From contig JALBUN010000005.1 in assembly GCA_025174535.1 (NCBI GenBank), positions 372,001-436,000 of the forward strand: DNA of 64,000 nucleotides. Reading direction: 5' to 3'. The DNA comes from Cantharellus purpuraceus (taxonomy: Eukaryota > Basidiomycota > Agaricomycetes > Cantharellales > Hydnaceae). This document shows, piece by piece, positions 1-64,000 of the stretch. Within the stretch, counting starts at the first letter, position 1, and every line of letters starts with the position of its first letter. A model generated the notes under the pieces. It searched no databases and was not told the DNA's origin. It worked only from the letters and a program-made list of their open reading frames with translations. A program made the position numbers and the translations under genes.

Positions 1-360
1 TCAGACACAGTCAACACAAACACGTGAGAAAAAATTCTCTAGTCTGTTTCATATCTAGCTAGGCCTGTTTTATACAGGATATGTGTCCTGAAAACATGTG
101 ATAAAAGTTCTGAATCATTTTAATCATGGGAAAAAAACTTGTGATAAAAACAAAATGGGGGTGGAGCCAATAGGGGAAAAAATAATGAAATAAAATATAA
201 AAGAAATATAGGAGAATAATCTGATGGGTGTGGAGCTTACAGGGGCTTCTCCTCTTCCATCCTAACCATTTCCCCTTGCTTTCCTACCTCCCCCTTAACC
301 TCCTGAGCCTCCTATGTACTCCTGTTCCCCCTCTCTCCTAACCCCTTTCTCTCATAATCA
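1..360 (-). repeat. LTR-P fragment (purine-rich LTR family), enters from left edge
   Basis: On the minus strand this stretch reads as a purine-rich block (around 240-355) followed by a TATA-like motif near position 75 and an AT-rich tail. It resembles 29.69-30.47 kb in inverse orientation, including a shared core around AGGAGGCTCAGGAGGTT. Its inner end at 360 abuts ACATA, which fits the interrupted protease sequence seen intact in element A2 (ACGTA there). The other end is outside the window, so full length and target duplication cannot be confirmed. Confidence 0.6.
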
Positions 361-444
361 ACATATTCCACATCAATGAACATCAGTATAGCTCCACTGT
401 CAAGGAGCACATCCACCGTCAGAGGGTGTCCAGTGTCTACAGAG

Positions 445-1049
445 TGTTACATCCTGTAACACCAAGTCTGAACTCCGGATCTCCATCTCCTTCATCTCCA
501 TCTCCTTCATCTCCATCCCCATCAACTCCACCTCCATCAACCCCAAACTCCATTATTATTCTCCCTATAAGTAGTTTCTTCTTATGGGTTACAACAAACC
601 TCCTTCTTTTATATTGTTTAGTTTTAGTTTGGACTTGGGTCCAAACTCGGAACTCCTTTCTGTGTTGTACTCCATATCTGTTTTGAGTTTCAGCATTCAA
701 TCCCCCGCATGCTTATATGGGCTACTCTCTGTCTATTACAGTAGTTCATATATTGACTAAGATTTGCCCCATCAACTTCTTGGTTGCTAGCTTCTTGACA
801 AGTAGCTTCTTGACAAGTTGAACTCTGGATCCCTGATCCAACTCTGTACTCCAAACTCTGAAATACTGGACTGACGATCCAAGGGGGTGCAACACATAAG
901 TTGAAGCCAAGTCCACTCAATCCAACTCAATAGTTATTGTCCCCACTCTGTCTCTGGTTGAACTGGAACAGTAAAGTCCCCTCCCTTTCACCACTAGCAG
1001 CTGAACTCCAGTTATTCCCTTTGACCCCCAAGTTTTCCAGCCCTTAACA
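445..1049 (+). repeat. Solo LTR of family D with 5-bp target duplication CAGAG
   Basis: The repeat begins TGTTACATCC and ends CCTTAACA, the canonical TG...CA termini. It is flanked by CAGAG at 440-444 and 1050-1054. Removing it restores the protease sequence seen uninterrupted at 11.73-11.75 kb. It carries about two copies of a 15-bp CT-rich unit near 481-520, a TATA box near 713 and the AGTAGTTCATATAT segment near 740. Confidence 0.93.
713..754 (+). promoter_or_regulatory. Predicted LTR-D promoter (TATA box) and transcript start
   Basis: TTATATGG at 713-720 lies about 27 bp before AGTAGTTCATATA. That segment recurs in every LTR-D copy and is complementary to the sequence just downstream of the 5' LTR in full elements. 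In Tf1-like elements the mRNA 5' end primes reverse transcription, so the start of R is placed here. No transcript evidence is available. Confidence 0.55.
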
Positions 1050-2087
1050 CAGAGTGGATTTTCAGAGGGATTCTTGTATATCAATGGATGTCTGCAGATT
1101 GAACATAGATGCAAGGAGGGTCATTGTGTTCAGTTAGGAGTTGAGTAGGAGTTTCAGGCATGGCTGTTTTGGTTTCAGTCTGATCATGGGAGGGATATGA
1201 GTGTAGCATATCGCTTGTGAGCCCTATTGTACATGATTCAAGAACTGAAAACCAGTTTGTCAAGCAGGGCATGCTGTTCACTGCTGACTGGCCTGAAAAC
1301 CCTGCTTTTCCTCTTGCTCTGGACCCTGGCTGTTTCTTCTGTTCCACTTCTTTGACATCTAGCACAGCTGCTACTGATTCAGAGATCATACTAGCGATGG
1401 CTGCTTGAGTCAGATCAGCCTGGATATGTTCCCTACATGGTTCAGTGCATGCTGGGGAGATATGGCCATGCTTGCTACAGTTATAGCACATCTGAGTTTC
1501 AATATGATGACAACTGGAGTCAATGTCCATGGGTACAGCACCACTAGATGATGCAGGCATAATGGGTGCATTGATGATGGGAGTGTTGTGAACTTGGGAT
1601 GAAATAGAGTGAGAGGAAGTGTGGGGAGCCTGTGCCTGTCTCACTTCTATGAGGTGATGGTGGTTGCAGTCAATTTGACAGGCTGCTTCCTTCCAGGCCT
1701 TGAGATCTGATGGGAGTAATGGCTGTGCATGGATTTTATCAAGAATCATTGCAGGAAGTCCTCGAGCATAGGCATCTTCAAGTGCCACATCATTAAACCC
1801 TGTTCTTCCTGCCAGTATCTCAAACTGTGCCATGTATTCATCTGCTGACATGCCAGTGGCCATCCTGAGATCATGTAACTTTGTCCTTGCCATTCAAGAG
1901 CAGGGTCTCCAAAGGCATTCTTGACCTGTTTAACAAATTCTTCAAGAGTGGAGAATGATGAAGTCCCATCAATGACCACTTGGGTCTCATTGTAGGCCCA
2001 TACTTCAGCAGAACCTCCTGTCATGAAAGAGAGGGCATACAGGATCTTGGTCCACTCATCTAGGAAAGATGCAGGCTGGATGGCAAT

Positions 2088-2462
2088 TGTGAGGGTGATG
2101 CTGATGACAAGGCCACAACAACAAGATACTCAATAGATGAGAGCCGATAAGAGATAATGCCAGCTGATACAGTGGATATCCTCAGTCTATACAGCTGTTT
2201 CTGATAAATACATGGGACTTACCTGGTACAGCGGATATTCTCAGAGATCAAGCTGAGGGGATCACACTGCACCAAGGCGAGTCTTTATACTAAATGATGG
2301 AGATGGATAGGAGAACCAAGATAGGGGAATAATAGGGAGGAAGGATAGGGGAAGTGATAGGGGCAATGAAATAGGGGAGATGCACCCTGACAGGCTGTGC
2401 TGATAGGGGGGATGTCAAGAGAAAATACTAAAAATAGAATATGACTAATTTGAACCCTGACA
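2088..2462 (-). repeat. Solo LTR of family A nested in A1 gag, target duplication GCAAT
   Basis: Plus-strand termini are TGTGAGGG and CCCTGACA, flanked by GCAAT at 2083-2087 and 2463-2467. The uninterrupted sequence in A2 (around 12,765-12,775) has a single GCAAT. A family A LTR has therefore landed inside the gag of a family A element, followed by LTR-LTR recombination. At 375 bp it is slightly longer than the 342-bp element LTRs. Confidence 0.92.
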
Positions 2463-2855
2463 GCAATGGCAAGTCTGATAGCATGAATGAACCCCTCTGT
2501 CTCTGCATGGTCTCCACTAAATGTCTCTGGTTCAGCTGCCTTTATGGGATGAGTGGAAGATGATGAAGGAGGAGGTGTAGGAATAGAAATGGTTTGTGCT
2601 GCAGCCACAGCAGCAGCTGTGGCAGCCTCAGCTAGGTTGTTCTGGACATTGGCAAACTGGCCTTGGAGGTGCTGGTTCTGGAGTTGCAGCTGTTGGAGCT
2701 GCTGTGCTTGGCTGTTGAGCAAGGCTTGCAAGAAGGCACCACTTTCACCCAGAGTGTTCCAATAGGCCTCAGGAAGTTGATCAGTCATGATTGGCATAGA
2801 GGGTAATAGGGAAGGTGTTTGTAAAGTGTGGGGTCATCTTATAAGCTTGATCTTC

Positions 2856-3197
2856 TGTGAGGGCTACGCTGAATGATGAGGCCACAACAACAAGATACTC
2901 AATAGATGAGAGCCAATAAGAGATAATGCCAGCTGGTACAGCAGATATCCTCAGTCTATACATGTAACACTGATAAATATATGGGACTCACCTGGTACAG
3001 TGGATATCCTCAGAGATAAAGCTGAGGGCACAATGCTGCACCAGGTGACATCTTTATACTAAATGATGCAAGGAATAGAGGAACCAAGATAGAGGAACAA
3101 TAGGGGAAAGATAGGGGAATGCACCCCGACAGGCTGTGCTGATAGGGGTGTCAAGAAAGGTATTGAAAATAGAAAATGAGTCATATGAACCCTGACA
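2856..3197 (-). repeat. 5' LTR of element A1
   Basis: This 342-bp repeat has the same length and termini as the A2 5' LTR at 13,163-13,504. It lies directly upstream (minus strand) of the A1 gag start. The primer-binding segment AGCTTGATCT follows on the plus strand at 2844-2853, and the LTR counterpart reads AGATAAAGCT, one base off the 10-nt complement. Confidence 0.88.
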
Positions 3198-3261
3198 CCC
3201 TTCCTATACATCATCCAAAACTCTGGTTACTCCTTTGAACCCTGTGTCCCAGCCCTTAACA
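3198..3261 (+). repeat. Fragment of LTR-D 3' end
   Basis: The last part matches the LTR-D terminal sequence (CTCCTTTGAACCC...CAGCCCTTAACA). It is only about 50 bp and abuts the reverse transcriptase remnant. No target duplication is visible. Confidence 0.55.
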
Positions 3262-4107
3262 AGATGTCAGAGTACCTCTCAGCCATGTGTCTGGTGTTCA
3301 TCTTTGCTATCTGAGTATACCAAGATGTCATCCAAATAAACAAGGATGGTAACATCAAGGAGGTCAGTGAAGGTATCATTCATGAACTGCTGGGAGATGG
3401 CCAGAGCATTGGTTAGTCTGAAGGGCATGACACACCATTTGAAAGATCCATATGGAGTGCAGAAGGTCATTTTCTATTTGTTGCCTTCATGGATATGGTC
3501 CAAATGATAAGCATGTTGGAGATCAATTTTGAAATAGATCTTAGCTTTGCATGGACTCTCAAGTAGGTCCACAGTATGGGGTAGTGGGTACTGGCCTTTC
3601 TTGGTTATTTTGTTGAGTCTGTGAAAATCAACACATAGACAGAGTGATCCATCTTTCTTGCAGACAAATAGGACTGGAGCCCTGTGGGGAGATAAGGATG
3701 GGCAGATGAGGCCTGTGATCAAATTCTCATCTATGAATGTTCAGAGGATAAGTAGTTCTTTTTGGGATAATGAGTAGATAGGGCCAAGCAGAGGGACAGA
3801 GTTGTTGTCCAACTTGAGGTCATACAGTTGGTGTTCTGCTAGAGAGTTGGCTTTGGACTTGCTGAACATGTTGGCAAACTCATGATGCTCCTTAGGAACC
3901 ATAGATAGGTCTGGCAGAGTAGATTGAGTGGAGCATGTGGCAAGAAGGATCAGATCTGATAGGTGAACCTGGAACATTTGAGATCCATCCAGTTTGCTTA
4001 GTCAGGCAAAGACCATAGCATCCACCATTGATATAGAATGTGATATGACCAAATGCCCAGTCAATCAATGAATTGTAGCAGGTGAGCCAATTGTGTCCAA
4101 GGACCAC
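3262..4107 (-). pseudogene. pol remnant (protease C-terminus and reverse transcriptase), Ty3/gypsy
   Basis: Reading leftward on the minus strand, the protease tail [11 protein letters not shown] lies near 4060-4107. Next come the linker to RT (3741-3977) and RT blocks with VDFHRLNKIT, LTNA and the catalytic YLDD motif at about 3300-3340. The sequence resembles D1 and family E rather than A. It is split over several frames and lacks RNase H and integrase. It lies about 0.6 kb upstream of BET2, and 4108-4692 between them has no gene I can support. Confidence 0.82.
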
Positions 4108-4692
4108 AGAGTGTTATTAATGAAAATGATTGCCTTGCTGGAAAGTCATGAGGAGTAGAAGTCAAATAGAGGAAGGAGGGACAATGGGAATTGGATGTAT
4201 GCATAGTCAAATTGAAGATAGGCATGTGATTTATTCCACCATTCCACATTCTTTGTCCACCAGTCCACCTTGCACTATTCATGTGTCACTGCCTGTGCCA
4301 CACTCACTCATTGTCATATCCACATTATATGTCCAGTCATATAGATCATTCTTCACCTTGCTGATTCTCACCCCCGCACTCAATAGGTAGTTCCCTTGTT
4401 TCTTCTCTGACGTGCCTCGCCAATTCTCACCTCCGTACTCGATAGTCAGTATAGACCTCGAGTTGCTTAAATTTTTCACACCCACCCTTACCGCATCCCC
4501 ATGCTTCATTCATCCTGGTTCCAACTTCATGTATTTTTGCTTCCACCGGCTTGAGCACGGCCCGGGCTCCTGTCCGGCCGAGCAAAAGAGTGGCGGCGAC
4601 AACGTCAATAGACTGTTTCGCCCACATCACGCAGGAGCGAGAGAGACGTGCAGCAACGTGACTCTTACGTCACGTCACCTGCCCAACTGAAC

Positions 4693-6043
4693 ATGGCGAC
4701 TGCGAAACTGCTAACCAACTTGCATGTCAAATACATCCGGTCCCTGGGCGAGGTTTGCTTTCCTCTTTGGTCATAGTGCGTTTGGTGACCAGATGGGTAG
4801 AAGCAGGATCTGACGTATCATCTTACTGCGCACTTGCGCCTGAACGCTGTATACTGGGGACTGACAGCACTATGCGTTATGAAGCACAAGGATACTTTGA
4901 GCCAGGACCGTATGATTGACTATGTTCTAAGCTGTTGGGATGACGAAGCAGGTATGTACAACTCATATAGTGCCAACATCGATTCACGGAGGATGCAGGT
5001 GCATTCGGTGCGCACCCAGAACACGATGCACACATACTCTCCACGCTCAGTGCAATACAAATCCTCACAATTCATCATGCGCTTGATCGAATTGACATCC
5101 CACGCGTCGTGAATTGTGTGTGCTATTTCAGCCCCCACTATGCCGCTATTGAACATGAAGCAGTCATATCATCCTTGCAAACCCCTTCAGGCGTATTTGC
5201 AGGTGACCAATTCGGGGAAACTGACACGCGGTTCACGTACTGTGCAATTAATGCGTTGTCTCTACTTGATCGCAAGTTCATCACTCCTGGCACCGCACCG
5301 TTCGACATTGACAACGCTATTGCACATATACGACAGTGTCGGAATTTTGATGGCGGGTTCGGGAGTAGTATCGGTGCAGAGAGCCATGCTGGGCAAGGTA
5401 CGACCTCCGCAGCAGCAACCTTGGCATCAGCATTAAGGTGGTTCAATAGTGTTTGCCTGTGTTGCTGCATTGGCTATACTAGATAGGATGGATGAAGTGG
5501 ATGAGGAAGCTCTGGCTTGGTGGCTTTCAGAACGACAACTTCCCAACGGAGGTTTGAATGGTCGACCGGAAAAACTAGAAGACGTGAACACTACTTTTGG
5601 TATACGTCGCTCTCTTAACCATCTCCTGATACAGGTCTGCTATTCGTTCTGGGTCCTTTCGTCTCTTTCGATCATGAAGAAGTTGCATTGGATCAACAGT
5701 GATGCTTTGATATCTTTTATCCTATCCGCACAGGTTCTCAACTTATCTTTCATCTCTTGCGTGCGGCTCATTACTGGCCATTGAAAGGATCCCGAAGGCG
5801 GTGGTATTTCAGATCGTCCAGGCGACGTAGCTGACGTTTTTCATACGCTCTTTGGCGTTGCAGGTAGTTCGTTCGTACAGTCTCAAAATATGTTTAGTTG
5901 ATCGAAGGTCTAATTATATAGGACTTTCTCTCCTTGGGTATCCTGGGCTAGACGACATTGACCCCGTTTACTGCATGCCTGTGGATGTAATCGAAAAGAA
6001 GGGACTATTGAAAGACTGGGCGGCGCTGCCGAGAAGAGCATGA
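4693..6043 (+). CDS. BET2: Rab geranylgeranyltransferase (type II) beta subunit
   Basis: This is the catalytic beta subunit of Rab GGTase, which attaches geranylgeranyl groups to the C-terminal cysteines of Rab GTPases presented by the escort protein. Eight exons: 4693-4752, 4807-4951, 4999-5115, 5161-5397, 5450-5583, 5635-5733, 5788-5863, 5922-6043. All introns are GT-AG, 45-58 bp. The lengths sum to 990 nt, 329 aa plus stop, the usual size. The repeats of the alpha-alpha barrel are visible: [51 protein letters not shown] and GGISDRPGD. Zinc ligands of the family fit Asp231 and Cys233 (EDVCYS) and His283 (VFHTLFG). The start is the first ATG of exon 1 (MATAKLL). It appears intact although transposon remnants lie on both sides. 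Confidence 0.95.
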
Positions 6044-6648
6044 TAGCCCTATGCGACCTTGATCTCACTCCCAGGGGTATTGTGGGGTCTGATGTGAGCT
6101 GCCCTGGTACCGTTGAAGTATTGAAATAATCTCCCCCGAGACGTACGTATTTTACCATTACCGTTGCGATGACAGAAATTCGGACAAAGACCCAGAACCA
6201 GTAACGAAGTTTGAGTTAAGCGACCGACGTGCGCAGTACGCGCGGACCAGCGGGTACTTACATATATACTAAGCAGCATTGTAGTTGGTTTCTTAAGTGT
6301 TCAGAGGGGTTAATGTGCCTGTAAGGCCTAAATGCTGACATGAATGCTATAGTCATACTCTGTCTCTTATTTAATAAGCTGTCTGCCTGTAAAGAGTTTT
6401 ACTTCACACTGCTACACAGAACTCAACCAGGTATATGTTGGATTATCAAAGCCAATGAAGATGGAATGTTGGAACCACAAAACACAATGACCATAAACAT
6501 ACACATACAAGGGTCATGCATATGACTCCTTTTTCAGTGAGCTGGCAAGATATAAGTCTTGTATTGATATATCAGACAGTTCAGTTGTTTGCTCCCTGCA
6601 CAACTGAAGTTTTACATCTAAAAGCCTTTCTTTCACATCCCATAACCA
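6044..6648. other. Intergenic DNA with a small family C LTR-like fragment
   Basis: 6044-6300 is CpG-containing flank of BET2 with no feature recognised. Around 6400-6440 the sequence resembles the family C LTR (TTCACACTG...CAGAACTCAACCA), suggesting an eroded fragment. No gene is seen. Confidence 0.5.
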
Positions 6649-7383
6649 TGTTACATCCTGTAACACCAAGTCAACTCTGGACCTCCATCTCCTTCATCTC
6701 CATCTCCTTCATCTCCATCTCCTTCATCTCCATCTCCTTCATCTCCATCTCCTTCATCTCCATCTCCTTCATCTCCATCTCCTTCATCTCCATCTCCTTC
6801 ATCTCCATCTCCTTCATCTCCATCTCCTTCATCTCCATCCCTGTCAACTCCACCTCTGTCAACTCCACCTCCATCCCCATCAACTCCATTATTGTTCTCC
6901 CTATAAGTAGTTTCTTCTTATGGGTTACAACAAACCTCCTTCTTTTATATTGTTTAGTTTTAGTTTGGACTTGGGTCCAAACTTGGAACTCCTTTCTGTG
7001 TTGTACTCCATATCTGTCCTATTGTCTTATTGTTTTAGTTTCAGCACCCAATTCTCCACATACTTATATGGCCTACTCTCTGTCTATTACAGTAGTTCAT
7101 ATATCAACCAAATTTGCCCCATCAACTTGGTTGCTAGCTTCTTGACAAGTTGAACTCCAGATCCCTGATCCAACTCTGTACTCTGAACTCTGAAATATTG
7201 GACTGACAATCTGAGGGAGTGCAACACACAAGTTGAAGCCAAGTCCACTCAATCTGACTCAATAGTATTGCTCCCACTCTGTCTCTGGTTGAACTGGAAC
7301 AGTAAAGTCCCATCTCACTCTTTACTAGCAGCTGAACTCTGGCCTTTTTCCATTGAACCCTGAGTTGTCCCAGACACTTAACA
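6649..7383 (+). repeat. LTR of family D with expanded 15-bp minisatellite
   Basis: It starts TGTTACATCC and ends CACTTAACA at 7383. At 735 bp it is longer than the 589-605 bp solo copies, mostly because of a minisatellite at 6685-6834. A TATA-like motif lies near 7065 and the R-start segment AGTAGTTCATATAT at 7091-7104. It continues into a primer-binding segment, so it is a 5' LTR and not a solo LTR, but the element body is gone. Confidence 0.88.
6685..6834 (+). repeat. 15-bp minisatellite, 10 units, inside LTR-D
   Basis: Ten consecutive near-perfect copies of CCATCTCCTTCATCT. The other LTR-D copies have about one to two units (near 481-520, 33,590-33,620 and, inverted, 27,430-27,460). The all-pyrimidine-rich strand sits in U3, upstream of the TATA box. 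Confidence 0.95.
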
Positions 7384-7404
7384 GTATATATGAACTACTA
7401 CCCT
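7384..7404 (+). promoter_or_regulatory. Primer-binding segment of a truncated family D element (self-priming type)
   Basis: Directly after the LTR end, 7386-7399 reads ATATATGAACTACT, the exact reverse complement of 7091-7104 in the same LTR. The two-base offset from the LTR end equals that in D1. The element is cut off at 7405 by the family A LTR. Confidence 0.75.
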
Positions 7405-7493
7405 TGTGAGGGCTACGCTGAATGACGAGGCCACAACAACAAGATACTCAATAAGTGAGAGCCAATAAGAGATGAGTCATATGAACCCTGACA
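7405..7493 (-). repeat. Internally deleted 3' LTR of A2
   Basis: Both ends are present (TGTGAGGG and CCCTGACA), but about 253 bp of the 342-bp LTR is missing between AAGAGAT and GAGTCATATG. On the minus strand the purine-rich GAGAGGGGGGTGA lies immediately before the LTR, as expected of the polypurine tract. Confidence 0.85.
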
Positions 7494-8150
7494 TCACCCC
7501 CCTCTCAATGTATGTCATTTCAATATGCACCATCGTCCTATCCATCTCAGCAGAGACATACCGCAAAGCACTCTACAAGGTGCTCCCTCACTTTCTGCCA
7601 GAGTTGAGTCCATGAAAAGTCTTGACACTGGTTATTCTCTTGCCTGAGATAAAGTGGGATGGTAAACTCGGATTCATCTGCCTTAAAGACTGCTCCTAGC
7701 ACCATCTCTCCTGCCCTATAGGTGATCCTGCCAGTGAGCCCTTGGAACATGTATGGTATATTGGCGCCATTAATGAATATGGGGTCCCTGATGTAGTATG
7801 TTTGGTGCCTTGAGGATGTGCCTTCACACCAAAGGCAGAATCAAGGTGGTGGGGGTGGAGATGGGAGGTTGTAATCCTCTATGGCATGTGCAGTATCCCT
7901 TGAATCAATGGTCCAGTTGGATGATGGGGAGGAGGGAATTGGGTGTAGGAGGATAGTGTCAGGCTGGTAGGGCATGGTGAGAATATGGATAGTGAATGAC
8001 AGTGGGTTTACTGAGGAAGAGAGGAAGCGGTTGACTTGATTTATATGTGGTTGGCGAGGCATCGATATGGATAGGGTTGGTGAGTGCTAAGCTTAACTGT
8101 GCCTATTCTGTGACTTTGAACCATGTCCATTACCACGTGCTGGGGTCCTC
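7494..8150 (-). other. 3' region of A2 between chromodomain and LTR
   Basis: It holds the polypurine tract at its left edge. Two short minus-strand open stretches (7547-7750 and 7841-8062) match nothing I recognise. One ends in a proline run. They may be the remains of a 3' extension of pol or of an extra ORF. No function assigned. Confidence 0.4.
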
Positions 8151-8151
8151 C

Positions 8152-9903
8152 CTACTGTCCAATCAAAGAGGACTCATTTGGGAGGTTCTGTAAAGTTTTT
8201 GAGGGGTTGGAAAGGAAGAGTTGCATAGGTGGCAGCTGAAATATGCCTTGGAGCTTCAGGATTCTCCCTGTGGAAGTCTGCGATACACTTTCTAGCTCTG
8301 CTGGCATCCTTGGCTGGTATCCAAAGGTCATCAGCAGCTCCATAGCCCTTCCAATGCACCAAGTACTCCAGTTTTCCTCAGAAAACCCTGCTATCAAGGA
8401 TTTTCTCAACTTCATATTCCTCCATCTTGAATGATAGGAGGTGGTGGGGGAGATGAATGGTTCAGGGATAGGGTCCTCTTCATAGGGGTGCAGGAGAATG
8501 ACAGCAAATACTGGATGAGTGCGACTAAAGAGTGGAGGAAGTTGCAGACCATAGGCATTCCAAGAGACCACCTTGTTAATTGTGTAAGGCCCTAGCCACT
8601 TGTGATCTAGCTTCTTGGTTGGACAGGTCATTGCAATATTTTGTGCATTGAGCCAGACCTTGTCACCAACCTTATACACTGGTGCTGCTTGATGATGGGC
8701 ATCATAGAATTGTGCCATGTCATCTGCCTTTTCCAGGGCTGAACAAGCCTCACTTGTGGCCATCTCCATGCATTCAGTGAATTCCTCCAGTGCTTCAAGC
8801 CATGTCTCTCAGACTGGCTCTAACCCTAGCCTTGGGTGTTGACCTGTGTCGAGCATAAAGGGGGTTGATTGTGTGGAAGAGTGGATACAGTTGTTGTATA
8901 TAAATTCAGCAAAAGCAACCCACTTGACCCAGTCATCTTGGCACAGATTGACAAAGAGCCTCAGATACTGTTCAATCTCTTGGTTGACCCATTCCATCTG
9001 ACCATCAGATTGTGGGTGATATGCTGTGGATGCTGCAACCTTGATTCCCAAGAGCTTATTGAACTCATGCATAAATTGGGAGACGAATTGGGTGCCACGG
9101 TCACTGATGACTTCTTCAGGGAGGCCATGGTGTTTCCACACATAGTCATGGAAGAGTTGTGCAATCCCTATGGAATTAATGTCAGAGGTGGTAGGGATCA
9201 CATGTACTCATTTGGAGAGTCAGTCCACAACAACAAGAAGTGCATCATAGCCATGGCTAGTGGGTAACTCCGCAATTAAGTCAATGGATATCACTTGTCA
9301 TCTTTGGTCTAGAACATGATTAGGCAGGAGTTTACCCATAGGAGCAGCTGGGAAGGTTTTGGTCTGATTGCAAAGATCACACCCCTTTATGTACCTTGCA
9401 ATATATCATCCAATTCCAGGCCACCAGTAGCTGCGTGATACAAGCTCTGTTGTCCTCCAGAAACCAGGGTGACCTGTGATGTGAGTATCATGGTGTGCCC
9501 TTACAATATCATGGTGCAGTTTTGAGTCAAGGGGAACATACACCTTGCCATGATAGAGAACAAGCCCATTCTCCTTGGTCTATTCCTGTTCTCATAGGTT
9601 TCCAGAAGAACTGAGTTCCTTGAGAGCTTTCACAACCTTTTTGTCTCTGTTGTTGCAGTTCTGCACACGATCCAGAAATATGTCCCCTTCTCCTGTGACC
9701 ATTTGCACTCCTGGTCCTGAATAGGTGGATGTTGCATTAATGTGAAACAGCTCAGGGCCAGGGAGAATCTGATTTTGATTATCTTCCTCCCCCCATTTAT
9801 GATCTACACATTGTGAGAGGGCATCAGGTTTAGCTGAATGGCATCCAGGACAATGGATCAGTTCAAAATCAAAGCAAGAGAGGTAGAGTGACCAGTGAGC
9901 TTG
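8152..9903 (-). pseudogene. Integrase with GPY/F module and chromodomain of A2
   Basis: Minus strand, in order. The zinc-binding end (GCDLCNQTK) lies near 9360-9390. The catalytic core at about 8809-9290 has an Asp near VISDRGTQF and a Glu near the degraded GQMEWVNQEIEQYL. The GPY/F module is WLGPYTI near 8590, and the chromodomain, with HWKGYGAADDLW, is near 8330-8360. The chromodomain is in a different frame from GPY/F, so there is a frameshift near 8430. In the core, two TGA codons replace expected arginines (VVD-stop-LSK-stop-VHVIP, about 9200-9225). Integrase inserts the cDNA, and chromodomains of this type guide insertion to marked chromatin. Confidence 0.85.
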
Positions 9904-11478
9904 TCAGTGATTAAGGTTCTGAGCTGTACAGAAATATGTGAGGTTTTGATGGTCATTGAGGATCTCAATCTTGTGTTTGGTTCCTTCCAGGATCTGGTGC
10001 CATTCCTCTAATCCACATATGACATAGATCAATTCCTTATCATGGATGGCATAGTTGCACTCTGCATCTGAAAGACTCTTGGATATGAATCCTATGGGTC
10101 TCCATTTCCCATCATTGCAGAGCTGAGATAGAATGGCACTTGTTGCATATGCTGAAGCATCTGTCTCAAGTCGGAATTGCTTGGTTTGATCAGGGAGGAC
10201 AAGGATTGGAGTTGATGTGACAAGTCGCTTGAGTTTCTCAAAGGCTTCTTGTTCTGGGCCATTGGACATCCAGGACCATTGTGAGTTTGCCTTTGTTAAT
10301 AGGTTCAGGGGTTTTGCAATGTGTGAGAAGTCCTCAATGAAACAACGGTAGAAGTTGATGAAGCCCAGGAAGGATTTGACTTCAGTGACATTGTGGGGTG
10401 TAGGCCAGTCTCGAACTCCAGCTACCTTGACTGGGTCCATAGCAACCTGCCCCTGTGAGAGAATAAGTCCAAGATGATCTACCTTCTGTTGCGTGAAGAG
10501 GCATTTCTCTGGTTTGAGGTACAAGTAGTTGGCCTGAAGGATTTCAAGTACAGATTGCACAATCCTGTGGTGTTGTTCTAGGGATTCAGTGAAGGTGAGA
10601 ATGTCATCCATGAACACCACCATAATGCCATCATCAATGAGGTCCTTGAAAATGTCATTCATCATAGTCTGGAAAGTCGCTGGGCTGTTTGTGAGACCAA
10701 AGAACATGACTAGGGGTTCATATAAGCCACAGTTGGTCTGAAAGGCTGCCTTCCACTCATCACCCTCTTTAATGTGTACATTGTTATATCCCCATTGGAT
10801 GTCAAGCTTGGTGAAGTACTTGGCATTGGCGGCAGCAATTTTGTTCATGATATTGGGTACCAGGGGTAGAGGATGGGCATTCTTAATTGTGATGTCATTC
10901 AGTTTGCGGTAGTCCTGCACAAACCAAAGGTTGCCATCCTTCTTCTTCACAAAGAAAACAGGGGATGCCATTGGTGACTTGGAAGGGCATACACAGTGAT
11001 TCCACAGGTTCTCTTCAAGGAAGGCATCTAACTCCTTCTGCTTGTTTGGGGACATTGGATAGATCTTCATGCTGAAAGGTTGGGCTCCTGGAGTGAGTTC
11101 AATAGCATGGTCCCATGGTTTCTGAGGTGGAAGCTGATCAAACAACTCCTTTGAGAAAACATCCTTAAATCCCCAATATGCCTTTGGGACGATATCTTCA
11201 AGGAGTTTGACAGGAGCAGATTCTGTGGCCTTCTGTGCGAGCTGTTGTGAGACTGTTGAGCCTGCACAGATCTTCTCCAAGTCTTCTTCCACAAAGATGA
11301 CAAAGATTTGGTCTCCCTCCTCAAGTCGAGGTTGCCTGTGTGGGTTCTTGCCATTCAACAGAGTGGTTCCTGTTAAGGGCTCTCTGTTTTCTGATACTTC
11401 TCCACATGAATCAGGGCAACAAGTCATCTTTATCTCTCCTGTGTGCCAGTTCACCTCTGGATTGTGTTTTATGACCAA
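9904..11478 (-). pseudogene. Reverse transcriptase and RNase H of A2
   Basis: A 524-codon open stretch, the longest surviving frame in the retroelements. RT blocks appear in order: SPVFFVKKKDG, VQDYRKLND, LDIQWGYNNV, GLTNSPATF and the catalytic VFMDD near 10,600-10,625. The RNase H domain follows (LETDASAYA, HDKEL, ILNDHQNL). The stretch ends just after FCTAQNLNH. The open frame covers the second half of a gypsy pol and is fused upstream to the protease region by broken frames. Some RT activity could be encoded, but the element as a whole is broken. Confidence 0.9.
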
Positions 11479-11638
11479 TGATGATACTTAGGCTTCCCAA
11501 GCTTGTAACAGAGAATGTGGCATGTTCCATATGGGACCCATATGTGCAGATGAGGTCAACTTCTTCCTTGATTGAACTGGCTTCATTGGGGGTCTCATCA
11601 ATGTTATAAACAGGTATGGCACATTGCAGGGGACATGT

Positions 11639-11968
11639 TCAAAGTTTTTCTGCCTTGACGTATTCTACATCAATGAACATCCCTGTAGCTCCACTATCAA
11701 GAAGCGCATCCACTGCTAGAGGGTATCCAGTGTCTACAGAGTGGATTTTCAGAGGAATTCTTGTACATCGATGGATGTCTGCAGATCGAACATAAATGCG
11801 GGGAGAGTCATTGTGTTCAGTTAGGAGTTGAGAAGAAGTTTTAGGCATGGCTGTTTTGGTTTCAGTCTGATCACGGGGGGGATATGAGTGTAGCATATTG
11901 CTTGTGAGCCCTATTGTACATGATTCAAGAACTGAAAACCGATTTGTCAAGCGGGGCATGCTCTTCAC
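11639..11968 (-). pseudogene. Aspartic protease of A2
   Basis: The retropepsin active-site motif is LLDSGATGMFID near 11,660-11,700. Upstream is the Gag-protease linker. The frame overlaps the start of the gag zinc-knuckle open stretch by four bases and is separated from RT by about 160 bp of disrupted sequence. The homologous site in A1 is where the LTR-D at 445-1049 inserted. Confidence 0.85.
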
Positions 11969-13095
11969 TGCTGACTGGCCTGAAAACCCTGCTTTTCCTC
12001 TTGTGCTGGAGTGGATGCCTTCTGTGCTGTTTCTTTGGCATCCATTGCAGCTGCGACTGATTCAGAGACCATACTGTCAATGGCTGCTTTTGTCAGATCA
12101 GCTCGAATACATTCTCTGCGTGGTTCAGTACATGCTGGGGAGATATGGCCATGCTTGCCACAATTATAGCACATTCAAGTTTCAATACAACAATGGCTGG
12201 AGTCAATGTCCATGGGTACAGCACCACTAAATGGTGCAGGAGTGGTGGGTGCAGAGGTGGCAGGAGTGTTGGGAGCTTGAGATGGAGTAGAGTGAGAGGA
12301 GGTGTGGGGTGCCTGTGCCTGTTTCACTTCTACGAGGCAATGGTAGTTGCAGTCAATTTGACGGGCTGCTTCCTTCCAGGCCTTGAGACCTAATGGGAGT
12401 ACTGGCTGTGCATAGATCTTTTCAAGAATCATTGCAGGGAGCCCTCATGTGTAGGCATCTTTGAGTGCCGCATCGTTAAACCCTGTTCTTCCTGCCAGTG
12501 TCTCAAACCGCATTGTGTATTCATCTGCTGACGTGCCAGCTGTCATCTTGAGATCATGTAACCTTGTTCATGCTGTTCGAGAGCGATCAGGGTCTCCAAA
12601 GGCATTCTCCACTTGTCTAATGAACTCTTCAAGAGTGGAGAGTGATGAAGTCCCATCAATGACTGCTTGGGTCTTGTTGTGGGCCCATACTTCAGTGGAA
12701 CCTCCTGTCATGAAAGAGAGGGCATACAGGATCTTGGTCCACTCATCTGGGAAAGATGCAGGCTGGATTGCAATGGCAAGCCTGATAGCACAAATGAACC
12801 CATCTGTCTCTGTACGGTCTCCACTAAATTTCTCCAGTTCAGCTGCCTTTATGGGATGAGCAGACAATGATGCAGGAGGAGATGTTGGAGGGGAGATGGT
12901 TTGTGCTGCAGCGACAGCAGCAGCTGTGGCAGTCTCAGCTAGGTTGTTCTGAACATTGGCAAACTGGCCTTGGAGGTGCTGGTTCTGGAGTTGCAGCTGT
13001 TGGAGCTGCTGTGCTTGGCTGTTGAGCAAGGCTCGCAAGAAGGCACCACTTTCACCCAGAGTGCCCCAATATGCCTCAGGAAGTTAATCAGCCAT
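11965..13095 (-). pseudogene. Gag of A2
   Basis: The start is the ATG at 13,095, aligned with the A1 start. The fourth codon is TAA where A1 has CAA, so translation is already broken. The open part at 12,568-13,038 contains the Gln-rich helix (QAQQLQQLQLQNQ) and the Gag core (FMTGGSTEVWAHN). The CCHC knuckle CYNCGKHGHISPAC lies near 12,130-12,174. Frames shift near 12,430-12,590. Confidence 0.87.
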
Positions 13096-13162
13096 GATTG
13101 GTGTAGAGGGTAATAGGGGGGGTGTTTGTGAAGTGTGGGGTCGTCTTATGAGCTTGATCTTC

Positions 13163-13504
13163 TGTGAGGGCTACGCTGAATGATGAGGCCACAATAACAA
13201 GATACTCAATAAGTGAGAGCCGATAAGAGATAATGCCAGCTGGTACAGCGGATATCCTCAGTCTATACACTTGCCACTGATAAATACATGGGACTCACCT
13301 GGTACAGTGGATATCCTCAGAGATCAAGCTGAGGAAACCGTGTTGCACCAGGCAAGGTCCTTATACTAGATGACGCAAGAAATAGGGGAACCAAGATAGG
13401 GGAACAATAGGGGAGAGATAGGAGAACGCACCCTAACAGGCTGTGCTGATAGGGGCGATAAGAAAGGTACTAAAAATAGAAACTGAGTCATATGAACCCT
13501 GACA
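13163..13504 (-). repeat. 5' LTR of A2 with TATA box and self-priming pair
   Basis: 342 bp. On the minus strand a TATAAGG box (13,359-13,365) lies about 30 nt before AGCTTGATCT (13,330-13,321). The sequence two bases beyond the LTR end (13,160-13,151) reads AGATCAAGCT, the exact 10-nt complement. This matches the arrangement in Tf1-type elements, where the mRNA 5' end folds back as its own primer. Confidence 0.85.
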
Positions 13505-13775
13505 GTATTACTTTTCCGCAGATAGTCCGCATTGACCAATATAAGGGATTGTAACCAAAGTACAAATGTTATATTGTTTCTGCAGTTGTGCTGCAGCAGG
13601 ATTTGATATTCTTCTTAGCTGTTCATTAATGGAATTGTGGTTATTTAGAGTTTGGCCTAACACCATAATTTTGTGGGTTCCAAAACAGAGGGGGTGTAAC
13701 ATAAGTTGAAGCCAAGTTCACTCAATTCAACTCAATAGTTCTTGAGCCTCTGTAAATGGGTGTCTTAGTTCACAC
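13505..13775. repeat. Mosaic of LTR fragments (L, D/E-like and C)
   Basis: 13,506-13,688 matches the last 180 bp of LTR-L in plus orientation (ending GGTTCCAAAACA). 13,689-13,750 resembles the U5 part of LTR-D (GTTGAAGCCAAGTTCACTC). 13,752-13,775 is the first part of the family C LTR (TGTAAATGGGTGTCTTAG). The next LTR-L copy then begins in the opposite orientation, giving an inverted pair of LTR-L ends about 90 bp apart. Confidence 0.75.
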
Positions 13776-14830
13776 TGTTTTGGAACCTGCAAAATTATGG
13801 TGTTAGGGCAAACTCTAAATCACCACAATTCCGTGAATGAACAGCTGAGAAGAATATCAGATCCTACTGCAGCACAACTCCAGAAACAATTTAACATTTG
13901 TACTTTGGTTACAATCCGTTGTAATGGTCAATGCAGATGATACGCAGGAAGGTAATACGTTTCTTAGCAGTAGGGAATGAATAAGACTTCCAGAGTCTAG
14001 AGTTCATGGATGCTTAGGGGTCCAGATATTCCAAAAAGAGGGGAATGCACTTAGAGGCTAGAGGAAGTAGGTGGATGAATCCAACCGTCTAACCAGTGAC
14101 ACTCTGAAGCGGGTAACAGCGATGTGTGAAGTAGTCTAGCAACTGCTTCACACAAGTTCAAGATCCTAATGCTCTGCAAAGGCAGTACACACTAGTAACT
14201 TAAACAAGAGCACTAATGGCAGGACTATTGACAGACAATCTCACCCTGTAGATTCATAGTTATGCGAGGTAGATACTACACTCATGCCCAAAGCAGGACA
14301 ATCACTACTTTGAGTGCAATTGAATACAGTTACACAACTGTAAGTGACCCTTGAACTGGACAATCAACAGTTACTGAGATATAGAGGATGACACTTATGT
14401 CACTCTAGTCACACTGATGTGCAAATGATGGGGTAGAAATGGTTATTTATTCAGAGGCAAAATGGCCTCCTTATATACTGTATCTACAGGAGCTGACTAA
14501 TCCTTCTACCTATTAATAGTTATGAGTCATGGTCAGAGTCATAGCATGAGTCACTATTACTCAAATAACTCGGGCAACACTCTGTTTCCTGGGCTGATCA
14601 GCACAGCTATGGGTAGGCACAGCTTCTATTGAACTCTCCACCAAAAATGGAGTCAGGAGGAGCTGTGGTTGCCAAGATATTGAGGATTTACTGGCAGTGG
14701 TGATCAGATTGGGTTGGAGATTGAAATGAGTCATGTGATTGAAAATGAGTCAGTAAATCAGGTGACTCTGCTGACTTTGAAACTGCTGACATCTGTGAAG
14801 GTTTGTGGGTCTATGTGGGTTCAAAATTTT
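13776..14830 (-). repeat. Divergent, truncated LTR-L copy
   Basis: It begins TGTTTTGGAACCTGC like the other LTR-L copies and stays alignable to about 14,520 (AGGAGCTGACTAAT). It then diverges, with short matches such as AAGGTTTGTGGGT near 14,800. It appears inserted in a family C LTR fragment. The distal terminus is not recognisable, so no target duplication can be scored. It is older than the copies at 30.6, 39.1 and 55.1 kb. Confidence 0.75.
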
Positions 14831-15671
14831 GCCCCTAAGCTATTGGCTAACTGGCAGGAGGTATGAAGGAGGCAGGAGAGAAGGTGGGGTGGGAGGCAGA
14901 GCAAGAGGCAGAGCAGACTTTGTAAGAGAAGGAATTGCATGTGGTGCATATAGATTGGCAAGAGTGGCTATTTGAACAGTATCATCAAAGGCAGGATATG
15001 CTTGAGTATGGAATATGACATTGTTGCAGTCACAGTTGCTGCACTGTAGCTGAAGTTTCAATGACTATGTGGATAGAAACATGATTAGTTAGGCACATAC
15101 CTGCCAAATAACTCAGCCACAATTCTCTGGGTCTGACATCCCTTTGCATGCCACAAAGGCCTGATACAGGTGAAAGCACCTCCAGCACAAGACAAGACAA
15201 TGGAATGGGACAACCAGTGCAGGGACTTGATACATGGTTGAAGTGGAGAAAGGGAGAAAGAGAAGCTGTGAAACAGTGACAATGATCAAAAATTTCCCAT
15301 TAAAACCTAATAAGGATTTACAACTAAGCATGAGACTTTCATTTACTCAATAGCAAATACTGCTACATGGACATCTTGAGACCTTACTGTTGTGTGAAGC
15401 TATGTGTGAAGAGGCACGAGACTTCAGTTCACCTAATAGCAAACACCGCTACCTGGGGCATGGACAAGGTCACGGTCATACCTTCACATAATGGGAGGGA
15501 GGCCTGGACCGATGACTAATGACCGCCCACGAGCACTCGGCCTGTTTCCCAGCGCCGCAGGATTTTTGACTGTTTATTGTCCGAAACATCTTTAGGAACA
15601 GATCACGTGAGGAGTGAACTAGCGTATCTGCGCAAACTTCTTGAAGCAAAAATTCTCGATCGGTGCAACGT
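14831..15671. other. Intergenic region upstream of the rhodanese gene
   Basis: No gene seen. Two diverged copies of a roughly 45-bp segment occur near 15,329-15,374 and 15,414-15,460 (both contain AGCAAAYACYGCTAC). 15.48-15.67 kb becomes CpG-rich and presumably holds the promoter of the next gene, but I see no definite core motif. Confidence 0.5.
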
Positions 15672-17284
15672 ATGTCTTTATTACGAGAGCACCCTCTGAG
15701 TGTCATCAAGGAGGCTACCGAACGGTCTGACTCTGATCGGCATTCATCTGACTATGAACGCGGCGTACATGTCCCAGAGTATTCTCAGCATGCTGAGAAT
15801 CTCCAAGATCTCGATATTGCTCACCTGTTGCCCCATACGTCTATCTTCTCATCAGAGACCTCCTATGGTGAGCTACTACCCCCCGGACAATCGGCTTTCA
15901 AGAGCCAAGGTTTGGGGGTGTCATTACCATCGATTTATGACAAGTCCCTTCCCTCCCTTCCAAGAGGTTCTATTGCAAAAACCGCATCCGCGCGGTCAGC
16001 CATACAGACAGAGTCGGCTATAGGGTCTGCTGCGAAGAGCGAGTCCTCGAGACGCTCAGCTGCCAAGTCCCAAGCGTCCATACACTCCGAGCCAGAATCA
16101 CGACGCGCATCCATTGCCAAACTGTCTGACCACTCTTTTCCAAAGCCTGAGCTTGCCAACCGACAGATTGCCTCAGAACTTATAGCCGATATTCTATCGT
16201 CTCCACCCCCGAAATCCTCAAGTACGGGGTCGAGTACAGGGCCCTCAGTGACTACAACTACAACTTCAACTTCCAGTTCAAGCTCATCATTTACCGTGAC
16301 ACATTCCACCTCATCGCAGACGGTACTCCGCACACTGGATGGTGTTATGGATGAGGCAACATCCTCGCTCGCCCTTCGCACCAAAATGCGGGCAGAAACG
16401 GTCGCGACAGTCGATCACACCCAAGTTGGCGTGTGCTCGACTATGTCACATACTGATAACGAGCGCTTTATTCGAATCCTAGCCAACAAGATTCACCAGA
16501 CAATGGCGCTCCAATCATCCTATCTTTTTGCTCTAATTCCTGATCCTGTGCCCGGACCACTCGAGGGGACCACTACACTTGCATTCTGTGGTGCGCCGCA
16601 GCGCCTCGTTACAAAGGCCTCTATCTTGGCTGGGCTACGCTTTAAGACGCGCCTAGCGGAACTCCAGGATATTGCAGGCACCTGGATTGGGCATCTTGAA
16701 CCACGCATCGAGGGACTCGGGACTCTCGGTCCGCCAGTACATGATGAGGATGTGTTATGGGATATTGTGCGCAAGGCAGCAAATCCCATAGATCCAGCAG
16801 AACCTCCACCTAGGTCCCGGGGAATCGAACAGCTGCTGGATGAGGCACGAGCGAGGCTCGACAGACTGACCCCTCAAGAGGCGTTTAGGGAATCTTACGA
16901 CGATGGTATCCTAGTCGACATCCGGCCAGAAGCGCAACGCGCAGAGCATGGCAGTATACCGAGAGCCATTGTCATTGAAAGAAACGTACTTGAGTGGAGG
17001 TTTGATCCTCGATGCTTAGATGGCAGGCTACCCATCGCTGATAGGTATGATCTACGAGTCATCATATTTTGTCAGGCAAGTGCCCATTCTTGGTTGTTTT
17101 ACATCATACCATAACTGGTCATATGTAGGAAGGTTTCACAAGCGGTTTGGCAGCAGCGGCGTTGCAAGACGTCGGACTCTGGCGAGCGACAGATATCGAT
17201 GGTGGTTTCGCGAAATGGAAGAGCGAAGGGCTACCAATGATTCCGGATGTGCCTGGAGATATGCACTCTGTGGGCGAGCTGTAA
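15672..17284 (+). CDS. Rhodanese-domain protein with long Ser/Ala-rich N-terminal region
   Basis: Two exons, 15,672-17,075 and 17,129-17,284, give 1560 nt (519 aa). The 53-bp intron uses a GC donor (CAG then GCAAGT) and a TAG acceptor, and only this splice continues the domain. The start is the first ATG of the frame (MSLLREH). Residues about 100-250 are Ser/Ala/Thr-rich and low in complexity. A globular stretch of unknown type spans about 255-375. A single rhodanese domain covers about 384-505, with ILVDIRPEAQR and the catalytic loop starting at Cys467 (FCQEGFTSG). Rhodanese domains transfer sulfane sulfur or act as phosphatase-like or regulatory modules, and which applies here is not visible. 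It converges with the AlkB-like gene, 174 bp apart. Confidence 0.85.
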
Positions 17285-17458
17285 CTTCCAGAGGGACAGT
17301 AGATACGCTGACACTCGATGCTTCATGGATTACCTAATATACTTCTGTAAACCTCATTAGTTGCATTACAAAGTCATATATGCTGCTTACCGTTAGGTAT
17401 ATGATAATACGATTCCGGTTACAGGTTGTAGTCAAAATATCTGAGATGAAGGTCTCCT

Positions 17459-18521
17459 CTACCTTAGGGTGAAATGCAGCACATCAAACCCTTCTCCATA
17501 AACTGCGTCCCAGTCAAAGTCGCTCCTTTGATTCTCTTGACCAAAGGCCTGAATCATCTTCGCGGTTTCAATCTCGTCACCGACGACCACAGGTTGCATA
17601 TGCTCCTTTGTCTTACCCTTACAACCTTGGCCCCACATATAAGCTCCATTCCCTGTCAAAAATGTCCCGATGTGTCGGAAAGTCAAGCTGATGCGTCCAC
17701 CTTCAAACGCTACTTCGGCAGGGTGTTTTTCCGTAGCCAAACGCTTGTCTTGACGGATCCCGTGCAACCACTTGGAATTTGTTTGAAGACCGAGGACAAA
17801 CATTGAATTGTGTGGCAATGGGATCCGCTGAGCTATACGTGTCGGTGGGGATTCATTATTCGTCGTAGGCGGGTGTTCCACGACGTCTTTTTTAGTACGA
17901 AGAATCATAAGGCTTGTAAGGAATTAGCGGTCAGGTTAACTTTGTTCATCACCTCGTCCTCTTACCGCTCTGCACCAAGGCTGACATTTACAATCTTTGA
18001 GCCTCGAACTACGTCGATCGTCTTGTCGCTGTGTTCTGAAATATAATCATTACCGTTGCGATAGTATTGTATGAGCACATGATTGACTGGGTGTTGCAAT
18101 ACTTTCTCTACGCGTTCCCGAATGAGAGAGACTGTCGGGGAGAAGGGAAGTAAAGGTGGAGATTCATCCGAAGGATGACGATAAATGGGGAAGCTAGACA
18201 AAGGTTGAACGGAATACATACCAATTGTAAAACATCAATTGCTCACCTTCCGTCCTGATTAATTTGCCCTTCGACAGCCACTAGTCGGGGGACTTCCCCG
18301 CCTGATTTTCAAGATTAATCGCCGTTGACATAGATTACGTAAGGAGCCAACGACGAACCATGATGGTACATTGTCTGCCAGTGGACCTCATTCTTAATCC
18401 TCTCGAAGGCCGCGTTCGCAACTTCGGTTGGAAGGAGACATCGGACGAGATATGCATCTCCCTCACCATACGATGTAGATTGAGCTTCAGATCTTGTATC
18501 AGGAGTTATTTTGGACTCCAT
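17459..18521 (-). CDS. AlkB-like Fe(II)/2-oxoglutarate dioxygenase
   Basis: Four exons on the minus strand: 18,521-18,359, 18,301-18,247, 18,193-17,966, 17,912-17,459. Introns are GT-AG, 53-57 bp. The total is 900 nt, 299 aa plus stop. The family catalytic set is complete: iron ligands His127 and Asp129 (EHSDK) and His199 (KWLHGI), and 2-oxoglutarate-binding arginines in RISLTFR (Arg222, Arg228). The upstream motif GGEVPR and the segment YYRNGNDYI also fit AlkB proteins. AlkB homologues oxidatively remove alkyl groups from nucleic acid bases. Whether DNA, RNA or protein is the substrate cannot be told here. The ATG chosen (MESKITPD) is the first in frame, and a TTG six codons upstream is not used by fungi. 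The gene is divergent from the F-box gene. Confidence 0.9.
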
Positions 18522-18895
18522 ATGTATTTGCGAAGACAATTAATGGGAATGGTACCAAAAGTTGGGTCAAATGTGGCGTCAGCGAGGGCTGATATGCTAG
18601 GGGTGTGCTGTAGATGGAGGGGCGCTAAGCGGACTAAGTATAGATCGAGGGCGGAGCGCTGAGGTACTATGCATGTATCCATGTGCACGGCACGTGACAT
18701 GACGTTAGGGTTAGTGGATTTATGGCGAGCGGCTGGGTCTTCCTGGGTCGAAGTGACAGTAATCGGAGTCCGTCGGAGCTGAAGTACTTAGCTTCGAATT
18801 CGTCTTCTTGCGAGATTTATCACTCCCACTGTAAGCTGACACCCTTCTTGCGATACTGACTACTGCCGCTGGCCACGGATCCGAAATACTTCGAG
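18522..18895. promoter_or_regulatory. Shared divergent promoter region of AlkB-like and F-box genes
   Basis: 374 bp between two divergent start codons. CpG-rich, with no clear TATA box. It must contain both promoters unless an unseen 5' exon exists. No specific factor site is claimed. Confidence 0.5.
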
Positions 18896-20689
18896 ATGTC
18901 ATGGTTTTGTTCTCTACCAGAAGAGGTTTTGATCCACATATTGCGTATTATGCACCCAACGACATTAGTATGCTGCAGGGCTGTAGGTATCGTGATATTC
19001 ATTGTTTCTATTATGCATTGGACATGGTTTGTAGGTTTGCAAACTGTTGCTGAATCTGATTGAACAAACTATGGTCCTCAATTATCATATTGAGCTTTAT
19101 GCCGACGGTATGGTCAACATGGAGGGTTGCAAGCTCACTGTAGCCGAACGATTGTCACAGCTCCGGAGTCATCGTCAAGCTTGGAGGGATATAAGATTGG
19201 AAAATCGACCATTTCCGTTGATCCCTGGAACATGGAACGCGTACGAATTGGTTGATGGGATCTTCTCCAAGACTCTCAACTCTGTTGGGAGCAATACTGC
19301 ACGAGGCATCCTGTTCGCTAGTCTTCCATCCAGACACGATGTTGGGTCTCTCATTCTCTTTGAAGACCTCGGGATTACCTTTCGTGATTTCGCTATGGAC
19401 CCCTCGCAGGATTTGATCGTATATATGCAATGCACTCGTATATCTGATCCGGCATGGTAGGCAAAGTCTGTGTTATCTCTTGTAAAAAAATGACTCAACC
19501 TGGTGCCAGTAATGGACTTGTGACACGTGTTACTCTTCACTTTCGTACAATGTCTAATAACAAAACACATCCGCTGGGTAAGTTTGCAGACTTGGACTTG
19601 TTCCCTCGTTACGCTCATCCCAATATTCCGATTCAGCTGGTCAGCCAACAGTGGCTGTAATGTTTAGATCCGAAGTCTCTGGAGCTGTAATTCAGACTGT
19701 GAATGACATCGTAGGTTTCATGTCGTGGGACGACTTGCACTCTCACCTTTACATCTGGAACTGGAATCGGTGTATCTTGCTTGTAGTGCGTATTTGAAAA
19801 GTGTCTGTCATGTACACTGGTATCCTGATTACTGTACTCAGTCGGAAACCGACCTTGCCACGTTCAACGACTTCGCCTTTATCTCGGATCGGGCGTTTGT
19901 ATTAACATCGCCAGGTGCTGAGCCTTGCTTCAGGCTATACACATTTGACATAAACACAAATGTATACGAACGACATACGTCGCCCACCCTTCGTGCAACA
20001 CTCTATCTCCCTGACATGCACCGAGGCGCTTGTGCAAGATTGCTTGGGATACACACCGGCCCATTCACGAGCGCCTCTTCACAACTTTTCAGACCTCCAA
20101 AGCCGTTTGTCACTGCCCCACAGGCTCGGATCCATGTCGTCAACATCGATCTTAGTAATCGCTCCACCGAACCCGCGGTCTCCTTTCTAATTGTTATTCG
20201 CAACCAGACATTTATTTCTTACCTCAGTGAAGATGAAGCGTTAGACGTCGCCTGGGAAGACTGGGGCCCACAGCACTCACGCTGGATTAGGGGTGGTACT
20301 GGTTCACTGTGGCTGCGATATGTGCACGGCGAGCGGCTCGTACGGCTCCGGGCGGCAGCAGAGGATGGTTCACGTTGTCTAGAGGTGTATGATTTTGGCG
20401 CCCCACGAGGGCCACGATCGTGGAGGACACCACAAGAAGATGACCTTATGCACCGAACGTCGACATTTACCTTTGACCCTGTGTTCACATCGCGTGTCAG
20501 CTCTCAACTCCCGTGTCGTGTAACAACCAAACGGGAGTTTTTCCCTTATTCTGGATTTATGGTCGATGAGGATCGTTTGGTTGGGCTCAAGGTTTGGAAT
20601 GTACTATATTACACCGGGAGCCATGCTAACACGTAGAACAGCGTCATTGGGATGACGAAGCCACAAGCGTTGATGTGTTCACGTTTTGA
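18896..20689 (+). CDS. F-box protein, SCF ubiquitin ligase substrate receptor type
   Basis: Six exons: 18,896-18,982, 19,035-19,456, 19,510-19,577, 19,637-19,782, 19,842-20,591, 20,642-20,689. Introns are 50-59 bp, GT-AG. The total is 1521 nt, 506 aa. The N-terminal F-box spans about residues 5-45 (LPEEVLIHILRIMHP, then VCKLLLNLIEQT), with its two helices split by intron 1. The rest has segments typical of a large Agaricomycete F-box family: YHIELYADGM, a beta-rich middle with DIVGFMSWDD, LATFNDFAFISDRAF, and a C-terminus ending VDVFTF. F-box proteins bind Skp1 and bring targets to the SCF ligase, and the target is unknown. The 3' end faces TOM70 across 162 bp. Confidence 0.85.
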
Positions 20690-20851
20690 CCTCTTGCACA
20701 ACTCAGAACAGACCCATCTAGTACGGCACAATGTAGAGTCGCATCATGCGAGCCGATGGAGTATGGTCTAAGAGAGCTGGGGTTTTTCCGTGTGTAGTAC
20801 GTATATACTGGTTCCGACGCAGATGCGACTTATGGCGTTTACGGGTAACAG

Positions 20852-23254
20852 CTACATCATTGACCTTGCAAGCTGCCCTAGTTGGCTAGCTAATGCTGGA
20901 TAGTTACGCATAAACTCCAATTGCGCTTGTGAGGCCTATACATCATGATAACCGATTAGCTTATACTTGAAGAAAAGTAGCTGCCGCTTACGTATTTATA
21001 CGTTAATGCATTCACCAGTTCAGGTTCGGTGCGAGCGAGATCAGCATGTCGGGAGAACATCTCGACAGCAGCGTCAATCATCCCTTGTTGTAGGCTGAGC
21101 TGTGCGAGCGTTGCCACAGCTGCTTCGCAATCAGGATCTATGGTCAGCGCCTCACGACATAAGGCTTCTGCGGCGCCAGTGTCTTGTTTCCACTGGTACA
21201 AGGCCAAGCCTTTGTTGACAAGTGGGAGAACATTCATCGGCGGCGGTCTACGGGTAATAGTTAGATAGGCGGTTCTGCTCTTTCTGAAACGAAACGAACT
21301 TCGCCTTTTCAAGCTCAATCGCACGATCAAACTTGTCCACAGCATCTTGGTAACGGTGCTGGTCCAGTAAGAGTTCTCCGCTAGATTATGCCATCATGCT
21401 ATCGTCAAGCAGAGAGCAATTTGAGATATAAGGTGACTAACTAGTAGTTTTGCGGTTCGCTCCTCTGCGGGAACTTTTTCATTGTTCGTCGGAAAGTCGC
21501 CATGCTGTGGGCAAGATCTTCCGACTTGTATTGGGCGACTGCCAATTGAATGTGGCTGAAGACAAACATGTCATCGAGACCCATCGATTTCGTGTAATTC
21601 TCTGCAGCCTTTGTAAACTCGCCCATGATGAAGTAGACTGTGATAAACAGTATAGCTGTGAGACGGAGCGGAATGACTAGTTGGCTATGATAACCAACCT
21701 TGACCTCGATGGTAGAAGATGTCTGGGTCTCTGGGGTTATGTGCAATCGCCGACTCGAAAGCCGCAAATGCATTCGCAGCATTGCCTTGTTCCATGTGTA
21801 CGCTAGCCAATTTAACCCAACTCTGCGTGAACGACGGTACAATCTCTAGTGACTTTTCGAGATCTTCCTTCGCTCCGGCTGAATCACCAACCAAGAACCT
21901 AGAGATATCCAAGTTAACAAGCAAGTATTGGTCATCCTATTACATACTTGAAGGTGCCACGAAGGTTGAGGGCCTCGGCACGACTGACATCCCACAAAAA
22001 GCCCTGCTCTAATGACTCATTCGCGAGTGTCATTGCATGCACGTAGTCTGTAGCTTCTAATGCCTGGAGGGCAAGTAATAGAGTATTATCGCCTGTGCCG
22101 CCCGTTTCTGGTAACGCGGGTGGTGGGCCTGACAATATTCAGAAACAAACAATGAGAAGGAGAAGGCGTAACGCACGAGTGCGGAACGCAGCAAAATAAG
22201 ATGAGATAAATGTATGAGAAGGTAACCGGGGCTCCCGAGTCTATAAGGTAATCATTCGTCAGAGGTTGCACAGTAAACACCTTGATGGTTATTATTACTT
22301 TCAAAATCTCTTGGGCCTCCGCAGTAGATAGCTTTTTCAAAACACGCTCTACAGACTGGGCTGCTGTTTCGTTTTTGAATTTACCCAATATAGTGGCGGC
22401 AGTATAATCTAGAGACAATGTCAAAATTGATCATGTAACAATTTTGGGAGGGGAAGGTGCACCTCGCAGCGACTCCTTGAGACGACCTAGTGCCTCCAAC
22501 GCGGCTGCCCTTCGATTTAATGCCTTTTCATACATAACGTCCAATTTAAGTGCTTCATCACAGTCTTGAATGACGAGGTCATGGTTCGGAGGCGACATGT
22601 TGACGTAACCTGTCTCGAATAAGAAGCCGAAAGATATAGATTGCAAAAGGCGCACAAGCAGCTCTGTTGCTGAAAAATACAGCCTCAGGTTTTGGAGACA
22701 CTTCAATTGCTCTGGTATATAAGTCTGCCGCTTCGGCAAACTGACGTTGAGAATAAGCCGAATTACCGCTTGCTTTCAAATTCGCCGCGACTTTCGTTCG
22801 CTCCTAATGAAATTATTAGATATATAGTGTATCCAGAAGACGAGTTGCTTGCCTCCGTGGATAAGGCCTCAATTTCCACAGATGAGAGTGTAGGCGCTTC
22901 TGAATATTTTATGGTCGTCGATAGCTTTACAGAGATTACGCGCAACGTACTAGTTGTCTTAGAGTCTCCTGCTTTGGGTTTGCGCTCCTCCAGGAGGGGG
23001 CCGTCCTTATCCTTCACGTTCTTTTTCTTCTTTCCTCTATATTTCTTCTTGTCCTTCCTCTTCTCTCCCTTCTCAGACTCAACGTCCTCATCGCATGCGG
23101 TTCGGGAGGACGAAGCATAGTATGCAGCACCTCCCAGAGCGATAACTGCAGCCGCAGTGCCTATGATAATGGCCTTTTTGTTCTCAACAATGAAGTTTTG
23201 AAACCGAGCGAGAACAGCCTCGCTCGAGCTCGCCTCAGCTTCAGACGTCGACAT
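20852..23254 (-). CDS. TOM70: Mitochondrial import receptor TOM70
   Basis: Twelve exons on the minus strand: 23,254-22,951, 22,899-22,853, 22,803-22,656, 22,609-22,463, 22,408-22,299, 22,240-22,177, 22,128-21,948, 21,898-21,699, 21,637-21,442, 21,380-21,300, 21,247-20,992, 20,935-20,852. The sum is 1818 nt, 605 aa, close to the known family length. An N-terminal outer-membrane anchor lies at residues about 28-46, followed by a charged Lys-rich linker, then TPR repeats starting at [14 protein letters not shown]. The C-terminal core has [30 protein letters not shown] and [11 protein letters not shown]. Tom70 is the outer-membrane receptor that takes hydrophobic carrier preproteins from Hsp70/Hsp90. 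Intron 2 uses a GC donor (GAG then GCAAGC). The gene looks intact. Confidence 0.94.
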
Positions 23255-23826
23255 GAGAATTTAGACGCGTGCGGGCAAGCGCACGCAAATAATACCGAGT
23301 GACGATATGATTTGTAAAACCCTTTGACTCATAGGTTACAGTGGTAAAATCGCAAACAAATGGAAAAAATTTCTCAAATCTTTGATAATTCATTTCAATG
23401 TTGGGCAGGAGAAAATGAAATTTCCGTGGCGTTTTCAATACGAAATTGGAAGCCGCAAAAATCTTTCATTCCCAGCTTTGGCTTGACTGGTACAAGAAGA
23501 CCCAGCCGTTGACGAAGATTCTACTATGAAACGACTCGCCCTCAAGATGGACACGTATGGGTCCACAGTTCGGCGAGGTATACAAACTTTTTTCTAGCGC
23601 CTGCTGGAGTTCACATCTTTATCCGTGAACACCAGGTTGCGTGTTGTGATAGATTATATTTCTAGTAGCTAATATTTATCTGTGAACTCCAGCTGTGGAC
23701 TTACGGTCAAGCTCACTAGTATTGCCGCGGCTCAGCTTTGGGTCTTAGCCGAGCCAGAGCCGTCAATTAACTGCACCGACCCATATCCAGTGAAGCCGAA
23801 CCGTTAAATTCGGTGCGGCTTGGCTT
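23255..23826. other. TOM70 upstream region with hairpin and palindromic GC-rich patches
   Basis: An AT-rich flank of TOM70 (23.28-23.46 kb) is followed by CpG-containing sequence. An open start (ATGAAACGACTCGCC at 23,526) followed by a GTATAC donor could be the first exon of a lost plus-strand gene, but no downstream exon is seen. 23,727-23,830 has repeated GCCGA/CGGCT-type patches forming an imperfect palindrome (AGCCGAACCG and CGGTGCGGCT, about 23,800-23,822). Confidence 0.45.
23603..23693. repeat. Short element with 13-bp perfect terminal inverted repeats
   Basis: GCTGGAGTTCACA at 23,603-23,615 is perfectly inverted at 23,681-23,693, with 65 bp between. This could be a tiny MITE-like element or a hairpin. 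No convincing target duplication is seen (left flank CGCCT, right flank TGTGG). Confidence 0.6.
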
Positions 23827-24177
23827 CTAGCCGGCTTTTCCAACCACAAGCTGGTTGTCATGAGCGCCGCTTATGATAGCAGGTACAGTGTTATTTCGCA
23901 CAGTCTCCGCATTTGTTATCACTGTGTAGATAAGCCTTATGGATGTACTCTGAAATCCAGTCATCATCTCTGGCTCATCAGGCTCAAACCTGCTGGAGCT
24001 TCCATACCACCTCTTTCCAGAGAGTACTTCAACCTGCTCAGATAGCTCTATCAGCTGATGAGCCATGGCAGCCACATTGATGCTGATGTCCTGGACAGCC
24101 TCCATCAACTCCACAGGAACCAGGCTGCTGACAGGCCCTTCAGATGTGGTCCTTGTCTTTGTTACAACCATATTCAT
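23827..24177 (-). pseudogene. Remnant of the antisense ORF associated with D/E elements
   Basis: 116 codons on the minus strand. The stretch with AVQDISINVAAMAHQLIE resembles the minus-strand reading of D1 near 32,800-32,900 (AMQDVSINVAAVA). It lies directly before a family E LTR, the same relation as in D1, so it is probably the 3' end of a lost E-type element. Function unknown. Confidence 0.6.
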
Positions 24178-24500
24178 TTAACACCCAGATCCCCATGCAA
24201 TGAAAGGTATACTCCATATGGAACCATCATTTCCCTCTTGTCCATCCAATCATCAGCACCACCCTGGGAATCTGGACATCCATCCCTGTTGGACTTGGAC
24301 ATACTCATGTAAGGCCATAGGCCTTGGAGACCCATCACTGGAGTATTTATTATTAGATTTCAAATATGTATTTAAGTTGTACAACTGGGGACTTCATTCC
24401 CCAGTTTAAATATTGAATCATGTCTAGGTCCTAAGTCTGTTCCAACTATTCAAGTTGTACTCCATCTCCAAAATCTCAGACACTGGCATCAGTGAAGGTG
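24178..24500 (+). repeat. LTR-E fragment (U3 part)
   Basis: The sequence is alignable with 52,990-53,380: CACCCAGATCCCC near the start, then CATCACTGGAGTA, ATTAGATTTCAAATATGTATTTAAG and GGGACTTCATTCCCCAGTTT. At 24,500 it switches abruptly to LTR-D sequence at the predicted transcript start of D. Confidence 0.75.
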
Positions 24501-24810
24501 CAGTAGTTCATATATCAACTAAGATTTGCCCCATTAACTTCTTGGTTGCTAGCTTCTTGACAAGTACCTTCTTGACAAGTTGAACTCCAGATCCTTGATC
24601 TAACTCCATACCCTGAACTCTGAAATATTGGACCAACGATCTGAGGGGGTGCAACACACAAGTTACAGCCAAGTCCACTCAATCCAACTCAATAGTTGCC
24701 GTTTCATTCTGTCTCCAGTTGAACTGGAACAGTAAAGTCCCTTCCTCTTCTTCACTAGCAGCCAAACTCTGGTTATCTCCTTTGAACTCCAAGTTTTCCA
24801 GCCCTTAACA
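24501..24810 (+). repeat. R-U5 part of D1 5' LTR
   Basis: It starts at CAGTAGTTCATATATC and ends GCCCTTAACA at 24,810. The U3 part of LTR-D is absent and replaced by LTR-E sequence. The first base coincides with the transcript start predicted from the TATA box in complete LTR-D copies. Confidence 0.85.
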
Positions 24811-24839
24811 GTATATATGAACTACTACCCTCAATTGTC
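24811..24839 (+). promoter_or_regulatory. Self-priming primer-binding site of D1
   Basis: 24,813-24,826 reads ATATATGAACTACT, a 14-nt perfect complement of 24,502-24,515 at the start of R. It lies two bases after the LTR end, where a tRNA-complementary site would normally be. The gag ATG follows at 24,840. Confidence 0.75.
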
Positions 24840-25935
24840 ATGCCCCCCCGAAGCACACAAACCTCCATCCAAGCAGGAGTACCACCCGCCACCATTGAGG
24901 AAGTCCCTGGAGAAGCTCCAGTATCTGATTGGAGGCTTGAGGCTGAACTCCAGGAAGGCACTCCTCCAGCCAATCCCTCATCTGTCCCAGTCCCTAACCT
25001 TGCAGAAGCCCTCAGTATGTTGGCTAACTCCATATCATCTCCAAAGAAGTCCTCTGCTTGGACCAAGGTTCAAGAACAGATACCTTCAATGGATCTGATT
25101 CCTGCAAACTCCAGCCCTTCCTTATGCAATGCACCCTCAATTTCTGTGACCATCCTGATGTGTTCTCCAATGGTAGTGCTAAAGTTACTTATGCTCTATC
25201 TTATTTAAAGGGAACTGCACTCAATTGGTTCAAACCCACCCTGACCTCCAATTCCAAAGCCTCTTAGCTAGATGACTACTCCGAGTTTGTGTCTGAATTG
25301 AAGACCAATTTTAGACCTCATGACCTGGAGGCTGAAGCTGAGGCTGAACTTGAGAATCTCCGAATGTGTGATAACCAGAGGATCACTAAGTATCTAGTTG
25401 AGTTCAATCAACTAGCTGCTCATGGCCAATGGGGAAACGCTGCACTCCGACGTCAGTTATACAATGGCCTCCCATCCTGAATTAAGGACAAAGTTGCCAG
25501 AGTAGGCAAACCTGTCACCCTATCTGAACTTGGGACTTTAGTACAGTCCATTGATGCTTGGTATTGGGAATGACGCTCCAAAGTAGCTTGAGAGATCTCC
25601 TTGGGTAAGAATCAGGACAAGTCCCACAACAAGGGCAAGTCCACTTCATCCTCCAACACCCAGGGCAGCAACAACAAGAAGCAGTCCAACTCTAGTAAAT
25701 CTGGTAACCCCAGATCCAACCCCCCTACAGCCTCTACCTCCATAACTCCAAAGCAGACCCCCAACCTCTCTACTAAGCTTGGTAAAGATGGTAAACTTAC
25801 TCCACAGGAACAACAGCATCATATCAAGCAGAACCTCTGTCTCTTTTGTGGATGAGTAGGTTGTATTGCCAAGGATTGTCCAAAGACCACCTCAGCAGCT
25901 ATGAAATCTTGTGCTGCTATGATGGACAACAAGTC
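24840..25935 (+). pseudogene. Gag of D1
   Basis: The ATG at 24,840 (MPPRSTQTS) opens the frame, which shifts near 25,060 into FNGSDSCKLQPFL and the Gag core (VTYALSYLKGTALNWF, then DYSEFVSELKTNF). A basic Ser/Asn/Lys-rich region (25,600-25,780) precedes a zinc knuckle near 25,836-25,880 (CLFCG-stop-VGCIAKDC). That stop at 25,853 and those at 25,478 and about 25,570-25,590 are TGA at positions where arginine is expected. Gag would form the particle and bind RNA. Confidence 0.85.
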
Positions 25936-26099
25936 CAACAAGAGCTCTTAAGCCATATGGAGTCAAAAAAATAATCAGCAACCCCCTGGCTCCAGCACCA
26001 GACAAGGGTTGCATTGAACTCACTGGTGCCTTTGTGGAGCTACATCTCAACGCATCTGCTCTTTCAGATCCTAACTCCTTGACACTCTGACTCACTTCC

Positions 26100-26906
26100 A
26101 ATCTCATCCCCTTAACTCTGATCCCAACCCTAGTGGACTCCGGTTCCACTCATTGCTTCCTCAATTCTTTGTTTGTCTCCAGTTATCACCTCCGGACTGA
26201 AGACATCACTCCAATTCCATTATGGCTCTTTGATGGACCCTCTAACTCCATTATTAAATCCACAATTGACTTGCCACTCTGTTTTCCTATGGGAGAAACC
26301 CACTCTGTTACTTTTTATGTAACTCTGTTGGATGTTAGTTGCTTGGCAGTTCTGGGACACAACTGGCTCACCCACTACAATCTGTTGATTGACTGGGTAT
26401 TGGGCAGTATCTCATTCCAAACTCTGATAGAGACCAAATCCTTGGCGCCAACCAAGTTGGTAGCATCAGCTCCACTCAACTCTGAGCTCCATCTCTGCTT
26501 GTTGCTCCAAAAATTGCTTTCGTCAACACAGAAACCTTTGCCTGTGACTCCTTTTGAGCCGACATGCAAACATTCAAGTTGTTCATCTCCTCAACAGTTC
26601 CAAAGAACTCCAAGGACCCTCCAGTCAACATGAAGAACATTCCAACCGAATATCACAAATTCATGGACATCTTTAACAAAACCCATGCTGACACCCTACC
26701 CGCTCACAAGCCATATGATTTGAAGATCCAATTGGAAGATGGAACATCTCCTCCTTTCAGTCCAATCTACTCCTTGTCTCAGAGCAAACTCCAGGCTCTT
26801 CAAGAATTCATCAATGAGCACCTATCTTATGGTTTCATTTGGCTGACCTGATCTCTGGGTGGCACTCCAGTCCTTTTCATTTAGAAAAAAGATGGCTCCC
26901 TCTGAC
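26100..26906 (+). pseudogene. Protease and start of reverse transcriptase of D1
   Basis: The retropepsin motif LVDSGSTHCFL is at about 26,128-26,160 and the protease tail [11 protein letters not shown] near 26,350-26,380. The RT linker (26,564-26,851) leads to the first RT block (TPVLFI..KKDGSL). A TGA at 26,849 replaces an expected arginine. The coding frame is interrupted at 26,907 by a solo LTR and resumes at 27,496. Confidence 0.87.
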
Positions 26907-27495
26907 TGTTAAGTGTCTGGGACAACTCGGGGTTCAATGGAAAAGGGCCAGAGTTTGGCTGCTAGTAAAGAGGGGGATGGGACTTTACTGTTCCAGTTCA
27001 ACCGGAGACAGAGTGGGAGCAATACTATTGAGTCAGATTGAGTGGACTTGACTTCAGCTTGTGTGTTGCACCTCCTCGGATTTTTGGTCCAATATTTCAG
27101 AGTTTGGAGTATGGAGTTGGATCAGGGATCCAGAGTTCAACTTGTCAAGAAGCTAGCAACCAAGAAGTTAATGGGGCAAATCTTAGTTGATATATGAACT
27201 ACTGTAATAGACAGAGAGTAGCCCATATAAGTATGTGGAGAATTGAATGCTGAAACTAAAACGACAAGACAATAAGACAGATGTGTACAACACAGAAAGG
27301 AGTTTGGAGTTTTGACCCAAGTCCAAACTGAAACTAAACAATAATAAAGAAGGAGGTTTGTTGTAACCCATAAGAAGAAACTACTTATAGAGAGAACAAT
27401 AATGGAGTTTGGGGTTGACAGAGGTGGAGTTAATGGGGATGGAGATGAAGGAGATGGAGGTCTGGAGTTCAGACTTGGTGTTATGGAATGTAACA
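26907..27495 (-). repeat. Solo LTR-D inserted in D1 reverse transcriptase, target duplication CYGAC
   Basis: Minus-oriented LTR: plus-strand start TGTTAAGTGTC, end AATGTAACA. It is flanked by CTGAC (26,902-26,906) and CCGAC (27,496-27,500). The left copy has a CpG transition. Excision with one CCGAC restores the RT frame across the site (KKDGSL into LCIDFRDLN). 589 bp. Confidence 0.92.
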
Positions 27496-28620
27496 CCGAC
27501 TCTGCATTGATTTCAGGGACCTCAATAAAATCACCAAAAAAGACCATTATCCACTTCCTTGCATCTCTGATCTTCTTGACAGTCCTAGGAAGGCTCAATT
27601 CTTCACCAAAATCAATCTCCAGCATGCTTACCATCTTGTCCAGATTCATGAAGGTGATGAATGGAAGACTGCATTTCGCACTCACTATGGCTCATTCGAG
27701 TGGTGCATTATGCCCTTTGGACTTACCAATGCTCCGGCAGCATTCCAGTGTCTTATGAATGACATCTTCTCTGACCTCCTGGGTATATGCATCCTTGTGT
27801 ACTTGGACGGTATCCTGATATACTCTGACAACTCTGAAGAACACAGCAACCATGTCCATGAAGTCCTTCTCCAACTCCGGAAGCACAAGCTGTATGCTCA
27901 AGCCAACAAATGTTCTTTCCACAAGAGCATGGTCAAGTACCTCGGATATATATTATCTCCAAACAGACTTACCATGGACTCCAGCAAAGTCCAGGTAATA
28001 CAAGATTGGCCAGAATGCCACAAAGTCAAAGACGTGCAATTCTTCTTAGGATTTGCCAATGTCTGTAGGCATTTCATATTCAACTACTCTGACCTCACAT
28101 TTCCACTGACTCGTTTAACTCGTAAAGAAACTCTGTGGGAGTTCTTGGACTCCTGCCAGACATCCTTTGGAATGTTAAAGAGAGCTTTCACCACAGCTCT
28201 GGTCTTATTGCAATGGAACCCAGGATCTCCAATCATTGTAGAAACTGATGCCTCTGACTACGCACTGGCAGCCATTCTATCAACTGTCTCTCCAACAGAC
28301 AATGAGGTTCATCCAATAGCTTTCCATTCCTGGACTTTCACTCTGGCAGAACTCAACTACAATGTCCATGATAAAGAACAACTCACAATCTTTGAAGCTT
28401 TCAAGTCCTGGTGACGTGACCTCGAAGGATCTCCAACTCCGGTCAATGTCATCACAGACCACAAGAACCTCAAATACTTTTCAACTACCAAACTCCTTAC
28501 TCAGCGGCAAGCCTGCTGGTCCAAATTCCTGTCCCAGTTTAATCTGGTAATCCATTTCCATCCCAGCAAACTTGGTACAAAACCAGACTCATTAACTAGA
28601 TGATGGGACATCTATCCCAA
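27496..28620 (+). pseudogene. Reverse transcriptase (main part) and RNase H of D1
   Basis: RT blocks: IDFRDLNKIT, INLQHAYHLV, IMPFGLTNAPAAFQ and the catalytic YLDG near 27,795-27,810. The second Asp of the usual YLDD is Gly, a GAC/GGC-type change that would inactivate the enzyme. The RNase H part has VETDASDYALAAIL, HDKEQL and [12 protein letters not shown] at 28,412 (KSW-stop-RDLEG) and a TGATGG near 28,600 replace arginine codons. Confidence 0.88.
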
Positions 28621-28639
28621 AGAGGGAGGAAATGATTAT

Positions 28640-29685
28640 GCAGCAGTAAACCTGCATAATCTTAGGCCTGTGTTCACTAATGAACAGTTAACTGCTTCCC
28701 TCTGAGCAATGACATTCTACTCTCCAGTCCTCCAAGCAGCCATCACTATGGATGTTGATACACTCCACTCCGATATCCAATCCACACTCTGATCAGATCC
28801 AGCCATCTCCAGACATCTCATTAAACCAACCAATCGCTGGTCTGTTGACCCAGAAGGCTTACTCCATCTCAATAACCGCATCTATGTTCCCAATGTGAAC
28901 AATCTGACTCCATGTACTCCAGAATAAACATGACCATCTGATCTCCAGTCATTTTGGACAGAACCAAACTATAGAACTAGTCAGGTGGGACTATGTCTGG
29001 CCTGAACTCTGTGGTTCCATTAAGTCCTACATCAAGTCTTGTACCACTTGTATGTGCTCAAAGTCACAGAGACATCGTCCTTATGGACTACTCAAGCAAC
29101 TCCCCATTCTGGAGAGTCCATGGAACTCCATATCCATGGACTTCATTGAGAAGTTCCCTGCATCCTCCAGTTACAACTCCATCTTAGTTATTGTGGATCA
29201 CCTCACCAAGCAGTCCATTTTTATTCCTACAGTCAACACCATCACAGCTCCTATGCTTGCAAAACTATTCGTCTCCAAGCATGGAGTTCCATCACACATT
29301 ACCTCTGACTGTGGTATGGAGTTCATGTCCTCCTTTTTCTGAACCCTCAGGAAGGCTTTGGACATCAAACTCCATTTCACTTCTGGATACCATCTGGAAG
29401 CCAATGGACAAACCAAATGAATGAACGAGACTCTGGAACAGTACCTCCCAGTCTATTGCAACTACCAACAGGACAACTGGTCTGACTTACTTCCACTTGC
29501 AGAATTTGCATATAATAATGCTCTGAACACCACTACTGGTTTATCTCCATTCTTTGCCAACAAGGGTTACCACCCAAACATCTCCATACATCCCAAACAA
29601 GACCTTGCTTCCTCAAGAGCTTGAAACTTCACTGTGGACCTCCATGAACTCCATCAGCATCTCCAAAATGTTGTTCCAGCTGCCA
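28640..29685 (+). pseudogene. Integrase zinc and catalytic domains of D1
   Basis: The zinc-binding end is near 28,935-29,065 (SSHFGQN...SCTTCMCSK). The core contains SMDFIEKF, ITSDCGMEF and a Glu in MNETLEQYL, the D,D,E set. TGA stops at 29,340 (FF-stop-TLRKAL), about 29,418 and 29,622 sit at expected arginines. The frame is then interrupted by an LTR-P. Confidence 0.85.
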
Positions 29686-30470
29686 GACGTCTAGCTGCCG
29701 GACTTCTGGGGAGAAGGGAGAGGAGAGGGGGATTACAGGGGACAGGGGAGGAACAGGAGCATATAGGAGGCTCAGGAGGTTTTGAGGGACAAAGGGGGTA
29801 AAGGAGGACGGTTACAGGAATGGAATAGGGAACAGGAGAAGCTCCTGTGAGTTCCAGAACTTCCTGGACATTATTTTCACTTTTATTTTCATCATTTCAT
29901 CATCATGGACACTTCCCCCCATCATCATCTCATCATCCATCCCATCATTGACTCAGGACATTTACGAATGACTTCACTCATTCATAGGACTTAGTATCAT
30001 ATATAAATCACATCTGTAATGCACTTGAATAGATAGAGAATTTCCTCTCACCTGTTTCTATCTGTGTGTCTGAATCTATTCGTATCTGGAATATCTCCAG
30101 AACGAAGGCGTATTTCTATTAGCTTTTGCATATTCTATTAGAATATTGCATATCCAACTCGAATCTCGAATTGCGAAGCTATACAATAACTGGCTATTTT
30201 TCTATTAAGCATTTACTCTCATTCGAGTCATCTGCTCCTGATCCCTGCTCAAATTGTCAATGTCTAGATGAAGATCACACCAAATCCCATCAAACTTCGT
30301 AGGAAGATACTACTCAAGTATATCTTCAATTTGACTACACATACATCCAGTTCCCACCACTGCTCCACTTTCTATTCGACTTCTGCTCGTCACTACACTC
30401 CAGCAAAGCAATTATTTACATTATTCAAATAACACAAAAGACCATCTCTGATGCTCAACTCTGATACTCT
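29686..30470 (+). repeat. LTR-P copy inserted in D1 integrase
   Basis: It lies between the integrase helix (VVPAAR) and ADRR of the GPY/F part. It is G-rich at 29,705-29,860, then T/C-rich, with TATATAA near 30,000. It shares blocks with 43.06-43.88 kb (GCATAT...TATTAGRATATTGCAT, TTTCTATTAAGCA) and with 1-360 inverted. The exact ends and target duplication are uncertain, so boundaries are within about 10 bp. Confidence 0.7.
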
Positions 30471-30620
30471 ACTCTGCTGACCGTCGCTGATCCCCCACCC
30501 TGGACTTCAAGGTTGGAGACAAGGTTTTCATTAAATCTGACAATATCCATACCATGAGACCTTCCAAGAAACTATCAGAAAAATACCTTGGTCCTTTCGA
30601 AATCATTGCACAAGCAGGCT
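30471..30620 (+). pseudogene. GPY/F module of D1 integrase
   Basis: This segment encodes DFKVGDKVFIKSDN and the GPY-type motif YLGPFEII, the C-terminal module of Ty3/gypsy integrases. It is cut at 30,620 by LTR-L and continues after it. Confidence 0.82.
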
Positions 30621-32052
30621 TGTATGGGAACCACCTTTTCCCTATCAAATTCCATTTATGCAGCACCAATGTGCTATTCTTTGCTTTTCCATTCCTAAAT
30701 ATCAGCATATATTTGATGCTTGTACCTGGAATGGACTTATTCAAATATTCTCTATTTTTCCATATTTTTTCGGGAATATTCCATGCAGAACTCGGCTCAG
30801 AATCATTTATTTCTGCTGTGCTACAGTTGTGGACCCATAGGCACCCACAAACCTTTGCACAGCCGGCTCTCCCCTTTTGGACCAGGCATTTGGCCTGAAT
30901 TCAAGCTCAGATGTCTCTGATCAATAAATATTTTGTAACTTAACAACCACAGCCTCTCAGGGCACTATTTTCCGTGCAGATCATCACCTGACATGTGGCT
31001 ATCCATGGCTGTCCAAACCAGTGCAGAAAACAGGGTGGACACCCTTCTTTTTGCCTGATCAGTGCCTAGTTCAGGGATCAGATCAGCTGATGGGTGATCA
31101 AATCAGGTGATTGCCTTGGAATATTCTACCCCTTTCCATAACATTCTAGCTGTTTCCCTCTATTATTAGATAGAACTTTCCAGAACCATTATTCAGCTCC
31201 TGATCAGTGTTAGTGCTGTGATCAGATCCTGTGATTGGCTTGGAATATTCTACCCCTTTCTTCCACCTTCCACAACCTTCCAGTAGTTTCCATCTATTAA
31301 TAGGTAGAATATTCCAGAAGCATTAGTCAGCCCCTGTAAATACAATATATAAGGAGGCCATTCTGCCTCTGAAAGAATAACATATCATCATATTCTACCC
31401 ATCTTCTGCACACCAGTGTGACTAGAGTGACATACAGTGTCATCCTCTATCTCAGTAACTGTTGATTACCAGTTCAAGGATCTTTTACAGTTGTGTAACT
31501 GTACTTGATTGCACTTGAAGTAGTGATATTCCTGCTTTGGGCGTGAGTGTAGTATCTGCCTCACGTGACTACGAATCTACAGGGTGAGATTGTCTGTCGA
31601 TAGTCCTGCCATTAGTGCTCTTGTTTAAGTTACTAGTGTGTACTGCCTTTGCAGAGCATTAGAAGCTTGAACTCGTGTGAAGCAGTTGCTAGACTACTTC
31701 ACACATTGCTGTTACCCGCTTCTGAGTGCCACTGGTTGGACGGTTGGATTCATCCACCTACTTCCTTTAGCCTCTAAGTGCATTCCCATCTTTTTGGAAT
31801 ATCTGGACCCCTAAGCGTCCGTGAACTCTAGACTCTGGAAGTCTTATTCATTTCTTGCTGCTAAGAAACGTATTACTTTTCTGCGTATAGTCTGCATTGA
31901 CCAATACAAAGGATTGTAACCAAAGTACAAACGTTAAATCGTTTCTGGAGTTGTGCTGCAGCAGGGTTTGATATTCTTCTCAGCTGTTCATTCACGGAAT
32001 TGTGGTGATTTAGAGTTTGCCCTAACACCATAATTTTGCGGGTTCCAAAACA
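30621..32052 (+). repeat. Solo LTR-L (1432 bp), target duplication AGGCT
   Basis: Starts TGTATGGGAACC, ends GGTTCCAAAACA, flanked by AGGCT at 30,616-30,620 and 32,053-32,057. It has exactly the same length as the copy at 39,137. A TATATAAGG box at 31,346-31,354 marks the plus strand as sense. TG...CA ends and a 5-bp duplication indicate a solo LTR of a long-LTR element with no internal copy in this window. Ends share an imperfect inverted repeat (TGTATGGGAACC / TGTTTTGGAACC). Confidence 0.93.
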
Positions 32053-32057
32053 AGGCT

Positions 32058-32406
32058 CTAACTCCTTTACCCTCCATCTACAAGAAAGCATGTGCTCCAT
32101 TCACCCTGTCTTCCACATTTCCATGCTCAAACCCTCAACTCCAGATCCATTCTCTGGTTGAGAACCAACTCCAGTTCCTCCTGTCATCATAAATGGAGAA
32201 CCAGAGTACAAGATATCAGAGATACTGGACTCCAAGATTGACAAGAGATGAAAATGCAAATTTCAATACCCCATCAAGTGGGCAGGATATGAAGGAACAG
32301 ATGAAGAAACCTCCTGGCTACCAGCCTTGGAATTAGGACATCCAATGGAGATTATCTCTGATTTCCACCAGGCTTATCCTCATAAACCTGGCCCCATATT
32401 GTTTTG
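32058..32406 (+). pseudogene. Integrase C-terminus with chromodomain of D1
   Basis: Continues the GPY/F module (HPVFHISML-type stretch near 32,100-32,130) into a chromodomain: EPEYKISEILDSKI, FQYPIKWAGYEGTDEETSW, then a terminal helix. Two TGA codons (after PFSG and after KIDKR) stand at expected arginines. The aromatic Trp and Tyr of the chromodomain core are kept. Confidence 0.87.
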
Positions 32407-32469
32407 ATTCGCTCCAGTTTTTATCCAAGAAACTCAGTCATTCACTAGTCATCACATTCTCTAGATACA

Positions 32470-33447
32470 TCACTTCTCCTCTATCTCCGATTCTCCTACA
32501 CCTGACTCCTCCAATTCCCCATCCACTGTTCCCTCCTTCTCCAGATTCTCTGATTCCAACTCCTGCTCCCTAAGCATCCTATCTATCTCCTCCCATGACC
32601 ACCACCTCTCATCATCCAACCAATCAAGATTCTCCATGGAGTCCCAAGATCCTGAGGAGTTTGAATCCATGTCATATATAGCACCCAGAGCTTCCAACTC
32701 CAGCACATCCAACTCCCTTGGGAGGGGACCCCATCTCTGTCCTGTTGTATAATGATGGAACATCCCCACAAGCTCACCCATATAGGTCTTGATGCCCTGG
32801 AGAGCTGCATTTGTCCTCTTGGTGTGCTCGGAAACCTTCAGGCCACCGCAGCCACATTAATACTAACATCCTGCATGGCTTTGACCAATGCAGGAGGAAT
32901 GGTCTCCATGGCAGGACCTGTACTTGGAGCCCTAGTCCATCGACATTTGGGAGAAGGATCCACCACACTGCTGCCTTCCTCATGATTGCATTTCCATCAA
33001 GGAGGAGCACTCCCTTTTACCTCACATTTCAGCCGGTTTGTCTGGCACATGAGGCAGGAGCAAGATTTTCCGGTCTAGGAAACAAAAAAAAATAATCAGT
33101 AGGATATCCCGACATCCAGTCACTATGTTCACTCACCATTGCCCACTCACACACATCATCACGCTTGATGCATGTATTGCATACAAGGTCCAGTTCAGAT
33201 TCTTCCTCCAGATCCCTGGCCATTTCCTTGCCTTTTGCAACTACCCTCATTAATGCCCTTCTTTTTGCAGCCTCCACCCTGATTCGAGCCACATCCTCCC
33301 TTGCAATCGTTTTCTCCTCTTCCACCTTCTTTTCTCTGCGGCATCAGCTGCAGCAATTAACTTATCCAATGCAGCATGTTGCTGGCAAAGTTCTTCAGCA
33401 GAGGGCATATCAGATGGTGGTAAGAGGTAAAGAGAGAAAGGCAACAC
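32470..33447 (-). pseudogene. Antisense ORF of unknown function between D1 pol and its 3' LTR
   Basis: On the minus strand: an N-terminal part (33,250-33,447) with MPSAEELCQQHAALDKLI and an Ala/Lys/Arg-rich helix; a continuation (33,029-33,325) with EEESELDLVCNTCIKRDDVCEW and, further on, SCARQTG...KCEV; then AMQDVSINVAAVA and an acidic C-terminus (32,470-32,781). The spacing CX2CX6C followed by more Cys resembles a small zinc-binding motif, but the assignment is inference. It is split by stops and frameshifts. A related piece lies at 23,827-24,177 beside an LTR-E. Confidence 0.5.
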
Positions 33448-33540
33448 GCATTTAATAATTGGCCAGCCTCATGCGCCAATTCAAATGCATATACTGACAA
33501 TTTTCCCATGATGCTGACTAAGATATCATGGGCTCGATCT

Positions 33541-33951
33541 AGAAGGGAGATACTGTTACATCCTGTAACACCAAGTCTGATCTCTGGATCCCCTTCATCT
33601 CTATCTCCTTCATCTCCATTCTCCATCATCTCCACCTCTGTCAACTCCACCTCTGTCAACCCCAAACTCCATTATTGTTCTCCTTATAAGTAGTTTCTTC
33701 TTATGGGTTACAATAAATCTTCTTCTTTTATATTGCTTAGTTTAGTTCAGAATTGGGTCTAAACTCCAAACGCCTTTCCATGTTGTACTCCATATCCATT
33801 CTATTGTCTTATTGTTTTTAGTTTCATCATTCAATTCTCCACATACTTATATGGGCTACTCTCTGTCTATTACAGTAGTTCATATATCGACTAAGATTTG
33901 CCCCATCAACTTCTTGGTTGCTAGCTTCTTGACAAGTACCTTCTTGACAAG
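33541..33951 (+). repeat. Polypurine tract and truncated 3' LTR of D1
   Basis: The purine stretch AGAAGGGAGA at 33,541-33,550 precedes the LTR start TGTTACATCC at 33,554. The LTR runs through about 1.5 minisatellite units and the R-start segment (CAGTAGTTCATATATCG near 33,871) and stops at CTTGACAAG (33,951), where the family C LTR begins. Confidence 0.85.
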
Positions 33952-34230
33952 TGTTAAATGGTGTCTTAGTTTACACTGTTGCACAGAACTCAACCAAGTG
34001 TATTGGTTGGGCAATGTGCTGTACAGTGTGGTAGTTACTAAGTTTCTTTTTTACTATATGTGGACCCACACATGTACTTGGGTCCACTGGCTTACATAAT
34101 AACTATACATATGCACCCTATGGGCACATATATCTATCAAGAAGACAGCATTCCTTAATGGAATGCTGCATACACTAATTATAACTATCTAGCTACATAC
34201 TATAGTAAGTAAGTACCTTGGGTACTTACA
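33952..34230 (-). repeat. 3' LTR of C1
   Basis: 279 bp, plus-strand ends TGTTAAATGG and GGTACTTACA. Contains several hairpins, for example CAGCATTCC (34,146-34,154) paired with 34,160-34,168. Inserted in the D1 3' LTR after CTTGACAAG. Confidence 0.85.
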
Positions 34231-34243
34231 CCCTCCCCTTTTT
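34231..34243 (-). other. Polypurine tract of C1
   Basis: The minus strand reads AAAAAGGGGAGGG directly against the 3' LTR start TGTAAGTACC, the position at which plus-strand DNA synthesis is primed. The same tract flanks the C2 LTR at 56,755-56,767. Confidence 0.8.
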
Positions 34244-34333
34244 GAATGAGGCACAATCTCATTCAGTACCTTTTAATCATACAGCTCCTTATGAAGCTGT
34301 TCTGACAAGTCAGTGTCCATATGATCATCTTGT

Positions 34334-35964
34334 TCATATGGCTCCAGAGGGACAGCTCTCAGTTGTCCCTGATGTGGTTGCAGTATCCTCATCCACTTGA
34401 ATGGATGAGGAGGATGCAATTGCTACTGCAGCATCCCAATCAAGTTCACGATTGAGTTGATCGTGACCTAAACACTCAGCAAGAGAGCATTTAGCAGCTT
34501 TATGAGCTGCTTGAGAGACTCCCTGAGTCTTCTGCTTTTGCTTACCAACCCTGGCAGGCTGGTTAAATGCTGCTCCAGAGGCAATGCATTTAGCAAACTC
34601 CTCTAATATAGCAGCATGATCGGGGGTGATGCCCCCTGATCGTCCAAACCAGAGCACAAGCTCTAATTCAGTATGTTCTTTGGGGGAGTGATTCCCCCAA
34701 TCATACACTCCAGTGACTGAAGCGCAAAAGGTGTCACCAAGAGTTGGTGAGAACTTTTGACCACTGGTCAATAACTCCCAGTGGCTGGAATTCTGGAACA
34801 TAGTCCAGAGGTTCTTCTTAAATACAGAAGAACCCTTCTTGGGAGTGGCCTTTTGCAGCCACATCCATATGTCCACATTGGACAAGTTCATAGTACCATC
34901 CAACTCCTGTTGGATGGCCAGGGGGACCCCATTATGGTTTACTTGCCACCCCTGTATGAGGGCAAGTGTGTCTACCGGTGTGGTCAGTAGAGTGATGATA
35001 AGACTTGCATTATCAGTGTAAGCCAGCAGAGTCATTCTCTTGATGACTCTACACATTGGTACAGTCCATTCTGCAAATGGTGTGGCCAATGCTTTTTTAT
35101 GGAGTGATACAAACTCTGAAGTGTCTGTATTGCAGATGTTGAACCAGTCCACCCTGATAGGGGTGGACTTGCCCAGAGGTCATGGCAGGTGGCCAGTGAC
35201 TGCTCTGGGAGGGTCAGCCGCAGTCATGAACCATGGTGCCCATTTTTGGGAAATGATTTCCCTGCATTGGCATGCTTGAGGGCATGCCTGAAATTGTCCC
35301 AGTATTTGCAATAATTTGTACACTGGGCTTCCTCCAGTGTCTTCAATGCTGGGTCTTTTAAGGTATGGCTGGTGTCACCAGCCATATACTCCTTTCAAAG
35401 CTGATCAATCTCAGCTTTGATTTCAGATAGGGCAAACTCTTTGAGTTTTCCTGGTTGCTTAGCACCCTTGGGGATGCTAGCCAGGAGGAGACCACAATCA
35501 TGGTCATATCCTTCCCAGATTGGGTCAGTATTGTCCCAATCTTGACCTTTGAACCCTCAAGGGTTGATCTGATGCAATTTGCCCAGGAGATTGTCCTCTT
35601 TAGTGAGGTTGATCATTTCCCATGACAATGAAGCCATGGGCTGTGATGACATAATGGCAGGCAATGATTTGCCTGCCATAGCATATGATAGTGATGCTAC
35701 TGGGGCCAAGCACACCATTGTGAGCTTGGTCTTGAATGTAGGAGTTGCTCTGTCAGCAGCCTCCTTCAGTGTTTTTAACTCATCTCTGAGACAAGTTACT
35801 TTGGACTTCTCATTGTCAAGAAGTCCTTCAAGTTCTTGGACCTGTGCAAACAGGTCCAAGTTGTCCTTGTACATCTTATCATAGTCTTCACAGTAAGGTG
35901 TCACGACATCATCTTTGATGTTGCATATAAGTTGTGGCCATGCAACTCTTAATGCCCTTTCCAA
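34334..35964 (-). pseudogene. ORF-X: unassigned ORF downstream of integrase in C1
   Basis: A sense ORF following pol, unusual for Ty3/gypsy. From 35,964 leftward: MERALRVAWPQL, then a predicted coiled coil (DLFAQVQELEGLLDNEKSKV and following), a middle with KGAKQPGKLKEFALSEI and YCKYWDNFRHALKHA, then the longest open part (35,152-34,334) with VDWFNICNTD, a segment with LELVLWFGRSGG, and a Lys/Gln-rich then Ser/Thr-rich acidic tail. Breaks are three or four TGA codons and one frameshift near 35,230. I do not recognise the protein. A second copy in C2 (58,608-59,439 and 56,995-57,169) shows it belongs to the family. Confidence 0.6.
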
Positions 35965-35992
35965 GATCTTTGGGGTGCCATCTATCTGAGAA

Positions 35993-37310
35993 CTACTGTC
36001 TATGAGGTAGTTCTTGCACTTGAATCACCCCTCGAAGCTCTAAATAATCGTCTAGAGCTTGTAGGTCCTTACATGATGTGTAAGATTCCCAGGTGACATC
36101 TCCCAATGTCCATAGAACTTGAAATTCAAGTTCTTTACCGCTTATCCATCGATGAGTGATGATTTCATCGACAAGCCACTCCTGCTCATTGTCGTTCCCA
36201 AAGTTGTAAAATGACTTTGCTTCCTGTTTTGGGAATCTCATCTCATCATTTGGCACATATGGTCAAATGAGACTGACATGGAACATAGGTGTAATACACC
36301 TACTAGTCAGTTCTGGTGGCAATTCCAGTGTCACCATTGAAGCTTTATTATGGGCTTTGATTATTTTATAGGGCCCAATATACCTGGGCACTAGTTTGCT
36401 GGTTCTACCCTTAGGTAGAGTCAAGTTTTTCATTGAGAGGTAGACTTTGTCACCTCTCTGGAAGGTTGGGCCTTCCTGATGTTTCTTATTGGCATGAAAC
36501 GTCTGAGCAACACGACTTTCTATAATCATGTCATGCACCTCTAGCAGGTTCATTTGGGCCTGCTGTGTGAATCATTTGACACCCTTGAACTTGGTGTTAT
36601 TGTTCATGGGCATGCCTATCCTAGGCATATACCTGTGGTTAAGTTCAAACAGAGTAAACCCCATTGTTGAGCTTATGTTGGAGTTTAGTACAAACTCCAC
36701 CATTGGACACTTGTGTGCCCAATCTTTCTGATCACTTCATACAACGGTACGAAGTATTTGGCCAATGGAATGATTTGCTTGTTCTGTCGCTCCATCTGTT
36801 TGTGGATGGAACACTGTGGACATGAGGAGTTTCACTCCCATTATCTGCTGTAGTTCATGCCAAAAGATAGATGTGAACTTTGAATCTCGATCAGACACAA
36901 TCGAGTCTGGTACACCATGAAGGCATACAACTTCTTTAAGGAATAGCCATGCTACTCCCTTCACTGTTACACATGTGTTTGTAGGTATTATATGTACCTG
37001 CGATGTGAAGTGATTGATGACTACCAGTAGGTAGTCATAGTCATTCAATTTTGGTAATGGACCCATAAAGTCCATACCTATCAATTGCCAGGGCCACTCT
37101 GGTACTGGAAAGCTATGAAGAAGCCCTATGGGTTTCTTCGTACTGTCTTTATTCATTTGGCACTTTGCACACAAAGTGCAGAATGATTTGACATCGGTGG
37201 TCATGCCTGGCCACCAGCACAACCATCAAATGTAATTCATGGTCTTTAGTTGACCAAAATGGCCAACTACTTGGTGTGCATGGTCAATTATTATCTCTAC
37301 CAGCCTCCTC
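35993..37310 (-). pseudogene. Integrase with GPY/F and chromodomain-like module of C1
   Basis: Minus-strand order: zinc-binding Cys pair (CTLCAKCQMNK, near 37,150-37,190); core with IGMDFMGPLP, IVSDRDSKFTS and Glu in GATEQANHS (36,737-37,222); GPY/F (YIGPYKIIKAHNKAS, about 36,370); then EWLVDEIITHRWISGKELEF and VTWESYTS (35,993-36,200), which fits a chromodomain. The core is one 161-codon open stretch. Coding sequence is full of hairpins, for example GTAGTCAT-type arms near 37,017-37,040. Confidence 0.85.
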
Positions 37311-37599
37311 CCCTTCAGGAATGCTGCACAGGGTATACAGACAACATTGCATTTGTATATATTTTTGGTCCATATTAGACCATCACACCCACCAAATCAT
37401 GTGTGCTCTTTAGGTGCTTCCAGCACCTTAGAAAGGACAGTGTCCTTTCTATATGTGCCTCATACAATCTGCACAAGGTTAATCCCATGCTTGACATGGG
37501 ATCGCAATGGTGTTCTGTCATCATCTGATGACATCACTCCAACATCCTCTATTTCTTTAGAGACTTAGAATCATCATTCAATGATTCTGTTTGAATATT

Positions 37600-39136
37600 G
37601 AGTGCTTCAGCTTCTAGCGCTCTGTTTTCTTTTTTCTCAAGCAGTCACCTTCGGGTGACTGCTGCTGTCCTGATCTCAATGAACCATTCTGTGGGAAGCA
37701 GTTCTCCTTCAGGGTCAAGATGTACATCTGCACTCAGGTAGATGTAGTTGGGATAACTCTCTGTTGGGGAGTCATCAGCATAGTAGCACAATAGACAATC
37801 CATTACTTTGTTCTCTACCCCATCTATATGCAGGGTGGTGAAGTTGAAACGGGATAAGAACTCCCACCACCTAATCTGTTTAGGAGACAGGTTCTTTTGG
37901 GTCTCAAAGTATTTGAGACCCTTGTGGTCAGTTACTAGGACGAACTTTTGTCCTAGTAGCTTATCTTCCCATTTCATTAGGGCTTCAAGCATGGCTATAG
38001 TCTTGTGCTTGTGGGTCTTATAGTGCTGTTGTGCAGCACTAAATTTCTTGGATAGGACTCTGGCAGGCCAACAGGTCTGCCAATCTTTTCCTTATCCATA
38101 GACGGCTCTGACTCCAGTTTTGGAGCTGTCAGTAATAACCCAAATAGTATCAGGGTTATTGACATTGACGGGCTTCAATATTGGAGCCCTACATGCTAGG
38201 AGCTTGATGCTTTCAAAGCATTTCTCCAGCAGTGGCGTCCATAAGAATGGACAATTATTACAAGCACAACCTGATGACAGGGTTGTGTTATATCTGGCAT
38301 ATAGTGCACCAGATACTGCACTAGTCCAAGAAATCGTTGAACTTCATGGTATGATCTAGGTCATCTCCATTCTCGTATTTGCTGCATTTTATCAGTGTCT
38401 GTGTGCACACTGTGGTCATCTATTAGGTGACCAAGGCAATCCATACTTGTTGAGTATAGGTCAATCTTATTCTTGCTCAGGAACATATGTGCTTTCCTGA
38501 GCTCAGTGAATACCATCTCTAGGTGGTGTTCGTGCTTTCGTATAGTATGAGAGTACACAAATATGTCATCCAGATATACATGGATGAATCTTCCAATATA
38601 TTCTCAGAAGATGGTGGTCATGAGCTGCTGAAATGTCGAGGAGGCATTGCAGTCCCCTTGCTGCATGACTTGACTGACAAATGTCCCCAAGACAGTCACA
38701 AACACCGTTTTGGGTATATCCATCAGTCTGACACATCTGTTCATACACCTCAGACATATTGAGTTTAGATTGATATGTACAGCAGGCAACATTGTGTCTA
38801 ATGTTGTCCTGATTGGGAAAGGGTGTTATGTCCTTCACCGTATTATCATTCTGTTCACACAAGTTGAACATGGTGTGGAGCTTCCCATTTTTCTTGGGAA
38901 TGCATAGCATTGGTACAGCCTGCTGGGCTGTAGCTGATACCCACCATTTAGCAATGGTGTATTGCAGGACTTTCTCTGAAAGTTCTGCTTGGTATTGCTC
39001 TGGACACCTAGGCAAGCAATAATGTATTCGCTTGTCAGGATCCATGAGATCAATCTTGTGGTTAACTTCCCTACATGGGGGAAGTTCTAAGGGTATGCTG
39101 CCAAATAGGTCAGCGTACTTTTCTTTCCATTGATCC
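37600..39136 (-). pseudogene. Reverse transcriptase and RNase H of C1
   Basis: RT spans 38,360-39,136: EQYQAELSEKV, VPMLCIPKKNGKLHT, the catalytic YLDD-type motif near 38,570-38,585 in a shifted frame, then HHLEMVFTELRKAHM. RNase H lies at 37,645-37,992 with VLVTDHKGLKYF and RWWEFLSRFNF. Several frameshifts. At 39,137 a solo LTR-L interrupts the N-terminal end, and the upstream part resumes at 40,574. Confidence 0.82.
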
Positions 39137-40568
39137 TGTTTTGGAACCCGCAAAATTATGGTGTTAGGGCAAACTCTAAATCACCACAATTCCGTGAATG
39201 AACAGCTGAGAAGAATATCAAACCCTGCTGCAGCACAACTCCAGAAACGATTTAACGTTTGTACTTTGGTTACAATCCTTTGTATTGGTCAATGCAGACT
39301 ATACGCAGAAAAGTAATACGTTTCTTAGCAGCAAGAAATGAATAAGACTTCCAGAGTCTAGAGTTCACGGACGCTTAGGGGTCCAGATATTCCAAAAAGA
39401 TGGGAATGCACTTAGAGGCTAAAGGAAGTAGGTGGATGAATCCAACCGTCCAACCAGTGGCACTCAGAAGCGGGTAACAGCAATGTGTGAAGTAGTCTAG
39501 CAACTGCTTCACACGAGTTCAAGCTTCTAATGCTCTGCAAAGGCAGTACACACTAGTAACTTAAACAAGAGCACTAATGGCAGGACTATCGACAGACAAT
39601 CTCACCCTGTAGATTAGTAGTCACGTGAGGCAGATACTACACTCACGCCCAAAGCAGGAATATCACTACTTCAAGTGCAATCAAGTACAGTTACACAACT
39701 GTAAAAGATCCTTGAACTGGTAATCAACAGTTACTGAGATAGAGGATGACACTGTATGTCACTCTAGTCACACTGGTGTGCAGAAGATGGGTAGAATATG
39801 ATGATATGTTATTCTTTCAGAGGCAGAATGGCCTCCTTATATATTGTATTTACAGGGGCTGACTAATGCTTCTGGAATATTCTACCTATTAATAGATGGA
39901 AACTACTGGAAGGTTGTGGAAGGTGGAAGAAAGGGGTAGAATATTCCAAGCCAATCACAGGATCTGATCACAGCACTAACACTGATCAGGAGCTGAATAA
40001 TGGTTCTGGAAAGTTCTATCTAATAATAGAGGGAAACAGCTAGAATGTTATGGAAAGGGGTAGAATATTCCAAGGCAATCACCTGATTTGATCACCCATC
40101 AGCTGATCTGATCCCTGAACTAGGCACTGATCAGGCAAAAAGAAGGGTGTCCACCCTGTTTTCTGCACTGGTTTGGACAGCCATGGATAGCCACATGTCA
40201 GGTGATGATCTGCACGGAAAATAGTGCCCTGAGAGGCTGTGGTTGTTAAGTTACAAAATATTTATTGATCAGAGACATCTGAGCTTGAATTCAGGCCAAA
40301 TGCCTGGTCCAAAAGGGGAGAGCCGGCTGTGCAAAGGTTTGTGGGTGCCTATGGGTCCACAACTGTAGCACAGCAGAAATAAATGATTCTGAGCCGAGTT
40401 CTGCATGGAATATTCCCGAAAAAATATGGAAAAATAGAGAATATTTGAATAAGTCCATTCCAGGTACAAGCATCAAATATATGCTGATATTTAGGAATGG
40501 AAAAGCAAAGAATAGCACATTGGTGCTGCATAAATGGAATTTGATAGGGAAAAGGTGGTTCCCATACA
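39137..40568 (-). repeat. Solo LTR-L (1432 bp) in C1 pol, target duplication GATCC
   Basis: Plus-strand start TGTTTTGGAACC, end GGTTCCCATACA, flanked by GATCC at 39,132-39,136 and 40,569-40,573. Nearly identical to the inverted copy at 30,621-32,052, so both are recent. The TATA box (CCTTATATA at 39,835-39,843) marks minus orientation. The uninterrupted target is seen in C2 at about 62,400. Confidence 0.93.
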
Positions 40569-40573
40569 GATCC

Positions 40574-41345
40574 CTCAACTGAGGGATCTGACCAGCCATG
40601 TAAGTGGTTGATCCTTCACAAGACAAAGCTATTTGCATCGTGTTCTTATTTAGATCCTCCATTGGGGGGTCCTTTACTGAGTCTAGTCCTTCTTTTAGGA
40701 AGGACTGTGTTGTGGGTAGCTTGTGTTTAGAGTTACCCCCTTGGCGTCATTTATTCTGCCAACACTCTTTCTTCTTATTGAGTTTATACCCCATGATGGG
40801 GTATGAAGAGCATCAGTATTATGCTCTTCATTGGTGGGGACTTCTTCAGTTCCCATCATGATTTGGCCTGGGCCAGCGAAGTCCAGGCATATTCCTAGCT
40901 TTCATAGGAATGGGGTACCAAGTATTACGTTGTAATACTCAATGTTGGTGACATCGAAATATTCTTCAATGTTCCAACTACCAAACTTTATGGTAGTGTG
41001 AGTACCATAATTTATGGTACTCCTACTCCCAATGCATGCTAATTGCAGTGCGATGGGTTGCTCTAGTGCAAATGTCTTCATACCTGTCACGCATGTGAAT
41101 TCAGGGGATATCATTATCCCCTCACTTCCACTGTCTAATAGACAGTGGGCTAGTGTTCCACCAATCTCCCAATACCCAGAGATTGTTTTGTTGTCTATGT
41201 GTGGTCTATCTGGTTGTGCTGTCGACATCTGTTGGCTCCTATGATTATACATAGGTTTGGCTGATCTGTCAACACTGACAGCAGCTATATGCAGCTGTCG
41301 TGATTCCCTGCTTCTTTGGAATCTTGTTGCACTACAGAAACGCAC
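40574..41345 (-). pseudogene. Protease region of C1
   Basis: The minus-strand open stretch 40,902-41,345 contains the retropepsin motif LLDSGSEGIMIS near 41,120-41,150 and the tail VILGTPFL. 40,574-40,900 is the linker to RT. Palindromes persist here (AGTATTAC paired with GTAATACT, 40,921-40,939). In C2 about 299 bp of this region is deleted. Confidence 0.82.
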
Positions 41346-41369
41346 TGCATAGGTGTGTCTCAGTGGAAT

Positions 41370-43057
41370 TCAATCATTGGATTGAATTTGTATCGCATTA
41401 GAGTGATACATTGGCATAGCCTCCCTTTTGGGGGCATCATCTTGGTCGTCCCATTTGTATGGGGTGACCTCCTCATCCCATTCATAAGCCACTTCTATAG
41501 CTGGTATTTTTTCGTCTAGATGGTCCTTGGGATCATCCATTGCTTCTTCATGTTCTCCCTCTATCAGGGAGAATCCATCTACCTTATCCTCCACTATGTG
41601 TGAGGACATGTCCTTTCGGACCACAGCCAACCTTACATTGCCCTTTAATTTGGGGCAGCTGGGTTGCATGTGACCTGTCTGGCCACATTCGTAGCACACA
41701 ACATTACTAGTAACATTGTTCGATTGATCACCACTTGTGTGTGCTGGTGGTTTCAATGGATAATTACCCTTGAAAAGGTAATTGTTGGAATTGGACCCAG
41801 AGCTTCCATTATAGGGTTCCAACCTTGACACACTTGCTTGTTGTGAGTGTGTGTTGGGAGCCATATACACATGTCCTTGGGGTGTGGGTCAACTCCCCAT
41901 ATTCATCATACCAGTAGTTCTATTGACTACTGGTCTATGGGTTGAGGAGGATGCGTTAGTCATGTTCTCTGGGCATTGCATACCATGGTGGTATTGCGTC
42001 ATTGCAGTTACAAACCTCTTCCTGTATGTGTACGTGTCTGGTGGCATTATCATGTGACCTGCATACTTATCTAGGTCATTTATTAATTTGTGAATGGTCC
42101 TTTGACCCTGTATTACAGAGTCAAACTTATTTGACGCATGGTGATGCATCAGGGTGTGTAGGAATTTATGCTGCAATCCTTGGATTGCAGTTTCCAGGGT
42201 CCAGTCTTGGACTGCCCTATTGTAGTGTTCTACATTCCTGTAGAACCATTCCTGGGCCTCACCTTTAAGGTGAGTGCCCTAAGTACAATAGCTGAAACTT
42301 TGTACTTGATGGCCCTAGAAGATTATTCATCTTCAGCCATCGTAGCATACCTGCTACAAAGATCTCAAACTGTTCAAGATCTGCACCTCCTGCATATTGT
42401 TCAGGAGGTGATACTTTAATGCCCACAGACTTCTCTGGGTCTGTATCTCTATTATCGACTATGGCTACTTGCACCATGTGAGTAATGCCATCAATAGGAT
42501 CAATTGTGTCCAATTGATCTGGTATGCCTTGACCTTCTAAGGTCAATGGCACTGATTGTTCCCTGTTATGGGGAACGTCTTCTTGAGATACCCATTGGGT
42601 ATCTCATTGCTCATAGCAGGTGTCTCCTGAAAGGCCCACCACTCATATGTGCTGATAACTGTTCAGCACATGTTGTGACTGTCAGTTTAAGTTGACAGCC
42701 ACATTGAGCTCTTGCTGGGGCTGCTGCTCTCTAAACAGCTGGCCAAGTTCCTGCTCTGCATGTTTAGCCTTCCATTTAAGGGCTAATCTATGTTTACAAG
42801 AAGCCTCAACTTCTTGTTGTTTCCATAGCTCAATCTCTTGATTGAGCTCCTTTGCCATAGATTGAGGAGTTTCCTCTTCAATCTGGATCAGTAATCCTTG
42901 CCTCACAGGGATTACTGGGTCTCTAATTCCCTCCATTGGGGGAATTTCATTTCCTCTGTCTAACTGATCATTTGGTTGGATCCTCTCACCCCAGGGAGGT
43001 CCAGACTCTCTGGATTCAGATTCCTGTCAAGAATCTGATCTTCAGCAATGTGACTTG
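41370..43057 (-). pseudogene. Gag C-terminal part with zinc knuckle of C1
   Basis: The CCHC knuckle CYECGQTGHMQPSC lies near 41,660-41,700. Its N-terminal side reads HKFLHTLMHHHASNKF, LINDLDKYAGHMIMP and YRKRFVTAM, typical of a retroelement Gag core. The upstream part (42,265-42,936) has SPPEQYAGGADLEQFEIFVAGMLRWL and a Gln/Lys-rich helix. The acidic tail after the knuckle (41,370-41,600) is large. Frames are broken. Confidence 0.8.
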
Positions 43058-43881
43058 TGTCAAGAATTTATTCAAGTAATATTACAATCTATTGGAGCAA
43101 GAAGGGGGAGTTTTATGATAAGGAAAAGTTGTGAAAAGTTTGGGAATTTTTTGATTAAGGGATGAGGAGGAGGTGTTTTTCGATTTTATTTTGTGAGCCA
43201 TCCTTTCGTTCTACGGGGGTGGCTACTACTCAAAAAGGGAGGTATTATGATGATTTTCATTCGTCATAAACCTCAAGTCAAACGGGTAAAAATTCCTTTC
43301 TCTATAAAAAGTTTTTCCCCATGACATCACATATTATCAGTATCCACATCATTTCTTTTATCATATGTTTCAATCTTACTAAAAGGCTTTTTTATCATGT
43401 GATTGTCAAATTGTATATTAACTACAACTGTGTACGAGTATCAAAAAGGAGATTCACTACTTTTAATCCCTTCCAAGCTGCAAACAAACAGCTTGTGTCA
43501 ACTTTCTGTCGTTCCTGGAATAACTCCTAAACGACCTATTCTATTTGAAATCTTTTGCATATCCCATTAGGATATTGCATCAACTATTTCTATCTCAAAT
43601 TACGAACGATTTGGATCATTACATCCATTTCTATTAAGCAAACACTTTTTCGAAGTGTTGCTATTCCCATTTCTGCTCAAATATTTTGCAGAAGTCCCAG
43701 TTCTTAACCAAATATTCTGATATTTGGTAACATTACTCTACTAGACAACACCTTTCCATCGACCCCGCATATATCTGCATCCTTGCAGTAATTGCTCCCC
43801 TATTCAAAAATCTACTTCGCCACCATCCCTCACCTTCATCTTACACTCACCCACAACACCCCTCCATATCTTTTCTTAACA
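43058..43881 (+). repeat. Solo LTR-P (824 bp), target duplication ACTTG
   Basis: Starts TGTCAAGAATTT, ends TTTCTTAACA, flanked by ACTTG at 43,053-43,057 and 43,882-43,886. Contains TCTATAAAAAG near 43,303 and shares blocks with 29.69-30.47 kb. Inserted within the 5' coding region of C1. Confidence 0.88.
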
Positions 43882-44449
43882 ACTTGTGTCACTCAGAGTT
43901 CTCTTGGAGTGATTTTAACATCGTTCCTAGCTCTGCTATTTGCTGCCCCATAGTAGTGGCAGCATGCCCTGCTTTGGCAGCCATCTTAGCTGCCTGAGCA
44001 CTAGCTTCACTAATGCTCTTCATCTCATGTTGATTACGCATGAGTTGTTCACTCAATCTTGCAATTGTCCTGTGGGTTTCATGCTGCTCCATGCTGCGTG
44101 ATTCCCTAGTAGAAGTATTGCTACTTCTACTTGTGCTTGTATATTGAGCACATTCCTTTCCTTTAGGAGCATTGGAGACAGTATATGACTGTCTCCTCCT
44201 TTCTTCTCTAATCAAAGAACCACTCAATGAAGGGTTCTTGTTCAACAGACGATCTATTGTGCAATCATCTGTGCGGTCTTGCAATTGTGGCGACTCTCTT
44301 CTAGAGTCTTCCTTATGAGAAGTCTCTGCAACTTCTCTAGGGTCTAGTTCCCCTTCCTGGGAGCTTCTGCTGCTGGCTACATGCCGCCATTCATCATTTA
44401 TGATGTCCTGGGTGCTGCCAGCACAACTCACTCTACTGTGAGTCATCAT
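43882..44449 (-). pseudogene. N-terminal Gag or leader ORF of C1
   Basis: 186 codons from 44,449 (MMTHSRVSCAG). It is Ser/Arg/Glu-rich with a predicted helix near its end (LMRNQHEMKSISEASAQAAKMAAKAG). Its position between the 5' LTR and the Gag core suggests the Gag N-terminus. No specific domain recognised. Confidence 0.6.
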
Positions 44450-44640
44450 TATGATGACTCCTTTCTTTCTTCTATCTTTGTAGGCTAACTAAGTTAGTCT
44501 ACTAGTTGCTCACTTATATGAGTGACTGGGGGGGTTGGTATATGTCTGTACACCAGCAACGGCTGGTTTTCTAGTATTGACTAGAAAACTTCAATAATGA
44601 GGAAGAATCAATTGATTCTTCCTTTGGAAGTTCAAAAAAG

Positions 44641-44911
44641 TGTAAGTTGGTGTCTTAGTTCACACTGTTACACAGAACTCAACCAAGTATATTGGTTGTG
44701 TGATGTGCTGTACAGTGTGGTTGTTGACTAAGGTCTGTCTACTATATGTGGACCCACATGTGTACTTGGGTCCACTGGCTTACATAATAACTAATACATA
44801 TGCACCCATAGGGTGCATATATCTACCAAGAAGACAGCATTCCTTAATGGAATGCTGCATACATTAATTATAATTATATACTATAGTAAGTAAGTACCTT
44901 GGGTACTTACA
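44641..44911 (-). repeat. 5' LTR of C1
   Basis: 271 bp; minus strand starts TGTAAGTACC and ends CCAACTTACA, so the ends form a short inverted repeat. About 90 percent alike to 33,952-34,230 by eye. No complement of the downstream sequence (CTTTTTTGAACTTCC) is found in the LTR, so self-priming as in D and A is not evident. Confidence 0.85.
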
Positions 44912-45960
44912 TAATGCCACTCTGGTATGTCTTTTTCTTGCAGTGTTCTCAGGCCTTGGATGCTGAGGTATATTGTTCTATTTCTTAGGCAAGCAAGTCT
45001 TCAACTACTTGACACAGCATCCCAATGGTCTTATCATCCATATAGTTCCATTCAACCTTCTTGGCTTTGTCTGGACTTTCACCAATATACCTCATTCTTC
45101 AGATCACAACAGGTCATGGGCCCCAGTCCATGCTTTGAAATCCAAAGGTTTTACTGCACATAATCACCTCTGAAAAATTCATTAGTATGATGGACACTAA
45201 ACTCACTGAGAAAAATGTTGGCATACTCACCATTAGTACATGGCCACAATAGTCCAGGAAGTGATCCTACAAGCAAACAGCACATGGTCCTATGTCAAAG
45301 GAAACAATGAATGTAGATACCTGAAGAATGAGGACTACATGACAGAAGATATGAGCTGAATGTAAAGTATGAAAAGCACTAGTGCTTCTCACCTCAGTCC
45401 ATATATTGTGAATATGGCTGAAGGATGAACACTCACAGACGAGTTATATACATCTGTGGTAGTGAAAATACTGAATATAAACACGTAACGTGGCAACACC
45501 TGAAACATGTCAGTGCTGTTACCGTGACATGTCATTGATGTGTGTCTATTCCACATATGTGACCCGCTCAATATTCCAAGAAAAACCTCAACCTATTAAT
45601 CCTAGGGTGCTTGATGTATTACAAACCTTGACCGTGGATGCCAATATCGAGCGCAATTTAAGTCTCAGAGGCGTAGGAACAAAGCTACAACCAGTGAATA
45701 CAATGCACCTGGCAGTCCAGAGCTAGGTTAATAGGGAATGGCGCTCTGTCACTTATTCGCAAGTCCTGCCATGGAATGGCGGTGATTTTAAAAGGATAGC
45801 TGGGTTGTCATTTGGCCCCTCATTGCTGGGCAACTGCTGGGTTTCCTCAAGTTCGTGTAATTCCAGATCTTCCGTGCCTTGTGGTATACGTTTATACGCA
45901 TTCAGTGTGATAAGCTTAAATAAATAAAGCGTTATGTGGAGTAACCCATTTTAGATTGAA
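44912..45960. other. Unassigned sequence between C1 and the transporter pseudogene
   Basis: About 1 kb with no repeat match and no gene I can support. Short open stretches (44,927-45,163 and 45,490-45,726) lack recognisable motifs. Host-type CpG content returns around 45.5 kb. Confidence 0.5.
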
Positions 45961-47080
45961 TCAGAGTCGGCATACCACAACATACACAGCACTTCCCATT
46001 ATAATGACTGTCCCAAGCATGGAGAGAGAGGATGGAACAACCTTGAATATTAGGCGTTCAGATACTGAAGCGAAGATAATCTGTATGACAGTTAGACTAG
46101 GCCCATGCAGGCAATATTGGGGGCAAACTTGAACGTATAGCGCCAAAGTCTCATGGGAGGCGGTCTCCCACTGCAGCCCCATGACTAGTAAAACCTTGGT
46201 ACGGGAACCAACTCTCAGCGAAAGTAAAAGGGCAAGAGTAATCACTAGTGCCTACTTGTCCGATGAACCCACTAATGCCCACCGCAAATAAAAGACCGCA
46301 CCATGACCATTGTTTTGGAATGACAGGTGTGATACGTAAGATCGACATCCTGGAATCACTGAGGATCAGATGCGTTCGAGAAGTAAAAAGGCACTAAGCA
46401 CACCCAAGAGTCGAAACGATGATCGAATAAAGAAGAAAAAAGGCCAAAGAATGCATTGTGTGAGCACGAGTCCCAATAGCACGTAATGAAATATCTATGC
46501 AAAATCTTGTTATTAAGTGAATTTCCATCAAATGGAACGTGCCCACATGCTCCTGTAGAGCCAACCATGCCTAGCATGGCGATGCTTAGAAGCCACAAGG
46601 AATAGAAATGAGAGCTGAGAAAGAGCTAAAAAGGCGTGCATCATAATTACCCAACTGCTATTAGTCTCTGAGTCAAAGTCGCCGTGTCACCCGTCCTTCC
46701 AACCTGAAAAATAGACTGGGGAGTTTCCCTTGTGGCACCGAACAGTGATTGAGGCTGGGAAATTAGGATAACGCCCAAAAAGCTCAAGGATAATGACGTC
46801 AGAGAGTGACAAGTGCTGGAGCGAATAATAAATTCCAAATAACCCAAACAACCTGTGAAATGGCGTGAGCTGGAAGAGTAAAGCCACACTGACAATCCCC
46901 ACCCGGAAACACTACGAAGGACTAAAAGCGATCAGACCTCAAGAGGTCCAAGGATCGCATGTGAGATTTTTCGTACTATCCTGGCACAGCTGTTTAGCGA
47001 GTGCAAGTATTAAGCCTCGTGATCAAGCTCACATGTATGTCATGCAGCAGCAATATGTGATGACTTACTTGCCGTCGGAA
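45961..47080 (-). pseudogene. Decayed drug/metabolite transporter (EamA/SLC35G type)
   Basis: Minus-strand exons separated by 45-60 bp introns encode transporter blocks in the correct order: ISHAILGPLEV-stop-SLLVLRSVSG, LFGIYYSLQHLSLSDVIIL, SFLGVILISQPQSLFG, TLTQRLIAVG, MLGMVGSTGA, SLRAIGTRAHTMHSLAFF, WSWCGLLFAVGISGFIGQ, VLLVMGLQWETASHETLALYVQ and a C-terminal helix ending VYVVVCRL. Family members have ten membrane helices made of two EamA repeats. Here the N-terminus is not found. About 30 residues between SDVIIL and SFLGVIL are missing with a frame change, and a TGA replaces a conserved arginine near 46,945. The substrate of such transporters cannot be inferred. Confidence 0.75.
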
Positions 47081-50000
47081 GAGGCATTCGTGAGCGGATG
47101 CATGGGTGCTTACCATGCGAACACAGACAAGTTTCTCATGAACAGGTCAGACATTGGCGAACGGCAGAATAAGACGCATCAGGCGCTCATACCTCCAATG
47201 TGGGAACGGGATCTTCAAGGCCATCCAAGAACTTGACATCAATGCTCATAAAAGTCATGAATAGCTGAGACGCTGCTATGAGCAACAACCCTACGTTGCT
47301 TTGATAGAGATCGATGGTCGTCGATTGAAAATTTGAAACTCACGACCTGCTCGTGTGCCACCATGTCCTATCCTGTATAATCAATCCCCTGGAAGGAGCC
47401 TTGCTCTGTGCGACTGACCGCCTCCGGCGACGCGGCATGGTTGGTCCCCAGCAGTGAAGAGACCTGAAAGAAAAGCATGGTCATGGTGGTACGAAGCTTG
47501 CGATGATCTCTAACAACCAGCATATCGAATACTCCACTTGTGAACATGAGACTTCTTCGGACCCGAAACCACCGCGGCGGCAGCCACTAGTTTCAGCTGC
47601 CGCCCAGCCCGACCGCATTTACACCGCAGGCTGTTTGGATTTTTCTTCTTTCCAGGACAGCTTTGGCTAGATAATGCATGTGTACCTTAGCTTTAGGAGA
47701 TGATATTCTTCGATGAGGATATGACTCTGGGACAGGTGTCGGTAAGGCATATCAACTTCTCTGCAATCAAACCTGATAATCCAATCTACACGAAGCACGT
47801 GCTTGCCATCTTATGTCTTACGCTTTGCAAGAAAGGCTACCTTAGCGGTGGTGTGCGTGTAATCTCGAAGTGGCGTGTCTGCAATCCCTACGAAGATGGA
47901 GCGAGAATCGCATGGTAGGCTACGTAGCGAATCGTATTCCGACGCGGCTAGCATCTACTTACCTGATCCCACGGCCTATCGAACCTAGAAATCCTGTCAA
48001 GGTAATGATATACCTAGCCGGAGACATGACCCATTCCATGTCCCAAAGATCAATGCGGCGCCCTGCTTCTGTTTCTACGGAACAGTTTTCAACTTACCCG
48101 AGTTCATTGTCTGCTATATATGAATAAGTGGACTTTAAGGTTTCCCACTGCATCTCATGGTTGGGTACGTAGCCTTCCAGTCATTAACAGGTTGTAACCT
48201 GACATCCTGGGAAATTAAGTAACACTCATGAGGAATGTGACTGACCTCTTGAGTGCTGCTTACTGCGGTCACACGCTTAACATTATTCCTGCCAACCAAG
48301 GAAATCCAGTGGTTGCTTGATAAGCCAGAATTCCTTCATTCAATTGATTACCATTGACCCTGTATGTATGTAGAGATGTACAGATCTCCCAATAATACCT
48401 TGATAAACTATAGACAACACTACACGCGACCGCTGCTTTTGGATTAACGGGAATCACTATCATTTAAGAGGCAAAGCGTATGGATAGTGCATGACGTCGT
48501 GTTGATAGTTTTAATGAAGGGCACTACTAGAGTGAGTCCAAGCCTTCAATCAAGTACACCCGCTTTTACCGAGTGGGAAATCACGGCATCACGTACACGT
48601 TGTGACATCCTCATCGCATGGTCTCGCTTCCGTAACATCTTGGAATGAACTATTGCTCTGCTCGCTCCTGTCTGTTTCGCTTCGCATCTCGTTATCAGAC
48701 AGGGACCTGCGATGGGTTATTGGCCACCAGGTCTGGAGGGGTCTGGATCCAAGAGAAGGCCCTTCATGTTGATTGGATCTTCTGACGGTGGGAGGCATTG
48801 GTGGTTACTCATGGATACTCCCGAAGGCACCGTTTGGCGTTGCGAGACCCGGACAATGGCGCATGTACTTGGTTCGGAAGAAGCCACACTTACACGGCAC
48901 AGGGGTCATTAGTAAGCATTTTACGCATGTCGAAGACCCAATTCTAACTGTCTGCCTCTTGCCATGGGTGCGGCAGTCTGAGAGAAGTCAGACTGTAATA
49001 TTTTGGAAGACAAAGGCCCTTTGTGTCGCCATAAGTATATATCGCTAGTCTTGACTCCCACATTGTTTTACGAAGCGATGCTGTCGCAGTCAACGCATCT
49101 CATCGCAGAGCGTTCGTTTTCTCAACATATGGCATCTTATATGCGATGGGTGAGTTCTCGGCATTCCAAGTGACCTGAGTCTAGGTAATGGGTTGTGTAT
49201 TACACAGCATCTGTTGCATATCCCCTGTAACTCTGCTCCTGCGAACTCAACAAGTCCTGAACAGCCCTTTTCAGTAAAGCCGAATTGAAGTTCCTGAACA
49301 TCATCGTACCACTTTGACGGCATTGTCCCGGCTTCTTTTGCACCACTAGGCACACGAAACCCGTTCAACGGCTAAGTTTGGATCACCACCAATATATTCT
49401 GGTCAGAACCAAAGGCCAATTTGATCAACCATCCTTTTTCCTCGGATGGACAGATTACCCAATATGTATCTTTTCCATTGGTGCCAAAGCGGGCACTGGA
49501 GCTTCGCTAATCATTGACACTCACCCTCGCAATGTTACTTCTTCTCAGGTTTTTCTGAGTATGGTAAAAGTACGTCACCTTTACTCTTTTCTCTTAGAAC
49601 TTGTCACACTTGAGGGTTGCATTCGGGTGCCTTCGCGACATATGTTCCACAGCCGACTGCCATGATTTTCTTCTTTCGCTCTGTTTTTGTGGGACACAAG
49701 CGAGTGAGGTGCGTACAAAACCCACGGAAAGAAGTGCTGGACTCCTCATTCTACTCGCCTCATCTGCAACACTTTACACTTAAAAAATCCAATTCTTCAG
49801 ATGGCATCCAACGTGAGTTGGACTATCTATGCTCTATCTACACTCAGGCTGATGTATACGCCCTGAAGGCGCCGTTGCAGGTCGGGGACAGGGTGGTTTA
49901 TATGAACGCTCGAAGCCAAGCTACGGAAAAAGGTGTAGTAACCGCTCTGAACCTCCGGTTGCCTGATGTAAGCCGCGAATGTTGTTCCCTCATCGTCAAT

Positions 50001-52542
50001 TATCTGTGTTAACCACGTTGTGGTACAGGGGACGCTCATAGCGACTATCAAAAGGGACGCGGGAGGTTCAATCCAACTTCCGTGCGCCTCTTTACTTATG
50101 GCTTGAGGACTTTCTCGTTTTATTCACACGCGCTTGTGTTGTGATGATAGAGTTGCTGGTCTGAGCCGTGCCCAGTGATGTTTATTGACGCTTCCAAGGA
50201 GCTGTGTGTTGCATGGGGTGTTTTAGTTAGCGGAGTCCAGCTGTTTCGTGAAATCATGAATACTACCATCAGAAGTTTCCTGCGGCCATTTTTGTCTCCA
50301 TGTCACTCTTCTAATTTCACCGGAAACGTTCAGAGACGCCCGAGCTGCATTGAAATAGTCTAGAGCGCCGGTGTAGAACCCTACACGATGGACATTTTGT
50401 CACGTATAGGATCTCGAATTATGGGCGTCCATGATACGAAAGAACTGAGTGATGAGGCCCGTACGTTGTCATGTGATGAAGCTCTGTTCTCATAGCTTGC
50501 CGCCTTTCCGACAGCCTAGAAGTTTGCACCAATTAGCGTCCTGAGAACTGCGTACGATACGTGGACGTGCTTGTCTATTGCTCACGTCATTAACAGACGG
50601 GCAGCCAGTTCGCGCGATGTGTGGGTTTGTCTAGAATTTCTTCCTACTGCCTGACATTGAATCATGACCTTCGGTTCCGACTCTGCACTCCTAACATGCA
50701 GTGATCTTCGATTTTGACTCTATATTCCTGGTCCACCTTCAAATCCCATATATCACACTCGATGCATTGCCCAATGCAGTCTCGAGTAATTCAAATAGCT
50801 CGGCAACGGAATGGCAGATGTATACTTTCATCCAGGCACACGGGTGTGCGATTCCCAAGCACGAGCCGCATTGCACGCGTACCATTAGGTCATGTTGAAC
50901 CTCAACACGCGAGCAACCACTGGTAGTCGCCTTGCTCTTGCTGTGAAGACCCCTCAGTTTATTACACCCAACCAAACGGATTATCTCACGATGGGCTCCA
51001 CCCTGACGGCGGGCCGTGGATACGAGGGGCATCTCGTAACAGCAGACACGCGCAGAAGAAGTACTAGTTGTTTTTTTCCGACCGCGTATTGTCCCCGAGA
51101 TTTGCGAGGCAATTCTTCGCTGCCCGCTGTTGCACCTGGAAGTGCGCGGCTCCGGCATCGTGTCTGATCCGGGTCTGAGTTACGTTGTCCCGCCCGGATG
51201 CGACCGCCGCTGTTGCTTCGGCCAGCACCGGCTCTCAGTGTGCACAACCATTGTGATGCGTGATGTCCCAGCAGGACTTCGAAAAAGGAGAATCAACGAG
51301 TCCTGCGCTGAGCGTGGAATATAAAGCCCTCGGATGTGAATTTACTGTCTAGAAGGGGAAATGATTATGGCGTCATCACGGCCGCTAGGAGCGCACGTCC
51401 CACTGCTCAACTGCCGATCTCTCGCTTGCACAGCTATCATTGTCGTCAAGAAGATTATCGCCTCCGGGCATTGATCGACAGCCATTCCCAGCGCCTCCAC
51501 ATGAGGACAATAGATATATTAACGTCCCCTCGGTGGTCATACATAAGAAGATCTCGCACCATCCGCTTCTCTAACCTGCTTCCCCCGATTTCGATTACTT
51601 GTCAATTCTGTGGGCATATCAATATCAATAAATTGGCCGACGTTCCGGTTCTTGGATCTGGGTATCATTTGCACTAAATATGTTACCGCAGTTATAGCCG
51701 AGTAGGGGCTAGTTGAGGATCATCCGATGCATCAGGTTGTAAAGGATGGGAGTATGTGTTTTCATGGAATATCTCATCGCCCATGCGAGGTAGTTGCTCA
51801 AGCTTCACCGTGACAGTGTTAACAAAACGATAAGATCAACCGCGCCAAGAAGATGTGCAGCTTGAAATAGATAACCCTGATCGCGAACGAATAGAAGCAA
51901 GTAGGGGGCTTCTCTGATACAGCAGCATTGTACGTAAGATCGACTGATTGCGCGCTGTAGCTCCAACTATAAGGGTTAGCAGGTGACGACCTGCTAGTGA
52001 TAGGATCAATTTTTGCCAACTCAATGGACTAGATTGCGTTCACGACATATATGGAAGCTTTCCGAAGGTGCGCAGTGTACCTTTGCTTCGCATGTCAATG
52101 AGGGACAGATTGCGATCGACCATCCCCACTACACGCAAGTAACGGTAGGATCGATCACCACCCACGACACCATCAAGACTACTTGGTCCCACGACCACCA
52201 GTAACGGCCGCCCGTGCCCATACCATGTTGTATACAGCTCCCGCAAGCGCAAATGTATCACGCATCACAAAGCTTCCTCACCTCCCGCTCAAAGGCTTCC
52301 GCGCCTCTGCCGGGTTCACCCGCAGAAGGACGCAACGTGTCACCGCGGGAAAAAAATCCCCTTAAAATATGGTGGTTAATTCACCAATTTTTTGAATTGG
52401 TGGGAAAGCCGATTTTCTAGCCACCGATTTGTTCACCGAGGCTTCTAATGGATGACTTCAACGGAGAGTCCAGGTAATATTTTTGGTGATTCTCCATACT
52501 TCAGCTTCTACAGGTGTTCCATTAGATCATGATGTTTTTGGT
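47081..52542. other. About 5.5 kb of low-repeat DNA without a supportable gene
   Basis: CpG content looks like host DNA and none of the retroelement families is visible. Open stretches such as 47,700-47,918, 47,870-48,127, 48,712-48,912 and 49,617-50,012 (containing PLQVGDRVVYMNARS) could be exons of decayed or unrecognised genes, but I could not join them into a family-like product. A short inverted repeat (CACCAATTTTTTGAATTGGTG, arms near 52,382-52,402) and a poly-A tract near 52,351 lie at the right edge. Confidence 0.45.
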
Positions 52543-52752
52543 TTACCCATGGATTATTGTAGGCATTGACACCAAAATAGATTGATTGCCCATGTAACCT
52601 TGCTGAGCCTCCCTTTGACTGTTGCTGGATATTCCATAAAGGAATTCTACATATGATAGTTCTGAATACCAATTACCTTCTATGCCATTAAGTATTCTGA
52701 AGCATACCAAAGTAGTCCAAAGCAGTATCTCATGGTGCAAGGGGACAATCAA
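52543..52752 (-). pseudogene. Possible gypsy integrase fragment
   Basis: Minus strand reads EGNWYSELSYVEFLYG followed by a basic stretch, resembling the integrase helix before the GPY/F module (WSDLLPLAEFAYNN in D1). Only 70 codons, family uncertain. Confidence 0.4.
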
Positions 52753-52764
52753 GAGTAATTGTAA

Positions 52765-52972
52765 AGATGTTAAGTGTCAAACACAGGCTGAGGGAGTTGA
52801 CAGAGTTTGGAGTTGGTTGCTAAAAGATGGAGATGTTATTATATCCAGTTCAACCAGAGATAGGATACAAAACTATTGTGTCAGATCTAGTGGACTTGGC
52901 TTCAACTTATGTGTTGCACCTCCTCATATTGTCTGTCCAATATTTTGGAGTTCAGGGGGGCAGAGTTGGATC
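52765..52972 (-). repeat. LTR-D fragment
   Basis: Inverted match to the U5 half of LTR-D: TGTTAAGTGTC near 52,767, CCAGTTCAACCAGAGA near 52,845, TGGACTTGGCTTCAACTTATG near 52,893. Truncated on the right by the LTR-E sequence. No target duplication seen. Confidence 0.7.
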
Positions 52973-53409
52973 AGTGATTCAGATTTCAACTTGTGTTATG
53001 ACTATATTCACCCAGATCCCCACACACATGAAATCTATACTCCATTAGGAAACTGTCACATCTCCATCAGTCCATCCAATCATCACCATCAATCTTGTTC
53101 ATCTGCCTCCAGTTCTGATTGATGCATCAGCATCACCATAGGAACCTGGACATCCATCCCCATCAGACTTAGACATATTCACATAAGGCTGCCAGCCTCA
53201 GAGACCCATCACTGGAGTAACTATTATTAGATTTCAAATATGTATTTAAGTTGTACTGCTGGGGACTTCATTCCCCAGTTTGAATATCAAATCACACCTA
53301 GCTCCTAAAGTCTGATCTGAACTATCTAAGTTGTACTCTGTCTGAAATCTTGGACACAGGTATTAGTGAGGGCACAGCATATAAGCTGAAGCCAAGTCTG
53401 TTCCAACCC
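52973..53409 (+). repeat. LTR-E (partly delimited), upstream of element E1
   Basis: Matches 24,178-24,500 (CACCCAGATCCCC, CATCACTGGAGTA, ATGTATTTAAG, GGGACTTCATTCCCCAG) and continues to AAGCTGAAGCCAAGTCTGTTCC. The LTR boundaries are not certain because no second intact copy is present. Confidence 0.6.
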
Positions 53410-53518
53410 CCCACAATGCACCCTGATCCCCACTCTGGCTCCAACCCCAACTCCAATCCAGGTTCTGACCCCCAAACAGACCTAGTGTGTAACAGTATCT
53501 GTACTCACTTCTACCCCA

Positions 53519-54624
53519 ATGCCAAGATCTACCACCAATTCCAAATGTGCACAAACCATTGAGGTGCTCACTCCCAGCATTGACACCATCCCCAAGGTCA
53601 TCAAAGAACTGATGGGCCATATAGAGGCTGTCAATGAAGAGGATGATACTCCACCCTCCCCAAATCTGGCACAAGCCATCTCCCTGCTCACCAGCAGCAT
53701 CCATACCCCACAAGCTCCTAAGTCCTGGACCTTGGTCCAGGAACCCAACCCTTTCAATGGCTCTGATCTGTGCAAACTCCAACCATTCCTGGTGCAATGC
53801 TGGTTGAACTTCCATGACCACCCCAACACATTTACATCCAATCAGGTGAAGGTCACCTTCACCATGTCCTATCTCAAGGGCACCACACTGGACTACTTCA
53901 AGCCAATGCTCATGGATGACTCCAATGACCTGATATGGTCAGAGGACTACTCCAACTTCATCTCTGAACTCTGGACCAATTTTGGTCCTTACAACCCCAA
54001 GGCCAATGCTGAGAACAAACTTGATCGACTTTGGATGAAAGAAAATCACAAGATTGCAAAATACATTGCGAGTTTCCAGCAGCTCACCAATTTTACATTG
54101 GCCCCCTGTCCTGTATCAAGGACAAGATATCATGTGTCAGTAAGCCAGATACTCTGATTAACCTTCACAAGCTCACCCAATCCATCAACGCCTGTTATTG
54201 GGAACATCAATCTGGGGTCTCCCATGAAAATTTGGCTAACAACAAGTCAGACAAATCATTGGACAAGACCCCCAAGTCCAACAAGGGGTCCGATAAGAAG
54301 ACCACCACCAACTCTGGCCAGAAGTCAAATACTGGTAACACCACTGCCTCTGGTTCTGGTCAGAACAACTCTGGCCCTGGCAACAACTCTGGAGCTTGCA
54401 AGAGCGCTCTGGACCTCTCCACCAAGCTGAGAAAGGATGGCAAACTTACCCAGCAGGAATGCCAGCACCACATGGACAACAACCTCTGTCTGTTCTGCAC
54501 AAAGCCTGGTCACCAAGCCAAGGATTGCAACAAGGCAACCTCATCCACTGCAAAAGCAAAGGGCTGTGCAGCCAATGCTATGGTGGACAAGTCTGATGCC
54601 AAGGTGATGGACCAAAAAAAATAG
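53519..54624 (+). pseudogene. Gag of element E1
   Basis: Begins MPRSTTNSKCAQT at 53,519. The Gag core has FNGSDLCKLQPFLVQC, FTMSYLKGTTLDYFKP, DYSNFISELWTNFGPY and HKIAKYIASFQQL. A +1 frame change near 54,090-54,150 leads to a basic Ser/Asn/Lys-rich region and the zinc knuckle CLFCTKPGHQAKDC (54,487-54,530). Same domain order as D1 gag and clearly related, but better preserved. Confidence 0.87.
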
Positions 54625-54639
54625 TAAGCAGTCCTCTAG

Positions 54640-55092
54640 CCTCCATATGGGCTGAGGGCTGTGTTGCTACTCCCTGTGCAAGAAATGAGGTCTGCCTGAA
54701 TACATCCACTCTTTCTCACTCCAACTCACTCACCCTCCTCATCCACTCCGACTCCATTCCCAATACCACTATTCAAGCTTTAATTGATTCTGGTTCTACT
54801 CACTGTTTCCTTGATTCCTCCTTTTCCAATTTACATAAACTCCACACATACACCATAACTCTGATATCACTCTAATTATTATGGCACTACTAATGCTGTT
54901 ATTTCATGAGCTATAGATCTGTCTATCTGTTTTTCTATTGGAGAAATCCAGAACCTTACATTCTATGTTACTCTGCTTGACTCCAGCTGTTCTGTGGTTC
55001 TTGGACATAATTGGCTCACCTGCTACAATCTGTTGATTGACTGGGCATTGGGCCATATCACATTCCATTCTCCAGTGCAGGCTGTGTCATCC
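54640..55092 (+). pseudogene. Protease of E1, truncated
   Basis: Retropepsin motif LIDSGSTHCFLD at about 54,780-54,815 and tail [25 protein letters not shown] at 54,990-55,065. The element ends abruptly where the family C LTR starts (55,093), so RT and integrase of E1 are absent from the window. Confidence 0.85.
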
Positions 55093-55106
55093 TGTTAATG
55101 GGTGTC

Positions 55107-56536
55107 TGTTTTGGAACCCGCAAAATTATGGTGTTAGGGCAAACTCTAAATCACCACAATTCCATGAATGAACAGCTGAGAAGAATATCAAACCCTGCTG
55201 CAGCACAACTCCAGAAACGATTTAATGTTTGTACTTGGTTACAATCCTTTGTATTGATCAATGCAGACTATATGCAGAAAAGTAATACATTTCTTAGCAG
55301 CAAGGAATAAGACTTCCAGAGTCTAGAGTTCACAGACACTTAGGGGTCCAGATATTCTGAAAAGAGGGGAATGCACTTAGAGGCTAAAGGAAGTAGGTGG
55401 ATGAATCCAACCATCCAACCAGTGGCACTCAGAAGCAGGTAACAGCAATGTGTGAAGTAGTCTAGCAACTGCTTCACATGAGTTCAAGCTTCTAATGCTC
55501 TGCAAAGGCAGTACACACTAGTAACTTAAACAAGAGCACTAATGGCAGGAATATCGACAGACAATCTCACCCTGTAGATTTGTAGTCATGTGAGGCAGAT
55601 ACTACACTCATGCCCAAAGCAGGAATATCACTACTTCGAGTGCAATAAAGTACAGTTACACAACTGTAAAAGATCCTTGAACTGGTAATCAACAGTTACT
55701 GAGATATAGAGGATGACACTGTATGTCACTCTAGTCACACTGGTGTGCAGAAGATGGGTAGAAGTGGTAGAATATGTTACTATTTCAGAGGCAGAATGAC
55801 CTCCTTATATATTGTATTTACAGGAGCTGAGTAATGCTTCTGGAATATTCTACCTATTAATAGATGGAAACTACTGGAAGGTTGTGGAAGGTGGAAGAAA
55901 GGGGTAGAATATTCCAAGCCAATCACAGGTTCTGATCACTGCGTTAACACTGATCAGGAGCTGAATAATGGTTCTGGAAAGTTCTATCTAATAATAGAAG
56001 GAAACAGCTAGAATGTTATGGAAAGGGGTAGAATATTCCAAGGCAATCACCTGATTTGATCACCCATCACCTGATTTGATCCCTGAACTAGGCACTGATC
56101 AGGCAAAAAGAAAGGTGTCCACCCTGTTTTCTGCACTGGTTTGGACAGCCATGGATAGCCACATCTCATGTGATGATCTCCATGGAAAATAGTGCCCTGA
56201 GAGGCTGTGGTTGTCAAGTTAGAGAATATTTATTGATCAGAGACATCTGAGCTTGAATTCAGGCCAAATGTCTGGTCCAAAGGTGGATAGCCAGCTGTGC
56301 GAAGGTTTGTGGGTGCCTATGGGTCCACAACTGTAGCACAGCAGAAATAAATCATTCTGGGCCGAGTTCTGCATGGAATATTCCCGGAAAAATATGGAAA
56401 AATAGAGAATATTTGAATAAGTCCATTCCAGGTACAAGCATCAGATATATGCTGATATTTAGGAATGGAAAAGCAAAGAATAGCACATTGGTGCTGCATA
56501 AATGGAATTTGATAGGGAAAAGGTGGTTCCCATACA
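55107..56536 (-). repeat. Solo LTR-L (1430 bp) in C2 LTR, target duplication GTGTC
   Basis: Plus-strand start TGTTTTGGAACC, end GGTTCCCATACA, flanked by GTGTC at 55,102-55,106 and 56,537-56,541. Excision gives the family C LTR start TGTTAATGGGTGTCTTAG. It differs from the 30.6 and 39.1 kb copies at scattered sites, many at CpG (GTCC/ATCC, ACG/ATG), so it is slightly older. Confidence 0.93.
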
Positions 56537-56541
56537 GTGTC

Positions 56542-56754
56542 TTAGTGCACACTGTTGCACAGAACTCAACCAAGTGTATTGGTTGGGCAATGTGTTGTAC
56601 AGTGTGGTAGTTTACTAAGTTCTATCTACTATAAGTGGACCCACACATGTACTGGGTCCACTGGCTTACATAATAACCATACATATGCACCCTATGGGTG
56701 CATATATTAATTATACTTATATATTATAGTAAGTAAGTACCTTGGGTACTTACA
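56542..56754 (-). repeat. Remaining part of C2 3' LTR
   Basis: Matches 33,970-34,230 and ends GGTACTTACA at 56,754, followed by the same polypurine tract (plus strand CCCTCCCCTTTTT). It lacks the CAGCATTCC hairpin: about 45 bp are deleted between GCATATAT and TTAATTATA. Confidence 0.85.
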
Positions 56755-56829
56755 CCCTCCCCTTTTTGAATGAGATATGATCTTATTCAGTACTTTTTAA
56801 TCATACAGCTCCTTATAAAGCTGTTCTGA

Positions 56830-57169
56830 CCAGTCAGCGTCTATATGGTCATCTTGTTCATATGGTTCCAGAGGGGGACAGCTCTCAGTTGTCCCTGACA
56901 TGGTTGTGGTATCCTCATCCACTTGAATGGATAAGGAGGATGCAATCGCTACTGCAGCATCCTGATTGAGTTCACAATTAAGTTGATCATGACCTTAACA
57001 CTCAGCAAGAGAGCATTTAGCAGCTTTATGAGCTGCTTGGGAGACTCCCTGAGTCTCCTGCTTTTGCTTACCAACCCTGGCAGGCTGGTTAAATGCTGCT
57101 CCAGAGGCAATGCATTTAGCAAACTCCTCTAATATAGCAGTGTGATTGGGGGTGATGCCTCCTGATTGT
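56830..57169 (-). pseudogene. C-terminal part of ORF-X in C2
   Basis: Minus strand reads ILEEFAKCIASGAAFNQPARVGKQKQ and QGVSQAAHKAAKCSLAEC, colinear with C1 34,480-34,620. Interrupted at 57,170 by LTR-M and continued at 58,584. Confidence 0.75.
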
Positions 57170-58583
57170 TGACGAGCCAGGACGCATCGAGGACGCATAT
57201 CGAACCACTCTGACAGTCCAACTCCACCAGCGTCTTTTCGTATCAACTTTTAAATAGCGCCGCAACTCCCTCTCCACCTCAGTCTCTAATTCTAGCCATC
57301 AATTGTCACTCGTGTTTCATTGCCATCAATCATTATCAGCCTTCTATTCACACCAATCCTTTCATCATCATTCACATGGCTTCCCATTCTATTCCCCTCT
57401 CCAACATCACTTCTAATAATACGTCACACTGGTCTCTGGACACAGAGGACTATCAAAAATATGCCGAGCTCCACGGGCATGTTAAGCCACCTCCACGTGT
57501 CAAAATACTTCCAAAACTCTTTCAACATCCAAGATCCCCACCATGTCTCTCTTATGCCATTGGTGATCCTATATTCTTTCACAATTCCGTTGAACCATAT
57601 ACATTCCTCAACATTTCACCTCTATATCGTAACACGGATAGAAGAGTCAAACGTGAGGTAGAATTTCAGTCACCATCGCTGACCTATCCTCCCACTTCAA
57701 TCCAACTCAGGTTACATCGTGTCAGGCAAAGGGACCGAATACTCTTGGAACGGGATACCATATGGAGACGGATCACTAAGACAATAAGGAGTATTTGTTG
57801 TGGATGCTGACTGAAGTCCTCATGTGACTCAGGGTCAATTTACCTTTGGAGCCATAGGGAAGATGGTATTGGTGGACATTTCTATTGTTCTTTTATATGA
57901 CTCACCCCTGTTTCATCTTTTAATTCATTCATACACGACTTACTCATCCTTGTTCTATTTTTGGTTCTTTTATTACTCATCACCTCCTATTCTTACAAAG
58001 ATTACCCCTATCTGTCATTTCATTTCTCCATGATTTCCCCATTAGTAGTTCAACTTCACACGCTTCGTCAGCTGGCTTGATCAGCATTTCTTGCATCATA
58101 TTGCATCATTTGCTCCTCATATTGTGTTGTTGTGCCCTGGGGATTTGTATATAAAAGGGTGCTAGTTTTCGCCTTTGGAATCAATCAACAAGTTTTCAGC
58201 CAACACTCTAAAGTCAAAGTCCACGCTCTAAGTCTACACTCTACACTCTACATCACAATCCATCATCTCTACACTGAGGTAAAACACCTTGGTTCAACGA
58301 TCAGATTTCCCTCCACCACTGAGAGGTTGCTTCTCTTGAAACCAGCTTTCGCGTACCTCCCAACCGGGCTCTGCATTGTCATCCAGTCACAGAGCACGAT
58401 CAGCCATCGGGACCGACCTTTAGCTCCCATCCCCATCCAACCACAGAGCACTATCCCACTTCCCTGTTACTTACCCCTCACCCTGATTGATCTTTGGAGT
58501 GCTGAACAACTGCATTACACACCGTCTGTTTGCTAGGACCGTTGCGCGCAGGCTTATAGGATCTATTCCTTAAGCGAACTGAC
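57170..58583 (+). repeat. Solo LTR-M in C2 ORF-X, target duplication ATCGT (both copies CpG-mutated)
   Basis: Starts TGACGAGCC, ends GAACTGAC (or GACA). The left flank is ATTGT (57,165-57,169) and the right flank ATCAT (58,584-58,588). C1 has ATCGT at this site, so the two copies carry opposite-strand CpG transitions. With TG...CA ends the duplication would be 4 bp. TATATAAAAGGG near 58,148 indicates a plus-oriented promoter, with an ORF upstream of it. Confidence 0.82.
57376..57810 (+). CDS. 144-codon ORF in the upstream part of LTR-M, function unknown
   Basis: Runs from the ATG at 57,376 (MASHSIPLSN) to a stop at 57,808. Basic C-terminal half with an Arg-rich stretch (RLHRVRQRDRILLERD). 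No recognised domain. The second LTR-M copy keeps the first about 75 codons with few changes (60,597-60,884, minus) before a frame change. The position upstream of the LTR TATA box would place it in U3, where some retroelements have accessory or 3'-extended ORFs. Coding status is unproven. Confidence 0.4.
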   Translation: MASHSIPLSNITSNNTSHWSLDTEDYQKYAELHGHVKPPPRVKILPKLFQHPRSPPCLSYAIGDPIFFHNSVEPYTFLNISPLYRNTDRRVKREVEFQSPSLTYPPTSIQLRLHRVRQRDRILLERDTIWRRITKTIRSICCGC

Positions 58584-59510
58584 ATCATCCAAACCAGAGC
58601 ACAAGCTCTAATTCAGTATGTTCTTTGGGGAAGTGATTCCCCCAATCATACGCTCCAGTGACTGAAGCATGAAAGGTGTCACCAAGAGTTGGTGACCACT
58701 GGTCAATAATCCCCAGTGGCTGGGATTCTGAAACATAGTCCAGAGGTTCTTCTTAAATGCAGAAGAACCCTTCTTGGGAGTGGCCTTTTGCAGCCACATC
58801 CAGATGTCCACATCAGACAAGTTCATAGTACCATCCAACTCCTGTTGGATGGCTGGGGGGACCCCATTAGGGTTTACTTTCCACCCCTGTATGAGGGCAA
58901 GTGTGTCTACTGGTGTGGTCAGTAGAGTGATGATAAGACTCACATTATCAGCACAAGCCAGCAGAGTCATTCTCTTTGAGTTTGCCCAGTTGCTTAGCAC
59001 CCTTGGGGATGCTAGCCAGGAGGAGACCATGATTGTGGTCATATCCTTCCCAGATTGGGTCGGTGTCATCCCAATCTTGACTCTCAAACCCTCAAGGGTT
59101 GACCTGAGGCAATTTGCTCAGGAGATAATCCTCTTTGGTGAGATTGATTGTTTCCCATGATGATGAAGCCACAGGCTGTGACAGCATAATGGCAGACAAT
59201 GATTTGCCTGCCATAGCACACAATAATGATGCTACTGGGGCCAAGCGCACCATTGTGAGCTTGGTCTTGAATGTAGGGGGTGCTCTATCAGCAGCCTCCT
59301 TCAGTATTTTTAACTCGTCTCTGAGATGAGTTACTTCAGACTTCTCATTGTTGAGAAGTCCTTCGAGTTCTTGGACCTGCACAAACAGGTCCAAGTTATC
59401 CTTGTACATCTTACTGTAGTTCTCAAGATAAGGTGTCATGACATCATCTTTGATGTTGCGTATAAGTCACAGCCACGTGACCCTTAATGCTCTTTCCACT
59501 GAAGCGGTGG
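58584..59510 (-). pseudogene. N-terminal and middle parts of ORF-X in C2
   Basis: 59,092-59,439 is colinear with C1 35,557-35,900 (NLDLFVQVQELEGLLNNEKSEV coiled coil). 58,608-59,087 matches C1 34,690-35,060, with an internal deletion of about 400 bp that removes the middle segment. Extra sequence not in C1 begins near 59,500. Confidence 0.75.
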
Positions 59511-59748
59511 AAAGATATAGTCGGCCTCCATTTTGGGCCTTGATTAAGTGCAACACATATGTGTTGCACTTGTTACACCTGTGAGGGTGATGGATGGCAG
59601 CACTGTTGGTTCACTTATGAAATAGATCCTATAAGCTTGTGTGCAACGGTCCTAGCAAACAGACAGTGTGTAATGCAGTTGTTCAGCACGCCAAAGAACA
59701 ATCAGGTTGAGGGGTAGGGGTAGCACTGAGTAACAGGAAAGTGTAATA

Positions 59749-59862
59749 GTGCTCTGTGGTTGAAGGAGGATGGGGAGTGAAAAGGGACAGTCCAGATGGT
59801 TGATCGTGCTCTGTGGTTGGAGGAGGATGGGGAGCAAAAAGGGACAGTCCAGATGGTTGATC
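59749..59862 (+). repeat. Tandem 57-bp duplication inside LTR-M
   Basis: Two consecutive 57-bp units (59,749-59,805 and 59,806-59,862), each starting GTGCTCTGTGGTTG, followed by a partial third. The other LTR-M has a single unit near 58,385-58,450. Confidence 0.9.
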
Positions 59863-60596
59863 GTGCTCTGTGACTGGATGACAATGCGGAGCCCGGTTGG
59901 GAGGTACGCGAAAGCTGGTTTCAAGAGAAGCAACCTCTCGGTGGCGGAGGGAAATCTGATCGTTGAACCAAGGTGCTTTACTTCAGTGTAGAGCTGATGG
60001 ATTGTTGTAGAGTGTAGAGCGTAGACTTAGAGCATGGACTTTGACTTTAGAGCATTGGCTGAAAACTTGTTGATTGATTCCCAAGGTGAAAACTAGCGCC
60101 CTTTTATATACAAATCCCCAGGGCACAACGACACAATATGAGGAGCAAATGATGCAATATGATGCAAGAAATGCTGATCAAGCCAGCTGACGAAGCGTGT
60201 GAAGTTGAACTACTAACGGGGAAATCATAGAGAAATGAAACGACGGATAGGGGTAATCTTTGTAAGAATAGGAGGTGATGAGTAATAAAAGAACCAAAAA
60301 TAGAACAAGGATGAGTAAGTCGTGTATGAATGAATTAAAAGATGAAACAGGGGTGGGTCATATAAAAGAACAATAGAAATGTCCACCAATACCATCTTCC
60401 CTACGGCTCCAAAGGTAAATTGACCCTGAGTCACATGAGGACTTCAGTCAGCATCCACAACAAATACTCCTTATTGTCTTAGTGATCCGTCTCCATATGG
60501 TATCCCGTTCCAAGAGTATTCGGTCCCTTTGCCTGACACGATGTAACCTGAGTCAGATTGAAGTGGGAGGATAGGTTGGTGATGGTGACTGAAACT

Positions 60597-60884
60597 CTAC
60601 CTCACATTCGACTCTTCTATCTGTGTTACGATATAATGCTGAGGAATGTTGCTGAGGAATGTATATGGTTCAATGGAATCATGAAAGAATATAGGATCAC
60701 CAATGGCATAAGAGAGACATGGTGGGGATCTTGGATGTTGAAAGAGTTTTGGAAGTATTTTGACACGTGGAGGTGGCTTAACATGCCCATGGAGCTCGGC
60801 GTATTTTTGATAGTCCTCTGTGTCCAGAGACCAGTGTGACATATTAGAAGAGATGTTGGAGAGGGGAATAGAATGGAAAGCCAT
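60597..60884 (-). pseudogene. Counterpart of the LTR-M ORF in the inverted copy
   Basis: Minus-strand ORF beginning MAFHSIPLSN at 60,884. It shares long identical stretches with 57,376-57,810 (HWSLDTEDYQKYAELHGHVK) and then changes frame near TFLSNI. It ends 48 codons earlier than its counterpart. Confidence 0.5.
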
Positions 60885-61096
60885 GTGAATGATGATGAAA
60901 GGATTGGTATGAATAGAAGGCTGATAATGATTGATGGCAATGAAACACGAGTGACAATTGATGGCTAGAATTAGAGACTGAGGTGGAGAGGGAGTTGCGG
61001 CACTATTTAAAAGTTTGGTACAAAAAGATGCTGGCGGAGTTGGACTGTCAGAGTGGTTCGATATACATCCTCAATGTGTCCTGGCTTGTCAGCGCT

Positions 61097-61650
61097 ACCG
61101 TGCCATCTGCCAATTTTCCAGGTCATCTCATCTTGGTGACCTCTGATCTCTGATCATCTCTGCAGCACTTGTTGCCAGTGCTGCCACTGTGGAAGTTTGT
61201 TCAACTTCCATTGGATGCTTGTCCTGAGCATCCATCATCTCCCTTCTGAGAGATGACAATTTGATGGAGGGGGGGGGGGGGGTTGTGGTGGTTTGAAGAA
61301 ACACCACTAGCCTTTTATGGCTGAGCTCAAAAATTCTTTATTGAGAATTTTTCCAGTGACTATGTCACATGGGTGTAACCTGATTATTGCTTAACCCTTT
61401 CATACTACTATGAGTAGCACAACAGTTTTTTCTGCCATTGAGCTGCCTGTTATGGTAGCTCTATCCTTATCTAGGAACTACCATTAATCAAGGTGGGAAG
61501 TTCTTTATCACTTATCCATCAATGAGTGATGATTTCATCGACGAGCCACTCTTGCTCATCATCATTCCCAAAGTCATCAAATGAATTCACTTCCTGTTTT
61601 GGGAATCTCATCTCATCATTTGGCACATACAGTCGAATGAGACTGACATA
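61097..61650 (-). pseudogene. C2 spacer and chromodomain-end remnant
   Basis: 61,097-61,500 has hairpin-rich sequence with a run of 14 G (61,269-61,282) and no gene. 61,500-61,650 matches C1 36,125-36,275, the chromodomain-like end of pol. At about 61,650 it joins sequence homologous to C1 38,380, deleting integrase and RNase H. Confidence 0.7.
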
Positions 61651-62778
61651 TTCACTGCATTTTATCAGTGTCTGTGTGCATGCCTTGGCCATCTATTAGG
61701 TGACCAAGGCAATCCATACTTGTTGAGTATAGATCAATCTTATCCTTGCTCAGGAACATATGTGCTTTCCTGAGCTCAGTGAATACCATCTCTAGGTGGT
61801 GTTCGTGCTTTCGTATAGTATGAGAGTACACAAATATGTCATCCAGATATACATGGATGAATCTTCCAATATATTCTCAGAAGATGGTGGTCATGAGCCG
61901 CTGAAATGTCGAGGGGGCATTGCAGTCCCCTTGCTGCATGACTTGACTGACAAATGTCCCCAAGACAGTCACAAACACCGTTTTGGGTATATCCATCAGT
62001 CTGACACATCTGTTCATACACCTCAGACATATTGAGTTTAGATTGATATGTACAGCAGGCAACATTGTGTCTAATGTTGTCCTGATTGGGAAAGGGTGTT
62101 ATGTCCTTCACCGTATTATCATTCTGTTCATACAAGTTGAATATGGTGTGGAGCTTCCCATTTTTCTTGGGAATGCATAGCATTGGTACAGCCTGCTGGG
62201 CTGTAGCTGATACCCACCATTTAGCAATGGTGTATTGCAGAACTTTCTTTGAAAGTTCTGCTCAGTAGTGCTCTGGACACTTAATCAAGTGATAATGTAT
62301 TCACTTGTCAGGATCCACAAGATTAATCTTGTGGTTAACTTCCCTAAATGGGGGAAGTTCTAAGGGTATGCTGCTGAATAGGTCAGCATACTTTTCTTTC
62401 CATTGATGCCTCAAGTGAGGGATCTGACCAGCCATGTAAGTGGTTGGTCCTTCACAAGATGAAGCTATTCATGTTGTGCTCTTATTTGGATCCTCCATTG
62501 GGGGTCCTTTACTGAGTCTAGTCCTTCTTCTAGGAAGGACTGTATTGTGGGTAGCTTGTGTTTAGAGTTACCCCCTTGGCATCATTTATTCCAATACTCC
62601 TTCTTCATATTGAGTTTATACCCCGTGACAGGGTATGAAGAGCATTGGTATTATGCTCTTCATTGGTGGGGACTTCTTCAGTTCCTATCATGATTCAGCC
62701 TGGGCCATTAAAGCCCAGGCATATTCCTAGCTTTTGTAGGAATGGGGTACTGAGTATTACATCGTAATACTCAATGTT
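61651..62778 (-). pseudogene. Reverse transcriptase remnant of C2
   Basis: Colinear with C1 38,380-39,136 and 40,574-40,946 and without the LTR-L insertion, so it gives the empty target site. Contains MLCIPKKNGKLHT and NQDNIRHNVACC and is about 95 percent like C1 by eye. It joins gag at 62,778 through a deletion of the protease (AATGTT directly followed by TATACATAGG). Confidence 0.82.
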
Positions 62779-64000
62779 TATACATAGGTTTGGCTGATCT
62801 GTCAATGCTGACAGCAGCTATATGCAGCTGTTATGATTCCCTGCTTCTTGGAAATCTTGTTGCACTACAGAAACGCACTGCATAGGTGTGTCTCAGTGGA
62901 ATTTGATCATTGGGTTGAATTTGTATCACATTAGAGCGATACATTGGCATAGCCTCCTTTTCAGGGGCATCATCTTGGTCGTTCCATTCGTATGGGGTAA
63001 CCTCTTCATCCCATTCATTAGTTACTTCTATAGCTTGTATTTTTTCATCTAGATGGTCCTTGGGATCACCCATTCCTTCTTCATGTTCTCCCTCTATTGG
63101 GGAGAATATGTCTACATTGTCCTCCACTATGTGTGAGGACACATCCTTTTGGACTGCACCCAACCTTATGTTGCCCTTTAGTTTGGGGCAGCTGGGTTGC
63201 ATGTGACCTGTCTGGCCACATTCATAGCACACAATGTTACTAGTAACATTGTTCGATTGATCACCACTTGTGTGTGCTGGTGGCTTTGATTGATAATTAC
63301 CCTTGAAAAGGTAATTGTTGGAATTGGACCCAGAGCTTCCATTATGAGGTTCTAACCTTGACACACTTGCTTGTTATGAGTGTGTGTTGGGAGCCATATA
63401 CACATGTCCTTGAGGTGTGGGTCAACTCCCCATCCTCCTCAACCTATAGACCAGTAGTCAATAGAACTACTGGTCTATGGGTTGAGGAGGATGTGTTAGT
63501 CACGTTCTCTGGGTGTTGCATACCATGGTGGTATTGCATCACTTCCTCTATCATTTGAGCAGTTTTGTACAACTGCTCAATACTGCTAAACTCAGCAGTA
63601 AAGCCCTTCTTGAGGACTTCTTGTCTCAGAGGTTCACGCATTGCAGTTACAAACCTCTTCCTGTACATGTATGTGTCCAGCGGCATTATCATGTGACCCA
63701 CATACTTATCTAGGTCATTCATTAATTTGTTAATGGTCCTTTGACCCTGTATTACAGAGTCAAATTTATTTGACACATGATGATGCATCAGGGTGTGTAG
63801 GAATCTACACTGCAATCCTTGGATTGCAGTTTCCAGGGTCCAGTCTTGGACTGCCCTATTGCAGTGTTCTATATTCCTGTAGAACCATTCCTGGGCCTCG
63901 CCTTTAAGGCGAGTGCCTAAGTATGATAGCTGAAACTTTGTACTTGATGGCCCTAGGAGGTTATTCATCTTCAGCCATCATAGCATACCTGCTACAAAGA
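62779..64000 (-). pseudogene. Gag of C2, partial at right edge
   Basis: Zinc knuckle CYECGQTGHMQPSC near 63,190-63,230, acidic tail, and Gag core 63,444-63,968 (FLHTLMHHHVSNKF, LMNDLDKYVGHMIMP, YRKRFVTAMREPLRQEVLKKGF). It retains a segment (about 63,545-63,640) that C1 has lost. A long perfect hairpin at 63,434-63,490 is not present in that form in C1. Confidence 0.82.

Follow-up and report, generated by a model that had tools for sequence, protein, structure and literature searches.

A Ty3/gypsy retrotransposon family of Cantharellus purpuraceus packed with short perfect hairpins that may record template switching

The window, a 64,000-nucleotide stretch of Cantharellus purpuraceus contig JALBUN010000005.1 (positions 372,001 to 436,000), contains an element, family C, that its sequence identifies as a Ty3/gypsy LTR retrotransposon coding on the minus strand. 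Two minus-strand LTRs with TG...CA ends bound it, a 3′ LTR (in sense) at 33952..34230 (5 hairpins, counted on 33949-34230) and a 5′ LTR at 44641..44911 (6 hairpins), which are 88% identical across 285 aligned columns. Immediately before the 3′ LTR in sense lies AAAAAGGGGAGGG (34231..34243, minus strand), which we take to be the polypurine tract. Pfam matches give the domain order gag, protease, reverse transcriptase, RNase H and integrase on the minus strand, with capsid and protease under the curated cut-offs. The gag region combines a zinc knuckle (PF00098) with a Ty3-type capsid (PF19259, under cut-off) at 41370..42278, followed by a putative aspartyl protease at 40902..41369 (PF13650, under the curated cut-off). 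A YLDD-bearing reverse transcriptase (38331..39136), frameshifted near 38,737 in the window copy, is placed between protease and RNase H (37645..38091; PF17917, 1.2e-18). Beyond these are an integrase with H2C2 and rve core (36737..37225; PF17921, and PF00665 for rve, under its curated cut-off), a Tf2-1-like SH3 domain at the integrase end (36263..36571; PF24626, 8.8e-14) and, between the integrase region and the 3′ LTR, a hairpin-rich open frame of 281 amino acids without a family match (34334..35179), all on the minus strand.

Two nested stretches interrupt this copy. The insert at 39137..40568 (1,432 bp) has a 100% complementary copy at 30621-32052 and holds one hairpin (arm at least 7, loop at most 11) wholly within it; the stretch at 43058..43881 is missing from the same site in each of five copies that cross it (L010, L011, L012, L015 and L024). 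Both were excluded, leaving 8,707 bp of family C counted as three stretches. A second copy, broken and likewise hairpin-rich, occupies 56872..64000 on the minus strand. By eye, the flanks of the window copy, which is old and was the one copy examined in this respect, show no matching 5-mer as a target-site duplication, and Rfam and tRNA scans across the window returned zero matches. The window copy carries K in place of the RNase H glutamate that we take to be catalytic; a defective RNase H was rejected as a family trait because this E is retained in 17 of 22 aligned rows (the D of TDH in 16 of 22). Nothing unusual was seen in the aligned reverse transcriptase and RNase H motifs.

The window copy contains 105 perfect hairpins with arms of at least 7 bp and loops of 0-11 nt, compared with a mean of 6.66 and a maximum of 14 in 200 dinucleotide shuffles. 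The excess was steeper for longer arms (69 versus 1.85, maximum 6, at 8 bp or more; 41 versus 0.50, maximum 3, at 9 bp or more) and ended sharply at a loop of 12 nt: with loops of 12-23 nt the counts were at chance level, at 9 versus 6.25, 1 versus 1.58 and 0 versus 0.41 for the three arm classes. Arms thus reach about 12 bp, loops 11 nt and whole hairpins about 31 nt. One such hairpin, at 35364..35386, has 11-bp arms around a single T. Hairpins recur about every 80 nt, or about 12 per kb, genes included, and are densest in the LTRs (18-22 per kb, compared with 10-13 per kb in the remaining parts). In 1-kb bins from 34 to 44 kb (arm at least 7, loop 0-15) we counted 18, 12, 9, 12, 11, 5, 8, 9, 14, 5 and 13, the nested inserts falling in bins 39, 40 and 43 kb; shuffles gave about 1 per kb, the 33 bins before 33 kb held 38 in total, and the second copy, at about 56-64 kb, was raised too (0-13 per bin). 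The earlier note had described the element as packed with perfect inverted repeats along its full length, which proved an understatement, and all nine hairpins it quoted are exact, those at 34,386 and 37,429 being longer by one pair (arms of 10 and 11 bp). Its further claim that other families lack this density holds for the loci examined; the control here was everything outside C, so that families A, D and E were compared as the whole non-C window (29 hairpins in 33.9 kb, 0.86 per kb, and 18 in 11.8 kb, 1.53 per kb; arm at least 7, loop at most 11).

The packing is common to all 20 other fetched copies and to a diverged subfamily. C-homologous DNA held 762 hairpins in 103,848 bp (7.3 per kb; this count alone includes 0.6 kb of C sequence that the window copy lacks), compared with 59 in 103,172 bp (0.57 per kb) of flanks and inserts of the same loci. 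Three sister-element loci of the same genome (L029, L032 and L033, possibly one family), 46-48% identical to C in integrase, had 3 hairpins in 10,403 bp and no such packing. Outside this genome, relatives turned up as metagenome proteins only, the best at 81% identity; scans of viral_contigs and genome_contigs for their DNA yielded none. Synonymous-codon shuffles yielded a mean of 3.7 hairpins and at most 9 in 200 shuffles, against 37 in the real sequence, and direct repeats, counted as a control, were not enriched. These results, with the dinucleotide shuffles and the presence of the packing in 20 of 20 other copies, refute chance, composition, codon use or an assembly artefact as its source.

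Comparison of copies revealed loop inversion, a signature of template switching. At four hairpins the loop is flipped in some copies, three times exactly and once with CpG decay. The loop TTC at 36612..36628 reads GAA in copy L035, which also has TACT for AGTA in the integrase core (37017..37038); TTCG at 37640..37663 reads TGAA, a decayed CGAA, in L020 and L027; and the 7-nt loop TCTATTG at 41910..41934 reads CAATAGA in the second window copy. Among 1,431 row-loops from 92 hairpins, 7 had at least two transversions with length unchanged, and 3 of these 7 were exact reverse complements, including one loop of 7 nt. In a separate scan of clustered changes, 3 of the 17 that fell in hairpin loops were exact flips, compared with none of the 39 at other places (Fisher 0.025); counting the CpG-decayed flip for loops gives p 0.0016, a value for which decayed flips were scored in loops only and related rows are not independent. 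Near-duplicate rows were kept in these scans; of the 33 clusters lying in neither loops nor arms, two come from L010 and L011. Most loops are identical across copies save for CpG decay, so that flips are rare, and systematic flipping was rejected.

The two strands had the same folding-energy excess (z averaging -4.1 and -4.3 in 42 windows), and G-U pairs were not favoured over A-C. In the window copy, 35 one-mismatch stems had at least 8 pairs, compared with 54 perfect ones (at least 8 pairs, loop 3-11); CpG decay accounts for part of the one-mismatch stems in family C. Equal over-folding of both strands and the lack of a G-U preference argue that this is not ordinary sense-RNA structure serving packaging, translation or stability, a reading that we consider very improbable. 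In its favour are the sense-strand z of about -4.3 and a slight excess of A in sense loops (p 0.03); against it, one-mismatch stems of at least 7 pairs contained 26 A-C and 14 G-U mismatches in C and 0 and 4 in rRNA (small numbers), inspection of the listed loops by eye showed no common motif, and E. coli rRNA itself has just 0.22 hairpins per kb (arm at least 8, loop at most 11) compared with about 7 in C. The earlier note had proposed RNA folding on a genome scale, serial mutation that makes hairpins, or the two together; as ordinary sense-RNA structure the first is disfavoured by these data, and the second gains some direct, if limited, support from the four flipped loops, yet has to accommodate uncompensated and somewhat constrained arms.

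Arm homogenisation, that is, compensated change towards perfect arms, was not seen between the subfamilies, and single copies gave about one clean case. None of the 41 non-CpG pairs that changed between subfamilies was compensated, which suggests that the hairpin-making process was rare during their divergence; 17 compensated listings all fell at CpG-variable columns, and decay of two CpGs would look no different there. Single copies, near-duplicate rows included, had 17 non-CpG double changes compared with 423 that were unpaired. Judged by eye, about one of these double changes was clean (40685, in L025), the rest lying mostly at insert borders. Together these counts argue that homogenisation was not running at a useful rate. 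Compensation within the main family was likewise rejected, as shared non-CpG arm variants break pairs (55 copies broken, 3 kept), as were pairs private to one copy, of which there were 75 listings among 455 hairpins and which on inspection by eye were for the most part CpG self-pairs or artefacts of junctions. The copies compared offered no clear case of a new hairpin born through a multi-base change. The prediction that the 5′ arm is the copied one was right in 8 of 10 untied hairpins of a first set of 13 but failed on 29 hairpins (14 versus 9, 6 ties, p 0.40).

Arms changed less than their surroundings. Between subfamilies, 25 of 909 and 23 of 726 arm columns had changed (CpG-variable columns dropped); for loops the figures were 12.2 and 8.9%, and for positions outside about 10%. 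Outside YR contexts, 28 arm changes were found where 49.0 were expected, and 9 versus 19.9 at third codon positions; with stratification by base and codon class the arm rate was 0.54 of neutral, which hints at selection. Transversions alone numbered 11 versus 21.4 (P 0.010) in all pieces, and 11 versus 15.5 or 9 versus 13.3 (P 0.15 each) with at least two or at least three subfamily rows. Dead copies also showed fewer arm changes (0.77 of expectation), though not significantly fewer arm transversions (107/17,585 versus 203/29,071, p 0.26); after scaling by 0.77, 28 changes compare with 39.6 (P 0.033) and 9 at third positions with 15.8 (P 0.049). In a descriptive comparison, hairpin codons deviated less from relatives in all four domains. 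For the arm-variant, subfamily-change, compensation and dead-copy analyses, L011, L015 and a second L019 block were dropped as near-duplicates; alignments below 5 to 9 rows, depending on the analysis, were also dropped, and the expected-change tests left out YR-context columns. Under a simple two-state model, the arm constraint would sustain about 50% pairing or less at equilibrium, so selection of this strength, if it worked through point mutation, would fail to maintain perfect stems. Although arms change less than loops, they probably change too quickly for the stems to be the product of selection alone.

Our leaning, at somewhat less than even confidence, is that the ancestor of C gained its short perfect palindromes by template-switch mutation while the element was being replicated, with reverse transcription the likeliest step. 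The growing strand would fold back onto a short imperfect inverted repeat, copy one arm from the other and then return, making a perfect hairpin in one step; codons would limit the survivors, protein selection retaining only the hairpins that it tolerated. Because family C alone is affected among everything examined, the process is better placed in element-specific copying than in chromosomal replication, with reverse transcriptase the probable agent. It counts in favour that the arm lengths lie within the 7-16 bp found for template switching in genes of yeast, in a study restricted to arms of at least 7 bp (PMC8604942). Against this reading weigh the uncompensated arm changes, the want of a clear hairpin birth, the direction prediction that did not hold in the larger set, the small number of flips, the reduced change in arms and the ordinary reverse transcriptase and RNase H motifs. 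Hairpin making would have taken place mainly before the two subfamilies split, and weak constraint on the hairpins after their origin is the best reading of the arm data. A little more tentatively, reverse transcription of C may palindromise the element's own genome, fold-back switching having written hairpins into LTRs and genes as far as the code allows; the hairpins would then be a mutational drive that reinforces itself and would have no function.

The main rival, possible though rather doubtful, is selection that favours local structure in both strands. Perfect hairpins fold equally in sense RNA, antisense RNA and single-stranded cDNA, and could, in a hypothetical role, block sense-antisense annealing and small-RNA targeting, with arms of less than about 12 bp being too short to serve as Dicer substrates. 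Strand symmetry fits this account, as does the disuse of G-U, because G-U on one strand is A-C on the other, and so do the lower arm divergence between subfamilies and the smaller deviation of hairpin codons. It is weakened by the fainter transversion-only signal, by the reduced arm change that dead copies show too, by an implied strength too low for perfect stems and by the absence of non-CpG compensatory change. A birth by template switching in a past epoch followed by weak selection that kept some hairpins would join the loop flips with the scarcity of arm changes; it rests on the same evidence as the pure readings and inherits the weaknesses of each half, and we regard it as unlikely.

On either account, family C offers a natural record for testing selection against one-step template switching as the origin of perfect stems, since a single element provides around a hundred sites, in many copies and in two subfamilies. 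The hairpins may be the trace of copying that made the sequence of an element palindromic. If the cause is mutational, there is a reverse transcriptase strongly prone to fold-back synthesis, and palindromes can spread through coding DNA without function; if it is selection, an element that folds both strands throughout would represent a new way of evading silencing.

A search of open-licence papers, preprints being outside its scope, found no hairpin-packed retrotransposon. RNA viruses with genome-scale ordered RNA structure show a folding excess across their genomes, coding sequence included; C differs from them in that its folding is strand-symmetric and shows no preference for G-U, its loops have a sharp upper limit and its stems are perfect. 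Mitochondrial genes of Nematomorpha contain perfect coding inverted repeats of up to 284 bp, for which repeat conversion or template switching was proposed (PMC6649704). Like C, they carry perfect inverted repeats across conserved coding sequence and disfavour one pairing phase; that their imperfect repeats are not in excess has been listed as a further likeness, although C does have one-mismatch stems, and C differs in its arms of at most about 12 bp, its nuclear LTR setting and the inclusion of the LTRs (PMC6649704). In yeast, arm homogenisation and spacer inversion are the signatures of inverted-repeat template switching, with events in 39 genes of one species (PMC8604942); C shares spacer inversion without arm homogenisation, and its hairpins, about 12 per kb, are those of a single element family. 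Template switching can create RNA hairpins, a one-step route to perfect stems like that proposed for C, described for chromosomal RNA genes (PMC8794818) and suggested here for a whole retroelement genome. In domain order, LTRs and polypurine tract, C resembles Ty3/gypsy elements with a Tf2-1-like SH3 domain; compared with the sister Ty3/gypsy loci read in the same genome, it alone has the hairpins.

The window copy of family C, a Ty3/gypsy LTR element coded on the minus strand at 33,952–44,911, had been described in the earlier note as packed with short perfect inverted repeats. The nine hairpins quoted there are all exact, and hairpin density in C lies far above that of dinucleotide shuffles. 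With the nested stretches 39,137–40,568 and 43,058–43,881 removed, the remaining 8,707 bp hold 105 perfect hairpins with arms of at least 7 bp and loops of up to 11 nt, compared with a mean of 6.66 (maximum 14) in 200 dinucleotide shuffles of this copy. At the same loop limit, there are 69 hairpins with arms of at least 8 bp (shuffle mean 1.85, maximum 6) and 41 with arms of at least 9 bp (0.50, maximum 3). The excess ends sharply: for loops of 12–23 nt, the observed and shuffled counts at these three arm thresholds are 9 versus 6.25, 1 versus 1.58 and 0 versus 0.41. The longest arms sit at short loops, with a total span of at most 30 nt in a scan allowing loops of up to 20 nt; allowing for CpG decay, arms reach 12 bp and spans around 31 nt, besides a background of long-loop pairs. 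LTRs carry 18–22 hairpins per kb and other parts 10–13, and no enrichment of direct repeats was found in C.

Its domains and termini identify C as a Ty3/gypsy element. Minus-strand Pfam matches cover the zinc knuckle, RNase H, integrase and a Tf2-1-like SH3 domain, together with capsid, protease and rve, these last three scoring below their curated cut-offs; a reverse transcriptase carrying YLDD sits between the protease and RNase H matches. The element is framed by a polypurine tract and by LTRs (279 and 271 bp) that have TG...CA ends. An Armillaria ostoyae homologue at 47% is among the matches listed (the best 120 of 554, 172 and 2,067; 360 in total), which makes an agaricomycete host likely. 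The longest open frame in this copy (281 aa, 34,334–35,179), between integrase and the 3′ LTR, had no match in Pfam or NCBIfam. Immediately inside the 5′ LTR lies a 24-nt perfect palindrome (44,600–44,623; 12-bp arms, no loop), close to what we take to be the expected position of the primer-binding site.

The 40.15-Mb genome (50 contigs) contains at least 40 C copies (40 of 121 candidates scored). Variation shared between copies is mostly CpG-like, and CpG decay is strong (447 CpG-variable sites across 6,456 alignment columns, counting overlaps), which suggests methylation-driven mutation after silencing; we take the copies to be dead remnants descended from a burst. Two near-identical copies on different contigs (C17:690300–700200 and C49:13200–23100) share internal breakpoints, reflecting either segmental duplication or duplicated contig ends. 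The 1,432-nt insert at 39,137–40,568, with one hairpin (arm ≥7, loop ≤11) wholly inside, has a 100% complementary counterpart at 30,621–32,052, 7 kb away, so one of them is recent; fragments 78–99% identical to it occur in several other C loci. Inside the second, broken window copy, 57,170–61,091 forms a large interrupted inverted repeat of six matched pieces, 86–98% complementary (outermost 57,170–57,254/61,007–61,091, innermost 58,472–58,584/59,604–59,716). A tandem array of 15-bp units at 6,638–6,922 also occurs at 436–585.

Hairpin richness is a family-wide trait. In each of the 20 other copies examined, C-homologous DNA is enriched: with arms of at least 8 bp and loops of up to 11 nt, every kb holds 5.4–9.2 hairpins. 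The total, which includes the second window copy and 0.6 kb of C missing from the first, is 762 hairpins in 103,848 bp (7.34 per kb), versus 59 in 103,172 bp (0.57 per kb) for the remainder of the same loci. A second subfamily of five loci, with inner regions 77–86% identical to the window copy, is also rich (12, 39, 20, 24 and 16 hairpins in 1.8, 6.3, 4.0, 3.5 and 2.2 kb, flanks and inserts included). Three sister-element loci, possibly one family (46–48% integrase identity), are not (2 in 6,001, 0 in 2,001 and 1 in 2,401 bp). Because chromosomal neighbours and these sister elements are unaffected, the hairpins stem either from the way the element itself is copied or from selection acting on it.

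Coding by-product was ruled out: 3,873 nt of coding sequence hold 37 hairpins versus a mean of 3.7 (maximum 9) in 200 synonymous-codon shuffles. The register pairing third positions together is the rarest (7 of 37, versus 15 and 15), as might be expected if codons restrict which hairpins form, and shuffles lean likewise. The earlier note had offered RNA folding, hairpin-making mutation or both. Ordinary RNA structure is disfavoured, as folding is equal on the two strands (mean z-scores −4.14 and −4.33 over 42 C windows; −0.13 and 0.04 in 70 control windows; −0.51 on both strands in 17 windows of a sister element) and G-U is not favoured. One-mismatch stems of at least 7 pairs in C comprise 14 sense G-U, 26 A-C and 24 other; the counts are 4, 0 and 5 in Escherichia coli 16S and 23S rRNA, whose 4,446 nt hold a single hairpin (arm ≥8, loop ≤11). 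Non-CpG pairs broken between subfamilies number 10, 23 and 8, and private non-YR arm changes in single copies 28, 46 and 52. Hairpin-making mutation gains direct but limited support from inverted loops, described below.

The subfamilies split with proteins under selection, differing outside hairpins by 7.0% at first, 5.1% at second and 19.7% at third codon positions. Arms differ at 25 of 909 columns with main-family ascertainment and 23 of 726 with the other, compared with about 10% outside hairpins and 12.2 and 8.9% in loops; because each ascertainment hides one branch, neutral arms would be expected to differ roughly half as often as sites outside hairpins. Outside YR contexts, 28 arm changes were observed versus 49.0 expected (third positions 9 versus 19.9; stratified by base and codon class, 28 versus 51.8). 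Transversions alone gave 11 versus 21.4 (P = 0.010), or 11 versus 15.5 and 9 versus 13.3 when two or three subfamily rows were required (P = 0.15 each). Dead copies also show fewer private arm changes than expected (122 versus 159.4, ratio 0.77; transversions only, P = 0.26). After correction by 0.77, a deficit remains (28 versus 39.6, P = 0.033; third positions 9 versus 15.8, P = 0.049), and some constraint on arms is therefore likely, but modest. Under a two-state mutation–selection model such an arm rate would maintain around 50% pairing or less at equilibrium, with 95% requiring a rate near 0.07; selection this weak, working through point mutation, would probably not have built the stems.

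Among 1,431 row-loops of 92 hairpins, seven loops had at least two transversions at unchanged length, of which three are exact reverse complements. Two of these occur in one second-subfamily copy (L035), where TTC reads GAA and AGTA reads TACT; the third, in the second window copy, has CAATAGA in place of TCTATTG. In a separate scan, 3 of 17 clustered changes inside loops were exact flips, compared with 0 of 39 outside them (P = 0.025); with TTCG to TGAA included (a decayed CGAA, present in L020 and L027), the loop count rises to 5 of 17 (P = 0.0016), decayed flips having been sought in loops only. Spacer inversion is a known outcome of template switching between inverted-repeat arms (PMC8604942). 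Compensated change of the arms, a further mark of such switching, was absent among 41 non-CpG changed pairs between subfamilies, all 17 compensated listings lying at CpG-variable columns; single copies gave about one clean case among 17 listed, most, by eye, at insert borders. In a directional test of arm copying on 29 hairpins, the predicted bias towards one arm was not significant (14 versus 9, with 6 ties; P = 0.40).

We tentatively favour an origin by template switching, in which a nascent strand would fold back, copy one arm from the other and return. Such copying would yield perfect stems in one step and would account for the loop flips and the short span as well as for strand symmetry and the lack of G-U preference, but it offers no explanation for the quiet period between subfamilies. 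Selection acting on both strands, which we consider the next most likely reading, accommodates strand symmetry and the modest arm constraint but leaves the perfection of the stems unexplained. Less probable still is a combination of template-switch origin and selection. Our literature search found no hairpin-packed retrotransposon; the nearest case found is in hairworm mitochondria, for whose coding palindromes the authors likewise consider conversion or template switching as alternatives to a function (PMC6649704).
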